Below, piece by piece: positions 1 through 47,928 of a DNA stretch of 47,928 bases. Each line of letters starts with the position of its first letter. Positions within the stretch are counted from its first letter, which is position 1. The translations under genes were made by a program, and so were the position numbers. The DNA comes from Acidobacteriota bacterium. GTDB taxonomy: Bacteria; Acidobacteriota; Aminicenantia; S016-38. The stretch is taken from positions 1 through 47,928 of the forward strand of contig WFSJ01000010.1 of NCBI GenBank assembly GCA_015486055.1, in the 5' to 3' direction. The notes beneath the pieces were generated by a model. That model did not search any database and was not told the DNA's origin. It worked only from the letters and a program-made list of their open reading frames with translations.

Positions 1-242
1 ATATTCAGGAAGCTTCATATGAACATCCCTAAGAGGATCTGGGAGTAATTTAGAAGATTCTAAAAGGTCGTGCCACGTTTGGGAAAGCTATGCCAATTCT
101 ACAGCTTTATAAGCCAATTTGCACTCTAATAGCTGTTAAAGTTCAGTTAAAATTAGAATTCCAGGATACTTCCTCTTATTTAAATTTCTCAGCTTATATT
201 CTTTTTCTCACTCTTGAGAGATTAATGAGTAATGACAAAAAA
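1..242. other. Edge stretch with no confident gene; possible decayed ORF on the minus strand
   Basis: No convincing gene is visible. On the minus strand one frame reads sensibly for 29 codons from 87 down to 1 (ending ...DVHMKLPEY at the edge). The same frame continues upstream with protein-like composition but is broken by TAG at 88-90 and TAA at 136-138. This could be the degraded start of a gene lying left of the window, or chance. No repeat, tRNA or terminator hairpin was seen. Confidence 0.25.
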
Positions 243-1460
243 TTAAATGGGTCGGTTTTTAGAAGCTAATTGGGAAATTAATTCTCTGAAGAATTCTTCC
301 AATATTTCCCTGCTTACTATAAGTGGAGGGATTATTTCAAGCACTTCGCCTTTTAAGCCCGAGGGAATTGTTATCCAGCCGCGCTCGAGAAGGTGGCGGA
401 AAGTTTTATAACCCTCATTAGGCTTTCCGAAGTCAAAGCCCCAGATTATTCCTGTACCTCGCCTTTCCCCTATGAGCTTCTTTTCAATAAGAGGTGATGA
501 AAGCTCCTCTATCCATGTTCCAATTTCCTCAGCCTTTCCTTTAGCATTTATTCTCTTATATTCCTCAAGTGCTCTCAAAGCTACCCTGCAAAAAAAAGGA
601 TTTCCTGAGAATGTGTATGTGTAACTTGCTTCTCCGCTGCTCTTACCCCAAGCGTCCATAATCCATTTTTTTCCCATGCATGCGGATAAGGGAAATGCTG
701 TTGTAAGAGCCTTGCCAATGGCTATTAGGTCCGGTTCCACCCTGAATTTATCTTTTGCAAAGGGTGCACCAGTTTTGTAAAAACCCGTGTAAAGTTCGTC
801 AAAAACAAGGGGAACCTTAAACCTATCCGATATTTCTCTGAGTCCTCTGAGAAGACCTATCTGGGCAATTCTTATGCCCGCTCTTCCCTGAATTGGTTCT
901 ATTAATACGGCTGTGATATTTCCCGCCCCTGCTCTTTTGCCTATTTCGCCCAGCGCATCTTCAGAAAAAGGAAAAAACTCGGTTTCAAACGGAAGAATTT
1001 CCTTAAATCTCCCCCTGAATTTTTTCCCTTGGGTGGGGGAAAGAGCTCCAAGTCCAGTGCCGTGATATGCCCCCTCAAATGCTATTATCTTTCCCCTTCC
1101 TCTATATAAATATGCCGTCCTCAGACAAGCTTCAACTGCATCCGAACCGTTCTGAACAAGCATGCCCTTCCATTCCCCTCCAAGGAGCTCTGAAAGCTTT
1201 TCAAGAAGCTCTATCTTCTCCCTGGAAGGGATAAGATCCCCCATTCCATGAAAGAATCCCTTGCCAGCTTCCCTTTTTATAAATTCAGGGGAGTGTCCCA
1301 ATATTGAGACTCCGAGAAATGAACTCAAGTCAATATATCTTTTCCCTTCGCAGTCCCATACATTAAGCCCGTCTCCACCACAGAAAACAGGGGGAAAATT
1401 CCCCTGTATATAGGTAAAATCCCCTTCTTCCAATCTCTTAAGCTTATAAAGCAATCTCAT
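243..1460 (-). CDS. Class III PLP-dependent aminotransferase
   Basis: This is a fold-type I PLP enzyme of the acetylornithine/4-aminobutyrate aminotransferase class, 405 aa, near the usual length. Family signatures are visible: the phosphate-binding segment QNGSDAVEA (about 103-111), AYHGT after the first core strand (131-135), the cofactor-ring Asp in VFDELYTGF (D221-E222), and the Schiff-base lysine in IGKALT (K250). The amino donor cannot be read from sequence. The ATG at 1460 lies inside the end of the upstream membrane-protein gene (17-bp overlap), so the two are co-transcribed and probably translationally coupled. No biosynthetic operon surrounds it, so the pathway is open. The class assignment is firm; the substrate is unknown. 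Confidence 0.88.
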   Translation of the reverse strand: MRLLYKLKRLEEGDFTYIQGNFPPVFCGGDGLNVWDCEGKRYIDLSSFLGVSILGHSPEFIKREAGKGFFHGMGDLIPSREKIELLEKLSELLGGEWKGMLVQNGSDAVEACLRTAYLYRGRGKIIAFEGAYHGTGLGALSPTQGKKFRGRFKEILPFETEFFPFSEDALGEIGKRAGAGNITAVLIEPIQGRAGIRIAQIGLLRGLREISDRFKVPLVFDELYTGFYKTGAPFAKDKFRVEPDLIAIGKALTTAFPLSACMGKKWIMDAWGKSSGEASYTYTFSGNPFFCRVALRALEEYKRINAKGKAEEIGTWIEELSSPLIEKKLIGERRGTGIIWGFDFGKPNEGYKTFRHLLERGWITIPSGLKGEVLEIIPPLIVSREILEEFFRELISQLASKNRPI

Positions 1461-2397
1461 TTTCGGCCTGAGATGCCTCCTCTACCTCTTTAATTTCCTT
1501 TCTGACCTTCATTCCCATAAATACCATAAAGAAAAGAGCAACAATATTTATTGAAAGGAACCTCATAAAATGAATCGTAATCGCCAATGAAACTGAGGCA
1601 GATTTTGGTATAGAGAAAAGCTTTCCGGAAAGGACAATTGCATATTCAAAGGTTCCGAGACTTGCAGGGGCAGCAGGTATAAGAAGGGCAATATTCAGGG
1701 AAAAAACAACGAAAAAGAGCTGAAGAATGCTCAGTTTGAATCCGGATGATAAGAAGAAAAAATAGAAAGAAAAACTTTCAATAAGCCATATTATTAATGT
1801 AAAGCTCATTATGTAAGAAAATGTGAGAGGACTTCTTATGGAAGATATCCCACTAAGAACATTTCTGATGAATTCCCCCTGCTTGTTCCCGAATATCTTG
1901 AAGAAAAGAAAGACAAGAAGCATTACCGCAGCTATTCCTCCCGCAAAGTAGTAAAGGAACTCTACCATCCTCATGTGAATGGAATAGATGGAACTACTTA
2001 TCACGCCAAGTATCACTATGGTTATGCCATCGTACAGCCTTTCCGTTCCAATAGCAGCCCCTGTTGAAGTCATCGGAAACTTTCCCTGCTTCTTCATCAT
2101 TATCACCCTCCAGAGGTCTCCCATCCTCCAGGGTAATATATTGTTTCCCATCTGTCCTATAAAGATGTTGGACATCGCAAGATTAAGATTTATTTCTTCC
2201 CCCTTCATTAGGATCATTTTCCATCTCATTCCCCTTAAAAGAAAAGAAAACAAGAAAATCAAAGTCCCGAGTAAAATATAAAAGAAGTTAGTTCTCTGTA
2301 TATAACCAAGGGTCTCGTTAAGATTGAAATTTTTGAAGGCGAAATAGAGGAAAAATAAAGAAATGAGTAGGGAAATTATAAAACTCAGCCTTTTCAT
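1444..2397 (-). CDS. Lysylphosphatidylglycerol synthase-like (UPF0104/YbhN-type) integral membrane protein
   Basis: A 317-aa polytopic membrane protein with about eight hydrophobic helices. It carries signatures of the LPG_synthase_TM/UPF0104 family: the GQMGNNILPWRMGDLWR stretch (about 85-101), TERLYDG (118-124) and the conserved loop PAAPASLGTFEYA (about 241-253). Relatives are flippase domains for lipids or polyprenol-linked sugars, found alone or fused to MprF catalytic domains. No catalytic domain is attached here. It is first in a two-gene minus-strand unit with the aminotransferase. A TATAAT on the minus strand (2411-2406) lies only 8 nt before the ATG, with AAGGA in between, so the transcript leader would be almost absent. 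Family is fairly sure; cargo is unknown. Confidence 0.8.
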   Translation of the reverse strand: MKRLSFIISLLISLFFLYFAFKNFNLNETLGYIQRTNFFYILLGTLIFLFSFLLRGMRWKMILMKGEEINLNLAMSNIFIGQMGNNILPWRMGDLWRVIMMKKQGKFPMTSTGAAIGTERLYDGITIVILGVISSSIYSIHMRMVEFLYYFAGGIAAVMLLVFLFFKIFGNKQGEFIRNVLSGISSIRSPLTFSYIMSFTLIIWLIESFSFYFFFLSSGFKLSILQLFFVVFSLNIALLIPAAPASLGTFEYAIVLSGKLFSIPKSASVSLAITIHFMRFLSINIVALFFMVFMGMKVRKEIKEVEEASQAENEIAL

Positions 2398-2405
2398 TCC
2401 TTTTT

Positions 2406-2411
2406 ATTATA
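2406..2411 (-). promoter_or_regulatory. Candidate -10 box for the flippase-aminotransferase unit
   Basis: A perfect TATAAT on the minus strand, 8 nt upstream of the ATG at 2397. No good -35 was found. If used, transcription would begin at or next to the start codon. Confidence 0.4.
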
Positions 2412-2432
2412 GAAGGTATTTTTAAAAAGTGG

Positions 2433-2438
2433 TATATT
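2433..2438 (+). promoter_or_regulatory. Candidate extended -10 for the P5C dehydrogenase gene
   Basis: TATATT preceded by TG-N (TGG), an extended -10 pattern, with a poor -35 (TAGAAG) 17 nt upstream. The start point would fall near 2445, before the strong AAAGGAGG ribosome-binding site. It lies back to back with the minus-strand -10 at 2406-2411. Confidence 0.4.
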
Positions 2439-2470
2439 GAAATTATGAAATAATTATAAAGGAGGAAAAA

Positions 2471-4021
2471 ATGCTAAAGGAATTTACAAATGAACCTTTT
2501 ACTGATTTTTCCATACCGGAAAACAGGAAGGAAATGGAAAAGACCCTTAAAAAGGTCCATTCAGCTTTCCCCGAAAAAGGAAGATTATATATCGATGGAA
2601 AGTGGGTTGAAAGCGCATCCGGCGAGACCTTCACCTCAATAAATCCCTCAAAGAAGGAAGAAATAATAGGGCATTACCAGAAAGGAAATGAGAAAGATGG
2701 AGAAAGGGCCCTTGAAGCTGCAACAAAAGCCTTTGAAGAATGGAGATTCTACCCTCCAGAGGAAAGGGCGGCATTAATTCTCAAAGCAGCGAAAAGAATG
2801 AGGGAAAGGAAAAATGAACTTTCTGCCTGGATGGTTTACGAAACAGGAAAAAACTGGGCAGAAGCAGATGGGGACACTGCAGAGGCAATAGATTATCTTG
2901 AATATTATCCAAGACAGATGCTCCGTCTATCAGGAAATCAACCTCTAACCCCATACCCTCCGGAATTCAATGAGTATTACTATATTCCCTTAGGCCCTGT
3001 TGTAGTAATTCCACCCTGGAACTTCCCTGCCGCAATTCTCGTTGGCATGACCTCAGCTGCTCTCGTTACAGGAAATACCGTTGTTCTGAAGCCGGCTTCC
3101 GATTCTCCAGGAGTTGCGACAAGGGTCGTTGAACTTTTTGAAGAGGTTGGGATCCCCAAGGGAGTGTTGAACCTTGTGACAGGTCCAGGAGCAAGCCTTG
3201 GAAATTATCTCGTAACACACCCGAAGACAAGGATGATTGCATTCACAGGTTCAAAGGCTGTAGGGCTGAAGATAAATGAGCTTGCAGCGAAACTATCCCC
3301 CGGACAGATATGGATAAAAAGGGTAATAGCAGAAATGGGAGGAAAGGACCCTCTGGTAGTAGCAGAAGATGCCGACCTTGAGGCAGCGGCAGCGGGTGTT
3401 GTAACCTCAGCCTATGGGTTTCAGGGACAGAAATGCTCTGCCGGCTCAAGACTCATAGCTGTTGAAGCCATTTATGATAAGCTAATTGAAATGGTGGTAG
3501 AAAAGGCAAAGAAACTTAAAGTAGGACCTGGCGAGGAAAACTTCCCTGTTGGACCTGTGATAAATCAGGCAGCAGAGACGAAGGTAATGACTTATATAGA
3601 TATAGGAAAGAAAGAAGCCAAGCTTATTCTCGGAGGAAAAAAGGCAAGGGAAGATGGCTTCTACATTGAACCTACAATATTCGTTGATGTCCCTGAGAAT
3701 GCAAGAATAGCCCAGGAAGAAATCTTCGGGCCTTTCCTTTCCATTATAAAGGCAAAGGACTATGACGATGCCCTTAGAATAGCAAATGGGACAGTTTATG
3801 GACTTACAGGAGCGGTCTTCACTAAGGACCGCGGGAAAATACAAAAAGCAAAAAGGCTCTTCCATGTAGGAAATCTTTACATAAATAGGAAATGCACAGG
3901 TGCCCTTGTTGATGTTCATCCTTTCGGTGGCTTCAATATGAGCGGAACAGATTCAAAGGCGGGAGGCAGGGATTATCTTCTTCTCTTTCTCCAAGGAAAA
4001 TCAATTTCCGAGAGGTTGTAA
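2471..4021 (+). CDS. rocA: 1-pyrroline-5-carboxylate dehydrogenase
   Basis: An aldehyde dehydrogenase that oxidises L-glutamate 5-semialdehyde/P5C to glutamate with NAD(P)+, the last step of proline and arginine catabolism. The 516-aa length matches the stand-alone RocA/PruA type (about 515 aa). Visible features are the N-terminal arm, the cofactor-binding strand PPWNFP followed by KPASDSP, the glycine motif FTGSKAVG, the catalytic Glu in AEMGGKD and the catalytic Cys in GQKCSAGSR. A strong AAAGGAGG sits just before the ATG at 2471. No proline dehydrogenase is in view. Together with the downstream secreted peptidase gene it would fit amino-acid fermentation, which is an inference. Confidence 0.93.
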   Translation: MLKEFTNEPFTDFSIPENRKEMEKTLKKVHSAFPEKGRLYIDGKWVESASGETFTSINPSKKEEIIGHYQKGNEKDGERALEAATKAFEEWRFYPPEERAALILKAAKRMRERKNELSAWMVYETGKNWAEADGDTAEAIDYLEYYPRQMLRLSGNQPLTPYPPEFNEYYYIPLGPVVVIPPWNFPAAILVGMTSAALVTGNTVVLKPASDSPGVATRVVELFEEVGIPKGVLNLVTGPGASLGNYLVTHPKTRMIAFTGSKAVGLKINELAAKLSPGQIWIKRVIAEMGGKDPLVVAEDADLEAAAAGVVTSAYGFQGQKCSAGSRLIAVEAIYDKLIEMVVEKAKKLKVGPGEENFPVGPVINQAAETKVMTYIDIGKKEAKLILGGKKAREDGFYIEPTIFVDVPENARIAQEEIFGPFLSIIKAKDYDDALRIANGTVYGLTGAVFTKDRGKIQKAKRLFHVGNLYINRKCTGALVDVHPFGGFNMSGTDSKAGGRDYLLLFLQGKSISERL

Positions 4022-4022
4022 T

Positions 4023-6635
4023 ATAAAGAAGTTAGCTTTAATTCTCATTGTCCTCCCCCTCTTTGCATGGAAAGGCATTGTCACCGAACATTTTATAATA
4101 TATTATCCATGGGGAATGGAGGGGGAGGCGAAGAGGATCGGATTTTATTTGGAAAAATATTACCCAAAGGTATCATCCTTAACCGGAAACTACCTCTACA
4201 AAACAATCGTTGGCCTCCATGATGTGGGAATGGAGAGCAATGGATTTACGGATCCTCTTGTTCCTTCCATACATATCTTTGCTGCTCAGCCCTATCCATC
4301 CCAGGAATTTGGGGCAATGAGAAGCTGGTGGAGAGAAGTCTGTGTGCATGAATTCACCCATGCCTCTCATCTTTCAAGAACATCTGGAATCACAAAAATA
4401 ATGCGAGTTTTAATAGGAAGAGCTTTCCTCCCAAACCTCTTAACCCCTTCTTTCCTGACCGAGGGTATTGCAGTCTACTCTGAATCAACTCTCCTCCCAT
4501 ATGAGGGTAGGCTCAACGAGGGATTCTTCGAGAGCTACATAAAAAATTCCCTTCCCTTCTCTTTATCTTTTCTAATGGGTGAGCCATTAGTTTACCCGTA
4601 TTCCTCAATGAGATACATCTATGGTGGGGAATTCATAAAATACTTAGCTGAAAAATACGGTGAGGAAAAAATAGAAGATTTCATAAAATCTTATAGTGGC
4701 TCCCTCTGGCAGTTTTTAGGGATAACCCCTAAGGCTTATAAAAGAATATTCGGGAGAGGCCTTTCCAAATTATACAGAGATTTTTCGGAAGAATGGAAAA
4801 ACGGAAGGAAACTCAAGGGGATTTTTGAAGCAGACAACCTTATGTGGATGAGTTCAGGTGGAGGAAAGCTCTATATTTCAAAACTTGACCTTTCCTTTCC
4901 CTTCCCTCAGTTCCACATACCAACTTACAGCATTATTGAGCTTAATCCAGAGAGTGGAAAACACAGGGTAATATCAAGGGACCCGGTTTCCCTCCCAATG
5001 AGATATGAAAATGGTAATCTTTATTATGCAAGGACTGAATTGAGGAGGGGATTTAAGAATAAAATAAATCTGAGCTATGGTGAGTCGAGGGAGATAATCA
5101 AGATTAATTTAAAGACAGGCAAAAAGGAAAAAATACTCAAAGGCCTAATAAGAGCATTTGATGTCAAAGATGGAAAAATTCTCTATTCTCTTCCTTACAA
5201 ATGCTGCGGTTCTGAGCTTTTTGTATATAATCCAAAAAATAGGAAATCAGAGCTACTCCTGAAATCCGACAAAATAGAGTTTTATGATATAGCATGGGGA
5301 AAGGAGATTATCCTTGGGGGAAGAAAAGATGGGGAAGGTTCAGATCTTTATGTTTTAAAGAATGGAAATGCAGAGAGGCTGACGCAAACTCCTTTTACCG
5401 AGACTAATCTGAGATGGGAAGGAGATCTGTTAATTTTTTCTGCAAATCCTGACGGCCTATGGAAAGCTTACTCCCTAAGAGATGGGAAATTCCTCAGGCT
5501 TTCTGATTCTGACCTCTGCGAAAGCCCCTCTATTTCTGGAAAAAACCTTTACTGCATAAGCATTGTTTCTGGAAGAAAAAAGGTGATCAAGGAGAAGGTT
5601 AAAAACTCAGTAGAAAAATGGAACCCTCCCCCTTATTCTGCAGATCAAAGGAGTCTTGAATTCTCAAAGGCATCAACAATTTACAATACAATTACTCTGT
5701 TTATCCCTGACCTTTACTACTTTTCTTACGAAAACGAAGCTTTCAAATTCAACGCAATTGGCCACGATGCCCTCGAGGAGAATTTCTATCTTTTTTCCAT
5801 AGGAAGCAAGGAAAATTATGGAACTGTATGGAATTTCAACCTTTCCTCGCTTTCTCTCAGCCCATTCCTGATGAATCTTTCCTTCAAGAACGAAGAGGAA
5901 AAATCAATGGATTTCAACCTATCCTATCCTGTTTTTATGTCCTCAAGAAAATTCCTCAGGAGTTGCTTCCTTAATTTGGGTCTCTCTGATAAACTCTCTA
6001 TTGAAAGGAGGGCTGCTACTTCCATAAGCTGGGACCTGATCTTCAAAAGCAAAAACAATAAATTCCAGGTTTATCTTGAGCCTGAACTTGACCTTGAGGG
6101 TCTATGGACAGGAAGCACAATAAAAAGAAAAGGGTATTTTCTCCAAGGAGGTTTTCTCTATTCTCTCTCTAAGAAAACCGGAGTTTATTGTTCCCTAAGC
6201 TATGGGAAAGACAGGAAAAATCCTGAAGGAATCGATTTCAGAACCTTCTCATGGGGACGCATCAACAAGAGAGAAGGTATTCTTGCTTATGATGAGCTGA
6301 GTTACAGGCTTCTTAATATAAGGAAGGGTATAGCAAACCCCCATTTCTTCTTGGATGGACTTTATCTCTCCGCTTTTTCCGAAGCAATTGCAGGAGAAGG
6401 TTCACACAGAGAATCCCTTGGGGGATTTTTATCACTCGAGATCTCTGCATATCATGGTCTTGCAAGGTTCTATCCCATGGCTGGGGTTGCCTATAGATTT
6501 GACGAAAGAAGATGGACAGGGATCTGGGGAATAAATGGGTTTCTTTATCCATTTCAGCTCTTCAGAAAGAGTTCCTCCCTGAAAAAGACTCTGAGGGCTA
6601 AAGAAATAAATAAATTCTATGGAGGAATAATATGA
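4023..6635 (+). CDS. Secreted zinc metallopeptidase with beta-propeller-like and outer-membrane barrel-like regions (apparent ATA start)
   Basis: An exported gluzincin-type (peptidase MA-like) protein of about 870 aa. The frame opens with a signal peptide (KKLALILIVLPLFA) directly behind an ATA at 4023 and a GAGAGG ribosome-binding site overlapping the end of rocA. The first ATG, at 4116, would delete both the signal peptide and the first strand of the domain (TEHFIIYYPWG), so I take ATA as the start. The zinc site is HEFTH (109-113), with the third ligand in LTEGIAVYSE (E147). The middle has WD40/TolB-like repeats (NPESGKHR, LKTGKKEK, DGEGSDLYVL). The last 250 or so residues alternate polar and aromatic positions like a beta-barrel. 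It overlaps the next gene by 4 nt. The catalytic site appears intact; substrate is unknown. Confidence 0.75.
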   Translation: MKKLALILIVLPLFAWKGIVTEHFIIYYPWGMEGEAKRIGFYLEKYYPKVSSLTGNYLYKTIVGLHDVGMESNGFTDPLVPSIHIFAAQPYPSQEFGAMRSWWREVCVHEFTHASHLSRTSGITKIMRVLIGRAFLPNLLTPSFLTEGIAVYSESTLLPYEGRLNEGFFESYIKNSLPFSLSFLMGEPLVYPYSSMRYIYGGEFIKYLAEKYGEEKIEDFIKSYSGSLWQFLGITPKAYKRIFGRGLSKLYRDFSEEWKNGRKLKGIFEADNLMWMSSGGGKLYISKLDLSFPFPQFHIPTYSIIELNPESGKHRVISRDPVSLPMRYENGNLYYARTELRRGFKNKINLSYGESREIIKINLKTGKKEKILKGLIRAFDVKDGKILYSLPYKCCGSELFVYNPKNRKSELLLKSDKIEFYDIAWGKEIILGGRKDGEGSDLYVLKNGNAERLTQTPFTETNLRWEGDLLIFSANPDGLWKAYSLRDGKFLRLSDSDLCESPSISGKNLYCISIVSGRKKVIKEKVKNSVEKWNPPPYSADQRSLEFSKASTIYNTITLFIPDLYYFSYENEAFKFNAIGHDALEENFYLFSIGSKENYGTVWNFNLSSLSLSPFLMNLSFKNEEEKSMDFNLSYPVFMSSRKFLRSCFLNLGLSDKLSIERRAATSISWDLIFKSKNNKFQVYLEPELDLEGLWTGSTIKRKGYFLQGGFLYSLSKKTGVYCSLSYGKDRKNPEGIDFRTFSWGRINKREGILAYDELSYRLLNIRKGIANPHFFLDGLYLSAFSEAIAGEGSHRESLGGFLSLEISAYHGLARFYPMAGVAYRFDERRWTGIWGINGFLYPFQLFRKSSSLKKTLRAKEINKFYGGII

Positions 6636-7435
6636 GGAGGAAACCAACAGTTTCAGGTCTTTTCTATCCAGGAGATAAAAGGGAAATCTTAGCCTGGATG
6701 GAGGAAAATTTTGCCAAAACTCCAATATCTCTCTATGATGCAAAGGGGATAATGACTCCCCACGCCGGCTATATTTACTCAGGAGAAGTTGCAGCTAAAG
6801 TATATTCCTCAATAAAGATCCCAGATGTTGCTATAATCATGGGTCCAAATCATACAGGACTTGGTAAAAGGGCCTCAATAATGACAGAAGGGTATTGGGA
6901 TATGCCTCTTGGAAGCGTAAAGATTGAGGAAAACCTCGCAAAGGATATATTGAACTCAAGTAAGGTTCTTGAGGATGACATTTATGCCCACCTTAAAGAA
7001 CACTCAGTTGAAGTTCAGGTCCCTTTTCTCCAGTATCTTAACTCCGAAATAAGAATAGTGCCGATTGTCCTTTCCATTTTGAGCTTTGATGAGATCCTTG
7101 AAATTTCAGAAGCAATAGTAAAAGCAGTGAAGTCATTCTCGGAGACGATTCTCATAATAGCTAGCTCTGACATGAGCCACTATGTTCCATCATATATAGC
7201 AAAGGAAAAGGACAATCTTGCCATAGATAGGATAATAAGCCTTGATGGAAATGGGCTTTTAAGAACTGTGGCCGAAAACGATATATCAATGTGCGGATAT
7301 ATCCCAACATCCATAATGATAGAAGCAACAAAGAGGCTGGGGGCAAAACAGGGGAAGTTAATAGCCTACTCAAATTCTGGAGAGGTGAGCGGAGAAGAAC
7401 CTGTAGTTGGATACGCAGGAATTGTATTATATTAA
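6632..7435 (+). CDS. Memo-family protein (AmmeMemoRadiSam system protein B type)
   Basis: A 267-aa protein of the Memo/MEMO1 family, which is structurally related to class III extradiol dioxygenases. Conserved blocks are in order: the opening PTVSGLFYPG, the first metal-ligand loop TPHAGYIYSG, GPNHTG, EHSVEVQVPFLQ and SSDMSHY. In many bacteria Memo is encoded with an AMMECR1 protein and a radical SAM enzyme; neither is adjacent here. Its start codon overlaps the stop of the secreted peptidase gene (ATGA), with GGAGGAA upstream, so translation is coupled. The biochemical role of bacterial Memo is not settled. Family assignment is firm. Confidence 0.88.
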   Translation: MRRKPTVSGLFYPGDKREILAWMEENFAKTPISLYDAKGIMTPHAGYIYSGEVAAKVYSSIKIPDVAIIMGPNHTGLGKRASIMTEGYWDMPLGSVKIEENLAKDILNSSKVLEDDIYAHLKEHSVEVQVPFLQYLNSEIRIVPIVLSILSFDEILEISEAIVKAVKSFSETILIIASSDMSHYVPSYIAKEKDNLAIDRIISLDGNGLLRTVAENDISMCGYIPTSIMIEATKRLGAKQGKLIAYSNSGEVSGEEPVVGYAGIVLY

Positions 7436-7440
7436 TTGAG

Positions 7441-7743
7441 ATGATAGGGAAAAATTCTGTTGTCGTGGTTTATCTTGAATCCCCAAAGGAGAAATATTTC
7501 GGTCTTCTTCTTGAGCTTCACAATTCTGGTATCATCCTCAGGGGGCTTAACCTCGAATCTTTTCAAACCTGGATGGAAGAGGTAAACTCCGGTAAAAAGG
7601 GGACCGCAATCTCCACATTCTTTTTCCCCTGGAGGAGGGTCGTAAAGATGATTCTTGATGAAGAAACAGATGGGGTTGAATCACTCACACAGAGATTTAA
7701 GAGAAGAACCGGGAAGGGAATTTTTGAGATCCTTCTTCCCTAA
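7441..7743 (+). CDS. Small conserved-looking protein of unknown function, possible Sm-like fold
   Basis: A 100-aa soluble protein I do not recognise. The frame is open upstream to 7291, but that part lies inside the Memo gene in another frame; the ATG at 7441, 5 nt after the Memo stop, is the natural start. The pattern is a strand (SVVVVYLES), a bent strand pair (EKYFGLLLELHNSGIILRG), a variable helix-like loop, then a strand with FFPWRRVVKMILDE. This resembles the strand order of Hfq/LSm domains, where a nucleic-acid-binding five-stranded sheet is built. That is a fold guess only; no Hfq signature is present. Tight spacing places it in the operon with Memo and the HAD phosphatase. Confidence 0.55.
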   Translation: MIGKNSVVVVYLESPKEKYFGLLLELHNSGIILRGLNLESFQTWMEEVNSGKKGTAISTFFFPWRRVVKMILDEETDGVESLTQRFKRRTGKGIFEILLP

Positions 7744-8317
7744 AGGAGCAATTTTTGACCTTGACGGAACCCTTTTTATCTCCCCTTACAATTGGGCTGA
7801 GATAAAAAGAAAGCTCGGAGTCAGGGGAAAATTAATCCTCGATCATTTATACTCCCTTCCTGAACCTGAAAAAGGCAAAATGTTTGAGCTCCTGGACAGG
7901 TTAGAGGAGGAAGCGGTTAAAAAGGGAGTTCCTGCTCCCGGAGCTGTTGAGGTCCTTAAAGAGCTAAGGAAGAAAGGATTAAAGCTCGGAGTTTTAACAA
8001 ACAATTCTGCCCGACTCGCAAATAAGGTGATAACGAAGCTCGGCTTTACTTTTGATTCAGTTATAACAAGAGACAGTGGAGTTTACAAACCCTATCCTGA
8101 GGCGATAGAGAAAATACTTTTCGCACTTTCCCTGCAAAGTAAGGACTGCTTATACATAGGTGATAATTGGTTGGACCTTGAGACAGTAAAGCCCTTCAAT
8201 TTCAAGATGGTTTTAATAGTGAGCAGAGATGAAGAGCTGAGGAAAAAATACAGAGAAAAGGCTGTTTATCTTTCCTCCCTCCAGGAAATATTAGATATAT
8301 TAAATGGTAAAATCTAA
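7724..8317 (+). CDS. HAD-superfamily phosphatase (phosphoglycolate phosphatase-like)
   Basis: A subfamily IA haloacid dehalogenase-like hydrolase with all four motifs: I in FDLDGT (nucleophile and acid/base Asp), II in LTNNS (Thr), III the Lys in YKPYP, and IV in IGDNWLDLE. A helical cap lies between motifs I and II. The frame extends upstream to an ATG at 7655, but that stretch overlaps the preceding gene heavily and has no HAD homology. I prefer the TTG at 7724, preceded by a GGGAAGGGAA stretch, giving about 197 aa and a 20-nt overlap. Substrate cannot be read; these enzymes dephosphorylate small metabolites. Confidence 0.8.
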   Translation: MRSFFPKGAIFDLDGTLFISPYNWAEIKRKLGVRGKLILDHLYSLPEPEKGKMFELLDRLEEEAVKKGVPAPGAVEVLKELRKKGLKLGVLTNNSARLANKVITKLGFTFDSVITRDSGVYKPYPEAIEKILFALSLQSKDCLYIGDNWLDLETVKPFNFKMVLIVSRDEELRKKYREKAVYLSSLQEILDILNGKI

Positions 8318-8333
8318 ACTGAGAGGTGAAAAA

Positions 8334-8849
8334 ATGAAGAAAATTGTAGCTTTAATCTTTCCAATTTTGATCCTTCTTTCAGCATGCTCCCAGGGGCCAT
8401 CCCCTGATGAAGTAAAGAAATGGCTCGAGATAGTTGATATTAAAACCCAGTGGGTTCAGAAATATGGACCACAGGTCAGGCCATGGGAAGTAGTTTACGT
8501 GCCTTCAATAAGGTTCGTACTGAAGAATAACGGGAAAAAACCTATAAGAATTCTATATTTCAATGCTGAATTCAAGTTTAAGGATGAGGAAAAGAGTCTT
8601 GGGTATGATTACAGAGCATTTCCACAGAAGAAACCCATAAAACCAGGAGAGAAAAGCAGAGAAGTATTTCTCCGTTGCCCTTATGGATTCAGGGCAAGCT
8701 CAAAGGAAAGCTTTAAGAACAATCCCTATTGGAAGCAAGCAGAAGTAAGATTATTGGCCGGAATCCCCGGGGGCAAGCTCGTTGATATGGGCACTTTCCC
8801 AATAAAGAACGTCTTACAGGGAGAGGAAGGTGAAAAAGGACAGAGGTAG
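8334..8849 (+). CDS. Predicted lipoprotein, first of a tandem paralogous pair
   Basis: A 171-aa exported lipoprotein: a short signal peptide ends in a canonical lipobox LSAC, with the modified cysteine at residue 18. The ATG at 8334 with GAGAGGTG upstream is preferred over an in-frame ATG at 8304, which would put charged residues before the signal. The mature part has the pattern PWEVVYVPSIRFVLKNNGKKPI, then NAEFKF, KPIKPGEKS and NPYWKQAEVRL, ending GTFPIKN. The protein encoded next shares this plan throughout, so they are duplicates. The fold looks all-beta, like small immunoglobulin-type domains. I know no function for the family. Confidence 0.75.
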   Translation: MKKIVALIFPILILLSACSQGPSPDEVKKWLEIVDIKTQWVQKYGPQVRPWEVVYVPSIRFVLKNNGKKPIRILYFNAEFKFKDEEKSLGYDYRAFPQKKPIKPGEKSREVFLRCPYGFRASSKESFKNNPYWKQAEVRLLAGIPGGKLVDMGTFPIKNVLQGEEGEKGQR

Positions 8850-9354
8850 TCTTTACTTCCTGTTGTTTGCCTTAGCTTTTTCCTTTCTCCTGACCCTTGC
8901 TATTTCAATCTTTGAAACCCCTGCCAAGGATATTGCATCATCTATAAAGATTCAGAATTTCAGCTCAATATGGGTTCCTTCTTCTCCGCCGGCAAAATCC
9001 ATGATAAAACCATGGGAAGTATTTGTAGCCCCTTTAATCTCTTTCAGAGTGAAAAATACAGGGAAAAAAGCTATAAACTACATAGCCTTTAACGCCGTTT
9101 TCCTAAGGAAGAACACAAGAATGAAACTTGGGACCTCCTATATATTGGCGATAAGAAAGCCGTTGAGGCCAGGGGAAGTGTCCAGTGAAATAAGGATGGT
9201 TTCAGATGGAGGATATGCGGGAAGCTCCATAGAATCTCTCAAGGATAATCCATTCTGGGAACCTGTTGAATGTAAACTCTACCTTGCAAAAAGCAATAAA
9301 TTCATCCTACTCGGAACCTTCGACATAAAGAATGAGATAAGGGAGAAAAATTGA
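8830..9354 (+). CDS. Membrane-anchored paralogue of the preceding lipoprotein
   Basis: A 174-aa protein starting at a GTG (8830), inside the end of the preceding gene (20-nt overlap), behind AGGAAGG. It has one N-terminal hydrophobic segment (about residues 7-29) and no lipobox cysteine, so it is either anchored in the inner membrane or released by signal peptidase I. The soluble part repeats the lipoprotein's landmarks: KPWEVFVAPLISFRVKNTGKKAI, the NAVF strand, KPLRPGEVS, DNPFWEPVECKLY and GTFDIKN. The two probably act as a pair on different membranes or in different states, which is an inference. Function is unknown. Confidence 0.72.
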   Translation: MKKDRGSLYFLLFALAFSFLLTLAISIFETPAKDIASSIKIQNFSSIWVPSSPPAKSMIKPWEVFVAPLISFRVKNTGKKAINYIAFNAVFLRKNTRMKLGTSYILAIRKPLRPGEVSSEIRMVSDGGYAGSSIESLKDNPFWEPVECKLYLAKSNKFILLGTFDIKNEIREKN

Positions 9355-9399
9355 CTCTTTTTCTTTTACTCCTTAACATAATTGGATTGGAGAATGAAG

Positions 9400-11859
9400 A
9401 TGAAGGAATATGATTTCACCCCCATAGAAAAAAAGTGGCAGGAAAAATGGGAAAAAGAGAATGTTTTCAGAGCAAAGGACGGGGAAGGGAAGAAATACTA
9501 TGTCCTTGAAATGTTTCCTTACCCATCTGGGAAGCTCCACATGGGCCATGTAAGGAACTATTCCATTGGTGATGTCATTGCAAGGTTTAAGTGGAAAAGG
9601 GGATACAATGTTCTTCATCCAATTGGATGGGATGGCCTCGGACTTCCAGCGGAAAATGCTGCGATCAACCACAAGGTGGAACCGAAAAAATGGACTTATG
9701 AGAATATAAAACGCATGGGCTCCCAGCTCAAATCCCTTGGCCTTACCTATGACTGGAAAAGGGAAATTGCAACCTGTGATCCTGAATATTATCGCTGGAA
9801 TCAGTGGTTCTTCCTGAAAATGTATCAGCTTGGCCTCGCTTACAGGAAAGAGGAATGGGTAAACTGGTGCCCTAAATGCAAAACAGTTCTTGCCAATGAA
9901 CAAGCAAAGGATGGAAAATGCTGGAGATGTGGAACCGAGGTTGAACAGAGAAAGCTGAACCAGTGGTTCTTGAAAATAGGGGATTATGCGGAGGAACTCC
10001 TCGAAGGTCATAAAAAACTTGAGGGTAAATGGCCAGAAAAGGTTCTTACGATGCAGAAAAATTGGATAGGAAGAAGTGAGGGAGCAGAGATAGATTTTAA
10101 GGTCCAGGGGATTGAGAAGAGTATAAGAATTTTTACCACAAGACTTGATACAATCTACGGTGTCACATATCTCGTCCTTTCTCCTGAACATCCTGTATTA
10201 GAACAAATCCTCGAAGGAAAATTAAACAAGGAAGAAATTCTAAAGTGGTGCAACGAAAGGATAAAGAAGAAAAAATTTTTAAAGGAAGAAGTAGAGAAAG
10301 AGGGTATTTTTACAGGTGCCTATGCCATAAATCCATACAACGAAGAAAGAATTCCCATATGGATAGCAAATTATGTTCTTATGGAATACGGGACAGGAGC
10401 TGTGATGGCTGTTCCCGCCCATGACCAGAGGGATTTTGAGTTCGCAAAAAAATACAGCCTCCCAATAAAAGTTGTAATAACCCCAGAGGAAGGGAAACTT
10501 GATCTTCCCCTTGAAAAGGCATACGAGGAAAAAGGTCTCCTTATAAATTCTGCCAGTTTCACAGGCCTAAGGAGCAATGAGGCAATAAAAAGGATGATAA
10601 CTTTTGCCGAAGCACAACAATTTGGTCATAGGGCTGTAAATTACAGGATAAAGGATTGGGGAATTTCAAGGGAACGATATTGGGGAACTCCGATCCCTAT
10701 TGTTTATTGCGAAAAATGCGGGATTGTTCCTGTCCCTGAAAATCAACTGCCTATAAGACTTCCGGAAGATGTTAAATTTACAGGGGAAGGAAATCCACTC
10801 GATACTTCAAAGAAATTTGTTGAGACGGTCTGCCCAAAGTGTGGAGGTCCTGCAAAAAGAGAAACAGACACGATGGATACATTCTTTGATTCCTCTTGGT
10901 ATTTCTTCAGATATACGGATCCAAAAAATGATGAAAAACCATTTGAAAGAGAAAAAGCAGAATTCTGGTCACCCCCTGATATATATATAGGAGGGATAGA
11001 ACATGCAATTCTTCACCTTATATATGCAAGATTCTTCACAAAGTTCCTAAGGGACATTGGTCTAATAGGATTTTCTGAGCCCTTTCCAAAACTCTTAACT
11101 CAAGGAATGGTAATAAAAGAAGGAAAGAAAATGAGCAAATCTCTTGGAAATGTTGTTGAACCTGACCAGATAATTAAAAAATACGGTGCAGATGCTGTAA
11201 GGCTTTTCATCCTTTTCGCATCCCCGCCTGAAAGGGACCTTGATTGGTCAGACACAGGAATAGAGGGCGCTTACAGGTTCCTTAAGAAGGTGTGGGACCT
11301 TTTCCAGAGGAATATGGATATTCTAAAGCATGATTCGAAGCCCGACCTCTCAGAAGAAACCCTTTCACTTAGAACCCTTACCCACAGGACGATAAAAAAA
11401 GTAACTGAAGAGATAGAGGACAGAATGCACTTTAACACTGCAATAGCAGCACTTATGGAATTCTACAATGGAATATCTGAAAAGGAGAAAGAGCTGAGGA
11501 AAATAGAATCAGGAAAAGCTGCCTTAAAGGAAGCCCTTCTCTCAATGCTCCATCTTCTCTCACCGTTTGTTCCCCATATCACAGAAGAAATATGGTCCAA
11601 AGTTGGGGGAAAAGGATTTATATCCAAGGCCCCCTGGCCAAAATATGAGGAAAAATTAATAGAGAAAGAGAGCTTTACCATTGTAGTTCAGGTAAATGGT
11701 AAAGTCAGGGACAGGCTAAATGTCTTAAAGGGCGAGGATGAAGAGGCGATAAAGGAAAAAGCACTTTCCTCAGAAAGAGTAAAAAAATATATAAAGGAAA
11801 AGAAAATAGTGAAATTTATATACATTCCTGGCAAAATAATGAGTTTCTATGTAAAATGA
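9400..11859 (+). CDS. leuS: Leucyl-tRNA synthetase
   Basis: A class Ia synthetase that charges tRNA-Leu. From the ATG at 9400 the protein is 819 aa, normal for bacterial LeuRS. It shows the HIGH-type motif in PSGKLHMGHVRN (HMGH at 47-50), a CPKC...CWRC zinc module, the CP1 editing domain with a T-rich loop (TTRLDTIYGVTYL) and AVPAHDQRD, a second Cys module (CEKCG, CPKCGG), and KMSKS at 577-581, followed by the anticodon-binding helical domain and a C-terminal VQVNGKVRDR segment. In-frame TTG (9382) and ATG (9394) lie upstream, but GGAG at 9389-9392 is best spaced for 9400. Its stop overlaps the lptE start. Confidence 0.96.
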   Translation: MKEYDFTPIEKKWQEKWEKENVFRAKDGEGKKYYVLEMFPYPSGKLHMGHVRNYSIGDVIARFKWKRGYNVLHPIGWDGLGLPAENAAINHKVEPKKWTYENIKRMGSQLKSLGLTYDWKREIATCDPEYYRWNQWFFLKMYQLGLAYRKEEWVNWCPKCKTVLANEQAKDGKCWRCGTEVEQRKLNQWFLKIGDYAEELLEGHKKLEGKWPEKVLTMQKNWIGRSEGAEIDFKVQGIEKSIRIFTTRLDTIYGVTYLVLSPEHPVLEQILEGKLNKEEILKWCNERIKKKKFLKEEVEKEGIFTGAYAINPYNEERIPIWIANYVLMEYGTGAVMAVPAHDQRDFEFAKKYSLPIKVVITPEEGKLDLPLEKAYEEKGLLINSASFTGLRSNEAIKRMITFAEAQQFGHRAVNYRIKDWGISRERYWGTPIPIVYCEKCGIVPVPENQLPIRLPEDVKFTGEGNPLDTSKKFVETVCPKCGGPAKRETDTMDTFFDSSWYFFRYTDPKNDEKPFEREKAEFWSPPDIYIGGIEHAILHLIYARFFTKFLRDIGLIGFSEPFPKLLTQGMVIKEGKKMSKSLGNVVEPDQIIKKYGADAVRLFILFASPPERDLDWSDTGIEGAYRFLKKVWDLFQRNMDILKHDSKPDLSEETLSLRTLTHRTIKKVTEEIEDRMHFNTAIAALMEFYNGISEKEKELRKIESGKAALKEALLSMLHLLSPFVPHITEEIWSKVGGKGFISKAPWPKYEEKLIEKESFTIVVQVNGKVRDRLNVLKGEDEEAIKEKALSSERVKKYIKEKKIVKFIYIPGKIMSFYVK

Positions 11860-12362
11860 AGAGATTAACATTTTTGGTATTCCTCCTCCTCCCATTTTGT
11901 GGATACCGCCTCGCAGGCACAGGTTCAACTCTTCCCTCATATATAAAAAAAGTATATATTCCTCCTTTCAAAAACAACACTACAAGGGCAGAGGTCGAAA
12001 CATTCATGACCTCTGCTGTAAGGGATGAAATAGCAAGAAGAGGAAAGAAAGTGGTGGACAATATAGAAGATGCAGATGCAGAGCTTTTGGGTAGTATAGA
12101 TAAATTTTATGTTTTCCCCGTGGGAATAACTACCGGGGGAGAATCGAGGAGATTCTCGGTCTCAGTAACAGGAAAGTTTGTTTTAAAGGACATCAAAACA
12201 AACAAGGTGCTTTTCTCAAGCTCGTCTTACACTTTCAGGGACGAATACGAAGCCCAAGGAGCAGGAGCGACAAATTTTCTTTCTCTCCAATCAGAAACAA
12301 TTGAAAAAATAGCGAAAAACTTCGCAAAGTCTATTGTGAGCACGATCCTTGAAGGCTTTTAA
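11856..12362 (+). CDS. lptE: LptE-type LPS-assembly lipoprotein
   Basis: A 168-aa outer-membrane lipoprotein that, in known systems, plugs the LptD barrel and helps place lipopolysaccharide at the cell surface. It has a signal peptide ending CGYRL (cysteine at 15), the typical LptE opening. The segments VYIPPFKNNT, a helix with RDEIARRG, DAELLGSI and the strand RFSVSVTGKFVLKD also match the family. The residue before the cysteine is Phe, unusual for a lipobox. Gene order leuS-lptE-holA is common in Gram-negative bacteria and supports the call. The ATGA overlap with leuS couples translation. Confidence 0.85.
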   Translation: MKRLTFLVFLLLPFCGYRLAGTGSTLPSYIKKVYIPPFKNNTTRAEVETFMTSAVRDEIARRGKKVVDNIEDADAELLGSIDKFYVFPVGITTGGESRRFSVSVTGKFVLKDIKTNKVLFSSSSYTFRDEYEAQGAGATNFLSLQSETIEKIAKNFAKSIVSTILEGF

Positions 12363-13143
12363 ATCTCTTTATCTTTACGGAAAGGACAGCCTGAGCAGGT
12401 CAAGGAGATTTGAGGATTTAGTAAATAAAGGAAGGAAGTTTTATCTCTTTGAGAACTCCTGGGAGGAAATACTTGAGGAAGTAGAATATCCCTCTCTTTT
12501 CTCAGGTCCTCTTCCCGGGGTAAGAATACTGAATTCCAAAGAAGAAAGGCTTTCAAAGAAAAACAGAAAAACATTGGAACAAGCATTAAAAAGAGGAATC
12601 GTTATAATGTCTGAACACGAGGGAAAGAGTGAACTAAAAAATTTCCTAAAGAGTGCTTCCTGCCAAATGGAATATTACAGACTTCCATATGAGAGGGAAA
12701 GGGCAAATATGGTAAGGGAGGAGATGAAAAACTCGGGAAAGACAATAGATGAAGATGCCCTTCTCCTCTTTATAAAACTTGTGGGTGATGATACCCTAAA
12801 TTTGTGGAGAGAGATTGAAAAGCTGAAATACTTCCCCGTTTCAAGAATAACCACTAAGGTGATAAGAAGATTGGCTGTTCCAATGAGAGAATATCCAGTG
12901 TGGGAGCTTGAGATAGCAATAGCCAACAGGAATGTAATTAAGGCAGGAGAAGTTCTTGAATCCCTGAAAGTTAAGGGAGAACAACCTGCTATGGTTGTTG
13001 GAAGCCTGAACTACATAATCTCAAAGATCTGCAGAAGGAACCTCATAAAGGAAATTTTTGACCTGGACTGGAAGATAAAAATGGGATATTCCCCATGGGA
13101 AACTCTTCATTTTTTCCTTATAAAATTGGCGCAGGTTTGTTAA
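12349..13143 (+). CDS. holA: DNA polymerase III delta subunit
   Basis: The clamp-loader delta subunit, which opens the sliding clamp. The protein is 264 aa, shorter than the roughly 340 aa of many HolA proteins. Recognisable parts are the N-terminal YLYGKDSL strand-loop, which lacks a Walker A as expected for delta, a middle region with MSEHEG, and the C-terminal helical collar with LEIAIANRNVIKAGEVLESL and MVVGSL. The start is a TTG at 12349, 14 nt inside lptE. Its order after leuS and lptE matches the classical arrangement. The stop overlaps the stop of the convergent kinase-helicase gene by 4 nt, leaving no room for a terminator. Confidence 0.82.
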   Translation: MKAFKSLYLYGKDSLSRSRRFEDLVNKGRKFYLFENSWEEILEEVEYPSLFSGPLPGVRILNSKEERLSKKNRKTLEQALKRGIVIMSEHEGKSELKNFLKSASCQMEYYRLPYERERANMVREEMKNSGKTIDEDALLLFIKLVGDDTLNLWREIEKLKYFPVSRITTKVIRRLAVPMREYPVWELEIAIANRNVIKAGEVLESLKVKGEQPAMVVGSLNYIISKICRRNLIKEIFDLDWKIKMGYSPWETLHFFLIKLAQVC

Positions 13144-15758
13144 ATTCCAAGGGCCTCTCTTACAAATCTGGAGATTTCTACACTGGTCCTTTTCTCCGTC
13201 TTTGGGAAAATTATGTATAACTTCTCCGTGGCTCTTGTCATAGCCACATAGAAGAGGCGACGTTCCTCCTCCATCCTCTTCCTTGTCATATAGGTTGAAA
13301 AAGCAGGAAAAGCCCCTTCATATGCATCCACTATAAAAACAACAGGAAATTCAAGCCCCTTTGATGAATGGGCAGATATGAGCTTAACCCCCTCTTCACT
13401 TTTAATGAAACCCTTTGAAAAAAGAAGGTCTATGTAAGAAAGAAAAGATTTTATATCCTTTTTCCTGCTCCTTTCGTCAAAATCAATGGCAAGGTCCATA
13501 AGCTCTCCTATGATTTCGCTTTTTACAAAAAATGAGCGGTTAGGGACACTCTTAAGAAGCCCTGTGTATTCAACCCCTATTTTCAATGCTATTGAAGATT
13601 TAAGGGAAGATGCCCTTTTTATAAGCGAGGAAAGAAATAAAGCTCTTTCTCTTACCACTTTGTTTGGGTGTCTCTTGAGAAGTTCAATATAATTTCTCTT
13701 TCCCTTGAGTTCTTCCCTGCTAATTAAATGGTCTCCAAGATTCACAAAGAAAATAAAAGGTAATTTGGTAGGTCTTGAAAGAAGCTTGAGAAAATTTATC
13801 AACACCTCTATTTCCCTTTTCCTCATAAAGTTCTTATTGAACATCACGGAAAATGGTATGGAGTTTTGCTTGAGCACAGAATAATAATTCCTCAGAAGAT
13901 AGTTATATCTTGCTATAATTGCGAACTCATTGAAGCTTCTCCCTCTTGCAGCCCCTGAGGCTATTTTCGAAAGAACGAATTCAGCTTCCTCATTCCTTGT
14001 CGCCAGTCCTTCAATCTGAACTTTTCCACCTTTTTCTTCGCTCCACATAACTTTCTCGAGCCTGTCTCTGTTTCTTGAAATCAGATTAAGCGCTGGGGCA
14101 ATTATCTCCTCGCCGAGCCTGAAACTTCTTGTAAGGTAATAAATTCTTGAGTTTTCCTTAAATACTTTCTTGAAAGTTCTTACAAGTTCTGGTTTTCCTC
14201 CTCTCCATTGATATATTGATTGGTCGTCATCCCCTGTTGCAAATAGCTTCCCACTCCTACCAAGGAGAAGTTTTATTATTTCAAATTGAACTTTGTTAAG
14301 GTCCTGAAATTCATCAACTATTATGTCAGTAAAAAGACGATTATAATCTTCCCTTACAAGGGAATTCTCCTTGAGAAGCTTATATGTCAGGTGAATTACA
14401 TCATCATAATCCATATAGCCATTTTGCCTCTTCCATTCCTGATATGCGCGCATAATATCAATTAGGGCTTTCTTCTTTTGCTCCCCTATTTCCATTTTCT
14501 CAGGGGGAATAAGGCTTGATTTTGAAAACGATATGAGCCTTAAAAACTCAGAGGATGGATAATTGATCTTCTTATTCCTCAGTATAACATCTATTGTTTT
14601 CTGGGCAATCCCTGAGGGTATCACTGAAAAGCCCTGTGAGTATCCTATAAAATGGGAACTTGATTCAAGAATTTTCGTGGATATCTGATGAAATGTTCCC
14701 AACCAGATGTGGCTTACATCCTCCCTCAGATACCTCGAAATCCTCTCCTCAAGGTCTTCCTTTCCCTTGTTTGTAAACGTTGTTATGAGAATTCCTTCAG
14801 GGTCCACCCCATTGTCTATAAGATAAATTAATCTTCCGATAAGGGACTGGCTTTTCCCTGTGCCAGGCCCACCAATAACTAATGTATATTTAAATGGTGA
14901 GGAAACTGCTTCCTTTTGCTCCTCACTCAGGTTGGACCTCTTCTTTTTTCCCTTTCCTTTGAGGGTGATTATGCTCTGGCCAGGACTTTCCTTTATAAAA
15001 TCGGAGAAAAATTCTGATGCCGAGCCATATCTCTTCCTGAAATCAGACGCCGTTGCCCTTAAAATAGCCTCCTTCTCGCTCTCGGGTATATAAGGGGGAA
15101 TATCCCTGAGTCTTATACCTTTTTTTACATTCCTCATGGTCTCCTCAATACTGTCCGCGAAGAATGGATTTAGCCCTGTTAAAAGTTCATAAGCTACAAC
15201 TCCCATGGAAAAAATATCGCTCTCCTTATAATATTTTCCCCTCCAAGCCTCAGGGGCCATATAAGGAGGTGTGCCTGCAACAGACCTTGTCATTTCTCCT
15301 TCAAGAAAAAAAGCAAGGCCGAAATCGGTTATCTTGAGCTTATTTCCCTCAACCAATATGTTCTCTGGCTTCAGATCCCTGTGGAGAATCATCCTTGAAT
15401 GAGCATAGTCCACTGCACTGCAAATTTGTTTAAGAAAGGAAGAGACAACCGCTATATTGAGAGGGGCCTTTTCTTTTATTATTCTCCTTAAGCTCGGCCC
15501 ATTTATATACTCAAGCACTATCCCTGTCCTTCCCTGGTGCTTCTCTACAGTGAAAAACCTCACTATATTGGGATGGAGAAGCTCTGATAGAAGTTTTACC
15601 TCTTCTATTAGATTAGGAAGGTTAGCCTCCCCTCCCCTTGCAATTTTAATGGCGAACTCCTTTCCTATAAGGCTATCCTCTGCTAAGTAAACATCGGCGA
15701 ATCTCCCTCCTCCTAACCATTCCTTTATAAGAAACCTCCCAAACTTTTGGGAAATCAT
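13140..15758 (-). CDS. Ser/Thr protein kinase fused to a UvrD/PcrA-type SF1 helicase
   Basis: One unbroken 872-aa frame with two complete enzymes. Residues 6-255 are a Hanks-type kinase: glycine loop GGGRFADV (16-23), catalytic Lys in AIK (K38), HRDLKPEN (126-133, catalytic D128), DFG (D145) and APE (168-170). A short basic linker (KGKGKKKR) follows. From about 277 comes an SF1A helicase: Q motif LSEEQKEAV, Walker A GGPGTGKS (296-303), LGTFHQI, Walker B VDEFQDL (491-497), GDDDQSIYQWRG (509-520), LTRSFR, ISAHSSKGLEF (about 794-804) and VAMTRAT (838-844). All catalytic residues of both halves are present. The protein is shorter than canonical UvrD helicases, so accessory parts are trimmed. It overlaps the upstream DUF6569 gene by 4 nt. 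Confidence 0.9.
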   Translation of the reverse strand: MISQKFGRFLIKEWLGGGRFADVYLAEDSLIGKEFAIKIARGGEANLPNLIEEVKLLSELLHPNIVRFFTVEKHQGRTGIVLEYINGPSLRRIIKEKAPLNIAVVSSFLKQICSAVDYAHSRMILHRDLKPENILVEGNKLKITDFGLAFFLEGEMTRSVAGTPPYMAPEAWRGKYYKESDIFSMGVVAYELLTGLNPFFADSIEETMRNVKKGIRLRDIPPYIPESEKEAILRATASDFRKRYGSASEFFSDFIKESPGQSIITLKGKGKKKRSNLSEEQKEAVSSPFKYTLVIGGPGTGKSQSLIGRLIYLIDNGVDPEGILITTFTNKGKEDLEERISRYLREDVSHIWLGTFHQISTKILESSSHFIGYSQGFSVIPSGIAQKTIDVILRNKKINYPSSEFLRLISFSKSSLIPPEKMEIGEQKKKALIDIMRAYQEWKRQNGYMDYDDVIHLTYKLLKENSLVREDYNRLFTDIIVDEFQDLNKVQFEIIKLLLGRSGKLFATGDDDQSIYQWRGGKPELVRTFKKVFKENSRIYYLTRSFRLGEEIIAPALNLISRNRDRLEKVMWSEEKGGKVQIEGLATRNEEAEFVLSKIASGAARGRSFNEFAIIARYNYLLRNYYSVLKQNSIPFSVMFNKNFMRKREIEVLINFLKLLSRPTKLPFIFFVNLGDHLISREELKGKRNYIELLKRHPNKVVRERALFLSSLIKRASSLKSSIALKIGVEYTGLLKSVPNRSFFVKSEIIGELMDLAIDFDERSRKKDIKSFLSYIDLLFSKGFIKSEEGVKLISAHSSKGLEFPVVFIVDAYEGAFPAFSTYMTRKRMEEERRLFYVAMTRATEKLYIIFPKTEKRTSVEISRFVREALGI

Positions 15759-16615
15759 CTCGAAAGAACCGACAAATGAACAATTACGCCTGTGAGGAGA
15801 AGGAGTCTCAGGACAAATTTTTTAGTAACGCCTCTCATCTCCTCGCCAACTCCGTATGTTTCTGCTTCTCTCAACCTCGCCTTCCTCACCGCTTCAATAA
15901 CCTCTTCTGGTCTCGACTGTGGCTTCTCCCCTTCTCTCATTCTATCCTCAAGGGCATCAAGACCGTAGGAAACAAGGAGTTTGTTGAGAAATTTCTGGAA
16001 AAAATCCGTTGAAAAGAAAAGCTCTCCACCGAGAAATCTCAGATTCGTAAAGGCCAAAAAACCTATCTGTTCCCTTTCAGGGAAGTATTCCCTATAGAAG
16101 GAAAGCTCTTCCTCCTTTGCGCTGAAACTCTCAGTCATCGCCCTTGTCTTAGAGCTTACCCTCATAGTTGTTTGCTTCCTCTTTATTTCCCTCCACACCT
16201 CATTCTGGGATGGTTTTTTCTTTATTGTAATCGTCCGTGAAATAATGGACCTCACCCTGGGATATGCGATGTACCCGCTTGGGGCAAGCTCTTGCCCACC
16301 TTTCCACCTCCCTTCTTCTGCGCAGAGAACAGGGACTCTTTTCCTACCCATAGGAAGAATCATGGAGGTAGCAAATATCCTGTTCTGTCTTGCTCCTATA
16401 ATCTCTTCACCTTCATGAATAAAAAGCAGGTCCCCATCAGAATGGTCAATTTCTAACTCTTCAACCACACCTGTTTCCAGAATTCTCGTCCCTCCTCTGT
16501 TGTGGCTTTCCTCCAGAGTTACTAACGCTAAAGAATTTTCATCCCCGAAAGCAGGGTAAATTATAAGATTGGAGAGGTAAGAAGGTTTCCCGATTTTTAT
16601 GTCAAAATCCTCCAT
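15755..16615 (-). CDS. DUF6569/ARPP-1-like protein, operon partner of the kinase-helicase
   Basis: A 286-aa protein whose core matches what I recall of the DUF6569 (ARPP-1) family: a strand-rich region then GDLLFIHEGEEIIGARQNR (61-79) and VPVLCAEEGRW (95-104 region). ARPP-1-like domains have been linked by context to ADP-ribose-related phosphatase and glycohydrolase proteins, but no activity is established. The C-terminal part has a charged helical segment and ends in a short hydrophobic stretch (LRLLLLTGVIVHLSVL), possibly a membrane tail. It is the first gene of the unit. A TAAAAT box stands 6 nt before its ATG. Confidence 0.68.
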   Translation of the reverse strand: MEDFDIKIGKPSYLSNLIIYPAFGDENSLALVTLEESHNRGGTRILETGVVEELEIDHSDGDLLFIHEGEEIIGARQNRIFATSMILPMGRKRVPVLCAEEGRWKGGQELAPSGYIAYPRVRSIISRTITIKKKPSQNEVWREIKRKQTTMRVSSKTRAMTESFSAKEEELSFYREYFPEREQIGFLAFTNLRFLGGELFFSTDFFQKFLNKLLVSYGLDALEDRMREGEKPQSRPEEVIEAVRKARLREAETYGVGEEMRGVTKKFVLRLLLLTGVIVHLSVLSR

Positions 16616-16621
16616 AGACTC

Positions 16622-16627
16622 ATTTTA
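16622..16627 (-). promoter_or_regulatory. Extended -10 for the DUF6569/kinase-helicase operon
   Basis: On the minus strand TG-N-TAAAAT is followed by exactly six bases and then the ATG at 16615. No ribosome-binding site fits in that gap, so the operon looks leaderless. Its -35 region would fall on the -35 of the divergent ribosomal promoter. Confidence 0.5.
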
Positions 16628-16639
16628 CCACCGAAGGAA

Positions 16640-16668
16640 TTGACATGGACAGGTTTTTCTGGTAAGAT
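16640..16668 (+). promoter_or_regulatory. Promoter of the ribosomal-protein superoperon
   Basis: TTGACA (16640-16645), a 17-nt spacer, then TAAGAT (16663-16668). Transcription would start near 16675, giving a leader of about 30 nt with an AAAAGGAGG ribosome-binding site before the TTG start of rpsL. It is the only good promoter I can see for the 19-kb gene run that follows. Confidence 0.7.
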
Positions 16669-16706
16669 TATTGGGCTTTTTTCAAAAACTTAAAAGGAGG
16701 TAAAAC

Positions 16707-17084
16707 TTGCCAACCATCAACCAATTGGTGCGTTTCGGTAGAAAACCGAAGACAAAGAAGAATAAGAGCCCTGCTCTTCAAAGCAATCCCCAGAGGAGAG
16801 GAACATGTGTGAAGGTTTTTACAACAACCCCAAAGAAGCCAAACTCTGCTTTAAGGAAGGTAGCAAGGGTCAAGCTTAGCAATGGCATTGAGGTAACTGC
16901 ATACATACCAGGCATAGGTCACAACCTTCAGGAATATTCAAATGTTCTTGTGAGGGGCGGAAGGGTCAAAGACCTTCCGGGAGTTAAATATCATATAATA
17001 AGGGGTAGCCTTGATTCTACAGGTGTTGAGAGCAGAAAAAGAGGAAGATCAAAATACGGGTCCAAAAAGCCTAAAAAAGCATAG
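16707..17084 (+). CDS. rpsL: 30S ribosomal protein S12 (uS12)
   Basis: A 125-aa decoding-centre protein. It keeps the loop [11 protein letters not shown], with a Lys at the streptomycin-sensitive position (K43), and [15 protein letters not shown], which holds the Asp that is methylthiolated in many bacteria. Translation starts at a TTG (16707) behind AAAAGGAGG; the next residues PTINQLVR match the family's normal N-terminus. It is first gene of the run. No rpoBC or rplJL lies upstream; instead a divergent unrelated gene does. Confidence 0.96.
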
Positions 17085-17093
17085 GAGGAAGGA

Positions 17094-17564
17094 ATGCCGA
17101 GAAAGGGATATATAAAGAAAAGGGAAGTTCCTCAGGATGAAAAATACAATTCAACTCTTGTTACCCAGATGATCCGAAAAGTAATGTGGAATGGGGAAAA
17201 GACGAAGGCAGAAAAGATCGTTTATGGAGCAATGGAGATAATAAAAGGAAAAACAAAACAGGACCCCCTCAAGGTTTTCAACAAAGCAATTGACAACGTT
17301 AAACCGCTCATAGAAACAAGGAGCAGAAGAGTGGGGGGGGCAACTTATCAGGTTCCTGTAGAAGTTCTCCCGCACAGGCAAATTTCAGTAGCAATAAGAT
17401 GGATTGTTGGATTTGCAAGAAAGAAAGCGGGGAAATCTATGATGGAAAAGCTCGCTGCAGAGATATTGGATGCATACAACGGAAGAGGAGCATCCGTAAA
17501 GAAAAGGGAGGATACTCATAAGATGGCAGAGTCCAACAGGGCTTTTGCCCATTTCAGGTGGTAA
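17094..17564 (+). CDS. rpsG: 30S ribosomal protein S7 (uS7)
   Basis: A 156-aa protein of usual length that nucleates assembly of the 30S head. Family blocks are the start [38 protein letters not shown] and the C-terminal [18 protein letters not shown]. Nine nt separate it from rpsL, with AGGAGGAA before the ATG. A run of eight G bases at 17333-17340 encodes the V-G-G-A part. Confidence 0.96.
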
Positions 17565-17567
17565 AAA

Positions 17568-19649
17568 ATGGCTCACGGTGTCCCCATAGAAAGGGTGAGA
17601 AACATAGGAATAATGGCCCATATTGATGCAGGAAAAACAACTACAACAGAGAGAATCTTATATTACACGGGCAAAACCTATAAAATAGGAGAGGTTGATG
17701 AGGGCACCGCTGTCATGGATTTTATGGAACAGGAGCAGGAAAGGGGTATAACCATTACTTCAGCTGCTACAACCTGCTTCTGGAAAGGCCACAGAATAAA
17801 CATTATAGATACCCCTGGGCATGTTGACTTTACCATCGAAGTTGAACGCTCTCTGAGGGTTCTTGACGGAGCTGTCGTTATCTTTTCAGGGGTTGAAGGG
17901 GTGGAACCTCAATCAGAAACAGTGTGGAGGCAAGCCGACAAATACAGAGTTCCAAGGATTGGATATATCAACAAAATGGACAGGGTTGGCGCCGATTTCT
18001 TCCGGGTAGTTAAGGAGATGGAGAAAAATCTAAGTTCAACTGCTGTTCCCATCCAGATTCCCATAGGAGTTGAAGAAAATTTTGCAGGGATAATTGATAT
18101 AATAGATGAAGAAGCCTACATATACGATAGCGACCTTTTGGGTGCAAAATACAGGATAACCGACGTCCCGAAGGAGCTTAAGGAAGACTCAGAACATTGG
18201 AGAGAATACCTCCTTGAAACCTTAGCGGAAATGGACGAAGAGTTTATGGAATCCTATATTGAAGGCAAAAAAGTATCCCCTGATTTTATAAGGGCTGCAA
18301 TAAGAAGAAAGACATTGTCCTTTGAGTTTGTTCCTGTTCTCTGCGGTTCTTCCTTCAAAAACAAGGGAGTCCAACCCCTTCTTGATGCCATAATTTATTA
18401 CCTCCCTTCTCCAGCGGATCTCCCTCCTGTAAAGGGAATACACCCGAAAACATTAAAAGAGGAAACAAGGGCTCCATCTGAAGATGAGCCCTTTTCAGCA
18501 GTTATTTTCAAGATAGCCACGGATCCTCACATGGGACAGTTAGTCTTCTTCAGGACATATTCAGGAAAAGTCTCTGCAGGTCAGATGGTCTACAACTCAA
18601 ACAAAAGGAAAAGGGAGAGAATATCAAAATTACTCCTGATGCATGCAAACAAAAGGGAAGAGATAAAAGTTGCAGTTGCAGGGGACATACTGGCCGCCCT
18701 CGGCCTTAAAGAGGTAACAACTGGCGATACAATTTGCAACGAAGCCCATCAAATTATGTTTGAGACCATGAAATTTCCCGAGCCAGTGGTATCTGTGGCA
18801 ATAGAGCCAAGATCAAAAGGGGAGCACGAGAAACTTTCCAATGCGTTGAGAAAACTGACAATAGAAGACCCTACTTTCAGGGTAAAGCAAAGTGAAGATA
18901 CAGGTCAGACAATAATCTCTGGAATGGGAGAACTTCACCTTGAAATAATAGTGGAAAGACTGAAAAGAGAATTCAATGTGAAAGCAAATGTTGGGAAACC
19001 TCAGGTGGCTTACAAAGAAACAATAACCGCTTCTGGGGAGGCTGAAGGGAAATACATCAAGCAAACAGGAGGGAAGGGTCAGTATGGACACGTTAGACTT
19101 ATTGTTGAGCCGTTAAAAACCGGTGGATTTGAATTTGCAAACAAAATTAAGTATGGGGTCATCCCTCAGGAATTTATTCCTCCTATAGAAAAAGGAGTGA
19201 AAGAAGCGATGACTATAGGAGTCCTTATGGGATATCCCATGATAGATATAAGGGTAACTCTTATAGATGGAAGCTATCATGAGGTTGACTCATCTGAACT
19301 GGCCTTCAAGATTGCTGGGGCAATGGCATTTAGAAAAGCTGCTGAAAAAGCAAAACCAATTTTGCTTGAGCCAATAATGAGCATAGAAATTATTACACCA
19401 GAAACATATTTTGGTGATATAATATCAGACTTAAATTCAAGAAGGGGAAGAATAGAGGGAGTAGAGGAAATAACTTCTTCTTTTAAGGTTGTAAAGGGCT
19501 TTGTCCCTTTATTAGAAACATTTGGCTATGCCACCGTACTTAGGTCATTGAGCCAGGGTAGGGCGACATATTCAATGCATTTTTATAAATATGAACCTCT
19601 CCCTTTAGAGATAATGGAAAGATTAAAGGGTGGGTATGCTTATCTGTAG
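17568..19649 (+). CDS. fusA: Elongation factor G
   Basis: The translocation GTPase, 693 aa, normal length. The GTP-binding motifs are AHIDAGKTT (G1), RGITITSAA (switch I), DTPGHVDF (G3) and NKMD (G4), followed by the beta-barrel domain II and the tip domain IV segment [11 protein letters not shown], which reaches the decoding centre. It sits 3 nt after rpsG and 9 nt before tuf, the classical str order. Confidence 0.97.
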
Positions 19650-19658
19650 GAGGTAGCC

Positions 19659-20861
19659 ATGGCTAAACCCAAGTTTGAAAGGAAAAAGCCCCACATAAAT
19701 GTGGGGACCATAGGACATGTGGATCACGGCAAGACCACATTGACATCGGCCATAACCAAGATACTGCACAGGAAATTTCCGGACTCTGTCACATATCAAG
19801 ACTTCTGGGACATAGACAAGGCACCCGAAGAAAAACAAAGGGGGATAACCATACAGATAGCCCATGTTGAATACGAGACAGACAACCGCCACTATGCTCA
19901 CATAGACTGTCCAGGTCATGCTGACTATGTAAAGAACATGATAACGGGGGCAGCTCAGATGGACGGGGCGATACTTGTTGTATCTGCTGCGGATGGGCCG
20001 ATGCCTCAGACCAAAGAGCATGTTCTATTAGCCCGTCAGGTTGAAGTTCCCTCCATAGTAGTATTTCTGAACAAGACTGATATGGTAGACGACCCTGAGA
20101 TACTTGAGCTTGTTGAACTTGAGGTAAGGGAGCTGCTTACTAAATACGGATTTCCTGGTGATGGGCTACCTGTGATAAAGGGTTCTGCACTGCGGAGCAT
20201 GGAATCTGATGGGGACCCTGAGGCTCCTGTAAACAAACCTGTGATGGAACTTTTGGATGCCATGGACACATACATACCTCTTCCGAAGAGAGATACCGAG
20301 AAACCATTCCTTCTCTCGATAGAAGATGTATTTACGATATCGGGGAGGGGGACTGTAGTAACAGGGAGAGTAGAGAGGGGGAAGCTAACTCCTGGTGGAG
20401 AAGTAGAAATAATAGGATTTGGGACAAAGAAGAAGACAGTAGCAACATCCATAGAAATGTTCAGGAAGGTACTGGACGAAGCACTTCCAGGGGACAATGT
20501 AGGAGTTTTACTTAGGGGGATAGACAAAGAAGAAGTGGAGAGGGGGATGGTTCTTGCTATTCCTGGCAGCATAACTCCCCACACAAAGTTCAAAGGGGAA
20601 GTATATGTCCTGAAGAAGGAAGAAGGCGGAAGACACACTCCATTCTTCAATGGATACAGGCCTCAGTTTTACTTCCGCACCACAGATGTTACGGGCAGCG
20701 TAAAACTGCCTGAGGGCGTGGAGATGGTGATGCCAGGCGATAACCTCAACATAGAGGTTCAGCTTATAACCCCCATTGCCATGGAGAAGGGGCTCAGGTT
20801 TGCAATAAGGGAAGGAGGAAGAACAGTAGGGGCAGGAACAGTAACAGAAATTCTGGAGTAA
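19659..20861 (+). CDS. tuf: Elongation factor Tu
   Basis: Delivers aminoacyl-tRNA to the ribosome. The protein is 400 aa with GHVDHGKTT (G1), EEKQRGITI (switch I), DCPGHADY (G3), NKTD (G4, more often NKCD) and three domains ending [14 protein letters not shown]. The region before switch I ([20 protein letters not shown]) differs from the proteobacterial form. By eye the gene uses GGG for Gly and GAC for Asp more often than its neighbours, so its history may differ. AGGAGG lies before the ATG. It is the only tuf copy in this window. Confidence 0.97.
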
Positions 20862-20864
20862 AAA

Positions 20865-21179
20865 ATGGCAATAAAAATAAGGATAAAACTCAGAGGCTAT
20901 GACCACAGGCAGGTTGACCGCTCTGCAGCCGATATAATACTCAGGGCAAAGAACACAGGGGCAAAGGTTGCCGGTCCCATTCCTCTACCAACAAAAAAGG
21001 AAAGATTCACAGTTCTACGCTCTCCTCATGTTGACAAGAGGTCCATGGAGCATTTTGAACGAAGGATTCATAAGAGGATGATTGAGATAAAGGAATTTAA
21101 CGACTCCACCATAGAAGAGCTCCAAAAGCTTGAGCTCCCATCAGGAGTAGATGTGGAAATCAAAACACTGGAGGATTAA
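20865..21179 (+). CDS. rpsJ: 30S ribosomal protein S10 (uS10)
   Basis: A 104-aa protein with [16 protein letters not shown], the loop [21 protein letters not shown] and the C-terminal [10 protein letters not shown]. It lies 3 nt after tuf, so the S10 group is fused to the str group without its own leader or promoter. In other bacteria the loop residues also contact NusB in antitermination. Confidence 0.96.
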
Positions 21180-21818
21180 ATGGTGCTCAATGGACTGATA
21201 GGAAAGAAGATCGGGATGACCCAGATCTTTGACAAAGATGGAAATATAATTCCTGCAACAGCACTGAAGGTTGGCCCATGTGCAGTCGTTCAGATGAAAA
21301 AAGAGAAAAATGACGGATATGATGCGGTGCAGCTCGCCTTTATAGAAGAGAAACCCCCACGCTATTCGAATAAACCCACCCAGGGGCACTACAGTAAATC
21401 TAAAATCCCTCCCCAGAAAATGTTGAGGGAATTCAAAATACTTGAAGGCAAAGTAAAGAGAGGAGATAAATTCACAGTTGAAATATTCAAAGAGGTGAAG
21501 AAGGTTGATATTGTCGGCACAACAAAGGGAAAAGGTTTTCAAGGAGTTATAAAAAGGTTTGGATACAAAGGGGGACCTGCCTCCCACGGTTCTAAATTTC
21601 ACAGGGCTTCTGGCTCAGTAGGAGCCTCAGCTTTTCCTGGAAGGGTCCCTAAGGGGAAAAAGATGCCGGGTCACATGGGAAATAACAGAATGACCGCCAT
21701 AGGGCTTAAAGTGATAAAAATAATACCTGATAAAGGAGTAATGCTCGTAAAAGGTTCCGTTCCAGGACCCAATGGAGGTTACCTTTTAGTGAAGAAGTCC
21801 AAAAGGAGCGGCAAATGA
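21180..21818 (+). CDS. rplC: 50S ribosomal protein L3 (uL3)
   Basis: A 212-aa protein near the peptidyl-transferase centre. It shows the N-terminal GLIGKKIGMTQIF, then GTTKGKGFQGVIKRFGYKGGPASHGSKFHRA and MPGHMGNNRMT, the loop that reaches the active site. The start codon abuts the rpsJ stop with no gap, and its end overlaps rplD by 4 nt. Confidence 0.96.
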   Translation: MVLNGLIGKKIGMTQIFDKDGNIIPATALKVGPCAVVQMKKEKNDGYDAVQLAFIEEKPPRYSNKPTQGHYSKSKIPPQKMLREFKILEGKVKRGDKFTVEIFKEVKKVDIVGTTKGKGFQGVIKRFGYKGGPASHGSKFHRASGSVGASAFPGRVPKGKKMPGHMGNNRMTAIGLKVIKIIPDKGVMLVKGSVPGPNGGYLLVKKSKRSGK

Positions 21819-22441
21819 GCGATAAAAAAATAAAGGTTTACAACATTGAAGGTGAACTAATAAAGGAAATAGACCCCCCAGAGCATGTTTTTTCCTATCC
21901 TGTAAAAAAGCACCTTCTCTGGGAGGCTGTTAAGAGCTATCTTGATGGTCAGAGAAGGGGGACTGCTTCCACAAAGACAAGAGGGAAAGTGAGTGGTGGA
22001 GGAAGAAAACCCTGGAGACAGAAAGGAATTGGAAGGGCAAGGTCAGGAAGCATAAGATCCCCTCTATGGAAGGGTGGAGGTGTTACCTTTGGCCCCAAGC
22101 CAAAGGATTGGAGCTGGAAAATGCCGAAGAAGGCAAGGAGGAACGCACTAAAATCTGCCATAGCTTCTAAATTCCTGGATGATGAGCTAATTATTATAGA
22201 CAAATTTGAACAGGAGAAGCCCAGCACAAAAACTGCCCATGAAGTTCTCAAAAAGCTCAATATGCACAACGCACTGTTCGTTGAGGTCAGGGAAAACAGG
22301 AATCTTTTCCTCTCTCTCAGGAACATCCCCAAAATAGAGGTTATGGATCCACAGAAAATGAACCCCTATTTTGTCCTAAAACACAAATATTTGGTTCTGA
22401 CAGAGAAAGCCTTTGAAGAAAAAATGGAGGCCCTTAAATGA
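21815..22441 (+). CDS. rplD: 50S ribosomal protein L4 (uL4)
   Basis: A 208-aa exit-tunnel protein. The long internal loop, GRKPWRQKGIGRARSGS then SPLWKGGGVTFGP, is intact; this loop lines the tunnel and is where macrolide resistance mutations arise. The ATGA overlap with rplC and the overlap with rplW both suggest coupled translation. In Escherichia coli L4 represses this operon, but no S10 leader exists here for that control. Confidence 0.95.
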   Translation: MSDKKIKVYNIEGELIKEIDPPEHVFSYPVKKHLLWEAVKSYLDGQRRGTASTKTRGKVSGGGRKPWRQKGIGRARSGSIRSPLWKGGGVTFGPKPKDWSWKMPKKARRNALKSAIASKFLDDELIIIDKFEQEKPSTKTAHEVLKKLNMHNALFVEVRENRNLFLSLRNIPKIEVMDPQKMNPYFVLKHKYLVLTEKAFEEKMEALK

Positions 22442-22734
22442 ATTTAGACAGTAGAAAGATAATAATAAGGCCTGTAATAACTGAAAAAGCAACGAGGGAA
22501 AAAGAAGAAAACAGAACCATGACCTTTGAAGTTCATCCAGAAGCAAACAAAATTCAGATAAAAAAAGCTGTAGAAGAAATTTTCAAGATTAAGGTCGAGT
22601 CAGTTAGGATTGTGAAAATGAAGGGGAAATCAAGGAGATACAAATTCAGGGTTGGAAAAACCAAGAGCTGGAAAAAGGCCTATGTAAAACTCGTGGAGGG
22701 GGAGAAAATGATAGAATTCATAGAGGCGGTGTAA
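22438..22734 (+). CDS. rplW: 50S ribosomal protein L23 (uL23)
   Basis: A 98-aa protein at the tunnel exit, docking site for trigger factor and SRP. It shows [12 protein letters not shown] at the start, [22 protein letters not shown] and the basic loop [24 protein letters not shown]. Its start overlaps rplD by 4 nt and rplB follows after 1 nt. Confidence 0.94.
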
Positions 22735-22735
22735 A

Positions 22736-23560
22736 ATGGGAATAAAAAACTACAATCCAACAACTCCTGGTAGAAGACATATGACAGGATTTACCTTTGA
22801 AGAGATAACAAAGGATAAACCTTATAAACCACTAACTGTAACTTTGAGAAAGAGCGGTGGAAGAAATAACCGTGGCAGGGTATCTGCAAGATTTAGAGGC
22901 GGAAGCCACAAACGCCGCTACAGAATCATAGATTTCAAGAGGGACAAATTGGACATTGAAGGAGTGGTAGAATCTATAGAATATGACCCCAATAGGTCTG
23001 GAAGGATTTGCCTCGTCAAATATGCTGATGGTGATAGGAGATATATCCTCTGGCCTTTAGGCCTTAATGTGGGGGACAAAATCATATCCTCAAACTCAAG
23101 GGTGGACATAAAGCCAGGAAATTCTATGCTTCTCAGCCAGATCCCAATGGGGACTGTAATTCACAACATAGAGCTTAGGCCTGGCAAAGGAGCCCAAATG
23201 GCAAGATCAGCAGGTTCCTCAGCCCAGCTTCTCGCAAAAGAAGGAAATTATGCTCAGCTGAGGATGCCCTCTGGGGAAATAAGGCTTGTTCTTCTTAGCT
23301 GCAGGGCAACAGTGGGCCAAGTCGGAAACATTGAACATGAGAACATTGACATAGGCAAAGCAGGAAGAAAAAGATGGCTTGGAAAAAGACCTCATGTAAG
23401 AGGGACTTGTATGAATCCTATAGATCATCCTCACGGAGGAGGAGAGGGCAAAAGTCATCCAGGACGTCCTCCGGTAACACCCTGGGGAAAGCCAACAAAG
23501 GGTTATAGAACGAGAAGAAATAAACGAACACAGAAATTTATTCTTAAGAGAAGGGGTTAG
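22736..23560 (+). CDS. rplB: 50S ribosomal protein L2 (uL2)
   Basis: A 274-aa protein, standard length, essential for subunit association and peptidyl transfer. It has the N-terminal [12 protein letters not shown], the RNA-binding region [17 protein letters not shown], and the C-terminal [14 protein letters not shown] with the conserved His near the catalytic centre. The ATG at 22736 begins MGIKNYNP. Confidence 0.97.
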
Positions 23561-23562
23561 AG

Positions 23563-23838
23563 ATGGGAAGGTCAAAGAAGAAAGGGCCCTTTGTTGATGA
23601 ACATCTTCTTAAAAAGGTCCTTGAACAATATGAAAATCCTTCAAAGAGAAGGGTGATTAAAACATGGTCAAGAAGATCTACAATAATTCCCGAGATGGTT
23701 GGACTTACAATAGCAGTTCACAACGGAAGGAAATTTATCCCTGTCTATGTAACTGAGCACATGGTTGGACACAAGCTTGGAGAGTTCTCTCCGACAAGAA
23801 CATTCAAATCCCATCCGCAGGGTAAGGGTAAAAAATAG
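23563..23838 (+). CDS. rpsS: 30S ribosomal protein S19 (uS19)
   Basis: A 91-aa 30S head protein with [16 protein letters not shown], the signature ARRS-like [41 protein letters not shown] read in sections, and a basic tail. It follows rplB after 2 nt; the preceding GGGGTTAGAG acts as the ribosome-binding site. Confidence 0.95.
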
Positions 23839-23844
23839 GAGGAA

Positions 23845-24192
23845 ATGATGGGAATAGCAACTGCAAAGGGAAAATATCTTTCGATGTCTGCCAGGAAGGT
23901 AAGGCTTGTAATTGACTCAATTAGGGGAATGGATGTTGGCGAAGCTCTTTCTGTTTTAGAATTTGTTAGAAAACAAAAGGCTGCTAAACTCATTGAGAAA
24001 GTCTTAAACTCGGCCATTTCCAACGCCAAGGAAAAATTCCCCAATCTTGACATAGATAACCTTTTTGTAGAGGAATGCTTTGTGGATGAAGGACCTATGC
24101 TTAAAAGGCTCAGACCGGGGTTCAGGGGAATTCCCCGGAGAATCAGGAAAAAAACATCCCATATAACCATAGTTCTTAATGAAAGGAGGTAG
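23845..24192 (+). CDS. rplV: 50S ribosomal protein L22 (uL22)
   Basis: A 115-aa protein whose long beta-hairpin lines the exit tunnel. It shows LSMSARKVRLVIDSIRG at the N-terminus and DEGPMLKRLRPGFRG with RIRKKTSHITIVL at the hairpin. Two ATGs occur at 23845 and 23848; AGGAGGAA fits either. Confidence 0.95.
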   Translation: MMGIATAKGKYLSMSARKVRLVIDSIRGMDVGEALSVLEFVRKQKAAKLIEKVLNSAISNAKEKFPNLDIDNLFVEECFVDEGPMLKRLRPGFRGIPRRIRKKTSHITIVLNERR

Positions 24193-24194
24193 AA

Positions 24195-24854
24195 TTGGGA
24201 CATAAAACCCATCCTTATGGATTTAGAATAGGATTTAACAAGGGGTGGAAATCAAACTGGTATGGGAAGGGCAAACAGTTTGTAAATGATTTCATAACCG
24301 TTCTAAGCATCAAAGACTACATAAAAAAGAACTATTATCACGCTGGCATTTCCCACATTGATGTAAGCATAGTTGGAAACTTGATAAAGATAAGCATATT
24401 TTCAGCAAGACCTGGAATAGTTGTAGGAAGAGGGAGAAGCGAGCTCGATAAAATAAAGAAATATATCGGGAACAAAACCCAAAGGGAAATTCTTGTTGAG
24501 GTTATAGAGGTTCGCAGACCTGAACTTGACAGCCAGCTCGTTGCAGAGAATATAGCATTCCAACTTGAAAAAAGGGTGGCTTTCAGAAGGGCTATGAAAA
24601 GGGCCGTCAATAATGCCCTAAACTTAGGAACAAAGGGGATAAAGGTTATGGTTTCAGGAAGGCTTGGAGGATCGGAGATAGCAAGAACAGAGTGGTATCT
24701 TGTGGGAAGACTCCCACTTCAGACCCTCAAGGCCAATATAGATTACGGCTTTGCCGAAGCCTTCACAACATATGGTAAAATAGGGGTTAAAGTCTGGATT
24801 TACCTTGAGGAAAAGGACAAGGAAAGATTTTCGTTTCAGAAATATATGGAATAG
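24195..24854 (+). CDS. rpsC: 30S ribosomal protein S3 (uS3)
   Basis: A 219-aa mRNA-entry protein. The start is a TTG (24195) behind AAAGGAGG, giving the family N-terminus GHKTHPYGFRIG. The KH domain motif is PGIVVGRGRSELDKIKK, and the C-terminal domain has GRLGGSEIARTEW and TYGKIGVKVWIY. Confidence 0.95.
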   Translation: MGHKTHPYGFRIGFNKGWKSNWYGKGKQFVNDFITVLSIKDYIKKNYYHAGISHIDVSIVGNLIKISIFSARPGIVVGRGRSELDKIKKYIGNKTQREILVEVIEVRRPELDSQLVAENIAFQLEKRVAFRRAMKRAVNNALNLGTKGIKVMVSGRLGGSEIARTEWYLVGRLPLQTLKANIDYGFAEAFTTYGKIGVKVWIYLEEKDKERFSFQKYME

Positions 24855-24863
24855 GGGGAACCC

Positions 24864-25274
24864 ATGTTAATGCCGAGAAAAGTAAAATACAGAAAGCAAC
24901 AAAGAGGAAGGATGAAAGGTAATGCTACAAGGGGAAATACAGTCGCCTTCGGAGATTTTGCCCTTCAGGCCCTTAATCGCGGTTGGCTTACTTCCAGACA
25001 GATTGAGGCAGGAAGAATTGCAATTACCAGAGCTGTAAAAAAGGGAGGGAAGCTCTGGATAAGGGTTTTCCCCTGGAAGCCTGTCACCAAAAAACCTGTT
25101 GAGACAAGAATGGGTAAAGGAAAAGGAAACCCCGAGTTCTGGGTTGATGTAATAAAGCCAGGGAAGATAATTTATGAGCTTGGGGGAATTCCAGAGGATC
25201 TTGCGAGGAATGCTTTAGAGCTCGCTTCCAGAAAACTTCCATTTAAAACACGAATAGTGACAAGGATTCTGTGA
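24864..25274 (+). CDS. rplP: 50S ribosomal protein L16 (uL16)
   Basis: A 136-aa protein near the A site. It shows [16 protein letters not shown] at the N-terminus, then [23 protein letters not shown] and [14 protein letters not shown] second in-frame ATG at 24870 would give the common MPRKVKY start; the ribosome-binding AGGGGGAA sits better for 24864. Confidence 0.95.
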
Positions 25275-25282
25275 GGTAAGAC

Positions 25283-25471
25283 ATGAAAGCTAAGGACTTA
25301 AGGCAGTTCAGCAACGAGGAGCTTCAGTCAAAATATGAAGAATTCAGAGACCAGCTATTTAAGCTAAGGATTCAGAAAACAATAGGCCAGCTTGATAATC
25401 CTCTGAAGATAAAACTTGTAAAAAAAGATATGGCAAGGATTCTCACTGTTTTAAGGGAGAAGGAGGAGTAA
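25283..25471 (+). CDS. rpmC: 50S ribosomal protein L29 (uL29)
   Basis: A 62-aa helical-hairpin protein at the tunnel exit. It has MKAKDLRQFSNEEL and LKIKLVKKDMARILTVLREKE, typical of the family. The ATG follows GAGGTAAG, and rpsQ starts directly after its stop. Confidence 0.92.
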   Translation: MKAKDLRQFSNEELQSKYEEFRDQLFKLRIQKTIGQLDNPLKIKLVKKDMARILTVLREKEE

Positions 25472-25729
25472 ATGGGAAGACGGCAGAGAAAGATCGGAGT
25501 TGTAACATCTGTAAAGATGCAAAAATCAATTGTCGTTATGGTAGAAAGATTGGTGAAGCATCCTTTATATAAGAAATACACGAAGAGAAGGTCTAAGTTT
25601 ATGGCCCACGACGAGAAAAACGAAGCAAGAGAGGGAGACATTGTTCTTATAGAGGAGACAAGACCCCTTAGCAAAAGAAAACGCTGGCGTCTCGTTAGGA
25701 TAGTGGAAAAGGGTGAGAAAATTGAATAA
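25472..25729 (+). CDS. rpsQ: 30S ribosomal protein S17 (uS17)
   Basis: An 85-aa OB-fold protein binding 16S rRNA early in assembly. It shows [28 protein letters not shown] in sections, [22 protein letters not shown] and [11 protein letters not shown]. There is no gap to rpmC. Confidence 0.94.
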
Positions 25730-25740
25730 GGAGGATAGCT

Positions 25741-26109
25741 ATGCTTCAGATGCAGACAATTCTAAAAGTGGCTGATAATTCCGGAGCAAAGCGTCTCATG
25801 CTGATAAGGTCTGTAGGAGGAGGAGCTGGAAAGTATGCCACCGTTGGAGATGTTGTAACCGCTTCTGTTAAAGAAGCAGAACCAAATTCAAACATAAAAA
25901 AAGGAGAGCTTGTTAAAGCGGTGATAGTGAGGACAAAGAAGGAAGTGAAGAGAAAAGATGGCACTTATGTTCGCTTTGACGATAATGCAGCAGTGATAAT
26001 AGATAAATTAGGGGACCCTATAGGAACAAGGGTCTTCGGGCCAGTAGCGAGAGAGCTCAGGGAGAAAAGGTTCATGAAGATAATATCCCTTGCCCCTGAA
26101 GTGGTATGA
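25741..26109 (+). CDS. rplN: 50S ribosomal protein L14 (uL14)
   Basis: A 122-aa protein, exact family length. It begins [17 protein letters not shown] and shows [36 protein letters not shown] and [13 protein letters not shown]. It forms an intersubunit bridge. AAGGAGG precedes the start. Confidence 0.96.
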
Positions 26110-26117
26110 GGTGAAAA

Positions 26118-26438
26118 ATGGGAAGAAAACTTAAAAAAGGAGATTTTGTCATAGTCGTTGCTGGGAAGGACAAAGGAAAAATGGGAAAAATTCTAAGGGT
26201 AATTCCGGAAAGTAAAAGGGTTGTTGTCGAGAAGATAAATCTTCACTACAGTCATGAAAGACCGAATCCTCAGAAAGGAGTTCAGGGAGGAAAGGTAGAA
26301 AAGGAACTCCCCGTTCACATCTCCAATGTTATGTACTACTGCACGAATTGTGAAAAAGGCGTAAGAATTAAATACAGAGTTCTTGCCGATGGGAGAAAAA
26401 TACGAACCTGTGGAAGCTGCGGAAAAGATCTAGATTAA
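26118..26438 (+). CDS. rplX: 50S ribosomal protein L24 (uL24), zinc-ribbon form
   Basis: A 106-aa protein with an N-terminal KOW motif (KKGDFVIVVAGKDKGKMGKI) and NLHYSHERPNPQKGVQGG. The C-terminus carries C75-X2-C78 and C98-X2-C101, a zinc-ribbon found in the C+ form of L24. S14, S4 and L36 here are also C+ forms. Confidence 0.94.
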   Translation: MGRKLKKGDFVIVVAGKDKGKMGKILRVIPESKRVVVEKINLHYSHERPNPQKGVQGGKVEKELPVHISNVMYYCTNCEKGVRIKYRVLADGRKIRTCGSCGKDLD

Positions 26439-26449
26439 GGAGGTAAAGA

Positions 26450-26998
26450 ATGGATTATGCTCCAAGACTAAAACTTAAATACAGGCAAGAAGTTATTCCC
26501 GCCCTTATGAAGAAATTCAAATATAAAAACATAATGCAAGTACCTAAAATAGAAAGGATTCTCTTAAATGTAGGGGTTGGAGAAGCTACACACAATTCCA
26601 AGGAATTGGATGCTGCAATGAAGGAACTCAGCATAATAACAGGTCAGCACCCAGCAGTAAGGAAAGCAAAGAAGTCAATTTCCAACTTCAGAGTAAGGAA
26701 AGGTCAGCCAATAGCTTGTATGGTTACATTGAGGGGAGCAAGGATGTACGAATTCATAGATAGGTTTGTGAGCCTTGCCCTTCCGCGGGTCAGAGATTTC
26801 AAAGGTCTCAACCCAAAGAGCTTTGACGGAAGGGGAAATTACACCATTGGAGTAAAGGATCAGCTTATCTTTCCAGAGATAGATTACTCAAAGGTAGAGA
26901 AAACAAGGGGAATGAATGTGACATTTGTTACAACAGCGAAAACAGATAAAGAGGGCCATGAGCTCTTAAGGCTTATGGGAATGCCCTTCAGGAGGTAA
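26450..26998 (+). CDS. rplE: 50S ribosomal protein L5 (uL5)
   Basis: A 182-aa 5S rRNA-binding protein. Blocks include [53 protein letters not shown] in sections, and [27 protein letters not shown] precedes the start. Confidence 0.96.
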
Positions 26999-26999
26999 A

Positions 27000-27185
27000 A
27001 TGGCCACCAAGGCTAAAATAGCAAAACTCAGAAAAGACCCAAAACATAAGACCAGGCATAGAAATCGGTGTCTCAGATGCGGTAGGCCAAGAGGATATAT
27101 AAACAAATTTGGTCTTTGCAGACTTTGCTTCAGAGAACTCGCTCTAAAAGGTGAGATACCGGGGGTAAAGAAAGCATCATGGTAG
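27000..27185 (+). CDS. rpsN: 30S ribosomal protein S14 type Z (uS14)
   Basis: A 61-aa zinc-binding S14, the short type. It has C24-X2-C27 and C40-X2-C43 around [12 protein letters not shown], and ends KKASW. It is 1 nt from the rplE stop, with AGGAGG in the rplE end acting as the ribosome-binding site. Confidence 0.95.
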
Positions 27186-27194
27186 GAGGTTAAG

Positions 27195-27593
27195 ATGAGC
27201 CAGTCAGATCCCATTGCAGACATGTTATCTATAATAAGAAATGGTCTCGAGAGAAAGAAGGAAAATGTAAATGTTCCAGCCTCAAACACGAAAATAGAGA
27301 TCGTTAAGATCCTAAGGGATGAAGGATACATAAGGGATTATGAAATAGAGGAAAACAGAAAGCAGGGAATAATAAAAATAAACTTAAAATATCGGGACAA
27401 AAATCAACCTGTAGTAAACGGTCTTCAGAGGATAAGCAAACCTGGAAGAAGAGTTTACTGCAATAAGGACAACATCCCAAAAGTCCTTGATGGAATAGGA
27501 GTAGCTATTATCTCAACTTCCAAGGGGATAATAACAGATAGGAAAGCTGAAGAATTTGGGGTTGGTGGCGAGGTAATTTGCTATATTTGGTAG
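27195..27593 (+). CDS. rpsH: 30S ribosomal protein S8 (uS8)
   Basis: A 132-aa protein that binds central 16S rRNA. It shows DPIADMLSIIRNGLERKKENV, the middle segment RISKPGRRVY and the C-terminal GVAIISTSKGIITDRKAEEFGVGGEVICYIW read in sections. In Escherichia coli S8 represses the spc operon; no target site was searched for here. Confidence 0.95.
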   Translation: MSQSDPIADMLSIIRNGLERKKENVNVPASNTKIEIVKILRDEGYIRDYEIEENRKQGIIKINLKYRDKNQPVVNGLQRISKPGRRVYCNKDNIPKVLDGIGVAIISTSKGIITDRKAEEFGVGGEVICYIW

Positions 27594-27601
27594 GGGGAAA
27601 G

Positions 27602-28153
27602 ATGAGTAGAATAGGGAAAATACCTTTGACTATCCCGGAAGGGATTAGTGTAACCATAGAGAAAAAGAAAAGGAAAATATTGTTTAAAAGCAAGGAAAAG
27701 CAACTGGAAACTCCTATCCCCTTGGGAATAAAAGTTAAGATGAAAGAAGGAAAGCTTATATTTACAAAAGAAAATGAACTTAAGCAGACTAGAGCTTATC
27801 ATGGCCTTGCAAGGTCTTTAGCGAGCAATGCTGTTATTGGACTGACAAAGGGATTCGAGAAGAGGCTGGAAGTCGAGGGCGTTGGCTACAGGGTCAACCT
27901 GAAAGGAAACGCTCTGGAATTCTCACTTGGATACTCCCACCCTGTAATATATGAGATCCCAGATGATGTGAAGATAACAGTGGAAAAGCCAAATAAAATT
28001 ATTATAAAGGGAATAGATAAACAGAGGGTTGGTGCTGTAGCAGCTAAAATAAGAAGCTTCAGGAAACCGGACCCTTACAAGGGGAAAGGCATAAAATATG
28101 AGGGGGAGGTTTTGAAATTAAAGCCAGGAAAATCAGGAGTGAAGGCATTATGA
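27602..28153 (+). CDS. rplF: 50S ribosomal protein L6 (uL6)
   Basis: A two-domain protein of 183 aa. The frame is open back to 27578, but the ATG at 27602, behind TAGGGGGAAAG, gives the family start MSRIGKIPLTIPEG. The signature PDPYKGKGIKYEGEV is at the C-terminus. It overlaps rplR by 4 nt. Confidence 0.95.
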   Translation: MSRIGKIPLTIPEGISVTIEKKKRKILFKSKEKQLETPIPLGIKVKMKEGKLIFTKENELKQTRAYHGLARSLASNAVIGLTKGFEKRLEVEGVGYRVNLKGNALEFSLGYSHPVIYEIPDDVKITVEKPNKIIIKGIDKQRVGAVAAKIRSFRKPDPYKGKGIKYEGEVLKLKPGKSGVKAL

Positions 28154-28524
28154 TAAAGGATAAAGTTGAAGAAAAGAAAAAGAGAAGGATAAAGATAAGA
28201 AAAAGGATAAAACAAAAGATAATCGGTACAGCGGAAAGGCCCAGGCTCACCGTTTACAAGAGCACCCGCTATATCTATGCTCAGGCTGTTGACGACTCCG
28301 TCGGAAGAACTGTGGCCTTCGCATCAACCTTAGAGAAAAGCTTTTTAGAGCTCGGAAAAAACAGAAAAAATCTTAAGGCAGCGGAAAAACTTGGAGAACT
28401 AATTGGAAAGAGACTCTTAGAAAGGGGAGTAAATTCAATTACATTCGATAGGAATGGATACCCATATCACGGAAAGGTGAAGGCCCTTGCGGAAGCAGTA
28501 AGAAAGGCGGGATTGAAATTTTAG
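28150..28524 (+). CDS. rplR: 50S ribosomal protein L18 (uL18)
   Basis: A 124-aa 5S rRNA-binding protein. It has a basic N-terminus (KKKRRIKIRKRI), RPRLTVYKSTRYIYAQAVDD, GELIGKRLLERGV and the C-terminal FDRNGYPYHGKVKALAEAVRKAG. The ATGA overlap couples it to rplF. Confidence 0.95.
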   Translation: MIKDKVEEKKKRRIKIRKRIKQKIIGTAERPRLTVYKSTRYIYAQAVDDSVGRTVAFASTLEKSFLELGKNRKNLKAAEKLGELIGKRLLERGVNSITFDRNGYPYHGKVKALAEAVRKAGLKF

Positions 28525-28532
28525 GAGGAAAA

Positions 28533-29063
28533 ATGGTAGAGAAAACAACGACATCCTTGGACGAGGCCGAGATACTTGAGGAAATACTTTCCATAAGAAG
28601 GGTTACAAAGGTTGTCACAGGAGGAAAAAATCTCAGATTCTCAGTCTTCGCGGCGGTTGGGGATAAAAATGGAAGGATAGGAATTGGAAAGGGTAAGGCA
28701 AGGGAAGTACCCTTAGCAATATCTAAGGCCATGGAAAGGGCAAAAAAAAATATGATAAAAATTCCACTTCTTGGAACTACCATACCCCACATAGCGAAGG
28801 CTAAATTCAGGGCAGCCACAGTTATTATAAAACCGGCAGCCGAGGGTACCGGGGCAATAGCAGGAAGCTCAGTGAGAAAAATCCTTGAGCTCGCAGGTGT
28901 TAAAGATGTCCTTGCAAAGATACTTGGCTCCAGAAATCCAATTACCAATGCCTATGCTACGATGAAAGCCTTAAAAATGCTTCTTGATCCATATAAAAAT
29001 GCTGAGGAAAGAGGAAAGGAGGTTGAAGAAATATGGCCAAGGTCAAGAAAAAGATCAAAATAA
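28533..29063 (+). CDS. rpsE: 30S ribosomal protein S5 (uS5)
   Basis: A 176-aa protein with an N-terminal double-stranded RNA-binding fold. It shows [35 protein letters not shown] and the C-terminal [18 protein letters not shown]-like segment. Its last 31 nt are shared with rpmD in another frame. TTAGGAGG precedes the ATG. Confidence 0.95.
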
Positions 29064-29227
29064 CCTTAGTAAAAAGCCCAATAGGGTATTCGGGATACCA
29101 GCGGGAGGTCTTGAGGGGACTTGGCCTCAGAAAATTGAATAGCTCAATAATTAAAGAAGACACCCCATCAATAAGGGGAATGATCAACAAGGTCCCCCAT
29201 TTATTAAAAGTTGAGGAGGTAAAATGA
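29033..29227 (+). CDS. rpmD: 50S ribosomal protein L30 (uL30)
   Basis: A 64-aa protein with [30 protein letters not shown] in sections, [15 protein letters not shown] at the end. The start ATG (29033) lies 31 nt before the rpsE stop and is preceded by AGGAGGTTGAAG inside rpsE, so the overlap is real. It overlaps rplO by 4 nt. Confidence 0.92.
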
Positions 29228-29670
29228 GGCTTCATCAGATTTCGCCGGATAAAAAAGCCCTAAAAAACAGAAAGAGAATTGGCAGAGGCCCGGGTTCAGG
29301 ATACGGAAGGACTTCAGGAAGAGGACACAAGGGTCAGAAATCGAGAAGTGGATATTCAAGGAAATGGGGTTTTGAAGGAGGGCAGATGCCTCTTTACAGA
29401 AGAATACCAAAGCGGGGATTCAAAAACACTCTTTTTTCTAAGGATTATCAGATAGTAAATCTCAAAAAGATAAATGGACTTGAAGAGAATTTAATAGACC
29501 CAAAAATTCTGAAGGAAAAGGGGATAATAAAGAAGCTCTCGGTTCCTGTGAAAATTCTATCTGAAGGTGAGATAAAAAAGCCCTATGAAATTCACGCTCA
29601 TAAATTTAGCAGAAAGGCAAAGGAGAAAATAGAGGCTGGTGGGGGAAAAGCCATAGAAATAGGAGGTTAA
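29224..29670 (+). CDS. rplO: 50S ribosomal protein L15 (uL15)
   Basis: A 148-aa protein with the glycine- and lysine-rich N-terminus ([27 protein letters not shown] in sections), [18 protein letters not shown] and the C-terminal [12 protein letters not shown]. The AGGAGG of the L30 tail serves as ribosome-binding site. Confidence 0.95.
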
Positions 29671-29671
29671 A

Positions 29672-31045
29672 GTGCCTAATCCCATAAGGAATATGTTCTC
29701 AATCCCTGAACTCAAAAAAAGGATACTGTTTACCCTTGCTATGCTTGCTGTTTTCAGAATAGGAGGGCATATACCTACTCCAGGAATAAATGGTAAGGCT
29801 CTTGCAGCATTTTTTTCCCAGGTTCAGGGAAGCTTCCTTGGTCTTGTTGACCTTTTTTCAGGTGGAAACCTTTCTCAGATGACTATTTTTGCCTTAGGAG
29901 TTATGCCCTACATCTCCGCTGCCATTATAATGGAACTCCTTGTTGTGGTTTCACCCTATATAGAAAAGCTTTCAAAGGAAGGAGAATTTGGAAGAAGAAA
30001 GATAACAGAATACACAAGATACGGAACAGTGGCTATCTGCATAATTCAGTCCTTCGGCATAGCTACGATGCTTGAATCAATGAAGGGCGGGATAGTAATG
30101 TTTCCAGGGATGGGATTCAAACTCCTTACGGTTTTAACCCTCACAACAGGCAGCATCTTCCTTATGTGGCTTGGTGAACAGATAACAGATAAAGGTATAG
30201 GGAACGGAATATCACTCTTAATCTTTGCAGGGATAATAAAGAGATTCCCTTCCCAGTTTAAAAGAGTCTACCGCCAAGTGGTTGACGGTGAGATAAGTGT
30301 GATAAGTCTCATCCTCTTTATTGTGCTTCTCCTTCTAATCACTGGAATTGTAGTATTTGTAGAGAGAGCATATAGAAGGATACCAATACAATATGCAAAG
30401 AGGGTAGTCGGAAGAAAGGTGTACGGAGGACAATCAACCCATCTTCCCATAAAAGTAAATACAGGTGGCGTTATACCCATAATTTTTGCCTCGTCGATAG
30501 TAACTATCCCCACCGCTTTCCAGGGACTTGCAAAAAAATATAAATGGTTTGGAGATCTTGCCCACCAGTTAAGTTGGGGAATGCCATTATACAGTCTTCT
30601 TTATTTTGTAGGCATAATATTCTTTGCCTATTTTTATGTCTCGATAATATTCAATCCGGTAGATGTAGCTGACAATGTTAGAAAATACGGCGGATTTATA
30701 CCCGGGATAAGACCTGGGAAACCCACTTCTGATTACATAGACAAAGTCCTTTCAAAGCTTACCTTTGTGGGTGCAATATACCTTGCTTTGGTTGCGATAA
30801 TTCCTGAATTTATGATCTTTGGATTTAAAGTTGGGGCACTTCCATGGATAGGACCTTCTCTTGAGAGAATAATGCCCAATTGGGTCGTTTCAGGCCTTGG
30901 AATTCAGTTCTTCTTCGGAGGCACCTCCCTTCTAATTGTGGTTGGAGTTGCCATGGACACTCTACAGCAAGTAGAGGCCCAACTCGTTATGAGAAACTAT
31001 GATGGATTTATGAAGGGCGTCAGAGTAAGGGGGAGGAGAGGATGA
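29672..31045 (+). CDS. secY: Preprotein translocase subunit SecY
   Basis: A 457-aa channel protein with ten membrane helices. It begins at a GTG (29672) behind AGGAGG. Recognisable parts are PELKKRILFTLAMLAVFRIGGHIPTPGI in sections, the plug region with GGNLSQMTIFALGVMPYISA, and GNGISLLIFAGI. The cytosolic loop is YAKRVVGRKVYGG. It ends GVRVRGRRG and overlaps adk by 4 nt. Its place after rplO is the standard spc order. Confidence 0.97.
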   Translation: MPNPIRNMFSIPELKKRILFTLAMLAVFRIGGHIPTPGINGKALAAFFSQVQGSFLGLVDLFSGGNLSQMTIFALGVMPYISAAIIMELLVVVSPYIEKLSKEGEFGRRKITEYTRYGTVAICIIQSFGIATMLESMKGGIVMFPGMGFKLLTVLTLTTGSIFLMWLGEQITDKGIGNGISLLIFAGIIKRFPSQFKRVYRQVVDGEISVISLILFIVLLLLITGIVVFVERAYRRIPIQYAKRVVGRKVYGGQSTHLPIKVNTGGVIPIIFASSIVTIPTAFQGLAKKYKWFGDLAHQLSWGMPLYSLLYFVGIIFFAYFYVSIIFNPVDVADNVRKYGGFIPGIRPGKPTSDYIDKVLSKLTFVGAIYLALVAIIPEFMIFGFKVGALPWIGPSLERIMPNWVVSGLGIQFFFGGTSLLIVVGVAMDTLQQVEAQLVMRNYDGFMKGVRVRGRRG

Positions 31046-31665
31046 TAATAGTGCTTTTGGGACTTCCAGGGGCTGGGAAAGGAACCCAAGGGGAGCTTCT
31101 CTCCTCTAAACTTGGCATAAAAAAAGTTTCAACAGGGGACATTTTAAGGGAAGCTGTAAGAAAGGCTACACCCCTCGGTCTTCAAGCAAAAGAGGCCATG
31201 GACAAAGGGGAATTGGTAAGTGACGATATAGTTATTGGAATAGTAAAGGAAGAATTAAGTGGGAAAAACTGCAGAAAGGGATGCATAATGGATGGCTTTC
31301 CGAGAAATCTCCAACAGGCCAAAGAACTGGAAAGGATGAAAATTAAATGCAAGGCAGTGCACATAAAAGTCCCCGAGGAAGAGGTGATAAAAAGGCTCTC
31401 ATCAAGGAGAGTATGTCCTAACTGCGGCGCGCTTTATAACCTTATTACAAATCCACCTAAGAAAGATGAAAAATGTGACATTTGCGGTGAAAATCTTATC
31501 CAGAGGGAAGACGACAGGGAGGAGGTTATTAAAGAAAGGATAAAAGTTTATAAGGAAAGCACAGAGCAATTGATTAATTATTACAGGAGAAAGGGCAAGC
31601 TCATCGAAATAAATGGAGTTGGAAGTGCAAAAGAGGTTCACCGCAGATTGGAGGTTGCACTTTGA
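31042..31665 (+). CDS. adk: Adenylate kinase, zinc-LID form
   Basis: Interconverts AMP, ADP and ATP. The 207-aa protein has the P-loop GLPGAGKGTQ (7-16), the AMP-binding GFPRNLQQAKEL, and a LID with C125-X2-C128 and C145-X2-C148, the four-cysteine zinc form. The DDREEVIKERI segment follows. The secY-adk-map-infA order is common in bacteria. Overlaps of 4 nt on both sides. Confidence 0.96.
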   Translation: MIIVLLGLPGAGKGTQGELLSSKLGIKKVSTGDILREAVRKATPLGLQAKEAMDKGELVSDDIVIGIVKEELSGKNCRKGCIMDGFPRNLQQAKELERMKIKCKAVHIKVPEEEVIKRLSSRRVCPNCGALYNLITNPPKKDEKCDICGENLIQREDDREEVIKERIKVYKESTEQLINYYRRKGKLIEINGVGSAKEVHRRLEVAL

Positions 31666-32432
31666 TTACGATAAAAACAGAAGAAGAAATAAAAAAGATG
31701 AGGGAAGCGGGAAGAATCACAGGGCTTATACTTCAAGAAGTTTCCAAAATGGTAAAACCCGGAATTTCAGCAGCAAAACTCAATTCCTTCGCAGAGGAAA
31801 GGACAAGGGAATTAGGGGCAATTCCAGCATTTAAGAACTATCCAAACCCATTTTCATTTAGCCGTTACCCTGCAGCCCTTTGCGTTTCAATAAACGAAGA
31901 GGTAGTTCATGGAATACCAAGAAAGGGGAAGATAATAAGAGAAGGCGACATAGTAAGTCTGGATTTCGGGGTAAAGAAGGATGGATATTACGGGGATTCT
32001 GCCCTCACAGTAGGAGTTGAACCTCTTGACGAGAGGAAAAAGAAGCTCATAAAGGTTACAGAGGAATCTCTTTATAAGGGAATTGAGGCAGCAAAGCCCG
32101 GGGCAAGGCTTTCGGACATATCCAATGCTGTTCAAACCTACGTGGAGTCTCACGGCTTTTCTGTTATAAGGGACTTTACAGGCCACGGTATAGGTTCTTC
32201 TCTTCACGAAGAACCTCAAATTCCCAATTTTGGACCGAAGGGTGAGGGCCCAATTTTAAGAGAACATATGATTTTCGCGATAGAACCAATGGTTGCCATG
32301 GGAACATGGATGGTCAGAATAACAACCGACGGTTGGACTGCAGTAACAACAGATGGATTACCTTCTGCACATTTTGAACACACAATAGTTATTAAAGAAG
32401 GAAAGCCGGAAATCCTAACAAAGGTGAATTAA
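31662..32432 (+). CDS. map: Methionine aminopeptidase, type I
   Basis: Removes the initiator methionine from new proteins. It is 256 aa with the five metal ligands in order: the Asp pair in [16 protein letters not shown], His in [14 protein letters not shown], Glu in FAIEPMV and Glu in FEHTIVI. The start is a TTG (31662) whose bases overlap the adk stop as TTGA. The infA start overlaps its stop by one base (TAATG). Confidence 0.95.
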
Positions 32433-32656
32433 TGGCCAACAAAGAAGATTTCATCCAGATCTCAGGTGTTATATTAGAAGCTCTTCCCAATGCAACATTT
32501 AAGGTAAAGCTTGAGACTGGACACAGTCTTCTTGCTCATGTCTCAGGAAGGATGAGGAAAAATTTTATAAGGCTTCTTCCCGGAGATAAGGTTCTTGTTG
32601 AGATATCAAAATACGACCCGAAGAAGGGTAGAATAATCTATAGATTTTCAAGATGA
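32432..32656 (+). CDS. infA: Translation initiation factor IF-1
   Basis: A 74-aa OB-fold factor that binds the A site of the 30S subunit. It shows [46 protein letters not shown] in sections, and [11 protein letters not shown] at the end. It begins with a TAATG overlap with map. Confidence 0.95.
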
Positions 32657-32664
32657 GGTGAGGC

Positions 32665-32778
32665 ATGAAAGTAAGATCTTCAGTAAAAAAAATTTGCAAG
32701 GACTGCAAGATAATAAAGAGAAAGGGTGTTGTTATGGTAATATGTAAGAATCCCAAGCATAAACAGAGACAAGGATAG
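32665..32778 (+). CDS. rpmJ: 50S ribosomal protein L36 (bL36)
   Basis: A 37-aa protein, [20 protein letters not shown] and onward, with the zinc ligands C11, C14, C27 and H32. GAGGTGAGG precedes the ATG. It sits in its usual place between infA and rpsM. Confidence 0.95.
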
Positions 32779-32787
32779 GAGGTAAAC

Positions 32788-33162
32788 ATGCCAAGAATTG
32801 CAGGAGTTAACATTCCCGATAATAAAAGAATATTTGTTTCCCTCACCTATCTTTACGGAATAGGCAGGTCAAAATCCCTGAGCATTTTGAAGAGGGCTGG
32901 AGTTAATCCTATGAAAAAGGCAAACACGCTTACCTCTGAGGAACTCTCCAAGGTCAGGAAAATAATAGAAAACCAGGAGAAAGTTGAAGGGGATTTAAAG
33001 AAAGAAGTATCAATGAACATCAAAAGGTTAATAGAGATAGGCTCTTATAGAGGATTGAGACATAGAAAAGGACTTCCTGTAAGGGGACAAAGAACCCACT
33101 CAAATGCAAGGACAAGGAGAGGTCGTCCAAAGGGCAGTATCCTCAAGAGAAAGAAGAAATAG
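32788..33162 (+). CDS. rpsM: 30S ribosomal protein S13 (uS13)
   Basis: A 124-aa 30S head protein that touches the P-site tRNA. It shows [52 protein letters not shown] and the basic C-terminal tail. AGGAGG precedes the ATG. Confidence 0.96.
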
Positions 33163-33174
33163 GAGGTAGAATAA

Positions 33175-33564
33175 ATGGCTAAAAGAGGAAGAATAAAGAA
33201 AAAAAGGGAAAAGAAAGTTATCCCTCATGGAATAGCTTACATCCAATCCACATTTAACAATACAATCATCACCATAACAGATCCTGACGGCAATGTAGTT
33301 TCCTGGACAAGTGGGGGAAAAATGGGGATCAAGGGAACAAGAAAGGGCACTCCTTATGCAGCCCAACTTGCTGCAAGACAAGTGGCTCAAGAAGCACTAC
33401 AGATGGGAATGAGGAGTATTGATGTAAAGGTAAAGGGACCGGGACCTGGAAGAGAGGCTGCCATAAGAACACTCCATCACTCAGGAGTCCAGATAAAATC
33501 CATAAAGGATGTAACTCCTATCCCCCACAACGGGTGCAGACCAAGAAGGCCGAGAAGAGTGTAG
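33175..33564 (+). CDS. rpsK: 30S ribosomal protein S11 (uS11)
   Basis: A 129-aa platform protein. It has [40 protein letters not shown], and [15 protein letters not shown], ending [17 protein letters not shown] precedes the start and rpsD follows after 12 nt. Confidence 0.96.
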
Positions 33565-33576
33565 AAGGAGGAGAAG

Positions 33577-34212
33577 ATGGCACGCTATATTGGACCTGTT
33601 TGCAGGCTTTGCAGGGCAGAGAAAACAAAACTTTTCCTGAAAGGAGCAAAATGCCTTTCTGACAAATGTCCTTTAGAGAAAAGGCACTATTCACCTGGAG
33701 CTCATGGAGGAAGCTTGGAAAGGAGGAAAAAAAGTCTATACGGGATTCAGCTCAGGGAAAAACAGAAGGTAAGGAGATTCTATGGAGTCCTTGAGAGACA
33801 ATTCAGAAGGTATTTTGAAAAAGCTGAGAGAATGAAAGGAAAGACAGGCGATAATCTTCTTACCTTGCTTGAGAGGAGACTTGACAATGTAATTTACAGA
33901 TTGGGCTTTGCTTATTCAAGGCACCATGCCCGTCAGCTTGTAAATCACGGACATTTCTTGGTAAATGGAAAGAATGTAAATATCGCCTCTTACCTTACAA
34001 GAGAAGGGGATGAAATAAGCTTTAAAGAAAGGTCGGGAAATAATGAAAACATAAAAGCTATGATAGGAGACCTTAAAACAAAGGCCCAAACCCCAAACTG
34101 GCTGGAGACAGATTGGGATAATCTTAAGGGTAAAGTTATAGCTCTTCCAAAAAGGGAAGATGTAAGTCTCCCCGTGGAGGAGCACTTAATAGTAGAGCTA
34201 TACTCCAAGTAA
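33577..34212 (+). CDS. rpsD: 30S ribosomal protein S4 (uS4), zinc form
   Basis: A 211-aa primary 16S rRNA-binding protein. The N-terminus carries C9-X2-C12-X13-C26-X4-C31, a zinc site found in the C+ form. [15 protein letters not shown] and the S4 domain [17 protein letters not shown] follow. In Escherichia coli S4 represses the alpha operon. Confidence 0.96.
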
Positions 34213-34222
34213 GGAGGCATAT

Positions 34223-35245
34223 ATGATTTTTGGATTGGAATTTCACAGACCGCGATTCGCAGAAGTAGAGGAGATGACCGATACTTATGGACGCTTCTCG
34301 GCTCAACCCTTTGAAAAAGGGTACGGGGTAACTATGGGTAATTCTCTAAGGAGAGTTCTTCTCTCCTCAATAGAAGGTGCGGCGATAACAGCGGTAAAAA
34401 TAGAGGGAGCTCCTCATGAATTTACTCCTTTGCCAGGTGTTAAGGAAGATGTCATAGACATTATTCTCAACCTAAAATCCATTCCCATTTCTATGAAAGT
34501 TCCCTACGAAAAGGTTATGAGAATTAAGGAAAAAGGACCAAAGGAAATATATTCAAAAGATATAGAACACGATGGGGATATAGAGATAAAGGATCCTAAT
34601 ATTCTCCTGGCTACCCTTGACGATGATAGTTTTCTTGAGGTTGAGATGAGGGTCAAAAATGGAAGAGGATATGTTCCTGCATCGGACAATTATGACCCTG
34701 ATCTTCCGGTTGGCTATATACCCATAGACTCTTCTCACTCTCCTGTTAAGAAGGTCAACTTCACAATTAAGCCTGCAAGGGTAGGAAGAAAGACAGACTA
34801 CGAAAAGTTAATTCTTGAAATATGGACCAACGGTGCAATTCCTCCTGAGCAGGCCCTTGTAAGATCAGCACAAATTCTTCAGGAACATCTTTCCATATTC
34901 TTTGGAGTTTCGCAGAAGGAAGAAATAACCCTTCCCAGGAAAAGCCCAGAGCCATCGGCAGCCTATGCTATAGATTTTCTCAGGAAAAGGATAGATGAGT
35001 TCAATCTCACGGCAAGATCAGTAAACGCACTCAAGTCAATAGAAGTTGAAAGAATCTACCAATTAGTTCAGAAGAGCAAAGCTGAACTTCTTAAGGCTAA
35101 AAACTTCGGCAAGAAATCTCTGACAGAGATTGAGTCATTAATTGAGAGTCACGGACTTTCCCTTGGAATAGAGCTTCCTAAAAACCTGTTAAAGGAATTA
35201 GAAAGAGAGGAAAAAACAGAAGGGGGAAACAGAGATGAGGCATAG
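34223..35245 (+). CDS. rpoA: RNA polymerase alpha subunit
   Basis: A 340-aa subunit with the N-terminal assembly domain (PFEKGYGVTMGNSLRRVLLSS, PGVKEDVIDIILNLK) and the DNA-binding C-terminal domain (about 255-320) with TARSVNALKSIEVERIYQLV and LLKAKNFGKKSLTEI. AAGGAGG precedes the ATG. Its end overlaps the rplQ start by 11 nt. Confidence 0.97.
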   Translation: MIFGLEFHRPRFAEVEEMTDTYGRFSAQPFEKGYGVTMGNSLRRVLLSSIEGAAITAVKIEGAPHEFTPLPGVKEDVIDIILNLKSIPISMKVPYEKVMRIKEKGPKEIYSKDIEHDGDIEIKDPNILLATLDDDSFLEVEMRVKNGRGYVPASDNYDPDLPVGYIPIDSSHSPVKKVNFTIKPARVGRKTDYEKLILEIWTNGAIPPEQALVRSAQILQEHLSIFFGVSQKEEITLPRKSPEPSAAYAIDFLRKRIDEFNLTARSVNALKSIEVERIYQLVQKSKAELLKAKNFGKKSLTEIESLIESHGLSLGIELPKNLLKELEREEKTEGGNRDEA

Positions 35246-35624
35246 AAAAGGCTACAGGAAACTCGGAAGAGACTCTGCCCACAGGATGGCCCTCCTGAGA
35301 AATCTCGTAACATCACTTATTGAAAATGAGAGGGTGGTTACAACATTAGCTAAGGCAAAAGAGGCAAGGAAGTTTGCCGATAGGATGGTTGAGCTCGCAA
35401 AAAAAGGAAATCTTCATCACAGAAGGCTTGCATACAGATTTATTTACAAAAAAGAGGCGGTAAGAAAATTGTTTGATCTGCTGGCCAATAGATTTCAGGA
35501 TAGGGAGGGTGGATACACAAGGATTCTAAAACTTCCCAAAAACAGAAAGGGGGACGGAGCAGAAATGGCAATTCTCGAATTTGTGGATTACGAGTTCAAA
35601 CCAAAGGAAAAGAAAAAAGAATAA
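35235..35624 (+). CDS. rplQ: 50S ribosomal protein L17 (bL17)
   Basis: A 129-aa protein and the last of the 35-gene run. It shows MRHRKGYRKLGRDSAHRMAL, LVTSLIENERVVTTLAKAKEAR and GGYTRILKLPKNRKGDGAEMA in sections. AGGGGGAAACAG inside rpoA serves as ribosome-binding site. The next gene is convergent after 30 nt, with no hairpin terminator that I can see. Confidence 0.96.
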   Translation: MRHRKGYRKLGRDSAHRMALLRNLVTSLIENERVVTTLAKAKEARKFADRMVELAKKGNLHHRRLAYRFIYKKEAVRKLFDLLANRFQDREGGYTRILKLPKNRKGDGAEMAILEFVDYEFKPKEKKKE

Positions 35625-35654
35625 GAAAGTTTTTCAACCTTCCTGGGAAAACGG

Positions 35655-37166
35655 TCAAGAGAGTAAGCCTTTTATTTTCCTTGCCTGTTTTTCATAAATC
35701 TTTCTGAAATGATAACCGTAGATTTCAAAGGTAACTGCCAATGGAAAAAGTTTGGGTTTTTTGAAGGCTGTTTTAATGAGAGCTCTCCAGTAATATCTCC
35801 TCCCTTTTCCCCACAGACCTATTACAAAAATTGACCTCAAGAATGCCCTTATCCTCGTCCATGTAAGTTTAGGACGAGCTTTGGCAATTGGATTGTAAGA
35901 CTTCACAAAAGAATTAAACCTTTCATACAGATATTTTTGAGAATAAATTTTGTCCACTACCCACTTATATCCCTTAAGAAGTTTCTTGTAGTCCATCTTT
36001 GGTATGAAATTAATGGAAAAATCAGTATTATTGTCTACAAATTCTTTTATCAGCCTCCCCTGTTTTTTCAATCTCTCATAAAGTTTCGTTCCTTTGGGAG
36101 CCTGTAAGAGGCCAACCATGGCAGTTATTATTCCACTTTTCTGAATGAAATCAACCATTGACTTAAATATTTCAGGCGGGTCATTGTCAAAACCGAGTAT
36201 AAATCCACCTTGAACGATCAAACCATGTTCGTGGATTCTTTTAATGGAATCCATTATGTTTCTTGAATAGTTCTGGACTTTATGCACTTCTTTAAGGCTT
36301 TCCGGGTTAGGGCTTTCTATACCCACGAAAACCTCATTAAATCCTGCATCAACCATCATATTCATAAGTTCTTCATCATCAGCAAGGTTAAGGGAAGCCT
36401 CCGTGAAAAAATGATAGGGGTAATTTCTGAACTTTGACCACCGGATAATTGCGGGAAGGACTTCGCTCTTGAGCTTTCTCCTGTTCCCAATGAAGTTATC
36501 ATCAACAAAGAATATTCCTCCTTTCCATCCAAGATTGTATAGGCTCTCAAGTTCTGAGATTATCTGGGAACCACTTTTTGTTCTCGGCCTGTGACCGTAA
36601 AGAAGAGGAATATCACAAAATTCGCAGTTGAATGGGCAGCCCCTTGAAAACTGAATATTCATCGAGTCATATCTTTTCATTTTGGCAAGTCTAAATTCAG
36701 GGACAGGAGTTTTTTCTATATCGGCAAACCCCTCAGCAGAATATATTTTTTTTGCCTTTCCTTCGCTAAGATCATCAAGAAATCTCTTTAATGTAACTTC
36801 TGCTTCATTGAGAACAAGGTGGTCCACAGTTTCCATAAACTCCTCGTAGTGCATTGTAAAGAGTGGACCGCCAGCCACAATTTTCTTTCCAAGCTTTTTT
36901 GCTCGCCCTATAATTTCCTCAGCGGATTTTCTCTGTATTGCCATCGCACTTATCATTACAAAATCTGCCCAGTAAAGGTCATCATCCTTAAGATTTTCAA
37001 TATTGAGATCAACAAGCTTCAATTCCCAGTCCTTTGGGAGAAGAGCAGCAACAGTAAGAAGACCGAGGGGTGGGAAGGTTGAACTTTTTCTCACGAATTT
37101 CAGCGCATAGCTGAAACTCCAGAAGGTCTCAGGAAATTCAGGATAGACCAAAATAGCTTTTTTCAT
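35655..37166 (-). CDS. B12-binding-domain radical SAM protein (DUF4070-type)
   Basis: A 503-aa iron-sulfur enzyme. Residues 1-140 form a cobalamin-binding-like Rossmann domain (PPLGLLTVAALLP, VDLNIENL, GGPLFT), without the DxHxxG histidine. The radical SAM cluster is C177-X3-C181-X2-C184 in RGCPFNCEFCDIP, followed by GHRPRTKS, FVDDNFIGN and a TIM barrel with GIESPN and GGFILGFD. The C-terminal half, with SINFIPKMDY, resembles DUF4070. Related proteins include methylases of lipids and hopanoids, but the reaction here is unknown. GAGGTG precedes the ATG. Confidence 0.88.
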   Translation of the reverse strand: MKKAILVYPEFPETFWSFSYALKFVRKSSTFPPLGLLTVAALLPKDWELKLVDLNIENLKDDDLYWADFVMISAMAIQRKSAEEIIGRAKKLGKKIVAGGPLFTMHYEEFMETVDHLVLNEAEVTLKRFLDDLSEGKAKKIYSAEGFADIEKTPVPEFRLAKMKRYDSMNIQFSRGCPFNCEFCDIPLLYGHRPRTKSGSQIISELESLYNLGWKGGIFFVDDNFIGNRRKLKSEVLPAIIRWSKFRNYPYHFFTEASLNLADDEELMNMMVDAGFNEVFVGIESPNPESLKEVHKVQNYSRNIMDSIKRIHEHGLIVQGGFILGFDNDPPEIFKSMVDFIQKSGIITAMVGLLQAPKGTKLYERLKKQGRLIKEFVDNNTDFSINFIPKMDYKKLLKGYKWVVDKIYSQKYLYERFNSFVKSYNPIAKARPKLTWTRIRAFLRSIFVIGLWGKGRRYYWRALIKTAFKKPKLFPLAVTFEIYGYHFRKIYEKQARKIKGLLS

Positions 37167-37183
37167 ATTTCACCTCTTCTTTA

Positions 37184-37189
37184 ATTATA
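37184..37189 (-). promoter_or_regulatory. Candidate -10 for the radical SAM gene
   Basis: Perfect TATAAT on the minus strand. The start point would be near 37177, directly at the GAGGTG ribosome-binding site, so the leader would be about 11 nt. No convincing -35. Confidence 0.4.
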
Positions 37190-37217
37190 CTCCTTAAAAA
37201 CTTAAAAAGCAGAAAAT

Positions 37218-37245
37218 TTGACAAGTGCACTGTCATTGATAAAAA
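37218..37245 (+). promoter_or_regulatory. Candidate promoter of the TonB-dependent receptor with an overlapping inverted repeat
   Basis: A consensus -35 TTGACA (37218-37223), 16 nt, then a weak -10 TAAAAA (37240-37245). The -35 overlaps an inverted repeat TGACA-N7-TGTCA (37219-37235) with an inner GTGCAC palindrome, a possible operator. No regulator is encoded nearby. Confidence 0.45.
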
Positions 37246-37294
37246 TATTATCTTAAGAAGGAAAAAGATTTAAATCCCAAAGGAGACGGTAAAA

Positions 37295-39475
37295 ATGAGA
37301 AAATTCTTTTTTTCTCTGTTGCTTCTCTCATTTCTCCTCCCTTCGGACCTAATCAGATTGAAGGCAAAGGTTACCGAAGTGAAGGGAAACAGAATAATTA
37401 TACTGGATAAGGGGAAAAAACAGGGAATAGAAAAAGGGATGGAAGGAGAAATTTTTTTAAGAAGAATAGGAAAGACCGAAAAAATAGAATTTACGATAAT
37501 TAAGGTGGACAAAAAATTCTCAAAGGCTGAATTAAAGAAATCCCTAAAGGCCAATACCCTTATCCTATACGCTGAGATTCTCTTTGAACGGCAGCCCTTT
37601 TTAAATGAGGAAATAACCGTAAGAGCCTTTAGATATACAGAGAAAATTGCATCTTTGCCCGCCTCTGAAGCTGTAGTAAATTCTTCGGAAATAGAGAAAA
37701 ATATGAAATCTACAGTTGCAAGCTCTCTTTTAGAAGAGCCGGGCCTCTCCCAGGTTGGGATGGGAGGCGCCACAAAGGCCATTGCTGTAAGAGGAATGGC
37801 GAGGAGAAGGTCCCTTGTCCTCATTGATGGCACAAAAGTAAACAGCGACAGAAGGACAGGGCCATCCGTTCATTTCCTTTCTCCTCAACTTATAGACAGG
37901 ATAGAGGTAACCAAAGGAGCCACTCCGGTTTTTTACGGGTCTGATGCTCTCGCTGGAGTCGTTAATATATATACAAAGGAACCCGACCTAGGCAGGGGAT
38001 TATATGGAAATCTGAATGCAGGATATTCCTCGGGGGAAAATGGGAAAAATTTCAGTTTCCTTGTAAATAAAGGTTTTGGAAAATTCGGATTCATTTCGGA
38101 TTTCAATATAATTTCTGCGGATGACTATCAATCTCCCATTGGAAAAGTTCCACATTCGGGATACAAAAGGGAAAATTTCTTCGCAAAAGGAGTTGCAGTT
38201 GGAAAAGACAGGAGTTTTACCCTTACATTCATTCAGAGCCACGGATGGGACATCGGGAAACCCAGATGGAAGAGCCAGAGCAAGCCAACCTGGTATCCAG
38301 AAGAAGACCACAATATTTTCAAAGCTGAATACAGGGACAGTTCCTTAATAGGGAAAGGCATAGAGATGGAAGTTGAGCTTTACGGACATCCCTACAGGAG
38401 GAAAACCCACAGTGAAAAATGGGGAGAGTATTTAAAGAAACTGGAGCTTTCCTCTATTTCAAGCTTTGACTACGGAGGAAATTTGATATTTGGAAAGGAA
38501 TTTGGAAACAGCCTGAGAACAAAATTTGGGGTTGAAATACTGGGAAGAGGAAATCTCAATGCAAGTAATGCCAAAACATATTTTAGCTCATCGGGAAGTG
38601 TTGAAAAAAGCTCCCATGAAGACCCAATAAAAAAGGGAAACAAAATTTCAAGGGGAGCATTTCTTTCCCTTGATTACTCGAAGGGAAGACTTGACTTAAC
38701 CCTTGGCCTCAGGACAGAAGGGATTACGACTTCTGCTGAAGGTTGGAAAACGAAAGATAATTTCGCACTCGGCGCCTTTTCCGGAGCAAGCCTCTCCCTC
38801 TCAAAACATACGGTATTTTTCCTTTCAGCAGGAAGGGCATTCAGGGTGCCAAGTCTGAGCGAGCTCTACTATTCAGGGGTTACGGGAAGGGGATATGTCG
38901 TCGGAAATCCTGACCTTTCCCCTGAGAAAAGCTACAACATAGAAGTGGGATTTAGATTTTTCTCTCACAGGGCTTTCTTCGGTATTTATACTTTCAAATA
39001 CTGGATAAACAACATTATAGAAAGATTCCTTATAGAAGAGGGAATATATACATACGGGAATATAATCCAAGGAAAGCTCAAGGGAATAGAAGGAGAATTT
39101 GAGTGGAAACCACTGGATTGTTTTTCCTTATCTGGAAATTTATCTACATATAAGGGAGTATCCTCAAAAGGAGAAAGGTTGAACGACATCCCGCCTTTAA
39201 GACTTATCTCAACAGCGAGATTTGAAAAAGGTAACCTTTACGCTGAACTAAACTACATTCACCAGGGAAGTCTCAAAAAACCAGGTCCTGCGGAGATCTC
39301 AATAGAAAAATTTAACCTTCTAAATATCAGGCTGGGCTGCAGAGTCGGGGACAATTTTTATGCAAGAGAATCTCTGGAAAATATACTGAACTCCACATAT
39401 TTTTCAAGGCCGGACCCTGAAGCGCCACCTGAACCATCCAGGAATTTCAGGCTTTCTCTTGAATGGAATTTTTAA
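37295..39475 (+). CDS. TonB-dependent outer-membrane receptor with N-terminal FlgT_C-like domain
   Basis: A 726-aa outer-membrane receptor that imports a bulky ligand using TonB energy. After a signal peptide (about 1-17) comes a compact domain (about 24-105) with KVTEVKGNRIIILDKGKKQGI and KGMEGEIFLRR, resembling FlgT C-terminal/ribosome-binding-type beta domains. The plug (about 110-245) has SSEIEKNM, GGATKAIAVRGM, VLIDGTKVNSD, IDRIEVTKGATPVFYGSDALAGVVNI in sections. The barrel ends in LEWNF with the terminal aromatic typical of barrels. Neither a TonB box nor a carboxypeptidase-like domain was clear. AAAGGAGACGG precedes the ATG. Ligand unknown; the B12-type radical SAM gene lies divergent. 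Confidence 0.88.
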   Translation: MRKFFFSLLLLSFLLPSDLIRLKAKVTEVKGNRIIILDKGKKQGIEKGMEGEIFLRRIGKTEKIEFTIIKVDKKFSKAELKKSLKANTLILYAEILFERQPFLNEEITVRAFRYTEKIASLPASEAVVNSSEIEKNMKSTVASSLLEEPGLSQVGMGGATKAIAVRGMARRRSLVLIDGTKVNSDRRTGPSVHFLSPQLIDRIEVTKGATPVFYGSDALAGVVNIYTKEPDLGRGLYGNLNAGYSSGENGKNFSFLVNKGFGKFGFISDFNIISADDYQSPIGKVPHSGYKRENFFAKGVAVGKDRSFTLTFIQSHGWDIGKPRWKSQSKPTWYPEEDHNIFKAEYRDSSLIGKGIEMEVELYGHPYRRKTHSEKWGEYLKKLELSSISSFDYGGNLIFGKEFGNSLRTKFGVEILGRGNLNASNAKTYFSSSGSVEKSSHEDPIKKGNKISRGAFLSLDYSKGRLDLTLGLRTEGITTSAEGWKTKDNFALGAFSGASLSLSKHTVFFLSAGRAFRVPSLSELYYSGVTGRGYVVGNPDLSPEKSYNIEVGFRFFSHRAFFGIYTFKYWINNIIERFLIEEGIYTYGNIIQGKLKGIEGEFEWKPLDCFSLSGNLSTYKGVSSKGERLNDIPPLRLISTARFEKGNLYAELNYIHQGSLKKPGPAEISIEKFNLLNIRLGCRVGDNFYARESLENILNSTYFSRPDPEAPPEPSRNFRLSLEWNF

Positions 39476-39478
39476 GCA

Positions 39479-39551
39479 AGCGCCTGAGGGGATTTGAACC
39501 CCTGACCATCGGATCCGGAGTCCGAAGCTCTATCCACTGAGCTACAGGCGC
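39479..39551 (-). tRNA. tRNA-Arg (anticodon CCG)
   Basis: A full cloverleaf: acceptor GCGCCTG/CAGGCGC, TA at 8-9, D stem GCTC/GAGC with loop AGTGGATA, anticodon stem TCGGA/TCCGA with loop CTCCGGA, giving anticodon CCG (reads CGG), variable TGGTC, T stem AGGGG/CCCCT with TTCAAAT. A20, an arginine identity base, is present. The discriminator is T and no CCA is encoded. Its 5' end lies 1 nt after the pepT stop, so it is probably processed from the same transcript. Confidence 0.93.
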
Positions 39552-39552
39552 C

Positions 39553-40782
39553 TTATTTCTTTTCTTTGCTCCACAGCTCCATAAGCTTAACTATAAGATC
39601 CACCGCCCTTTCCATATCCTGAAGTGATACCCACTCTCTTCTTGAATGAAAATTGTGTCCTCCTGTGAAAAGGTTAGGGGTCAAAAGACCCTTATAAGAA
39701 AGCATAGCACCATCTGTTCCTCCCCTTATGCTTGTTCTCTTTGGCTCTATCCCAACTTGTCTTGCTGCCTCTATAGCGAGTTCTACAACCTTTGGCTCCT
39801 CCTGTAATTTGTATTTCATGTTTCTGTACTGCTCTTTTATCTCAAGGTCTATTTCTGCTTTGGCATATTCCTTTTTCACTTTTTCAATTACGGACTTAAG
39901 TCTATCCTCTATCGTGTGAAGTTCCTCAACATCAAAAGCCCTGAATATGAAGTTTATTTCTGTATATTCAACATTTCCCTTGCTGTCTGTGGGGTGAAGA
40001 TATCCTTCCTTCCCATCAGTTGTCTCTGGAGAAAGTTTGTTTTTGGGAAGCTTTGATATTATCTCAGAAGCAACCTTTATGGAATTTAGTAACTTTCCCT
40101 TTGCATATCCTGGATGAACATTTATTCCCTTTATTCTGACCTTTCCAGAATCTGCGCAGAAGGTTTCGTCTTCTATCTCACCACAAGCTCCCCCATCCAC
40201 TGTGTAAGCGAAATCCGCTGAAAACTTCTGGATATCGAATTTCTCTGTTCCCCTTCCTATTTCCTCATCAGGTGTAAAAGCTATTTTTATCTCAGGTCTC
40301 GGGATTTGGGGATGCTCAATGAGGTAGGCAATTGCTGTTATTATCTCAGCTATTCCTGCTTTATCGTCCGCTCCGAGAAGAGTTTCGCCGTTAGTTGTTA
40401 TAATTGTCTCCCCAACTTTGCCCTTCAGGTCAGGATTCTCATCTACACTTATTACAATTCCTTCCCCGATGGAGATATCCTTTCCATCATAATCTTCGTG
40501 AATCTGGGGATTTACATCCTTTCCTGTGACATCAGGGGATGTGTCCATGTGGGAGATAAGCCCTATTCTGTAAGGATTTTCAACATTTGAAGGAAGGGCT
40601 GAGTAAACATATCCATATTGGTTCATCTCCGCTTTGAGCCCAAGACCCTTAAGTTCTTCAACAAGTATCCTTCCCAAGTTCTTCTGTTTCTCGGTAGAGG
40701 GAATTGTAGAGGACTCAGGGTCAGACCTTGTGTCCACTTTTACATATTTAAGAAATCTTTCAAGAAGTCCTTTGTATTTCAT
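39553..40782 (-). CDS. pepT: Peptidase T (tripeptide aminopeptidase)
   Basis: An M20-family zinc aminopeptidase that releases N-terminal residues from tripeptides. From the ATG at 40782, behind AAGGAGG, the protein is 409 aa, typical of PepT. The frame runs to 40842, but those extra 20 residues have no ribosome-binding site and overlap the upstream gene. Motifs: GLISHMDTSPD (His ligand), GETLLGADDKAG (bridging Asp), FTPDEEIGRG (catalytic and ligand Glu), a dimer-domain segment with NVHPGYAKG, and the C-terminal GGTDGA and TGGHNFHSRRE (His). It follows the PFK gene by 10 nt. Confidence 0.94.
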   Translation of the reverse strand: MKYKGLLERFLKYVKVDTRSDPESSTIPSTEKQKNLGRILVEELKGLGLKAEMNQYGYVYSALPSNVENPYRIGLISHMDTSPDVTGKDVNPQIHEDYDGKDISIGEGIVISVDENPDLKGKVGETIITTNGETLLGADDKAGIAEIITAIAYLIEHPQIPRPEIKIAFTPDEEIGRGTEKFDIQKFSADFAYTVDGGACGEIEDETFCADSGKVRIKGINVHPGYAKGKLLNSIKVASEIISKLPKNKLSPETTDGKEGYLHPTDSKGNVEYTEINFIFRAFDVEELHTIEDRLKSVIEKVKKEYAKAEIDLEIKEQYRNMKYKLQEEPKVVELAIEAARQVGIEPKRTSIRGGTDGAMLSYKGLLTPNLFTGGHNFHSRREWVSLQDMERAVDLIVKLMELWSKEKK

Positions 40783-40792
40783 TTTTTCCTCC

Positions 40793-41980
40793 TTATTCAA
40801 ATGGTCTGTAAGAAAGGGCTTCCTTAAGATTATAGAAATCACTCCCTTTAGTTACAAGTCTTACTTTGGTAAGTAAAGTTTCAGGCGTTATCAAGTCCTC
40901 AAAGGGTATTCCCCTTATATCAAAATTATCAGTTACAGAAACCATGTGCCCGAAAAGCCCTTTCTTGTATAAAATATACCCACCATAGCCAAGCATTGAA
41001 CCAAGGACTATATCAAAGCTAATCGGGGGAGCAGATCTTGTCTGATACCCTATCTGTCTTGCAACCACCTTTTTCTTTTTCCCTGTCCTGTCTCTGTATT
41101 TCAAGGATATCCTCTCAGCTATGATACTCCCGATGTGGGCTGCACCGTATATAATGTTTCCGTGGCGATCCCTTTCCTTGGTCTTAAACTGAGGGGGAAG
41201 TTTATCAGCGAGACCCTCAGAAATGCAGATCACCCCGTAAAATTTATGTTCTTTCTCCCTTTCAAGGATTACTTCCACTATTTTTTCAGCAACATCGTCT
41301 ATATTGAAATCCTCATCCTCGAAATCCTCTGTGGAAAGCATTACAACTGCTTCCCCAGCTATGCCGGCCGCATAAGTCAGCCAACCACTTTTTCTCCCCA
41401 TAACCTCTACCACAAAATATGCATCCGTTGCTTCTGCATCTCCCCTTAGATTTAGGAGAAGCTGTCTGTAGACATCAACGGCACTCCAGTATCCAAAGGT
41501 CCATGCAATACCATAATAATCGTTATCTATCGTCTTGGGAATGTGAATAACAGGGAATCCAAGAAGCCTGAGATAATTTGCGGTCTTTAAAGTATCATCT
41601 CCGCCTATGGTAAAAAGAACTTCTATATTTAGATATTCCAGGGCATCCAGAATATTCAATAAAGGTTTAGCTTTTCTCTCGTCTTTTAAATCCTCTTTGC
41701 TCTTTATTTCTTTCCCTGGATTGGCTCTTGAGGTTTTTATGTAAACCCCGCTACTGTGCCTTATTTTCGTAACCTCAAGTCCGAGAGTCCTATAATGATA
41801 GTCCTGCAAAAGCGATAGAGGATCCTTTTTATTGAAATTCTCAAGGTATTCAAACCCCTTCATGAAGCCAATAACTTGGATGTCTTCATTTACAAAACTG
41901 AGAGTAAGGGATGAAAGCACAGAATTAGCTGCAGGGGCAGGACCTCCGGAGAAGAGTATTCCCACTTTCTTTCTTTCCAT
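40793..41980 (-). CDS. pfp: 6-phosphofructokinase, pyrophosphate-dependent type
   Basis: Phosphorylates fructose 6-phosphate in glycolysis. The 395-aa protein starts at the ATG at 41980 behind GGAGG, with the opening MERKKVGILFSGGPAPAAN. The phosphate-donor motifs are GGDDT and PKTIDND: an Asp where ATP enzymes have Gly, and the Lys of the second motif. By family rules these favour pyrophosphate rather than ATP. VEVMGRKSGWLTYAAGIA is the substrate loop. Such enzymes are reversible and occur in anaerobes with PPi-based glycolysis. The frame extends to 42028, but no ribosome-binding site supports the longer form. Confidence 0.9.
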   Translation of the reverse strand: MERKKVGILFSGGPAPAANSVLSSLTLSFVNEDIQVIGFMKGFEYLENFNKKDPLSLLQDYHYRTLGLEVTKIRHSSGVYIKTSRANPGKEIKSKEDLKDERKAKPLLNILDALEYLNIEVLFTIGGDDTLKTANYLRLLGFPVIHIPKTIDNDYYGIAWTFGYWSAVDVYRQLLLNLRGDAEATDAYFVVEVMGRKSGWLTYAAGIAGEAVVMLSTEDFEDEDFNIDDVAEKIVEVILEREKEHKFYGVICISEGLADKLPPQFKTKERDRHGNIIYGAAHIGSIIAERISLKYRDRTGKKKKVVARQIGYQTRSAPPISFDIVLGSMLGYGGYILYKKGLFGHMVSVTDNFDIRGIPFEDLITPETLLTKVRLVTKGSDFYNLKEALSYRPFE

Positions 41981-41999
41981 CGCAACCTCCAATCTGTTA

Positions 42000-42028
42000 A
42001 AAATATCAGAAACATAATTGGTTTTCAA
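42000..42028 (-). promoter_or_regulatory. Candidate promoter of the PFK-pepT-tRNA unit
   Basis: On the minus strand TTGAAA (42028-42023), a 17-nt spacer and TATTTT (42005-42000). The start would be near 41993, giving a leader of about 13 nt that contains the GGAGG site. Confidence 0.5.
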
Positions 42029-42029
42029 G

Positions 42030-42035
42030 TATAAT
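42030..42035 (+). promoter_or_regulatory. -10 box just before the nth GTG codon
   Basis: Perfect TATAAT followed by six bases and then a GTG in frame with endonuclease III. No consensus -35 was found at 16-18 nt. If used, the transcript begins at the start codon. Confidence 0.45.
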
Positions 42036-42041
42036 GGGGAA

Positions 42042-42683
42042 GTGAAGAAAAGGATAGAGAAGATATATGAAATTTTAAAAAAGGAATTTGGAATTCCTGA
42101 TGTAAGGAGACTTCATCCATTGGAGGAATTAGTCCTTACAATCCTTTCCCAGAACACCTCTGATAGAAATCGCGATGCCGCATGGAAAAGATTGGAAAAA
42201 AAATTCCCAAAAATAGAAAGCATTATGGAAGCTGATATATCCGAAATAGAGGAGGCCATAAAACCCGCAGGCCTGAACAGGCAAAAAGCAAAAAGGATAA
42301 AAGAAGCATTACAGTTAATAAAAAATCGTTTCGGCAAACTTGATATTACCTTAAGGGGGCATGAGCTTTATGATTTTCTGAGGAGTATAAATGGTGTCGG
42401 GCCAAAAACCGCGGCAGTTGTGGCCCTTTTTTCCTATGGAGAGCCCTTTTTCCCTGTTGATACGCATATATTCCGTGTGTCCAACAGGATTCCTTTGGCA
42501 CAGGAAAAAACAAGGGAAAAAGTTCAGGAAAAACTTACAGAAATTATTCCTGATAGACTGAAGATGGAGTTCCATCTACTCCTTATAGAATTGGGAAGGA
42601 AATACTGCAGGCCAAAGCCAAAATGCTCCATCTGTCCTCTAAAGAACCTCTGTTCCTATTCATGGAAATCTTCTGAGAGATAG
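42042..42683 (+). CDS. nth: Endonuclease III (DNA glycosylase/AP lyase)
   Basis: A base-excision repair enzyme for oxidised pyrimidines. From GTG 42042 it is 213 aa; the frame reaches a TTG at 42018 that has no ribosome-binding site. It has the HhH motif SINGVGPKTAAVV with the catalytic Lys, the active Asp in FPVDTHIFRV, and the iron-sulfur loop C-X6-C-X2-C-X5-C in CRPKPKCSICPLKNLC. The start coincides with the point 6 nt past TATAAT, so the mRNA may be leaderless. The PFK gene is divergent. Confidence 0.92.
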   Translation: MKKRIEKIYEILKKEFGIPDVRRLHPLEELVLTILSQNTSDRNRDAAWKRLEKKFPKIESIMEADISEIEEAIKPAGLNRQKAKRIKEALQLIKNRFGKLDITLRGHELYDFLRSINGVGPKTAAVVALFSYGEPFFPVDTHIFRVSNRIPLAQEKTREKVQEKLTEIIPDRLKMEFHLLLIELGRKYCRPKPKCSICPLKNLCSYSWKSSER

Positions 42684-42827
42684 GTTTAAATTCTCGGAAG
42701 TTCTTTGGTGGTTCAAAAGACAAGAAGACTTAACACTTTTAAAGTAAGAAATAATTTAAGAAATTATTGACAAATTAATTTTTTAGTATTAGAATATAAT
42801 TAGATAAAAAATTTAGGAGGCGTAATA
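42684..42827. other. Intergenic region before the DsrE-TusA-Hdr operon
   Basis: A 144-nt, very AT-rich stretch without a reading frame. It holds a promoter at 42767-42795 and the AGGAGG ribosome-binding site of the DsrE-like gene. No hairpin terminator for nth was recognised. Confidence 0.6.
42767..42795 (+). promoter_or_regulatory. Promoter of the DsrE-TusA-MvhD-HdrA operon
   Basis: TTGACA (42767-42772), a 17-nt spacer and TAGAAT (42790-42795), five of six consensus bases. Transcription would start about 42802, ahead of AGGAGG (42814-42819). Confidence 0.68.
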
Positions 42828-43247
42828 ATGGCTATGGTTAAAAAAATGGCAATTGTACTTTTCTCAGGAAGTCTGGACAAGCTTACAGGAATGTCAGTTC
42901 TTGTATCAGGGGCAGCCGCTCAGGACATGGAGGTTGACATTTTCCTCCTGCTCTGGGGAGCTTATGCCTTCAGGAAAGATATTGCGGAAAAGAACACCAA
43001 CTTTGCAGAATTTCCGGAGCTGAAACCGCAGGTTCATGAAGCCCTCGTAAAAATGAAGGCACCATCCTGGCTTAATATGCTCAAAGAAGCAAGAGAATTG
43101 AGCAAAGTTAGAATCCATCTTTGCTCTCTTGCCTTTCAGATATGGGGCGGGAAGAAAGAGGAGTTTCTTGACATAGTGGATGACATAATCGGTGCGGTCG
43201 AATTCATATCTATGGCAGAGGAAGCAGACATTCCTTTATTTATCTAA
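42828..43247 (+). CDS. DsrE/DsrF-like sulfur-carrier family protein
   Basis: A 139-aa protein of the DsrE fold. It begins MAIVLFSGSLDKLTGMSVLVSGAA in sections, then DIFLLLWGAYAF, and has a single conserved-position Cys in IHLCSLAFQIWGG (C99). DsrE-type proteins pass persulfide sulfur to TusA-type carriers. The next gene is TusA-like, which supports such a pair. Start at the first ATG, 8 nt after AGGAGG; it is first gene of the operon. Confidence 0.85.
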   Translation: MAMVKKMAIVLFSGSLDKLTGMSVLVSGAAAQDMEVDIFLLLWGAYAFRKDIAEKNTNFAEFPELKPQVHEALVKMKAPSWLNMLKEARELSKVRIHLCSLAFQIWGGKKEEFLDIVDDIIGAVEFISMAEEADIPLFI

Positions 43248-43258
43248 GAAGGCTTAAA

Positions 43259-43513
43259 ATGAAAGATGAAGAACTTAAAAACTTGAAGGCAGATAAGGTT
43301 GTTGATGCAAGGGGGACATCCTGCCCCGGTCCTCTCCTTGCAGCAAAAAGGTCAATTGCAGAAATCCCGGTTGGAGGAACAATGGTAGTCCTTTCCTCTG
43401 ACCCAGGAACCAACAGGGATATTCCACTGTGGGCAAAGAAGATGGGATATGAATATCTTGGCACGGTAGAGGAGCCAGGCTACTGGAGAATCTTCGTAAA
43501 GAAGACCAAGTAA
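43259..43513 (+). CDS. TusA/SirA-like sulfur-carrier protein
   Basis: An 84-aa protein with the family signature VDARGTSCPGPLL; C22 of the CPGP motif would hold the persulfide. GGTMVVLSSDPGTNRDIPLWAKKMGYE read in sections is the typical rest of the domain. Together with the DsrE-like protein it forms a sulfur relay, here tied to Hdr-type proteins. It is 11 nt after the first gene. Confidence 0.9.
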   Translation: MKDEELKNLKADKVVDARGTSCPGPLLAAKRSIAEIPVGGTMVVLSSDPGTNRDIPLWAKKMGYEYLGTVEEPGYWRIFVKKTK

Positions 43514-43525
43514 AGAAAAACAAAA

Positions 43526-43957
43526 ATGGAAGGAGAAATAAAGGACGCTGGGGATTTTCGTCCCAAAATCCTCGTCTTTTCCACAAACAACATTTCTGAT
43601 CCTGGGATAGACTTAGCCGGAAGCTCCCATATGCATTACTCACCCACCGTGGTAGTTATTCCCCTTCCCTGCTCCAGCGGAATCAAACCTAAATGGATAC
43701 TGTATGCTATAGAAAAGGGGTTTGATGGCGTTTTTATCGCAGCAGACGGAACTGACTGCGCATATCTTCAGGATTGCTCGGATAGGACGGCGAGGATAAC
43801 CACAGAAGCCCAGAATCTACTCAAAAAGAATGGCTACGACCCTCAAAGACTCAAAATGGCAGCAATATGTTCTGTATGCGCTGAGCCATTTGTCAATTAT
43901 ATGAAGGATTTCTACAAAACCCTGAGAAAGCTGGGGCCAGTAAAAAAGGAAGGATAA
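43526..43957 (+). CDS. MvhD/FlpD-like iron-sulfur subunit with altered cysteines
   Basis: A 143-aa protein of the methyl-viologen-reducing hydrogenase delta family, which links an electron donor to HdrA. Matching parts are ILVFSTNNISDPGIDLAGSS, VVIPLPCSSGIKPKWILYAIEKGFDGVFIA in sections, GTDCAYLQDC and a C-terminal helix. From memory, the family normally has an FCCxxCS-type Cys group at the N-terminus; here it reads FSTNNIS with none. The cysteines present are C49, C78, C84, C115 and C118, the last two in an ICSVC not usual in the family. The cluster may be rebuilt or absent. It sits 2 nt before the HdrA fusion. Confidence 0.82.
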   Translation: MEGEIKDAGDFRPKILVFSTNNISDPGIDLAGSSHMHYSPTVVVIPLPCSSGIKPKWILYAIEKGFDGVFIAADGTDCAYLQDCSDRTARITTEAQNLLKKNGYDPQRLKMAAICSVCAEPFVNYMKDFYKTLRKLGPVKKEG

Positions 43958-43959
43958 AA

Positions 43960-46665
43960 ATGGACTACGATGCTCTTGTAATAGGAGGTGGGATAGCAGG
44001 GATGGAAGCCTCTTTAAATCTGGGCGACATGGGCTTCAAGGTCCTTCTTGTTGAAAAGGAACCATCTATAGGGGGTAAGATGATCCTCCTGAGCAAGGTT
44101 TTTCCCACCCTTGACTGTGCAAGTTGCATTTCAACCCCAAAGATGGCAGCCGTAGCTCACCATCCAAATATAACCCTTATGACTTCCAGTGAAGTGGAAA
44201 AAATAAAGAGAAATGGGGAAGGTTTCAAAGCAAAAATTCGTAGAAAACCCGTCTTTGTTGATCCTGCAAAATGCACAGGTTGCCAGGAATGTGAATTTGC
44301 ATGCACTGTGGCTGTTCCGGACGAATTTAATTTTGGTCTTGTTGCAAGAAGGGCGGCATACACCCCATTCCCACAGGCTGTTCCGAAGAAAGCTGTAATA
44401 GAAAGGGCAGGAACTTCTCCCTGCAGCTTTACATGCCCAACAGGAATAAAGGCACACGGTTATGTTTCTCTTGCAAGGGCTGGTAAATATGAGGAAGCTT
44501 TTAATCTTATAATGGAAGATGCCCCCCTTGTGGGAACCCTTGGAAGGGCATGTTATGCTCCGTGTGAAAGGGAGTGCACAAGAGGTTTATTAGAAGGTCC
44601 TGTTCCTATAAGAAGGATAAAAAGATTCATTGCTGATTATTATTACAGTCACCATCCTGAACCAGAATACAGGCCACCTGCTGAGCTCTTTGAAAAAAGT
44701 GTAGCAATTATTGGCTCCGGCCCTTCAGGACTTACAGCGGCCTATTTCCTTGCAAAGAAGGGATATAGAGTGAAAATATTTGAGAAAGAACCTAAGGCTG
44801 GTGGGATGCTCAGGACTGCTATTCCTTCCTTCAGATTGCCAAAAGACATTGTTGAGAGGGACATAAAGAATATAACTGCCCTTGGAGTTGAGATAGAGAC
44901 CGGGAAGGAGGCAAAAAACTTGAAGGGCATCAAGGAAAAAGGTTTTGATGCAATATTCATAGCAGCAGGCGCAGGGATACCAAGGAAGATGAGAATTGAG
45001 GGTGAAGGACTCGATGGGGTTGTAAACAGTATGGACTTTCTCAGGGCGGTGAACTTCGGCGATAAAATTGATCTCAGCGGTAAAAAAGTCATGGTGGTGG
45101 GCGGAGGAAATGTAGCAATTGACTCTGCAAGAGTTGCAAGGAGACTTGGCGCCGCGAAGGTAATAATTCAGTACAGAAGGAGCAGGGCAGAAATGCCTGC
45201 CTTTGACTGGGAAGTTAAAGAAGCCGAGGATGAGGATGTTGAATTCCAATATCTCAGGGCTCCTATTAAGTTTATAGGCGAAGATGGAAAGCTTAAAGAG
45301 GTTGAAAGTATAAAAATGAAACTTGGGCAATCCGACGAGAGCGGAAGGAGGAGGCCAATACCCGTGAAAGGTTCTGAACACAGAATAAAGGCTGATTTTG
45401 TGGTTTTAGCTATCGGGCTTGTCCCATCAACTTTTCCCTTCAAAGAAGAACTTGAACTCAACAAAAACGGAACTGTGAAGGTTAACGAGAAAACCCTCCA
45501 GAGCTCCCTCCCTTATGTATTCGCAGGGGGAGATGTCGTAACAGGTCCTTCTATGATAGTCACCGCCATGGGGCAGGGGAAAAGAGCTGCATTCTATATA
45601 GACCTTTACCTTAAGGGAGAGCAGCTCAGTAAGCATGAATTCGAACCAACCCTCCCTGTGGTATCCAAGGAAGAGGTCCTTGCAAGACAGATAACCCACA
45701 CAAAGAAAGCTTCTATTATACACAAGGAATTACTCCCTCAGGAAAGAATCAAGAACTTCATGGAAGTTGAACTGCCAATGAGCGAGGAAGAAGTAAGATA
45801 CAGTGCTTCCCGTTGTCTTGACTGCGGAATTTGTTCTGAATGTCACGAATGCATAAAGGCATGCCCTGCAGATGCTATAGATTTTTCCCTGAGAGAGGAA
45901 GAAAAGGAGGTTGAAGTTGGCTCTGTCATTGTATCCACAGGGTTTAAGTTGTTCCCTGCTGAACAAAAGCCCAAATACGGCTTTGGAAAATATAAAAATG
46001 TTATAAATTCAATGCAGATGGACAGAATTCTTGCCCCAACAAGGCCATACAATACAGTCCTAAGGCCTTCTGATGGGAAGATTCCCGATAATATAGCTTA
46101 TGTGCTCTGCACAGGTTCCAGGGACAGGACGGTTGGAAACCCAATATGTTCCCAGATTTGCTGCATGTATTCTATAAAGCAGGCACAGCTTCTAATGGGT
46201 GCCCTTCCCCTTGCGGATATAACAATTTACTATATGGACATAAGGGCTTTTGGAAAAGGATTTGAGGAGTTTTACCAGCAGGCAAAGGCAATGGGGACAA
46301 ATTTCATCAAAGGAAGAGTAGCAAAAATAGAGGAAAAGGAAAACGAAAATCTTATACTTTATTATGAGGATATAGAAAACGGTGGCGTGAAAAAGACCGC
46401 AGAGCACGATATCGTTGTTCTTTCTGTAGGAATCCTTCCCACTCCAGAGATCGCGAAGATATTTGAAGAAGAGCTTCTAATTGATGAATTCTTTTATATA
46501 AAACAGGTGGAAGAGGATGTAGAGCCGGGTAAGACAAGCATAGAGGGAGTGTTCGTTGCAGGAACTGCCTCCTCCCCTATGGATATTCCTGATTCAGTTC
46601 TTTATGGAGGTGCAGCAGCAACCCAGGCAGCAGCCTATATAGAGAAAAAAAGGAGAGGGAAATGA
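43960..46665 (+). CDS. HdrA fused to a GltD/NfnB-like FAD oxidoreductase
   Basis: A 901-aa flavoprotein. Residues 1-150 are the HdrA head: FAD motif GGGIAGMEASL, LDCASC, and a 4Fe-4S site C105-X2-C108-X2-C111-X3-C115. Residues 155-550 are a glutamate-synthase small-subunit/NfnB-like unit with Cys C155, C159, C198, C202, C206, FAD site GSGPSGLTAAYFLA, NAD(P) site VVGGGNVAIDSARVA and the tail FAGGDVVTGPSMIVTAMGQGK read in sections. A second ferredoxin-like set (C619, C622, C625, C628, C631, C635) precedes the HdrA tail, with CTGSRD, CSQICCMYSIKQA and FVAGTA. The fusion implies NAD(P)H-linked electron bifurcation or confurcation. HdrB, HdrC and a hydrogenase are not in view. Confidence 0.87.
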   Translation: MDYDALVIGGGIAGMEASLNLGDMGFKVLLVEKEPSIGGKMILLSKVFPTLDCASCISTPKMAAVAHHPNITLMTSSEVEKIKRNGEGFKAKIRRKPVFVDPAKCTGCQECEFACTVAVPDEFNFGLVARRAAYTPFPQAVPKKAVIERAGTSPCSFTCPTGIKAHGYVSLARAGKYEEAFNLIMEDAPLVGTLGRACYAPCERECTRGLLEGPVPIRRIKRFIADYYYSHHPEPEYRPPAELFEKSVAIIGSGPSGLTAAYFLAKKGYRVKIFEKEPKAGGMLRTAIPSFRLPKDIVERDIKNITALGVEIETGKEAKNLKGIKEKGFDAIFIAAGAGIPRKMRIEGEGLDGVVNSMDFLRAVNFGDKIDLSGKKVMVVGGGNVAIDSARVARRLGAAKVIIQYRRSRAEMPAFDWEVKEAEDEDVEFQYLRAPIKFIGEDGKLKEVESIKMKLGQSDESGRRRPIPVKGSEHRIKADFVVLAIGLVPSTFPFKEELELNKNGTVKVNEKTLQSSLPYVFAGGDVVTGPSMIVTAMGQGKRAAFYIDLYLKGEQLSKHEFEPTLPVVSKEEVLARQITHTKKASIIHKELLPQERIKNFMEVELPMSEEEVRYSASRCLDCGICSECHECIKACPADAIDFSLREEEKEVEVGSVIVSTGFKLFPAEQKPKYGFGKYKNVINSMQMDRILAPTRPYNTVLRPSDGKIPDNIAYVLCTGSRDRTVGNPICSQICCMYSIKQAQLLMGALPLADITIYYMDIRAFGKGFEEFYQQAKAMGTNFIKGRVAKIEEKENENLILYYEDIENGGVKKTAEHDIVVLSVGILPTPEIAKIFEEELLIDEFFYIKQVEEDVEPGKTSIEGVFVAGTASSPMDIPDSVLYGGAAATQAAAYIEKKRRGK

Positions 46666-47928
46666 GCAAGCGGAGAATCGGAGTTTATATATGCCATTGT
46701 GGGGGAAACATCTCTGACTATGTTGATGTGGAAAAGGTAAGGAAGGATATAGAAAACGAGGATGGGGTAGTGGTTGCAAAGACAACCATGTTTGCCTGCT
46801 CAGACGCCGCTCAGCAGGAGATAATAGACGACATAAAGGATAAAAATCTTGACGGACTTGTAGTTGCTTCCTGTTCCCCCAAACTTCATCTTTTTACTTT
46901 CAGGGGGGTTGCTAAAAGAGCAGGGTTAAATCCTTATCAATATGTGCAGGTAAACATCAGGGAGCAGGACTCATGGGCACATACAGATGACCCTGAAGGT
47001 GCAACAGAAAAAGCCATAAAGCTTGTAAGGGCAGGCATATCCAAGGCAAGGTTTACAAAACCTTTGGAGCCCATAAGGATAGATACTGTAAATAGTGCAC
47101 TTGTTATCGGAGCAGGAATAGCCGGGCTAAGAGCGGCAATTTCCCTATCAGATTTAGGGATTTCTGTGTTTGTAATAGAGAGAGAAGCAGAGCCCGGGGG
47201 ATGGACGAGAAAATTCAAGGAGATGTATCCACATGGAAAAAGCGGAATGGAAATCATGGAACACCTTATGGATGAAATAAGAAAAAGGGAAAACATAACT
47301 TTATTTACAGAAGCTGAAGCAGTAGAAAAATCGGGAAGCGTTGGGGACTTTAATGTGAAAATAAAGGCAAAGGGGGAGGAGATAAGCCTCAATGTAGGAG
47401 CAATAATAGTTGCTACTGGATTTGAAACCTATAAACCAAGGGAAGGAGAGTATGGATATGGAATGGATGGAGTTGTTACACTTCCCGAATTCAAGGAAAT
47501 GATTGAGGCCGCAAATGGTAAGCTGACATATAAAGGCAAAGAAATGAAAACCTTAGCATATATTTACTGCGTGGGTTCCCGTCAGGGGCCCGAGGTTGAA
47601 AATCCCAACACATATTGTTCCCGCTACTGCTGTAATGCTACAATGCATTCAGCAATCCTTACCTCCAAAACAAACCCAACCATCCACCAGTTTCACTTCT
47701 ACAGGGACATAAGGACCTATGGAAAATACGAAACTATGTATGAAGAGGCGTCTAAAAAAGGTTCTGTATTCATAAAGTTCAATGAGAACGAGCCCCCACA
47801 GATTTCAAAATCAAATGGCAGCTTAATTGTGAAGGTAAAAGACCTGTTGACAGAAGGGGAAGAAATAGAACTGAAAACAGACCTTGTTATTCTTGTCACG
47901 GGAATGGTTCCAAGGGAAAATTCAAGCC
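46662..47928 (+). CDS. Second HdrA-like protein, cut by the window end
   Basis: A partial CDS of at least 422 codons, starting at an ATG that overlaps the HdrA fusion stop (ATGA). It has the HdrA N-terminal domain (CHCGGN, C11 and C13; FACSD, C46; ASCSPKLH, C71), the FAD motif VIGAGIAGLRAAIS, VIEREAEPGG, CVGSRQGP and NTYCSRYCCNATMHSA. At about 100-107 it reads REQDSWAH, where from memory the family usually has a Cys (REHCSW). No ferredoxin domain appears before the FAD site. Its continuation is outside the window. Confidence 0.88.
   Translation, partial: MSKRRIGVYICHCGGNISDYVDVEKVRKDIENEDGVVVAKTTMFACSDAAQQEIIDDIKDKNLDGLVVASCSPKLHLFTFRGVAKRAGLNPYQYVQVNIREQDSWAHTDDPEGATEKAIKLVRAGISKARFTKPLEPIRIDTVNSALVIGAGIAGLRAAISLSDLGISVFVIEREAEPGGWTRKFKEMYPHGKSGMEIMEHLMDEIRKRENITLFTEAEAVEKSGSVGDFNVKIKAKGEEISLNVGAIIVATGFETYKPREGEYGYGMDGVVTLPEFKEMIEAANGKLTYKGKEMKTLAYIYCVGSRQGPEVENPNTYCSRYCCNATMHSAILTSKTNPTIHQFHFYRDIRTYGKYETMYEEASKKGSVFIKFNENEPPQISKSNGSLIVKVKDLLTEGEEIELKTDLVILVTGMVPRENSS

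What the first reader, a model, noticed from the sequence alone, without database searches (positions are those of the whole stretch)
42828..47928. Sulfur-carrier proteins joined to an Hdr-type electron-transfer operon
A DsrE-like protein, a TusA-like carrier, an MvhD-like protein, an HdrA-GltD fusion and a second HdrA share one promoter with spacing of 12 nt or less. TusA and DsrE partner with Hdr-like complexes in sulfur oxidation (sHdr), but here the Hdr part includes MvhD and an NAD(P)H-type module, as in anaerobic bifurcation. This could be a complex exchanging electrons between a persulfide or heterodisulfide and NAD(P)H/ferredoxin.
Basis: partly seen in the sequence, partly recalled or inferred. 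Interest (0 to 1): 0.72.

Follow-up and report, generated by a model that had tools for sequence, protein, structure and literature searches.

The report
Sulfur-carrier-linked Qmo/Hdr-like redox operon
A Candidatus Aminicenantes bacterium, like many unrelated anaerobes, keeps the genes for two small sulfur-carrying proteins in one conserved operon with a large NAD(P)H-linked electron-transfer complex, which points to an apparently undescribed enzyme that moves electrons between carried sulfur and the cell's redox carriers.

Summary
DsrE, TusA, MvhD-like, HdrA/GltD and a second HdrA lie in one transcription unit behind a strong promoter (gaps 11, 12, 2 and -4 nt). The last gene is cut by the end of the contig. 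In relatives the operon continues with a small winged-helix protein, a QmoC-like membrane Fe-S/cytochrome-b-type subunit and DsrE2, without HdrB; all six family relatives also carry rex at its start. A scan of 84,980 species genomes kept 80 loci from about ten phyla or more. TusA is present in 78 of 80 (the other two are cut at a contig edge), and the order TusA-MvhD-HdrA/GltD-HdrA2 is strict in 77 of 77. The operon ends with QmoC-like or HdrC+HdrB. Catalytic cysteines of TusA and DsrE are invariant; the MvhD is a variant with a different cysteine set. The layout is that of QmoABC plus an NAD(P)H module and sulfur carriers, but membership of canonical Qmo, sHdr and YTD fails. Best reading: an NAD(P)H-linked persulfide oxidoreductase, probably running reductively in these bacteria without dsr or apr. 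The assembly was not found in the open literature searched. Chemistry, direction and bifurcation are inferred.

The parts
42767..42795 (+). sigma-70-type promoter TTGACA-17-TAGAAT in front of the operon
   Evidence: 11 of 12 matches; consensus match only; RBS AGGAGG seen
42828..43247 (+). dsrE: DsrE/DsrE2-type sulfur carrier, 139 aa; Cys99 (codon at 43122) at the family's sulfur-binding cysteine position
   Evidence: Pfam PF13686 62 bits, PF02635 25.7 bits; related DsrE matches PDB 2qs7; Cys invariant in 11/11 aligned DsrE and 59/59 DsrE2
43259..43513 (+). tusA: TusA sulfur carrier, 84 aa, CPGP motif, Cys22 (codon at 43322)
   Evidence: PF01206 78 bits; Cys 78/78 in related loci; the only TusA in this genome and in 7 other Aminicenantes genomes
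43526..43957 (+). mvhD-like: variant MvhD/FlpD, 143 aa; lacks the N-terminal CNWC of hydrogenase MvhD, has Cys49, 78, 84, 115, 118
   Evidence: PF02662 106 bits; PDB 5odc_D E=1e-17; Cys pattern 78/78
43960..46665 (+). hdrA/gltD: HdrA core interrupted by a GltD/NfnB-like NAD(P)H module (approx. aa 150-555), 901 aa; Lys740 and Asp688 at the HdrA bifurcation positions K409/E356
   Evidence: residues
46662..47928 (+). hdrA2: second HdrA with the N-terminal Fe-S domain, truncated by the contig end; Lys278 and His329 stand at the E356/K409 positions
   Evidence: residues; full-length homologues 565-595 aa

Best explanation
The operon encodes a flavo-iron-sulfur complex built like QmoABC, in which the APS reductase partner of Qmo is replaced by sulfur carriers and an NAD(P)H module is inserted. 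HdrA/GltD (QmoA-like position) exchanges a hydride with NAD(P)H. HdrA2 plus MvhD (together the QmoB-like part) wire it to the QmoC-like membrane subunit, or to HdrC+HdrB in other lineages. TusA, loaded with sulfane sulfur and working with DsrE/DsrE2, docks at the core, most plausibly at the variant MvhD beside which its gene always lies. In the Dsr- and Apr-free Aminicenantes I think it mainly runs reductively: NAD(P)H reduces TusA-bound persulfide to sulfide and the carrier is recycled, with the membrane subunit as a second electron outlet or inlet and possibly flavin bifurcation at the HdrA/GltD flavin. SHOWN: gene content, order and conservation, intact catalytic cysteines, NAD(P) motif, retention or loss of flavin residues, absence of dsrA and of aprA over cut-off, rex in the operon of relatives. 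INFERRED: complex formation, persulfide as substrate, direction, bifurcation, and the site of TusA docking.
For: TusA-MvhD-HdrA/GltD-HdrA2 strict order in 77/77 loci across about ten phyla or more; TusA in 78/80 and missing only at contig edges. Catalytic Cys of TusA 78/78, DsrE 11/11, DsrE2 59/59. The operon TusA is the only TusA in 8/8 Aminicenantes genomes, and an operon-TusA profile gives 138 bits for the operon TusA of a Bacteroidales genome against 28-35 bits for other TusAs in the Desulfofundulus, Desulfotruncus and Bacteroidales genomes. No dsrA and no aprA over cut-off in those 8 genomes. GltD module: PDB NfnA 385 bits; GxGxxA in all 80 aligned, YRR in most. QmoC-like: NCBIfam qmoC 209-221 bits, two complete [4Fe-4S] motifs, three invariant His plus one in 35/42, six hydrophobic segments. 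rex precedes dsrE by 11-15 nt in all six family relatives, which fits control by the NAD(H) pool. Some loci elsewhere lie near rhodanese-fused disulfide reductases, DsrC, further DsrE or class-V aminotransferases.
Against: No biochemical data exist. The same parts could run as sulfane-sulfur oxidation. No known menaquinone synthesis genes (MqnA/D; MenD over cut-off) were found in the 8 Aminicenantes genomes, only a MenA-like prenyltransferase below cut-off, so the partner of the QmoC-like subunit is unclear. In this genome itself the 3' end of hdrA2 and qmoC are missing from the assembly. The curated qmoC cut-off (300 bits) is not reached.
Confidence: 0.5

Rival explanations
1. Sulfur oxidation: an sHdr-like enzyme that oxidises TusA-bound sulfane sulfur to sulfite and passes electrons to NAD(P)+ and the membrane.
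For: TusA and DsrE are linked to the sHdr complex in sulfur oxidisers (PMC6067878 and general knowledge); some loci carry HdrC+HdrB.
Against: The Aminicenantes version has no HdrB gene; sHdr's set of two HdrB and two HdrC is not seen. Rex in the operon and the absence of dsr and apr favour reduction.
Confidence: 0.2
2. An NAD(P)H:quinone or NAD(P)H:ferredoxin Qmo/Hdr-type complex whose substrate is not sulfur; TusA and DsrE supply sulfur for Fe-S clusters, tRNA or signalling and are only co-regulated.
For: The complex carries many clusters; this TusA is the only one in the genome and so may serve other pathways too.
Against: Linkage is strict in 77/77 loci over about ten phyla or more, also in genomes with other TusAs; other HdrA loci of the same genomes have no TusA.
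Confidence: 0.2
3. A flavin-bifurcating Hdr complex of the FlxABCD-HdrABC type, in which NAD(P)H oxidation drives ferredoxin reduction together with persulfide or disulfide reduction. (This overlaps with the best explanation and adds ferredoxin as a required partner.)
For: HdrA/GltD keeps Lys at K409 and an acid at E356 in 79/79 aligned sequences; a GltD-inserted HdrA is proposed to take part in bifurcation with NADH in archaea (PMC12054007).
Against: HdrA2 has lost both residues; GltD is inserted at the ferredoxin domain and may block ferredoxin access (PMC12054007); no ferredoxin gene lies in the block. Lys/Glu are also kept in canonical QmoA/B, so they do not prove bifurcation.
Confidence: 0.25

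Closest known systems
QmoABC (quinone-interacting membrane-bound oxidoreductase), canonical type I
   Same: Two HdrA-like flavoproteins, one short and one with an N-terminal domain, an MvhD domain, and a QmoC-like HdrC/cytochrome-b fusion.
   Different: HdrA/GltD and HdrA2 do not group with QmoA/QmoB in the tree; MvhD is a separate gene; a GltD module is inserted; TusA/DsrE replace AprBA; no apr in Aminicenantes. Desulfofundulus carries both systems at separate loci.
Type II Qmo / QmoAB-HdrBC
   Same: HdrA-like QmoAB closer to HdrA, occurring with or without Dsr/Apr, with HdrBC or QmoC as terminal module (PMC10504309).
   Different: That paper names no GltD (0 occurrences), and TusA only as a carrier to DsrEFH, not as part of the unit.
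Type III HdrA (GltD-inserted) of methane-metabolising archaea
   Same: GltD inserted at the inserted ferredoxin domain of HdrA (PMC12054007).
   Different: Nine archaeal sequences with a GxGxxG (NAD) motif and, in Bathyarchaeota, mvhADG; here GxGxxA, no N-terminal HdrA domain, a partner HdrA2, TusA/DsrE, and a wide bacterial spread.
sHdr (HdrC1B1A-hyp-C2B2 with TusA, DsrE3A, LbpA)
   Same: TusA and DsrE genes beside Hdr genes.
   Different: Subunit set differs; MvhD and GltD present; no HdrB in the Aminicenantes form.
YTD cluster (YedE-TusA-DsrE-CHP, now DsrEFH type II)
   Same: TusA and DsrE genes together in anaerobes (PMC9751629, PMC13293266).
   Different: No Hdr/Qmo genes in YTD; no YedE gene seen in this block.

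Membership tests
Canonical QmoABC | QmoC: HdrC-type 2x[4Fe-4S] fused to a haem-b membrane domain | tested here: inconclusive
   Present in relatives, 209-221 bits against cut-off 300; Fe-S Cys 45-46 of 46, three His 42/42; not in the window (contig end)
Canonical QmoABC | QmoA and QmoB orthologues | tested here: not met
   QmoA/QmoB of Desulfofundulus and Desulfotruncus form their own clade (support 0.999); HdrA/GltD is a separate clade (1.000) next to HdrA-type proteins and HdrA2 falls elsewhere (small tree, gene set of two genomes)
Canonical QmoABC | Linked to AprBA/Sat | tested here: not met
   No aprA over cut-off in 8 Aminicenantes genomes; the apr-qmo genes lie at a separate locus in Desulfofundulus
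sHdr | Two HdrB and two HdrC subunits | tested here: not met
   Aminicenantes loci have none after hdrA2 except the HdrC part of QmoC; other phyla have one HdrC and one HdrB
sHdr | Lipoate-binding protein LbpA in the cluster | not tested
   No profile search for LbpA was made; no such family stood out in the neighbour clusters
sHdr | TusA with CPxP cysteine linked to Hdr genes | tested here: met
   Cys 78/78, adjacency in 77/77
HdrABC-MvhADG | HdrB with two CCG motifs (heterodisulfide site) | tested here: not met
   Absent in the QmoC form; the HdrB-like protein of other phyla has one CCG domain hit
HdrABC-MvhADG | Hydrogenase-type MvhD with N-terminal CxxC | tested here: not met
   CNWC replaced (window STNNIS); other cysteines conserved instead
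Type III HdrA (GltD-inserted) | GltD inserted in HdrA at the ferredoxin domain | tested here: met
   Domain order HdrA-GltD-HdrA
Bifurcating HdrA | E356/K409 pair near FAD | tested here: inconclusive
   HdrA/GltD: D or E 79/79 and K 79/79; HdrA2: mostly K/R and H
YTD cluster | YedE permease plus TusA, DsrE and CHPs | tested here: inconclusive
   Hdr/MvhD core makes it different; no YedE noticed in the ORF lists or neighbour clusters, but no YedE profile was run
TusA | TusA family profile and CPxP motif | tested here: met
   PF01206 78 bits over cut-off 28.6; CPGP at Cys22

The most novel reading that the evidence does not exclude
A widespread, undescribed energy-metabolism enzyme: an NADPH-linked, possibly flavin-bifurcating persulfide reductase (or oxidase) complex that uses TusA as its protein-bound substrate, with an exchangeable electron outlet (QmoC-like membrane subunit or HdrC+HdrB) and a new type of MvhD as the sulfur docking site. 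It would give many prokaryotes without dsr genes a hidden sulfur respiration.
Probability: 0.35. Interest if true: 0.85.

Novelty: new variant of a known kind. Interest (0 to 1): 0.7.

Why it matters
Sulfur metabolism is usually read from dsr, apr, sox, sHdr or psr genes. This block would mark sulfane-sulfur turnover in lineages that lack dsr and apr genes. It ties the NAD(P)H pool to a protein-bound persulfide in one complex, and it can be tested in cultured hosts such as Desulfofundulus thermosubterraneus, Desulfofundulus thermobenzoicus and Desulfotruncus alcoholivorax.

Tried and rejected
Looking downstream in the same contig: impossible, the contig ends at 47928; the 3' part of hdrA2 and qmoC were not found elsewhere in this genome. 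The apparent loss of hdrA2 in f5/g6 genomes was an ORF-picking artefact; tblastn shows it intact. Apparent TusA-MvhD or HdrA/GltD-HdrA2 gene fusions in GC-rich loci were open-frame artefacts; the HMM domains lie in separate frames. The only clear fusion is HdrA2 with the winged helix in Bacteroidales. A Rex operator in front of the operon was sought: 11 of 14 matches in the window (7 of 300 shuffles as good) and 10 of 14 in g2 relatives, too weak to claim. Menaquinone synthesis was checked by MqnA/D, MenD and UbiA-type families: no clear pathway. A persulfide-sensor signature in the neighbouring ArsR/CsoR regulators was looked for and not settled. No structure prediction was run, because no complex modelling is offered and single-chain folds would not decide the question. 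A nucleotide search of E. coli genomes with tusA gave no match.

Full report
Observation. A TTGACA-17-TAGAAT promoter ends 32 nt before the dsrE start, with AGGAGG in front of the ATG. Pfam and NCBIfam place them as DsrE/DsrE2-type, TusA, FlpD/MvhD, an HdrA interrupted by a GltD/NfnB-type NAD(P)H module, and a second HdrA. The window is a whole contig: contig C10 ends at 47928, so hdrA2 is cut by the assembly.

Organism. The near relatives are Candidatus Aminicenantes MAGs: L150 = JALSNJ010000018.1, L105 = JAMOUJ010000005.1, L107 = JAMOUL010000191.1. The genome has 1.86 Mb and is 98.9% complete.

The whole operon. In family relatives the order is rex - dsrE - tusA - mvhD - hdrA/gltD - hdrA2 (565-570 aa) - winged-helix protein (77 aa) - QmoC-like (354-359 aa) - dsrE2. 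In all six family relatives (G001 to G006) the rex gene ends 11-15 nt before dsrE; in some of them later genes are on another contig. The window's genome lacks this copy of rex (nth lies directly upstream) and keeps one rex elsewhere. The QmoC-like protein scores 209-221 bits to NCBIfam qmoC (cut-off 300), has two complete [4Fe-4S] motifs and three invariant histidines with a fourth in 35/42, and six hydrophobic segments. In other families of the class the order is the same with dsrE or dsrE2. A tblastn check showed hdrA2 intact in the f5 members where the ORF picker had missed it.

Distribution. A scan of 84,980 GTDB species genomes with the HdrA/GltD alignment used only two HdrA motifs as bait (GGKMILLS, KVFPTLDC), so the presence of TusA or DsrE was not selected for. 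Re-annotation with profiles found TusA in 78, MvhD in 78, HdrA2 in 79, the winged helix in 74, and DsrE or DsrE2 in 65; the two loci without TusA and MvhD begin at the HdrA/GltD gene. The order TusA < MvhD < HdrA/GltD < HdrA2 on one strand holds in 77 of 77. The profiles were trained on members of the same loci, so the counts show presence, not independent discovery. Record titles name Acidobacteria/Aminicenantes, Armatimonadetes, Bacillota (including the DSM isolates of Desulfofundulus and Desulfotruncus), Chloroflexi, Bacteroidetes, Actinomycetota, Zixibacteria, LCP-89, several Proteobacteria, Kiritimatiellales, Lentisphaerae and Thermoplasmata archaea. Most are MAGs, so some names may be wrong. 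The terminal module is QmoC-like in about 41 loci and HdrC plus an HdrB-like CCG protein in 29. In Bacteroidales the winged helix is fused to the C-terminus of HdrA2.

Controls. Each of eight Aminicenantes genomes holds exactly one TusA, the operon one. Other HdrA loci in the same genomes (C46 in G000; the hydrogenase-linked HdrA-GltD locus of G004) carry no TusA. The operon TusA profile gives 138 bits to the operon TusA of a Bacteroidales genome and 28-35 bits to other TusAs in the Desulfofundulus, Desulfotruncus and Bacteroidales genomes.

Residues. TusA Cys 78/78, DsrE Cys 11/11, DsrE2 Cys 59/59. The MvhD variant lacks the N-terminal CNWC of hydrogenase MvhD and has five invariant cysteines, three of them at positions not used by hydrogenase MvhD. 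HdrA/GltD keeps Lys at the K409 position (79/79) and Asp or Glu at E356 (79/79); HdrA2 has mostly His and Lys/Arg (numbering from 5odc). Canonical QmoA and QmoB of Desulfofundulus keep both residues, so the residues do not by themselves prove bifurcation. The GltD NAD(P) motif is GxGxxA in all 80 aligned sequences, and the YRR motif, typical of NADPH sites in this family, is in about 66; in 13 the second arginine is replaced by Glu, so cofactor choice may vary (the NADPH reading is general knowledge).

Comparison with Qmo. Desulfofundulus carries an apr-qmoA-qmoB-(HdrD-like)-qmoC locus and, elsewhere, TusA-MvhD-HdrA/GltD-HdrA2-wHTH-HdrC-HdrB-DsrE2. The parts match one to one (QmoA to HdrA/GltD, QmoB to HdrA2 plus MvhD), but in the tree QmoA/QmoB form their own clade and the two proteins here do not join it. 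It therefore works like Qmo in layout and is not a member of canonical Qmo. The nearest published groups are type II Qmo (PMC10504309) and type III HdrA (PMC12054007).

Metabolic setting. The eight Aminicenantes genomes have no dsrA and no aprA over cut-off, no MqnA/D and no MenD over cut-off; a MenA-like prenyltransferase is present below cut-off. The electron partner of the QmoC-like subunit is thus open.

Mechanism. Because the Aminicenantes form has TusA and DsrE but no HdrB, the sulfur site there cannot be an HdrB cluster of the same operon; the variant MvhD, always next to TusA, is my candidate (inference). Rex in the operon suggests a task in NAD(P)H disposal, hence reduction of carried persulfide to sulfide (inference). 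Some loci elsewhere lie near rhodanese-fused disulfide reductases, flavoproteins that look SQR-like by eye, DsrC, further DsrE and class-V aminotransferases, in 4 to 12 of 80 loci each; this is suggestive and was not tested against a background.

Literature. Nine full-text searches found no description of this set; the library lacks most subscription papers, so novelty is provisional.

Noticed in passing
L028 (G000:C46) 4874-14823, - strand: A second Hdr supercluster in the same genome: HdrC-HdrB-HdrA-FrdB-like-FrdA-like-two-domain HdrA (894 aa)-MvhD-FrhB-like, near a histidine ammonia-lyase-like gene; it could couple a fumarate reductase/succinate dehydrogenase-like pair to HdrABC.
   Followed up: no
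L081 (G004:C5:296000-315900) 7450-15510: HdrC-HdrB-HdrA with inserted GltD (1123 aa)-MvhD-[NiFe]-hydrogenase small and large subunits-maturation protease: a hydrogenase-linked, GltD-inserted (type III) HdrA in bacteria.
   Followed up: partly
L129, L131 and other Bacteroidales loci, e.g. L129:12706-14901: A winged-helix (ArsR-like) domain fused to the C-terminus of HdrA2, while elsewhere it is a separate ~80 aa gene; a DNA-binding-type fold inside a redox complex is unexplained.
   Followed up: partly
window 42684-42827: The rex gene present between nth and dsrE in the same-genus genome G001 is missing here; only 144 nt separate nth and dsrE.
   Followed up: partly
genomes G000, G001, G003-G006, G014, G032: No MqnA/D and no MenD over cut-off although a QmoC-like subunit is encoded in this lineage; quinone source unclear.
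   Followed up: partly
L103 (G076:C744) 4970-10631 and L104 (G115:C160) 927-6558: A QmoC-like gene directly beside a giant HdrA/GltD protein of about 1500 aa without TusA: another Qmo-like arrangement.
   Followed up: no
L110, L111, L112, L121, about 1.3 kb upstream of hdrA/gltD, - strand: CsoR-family repressor divergent from the block in Desulfotomaculum relatives; Crp/Fnr-type regulators are divergent in many Bacteroidales loci.
   Followed up: partly
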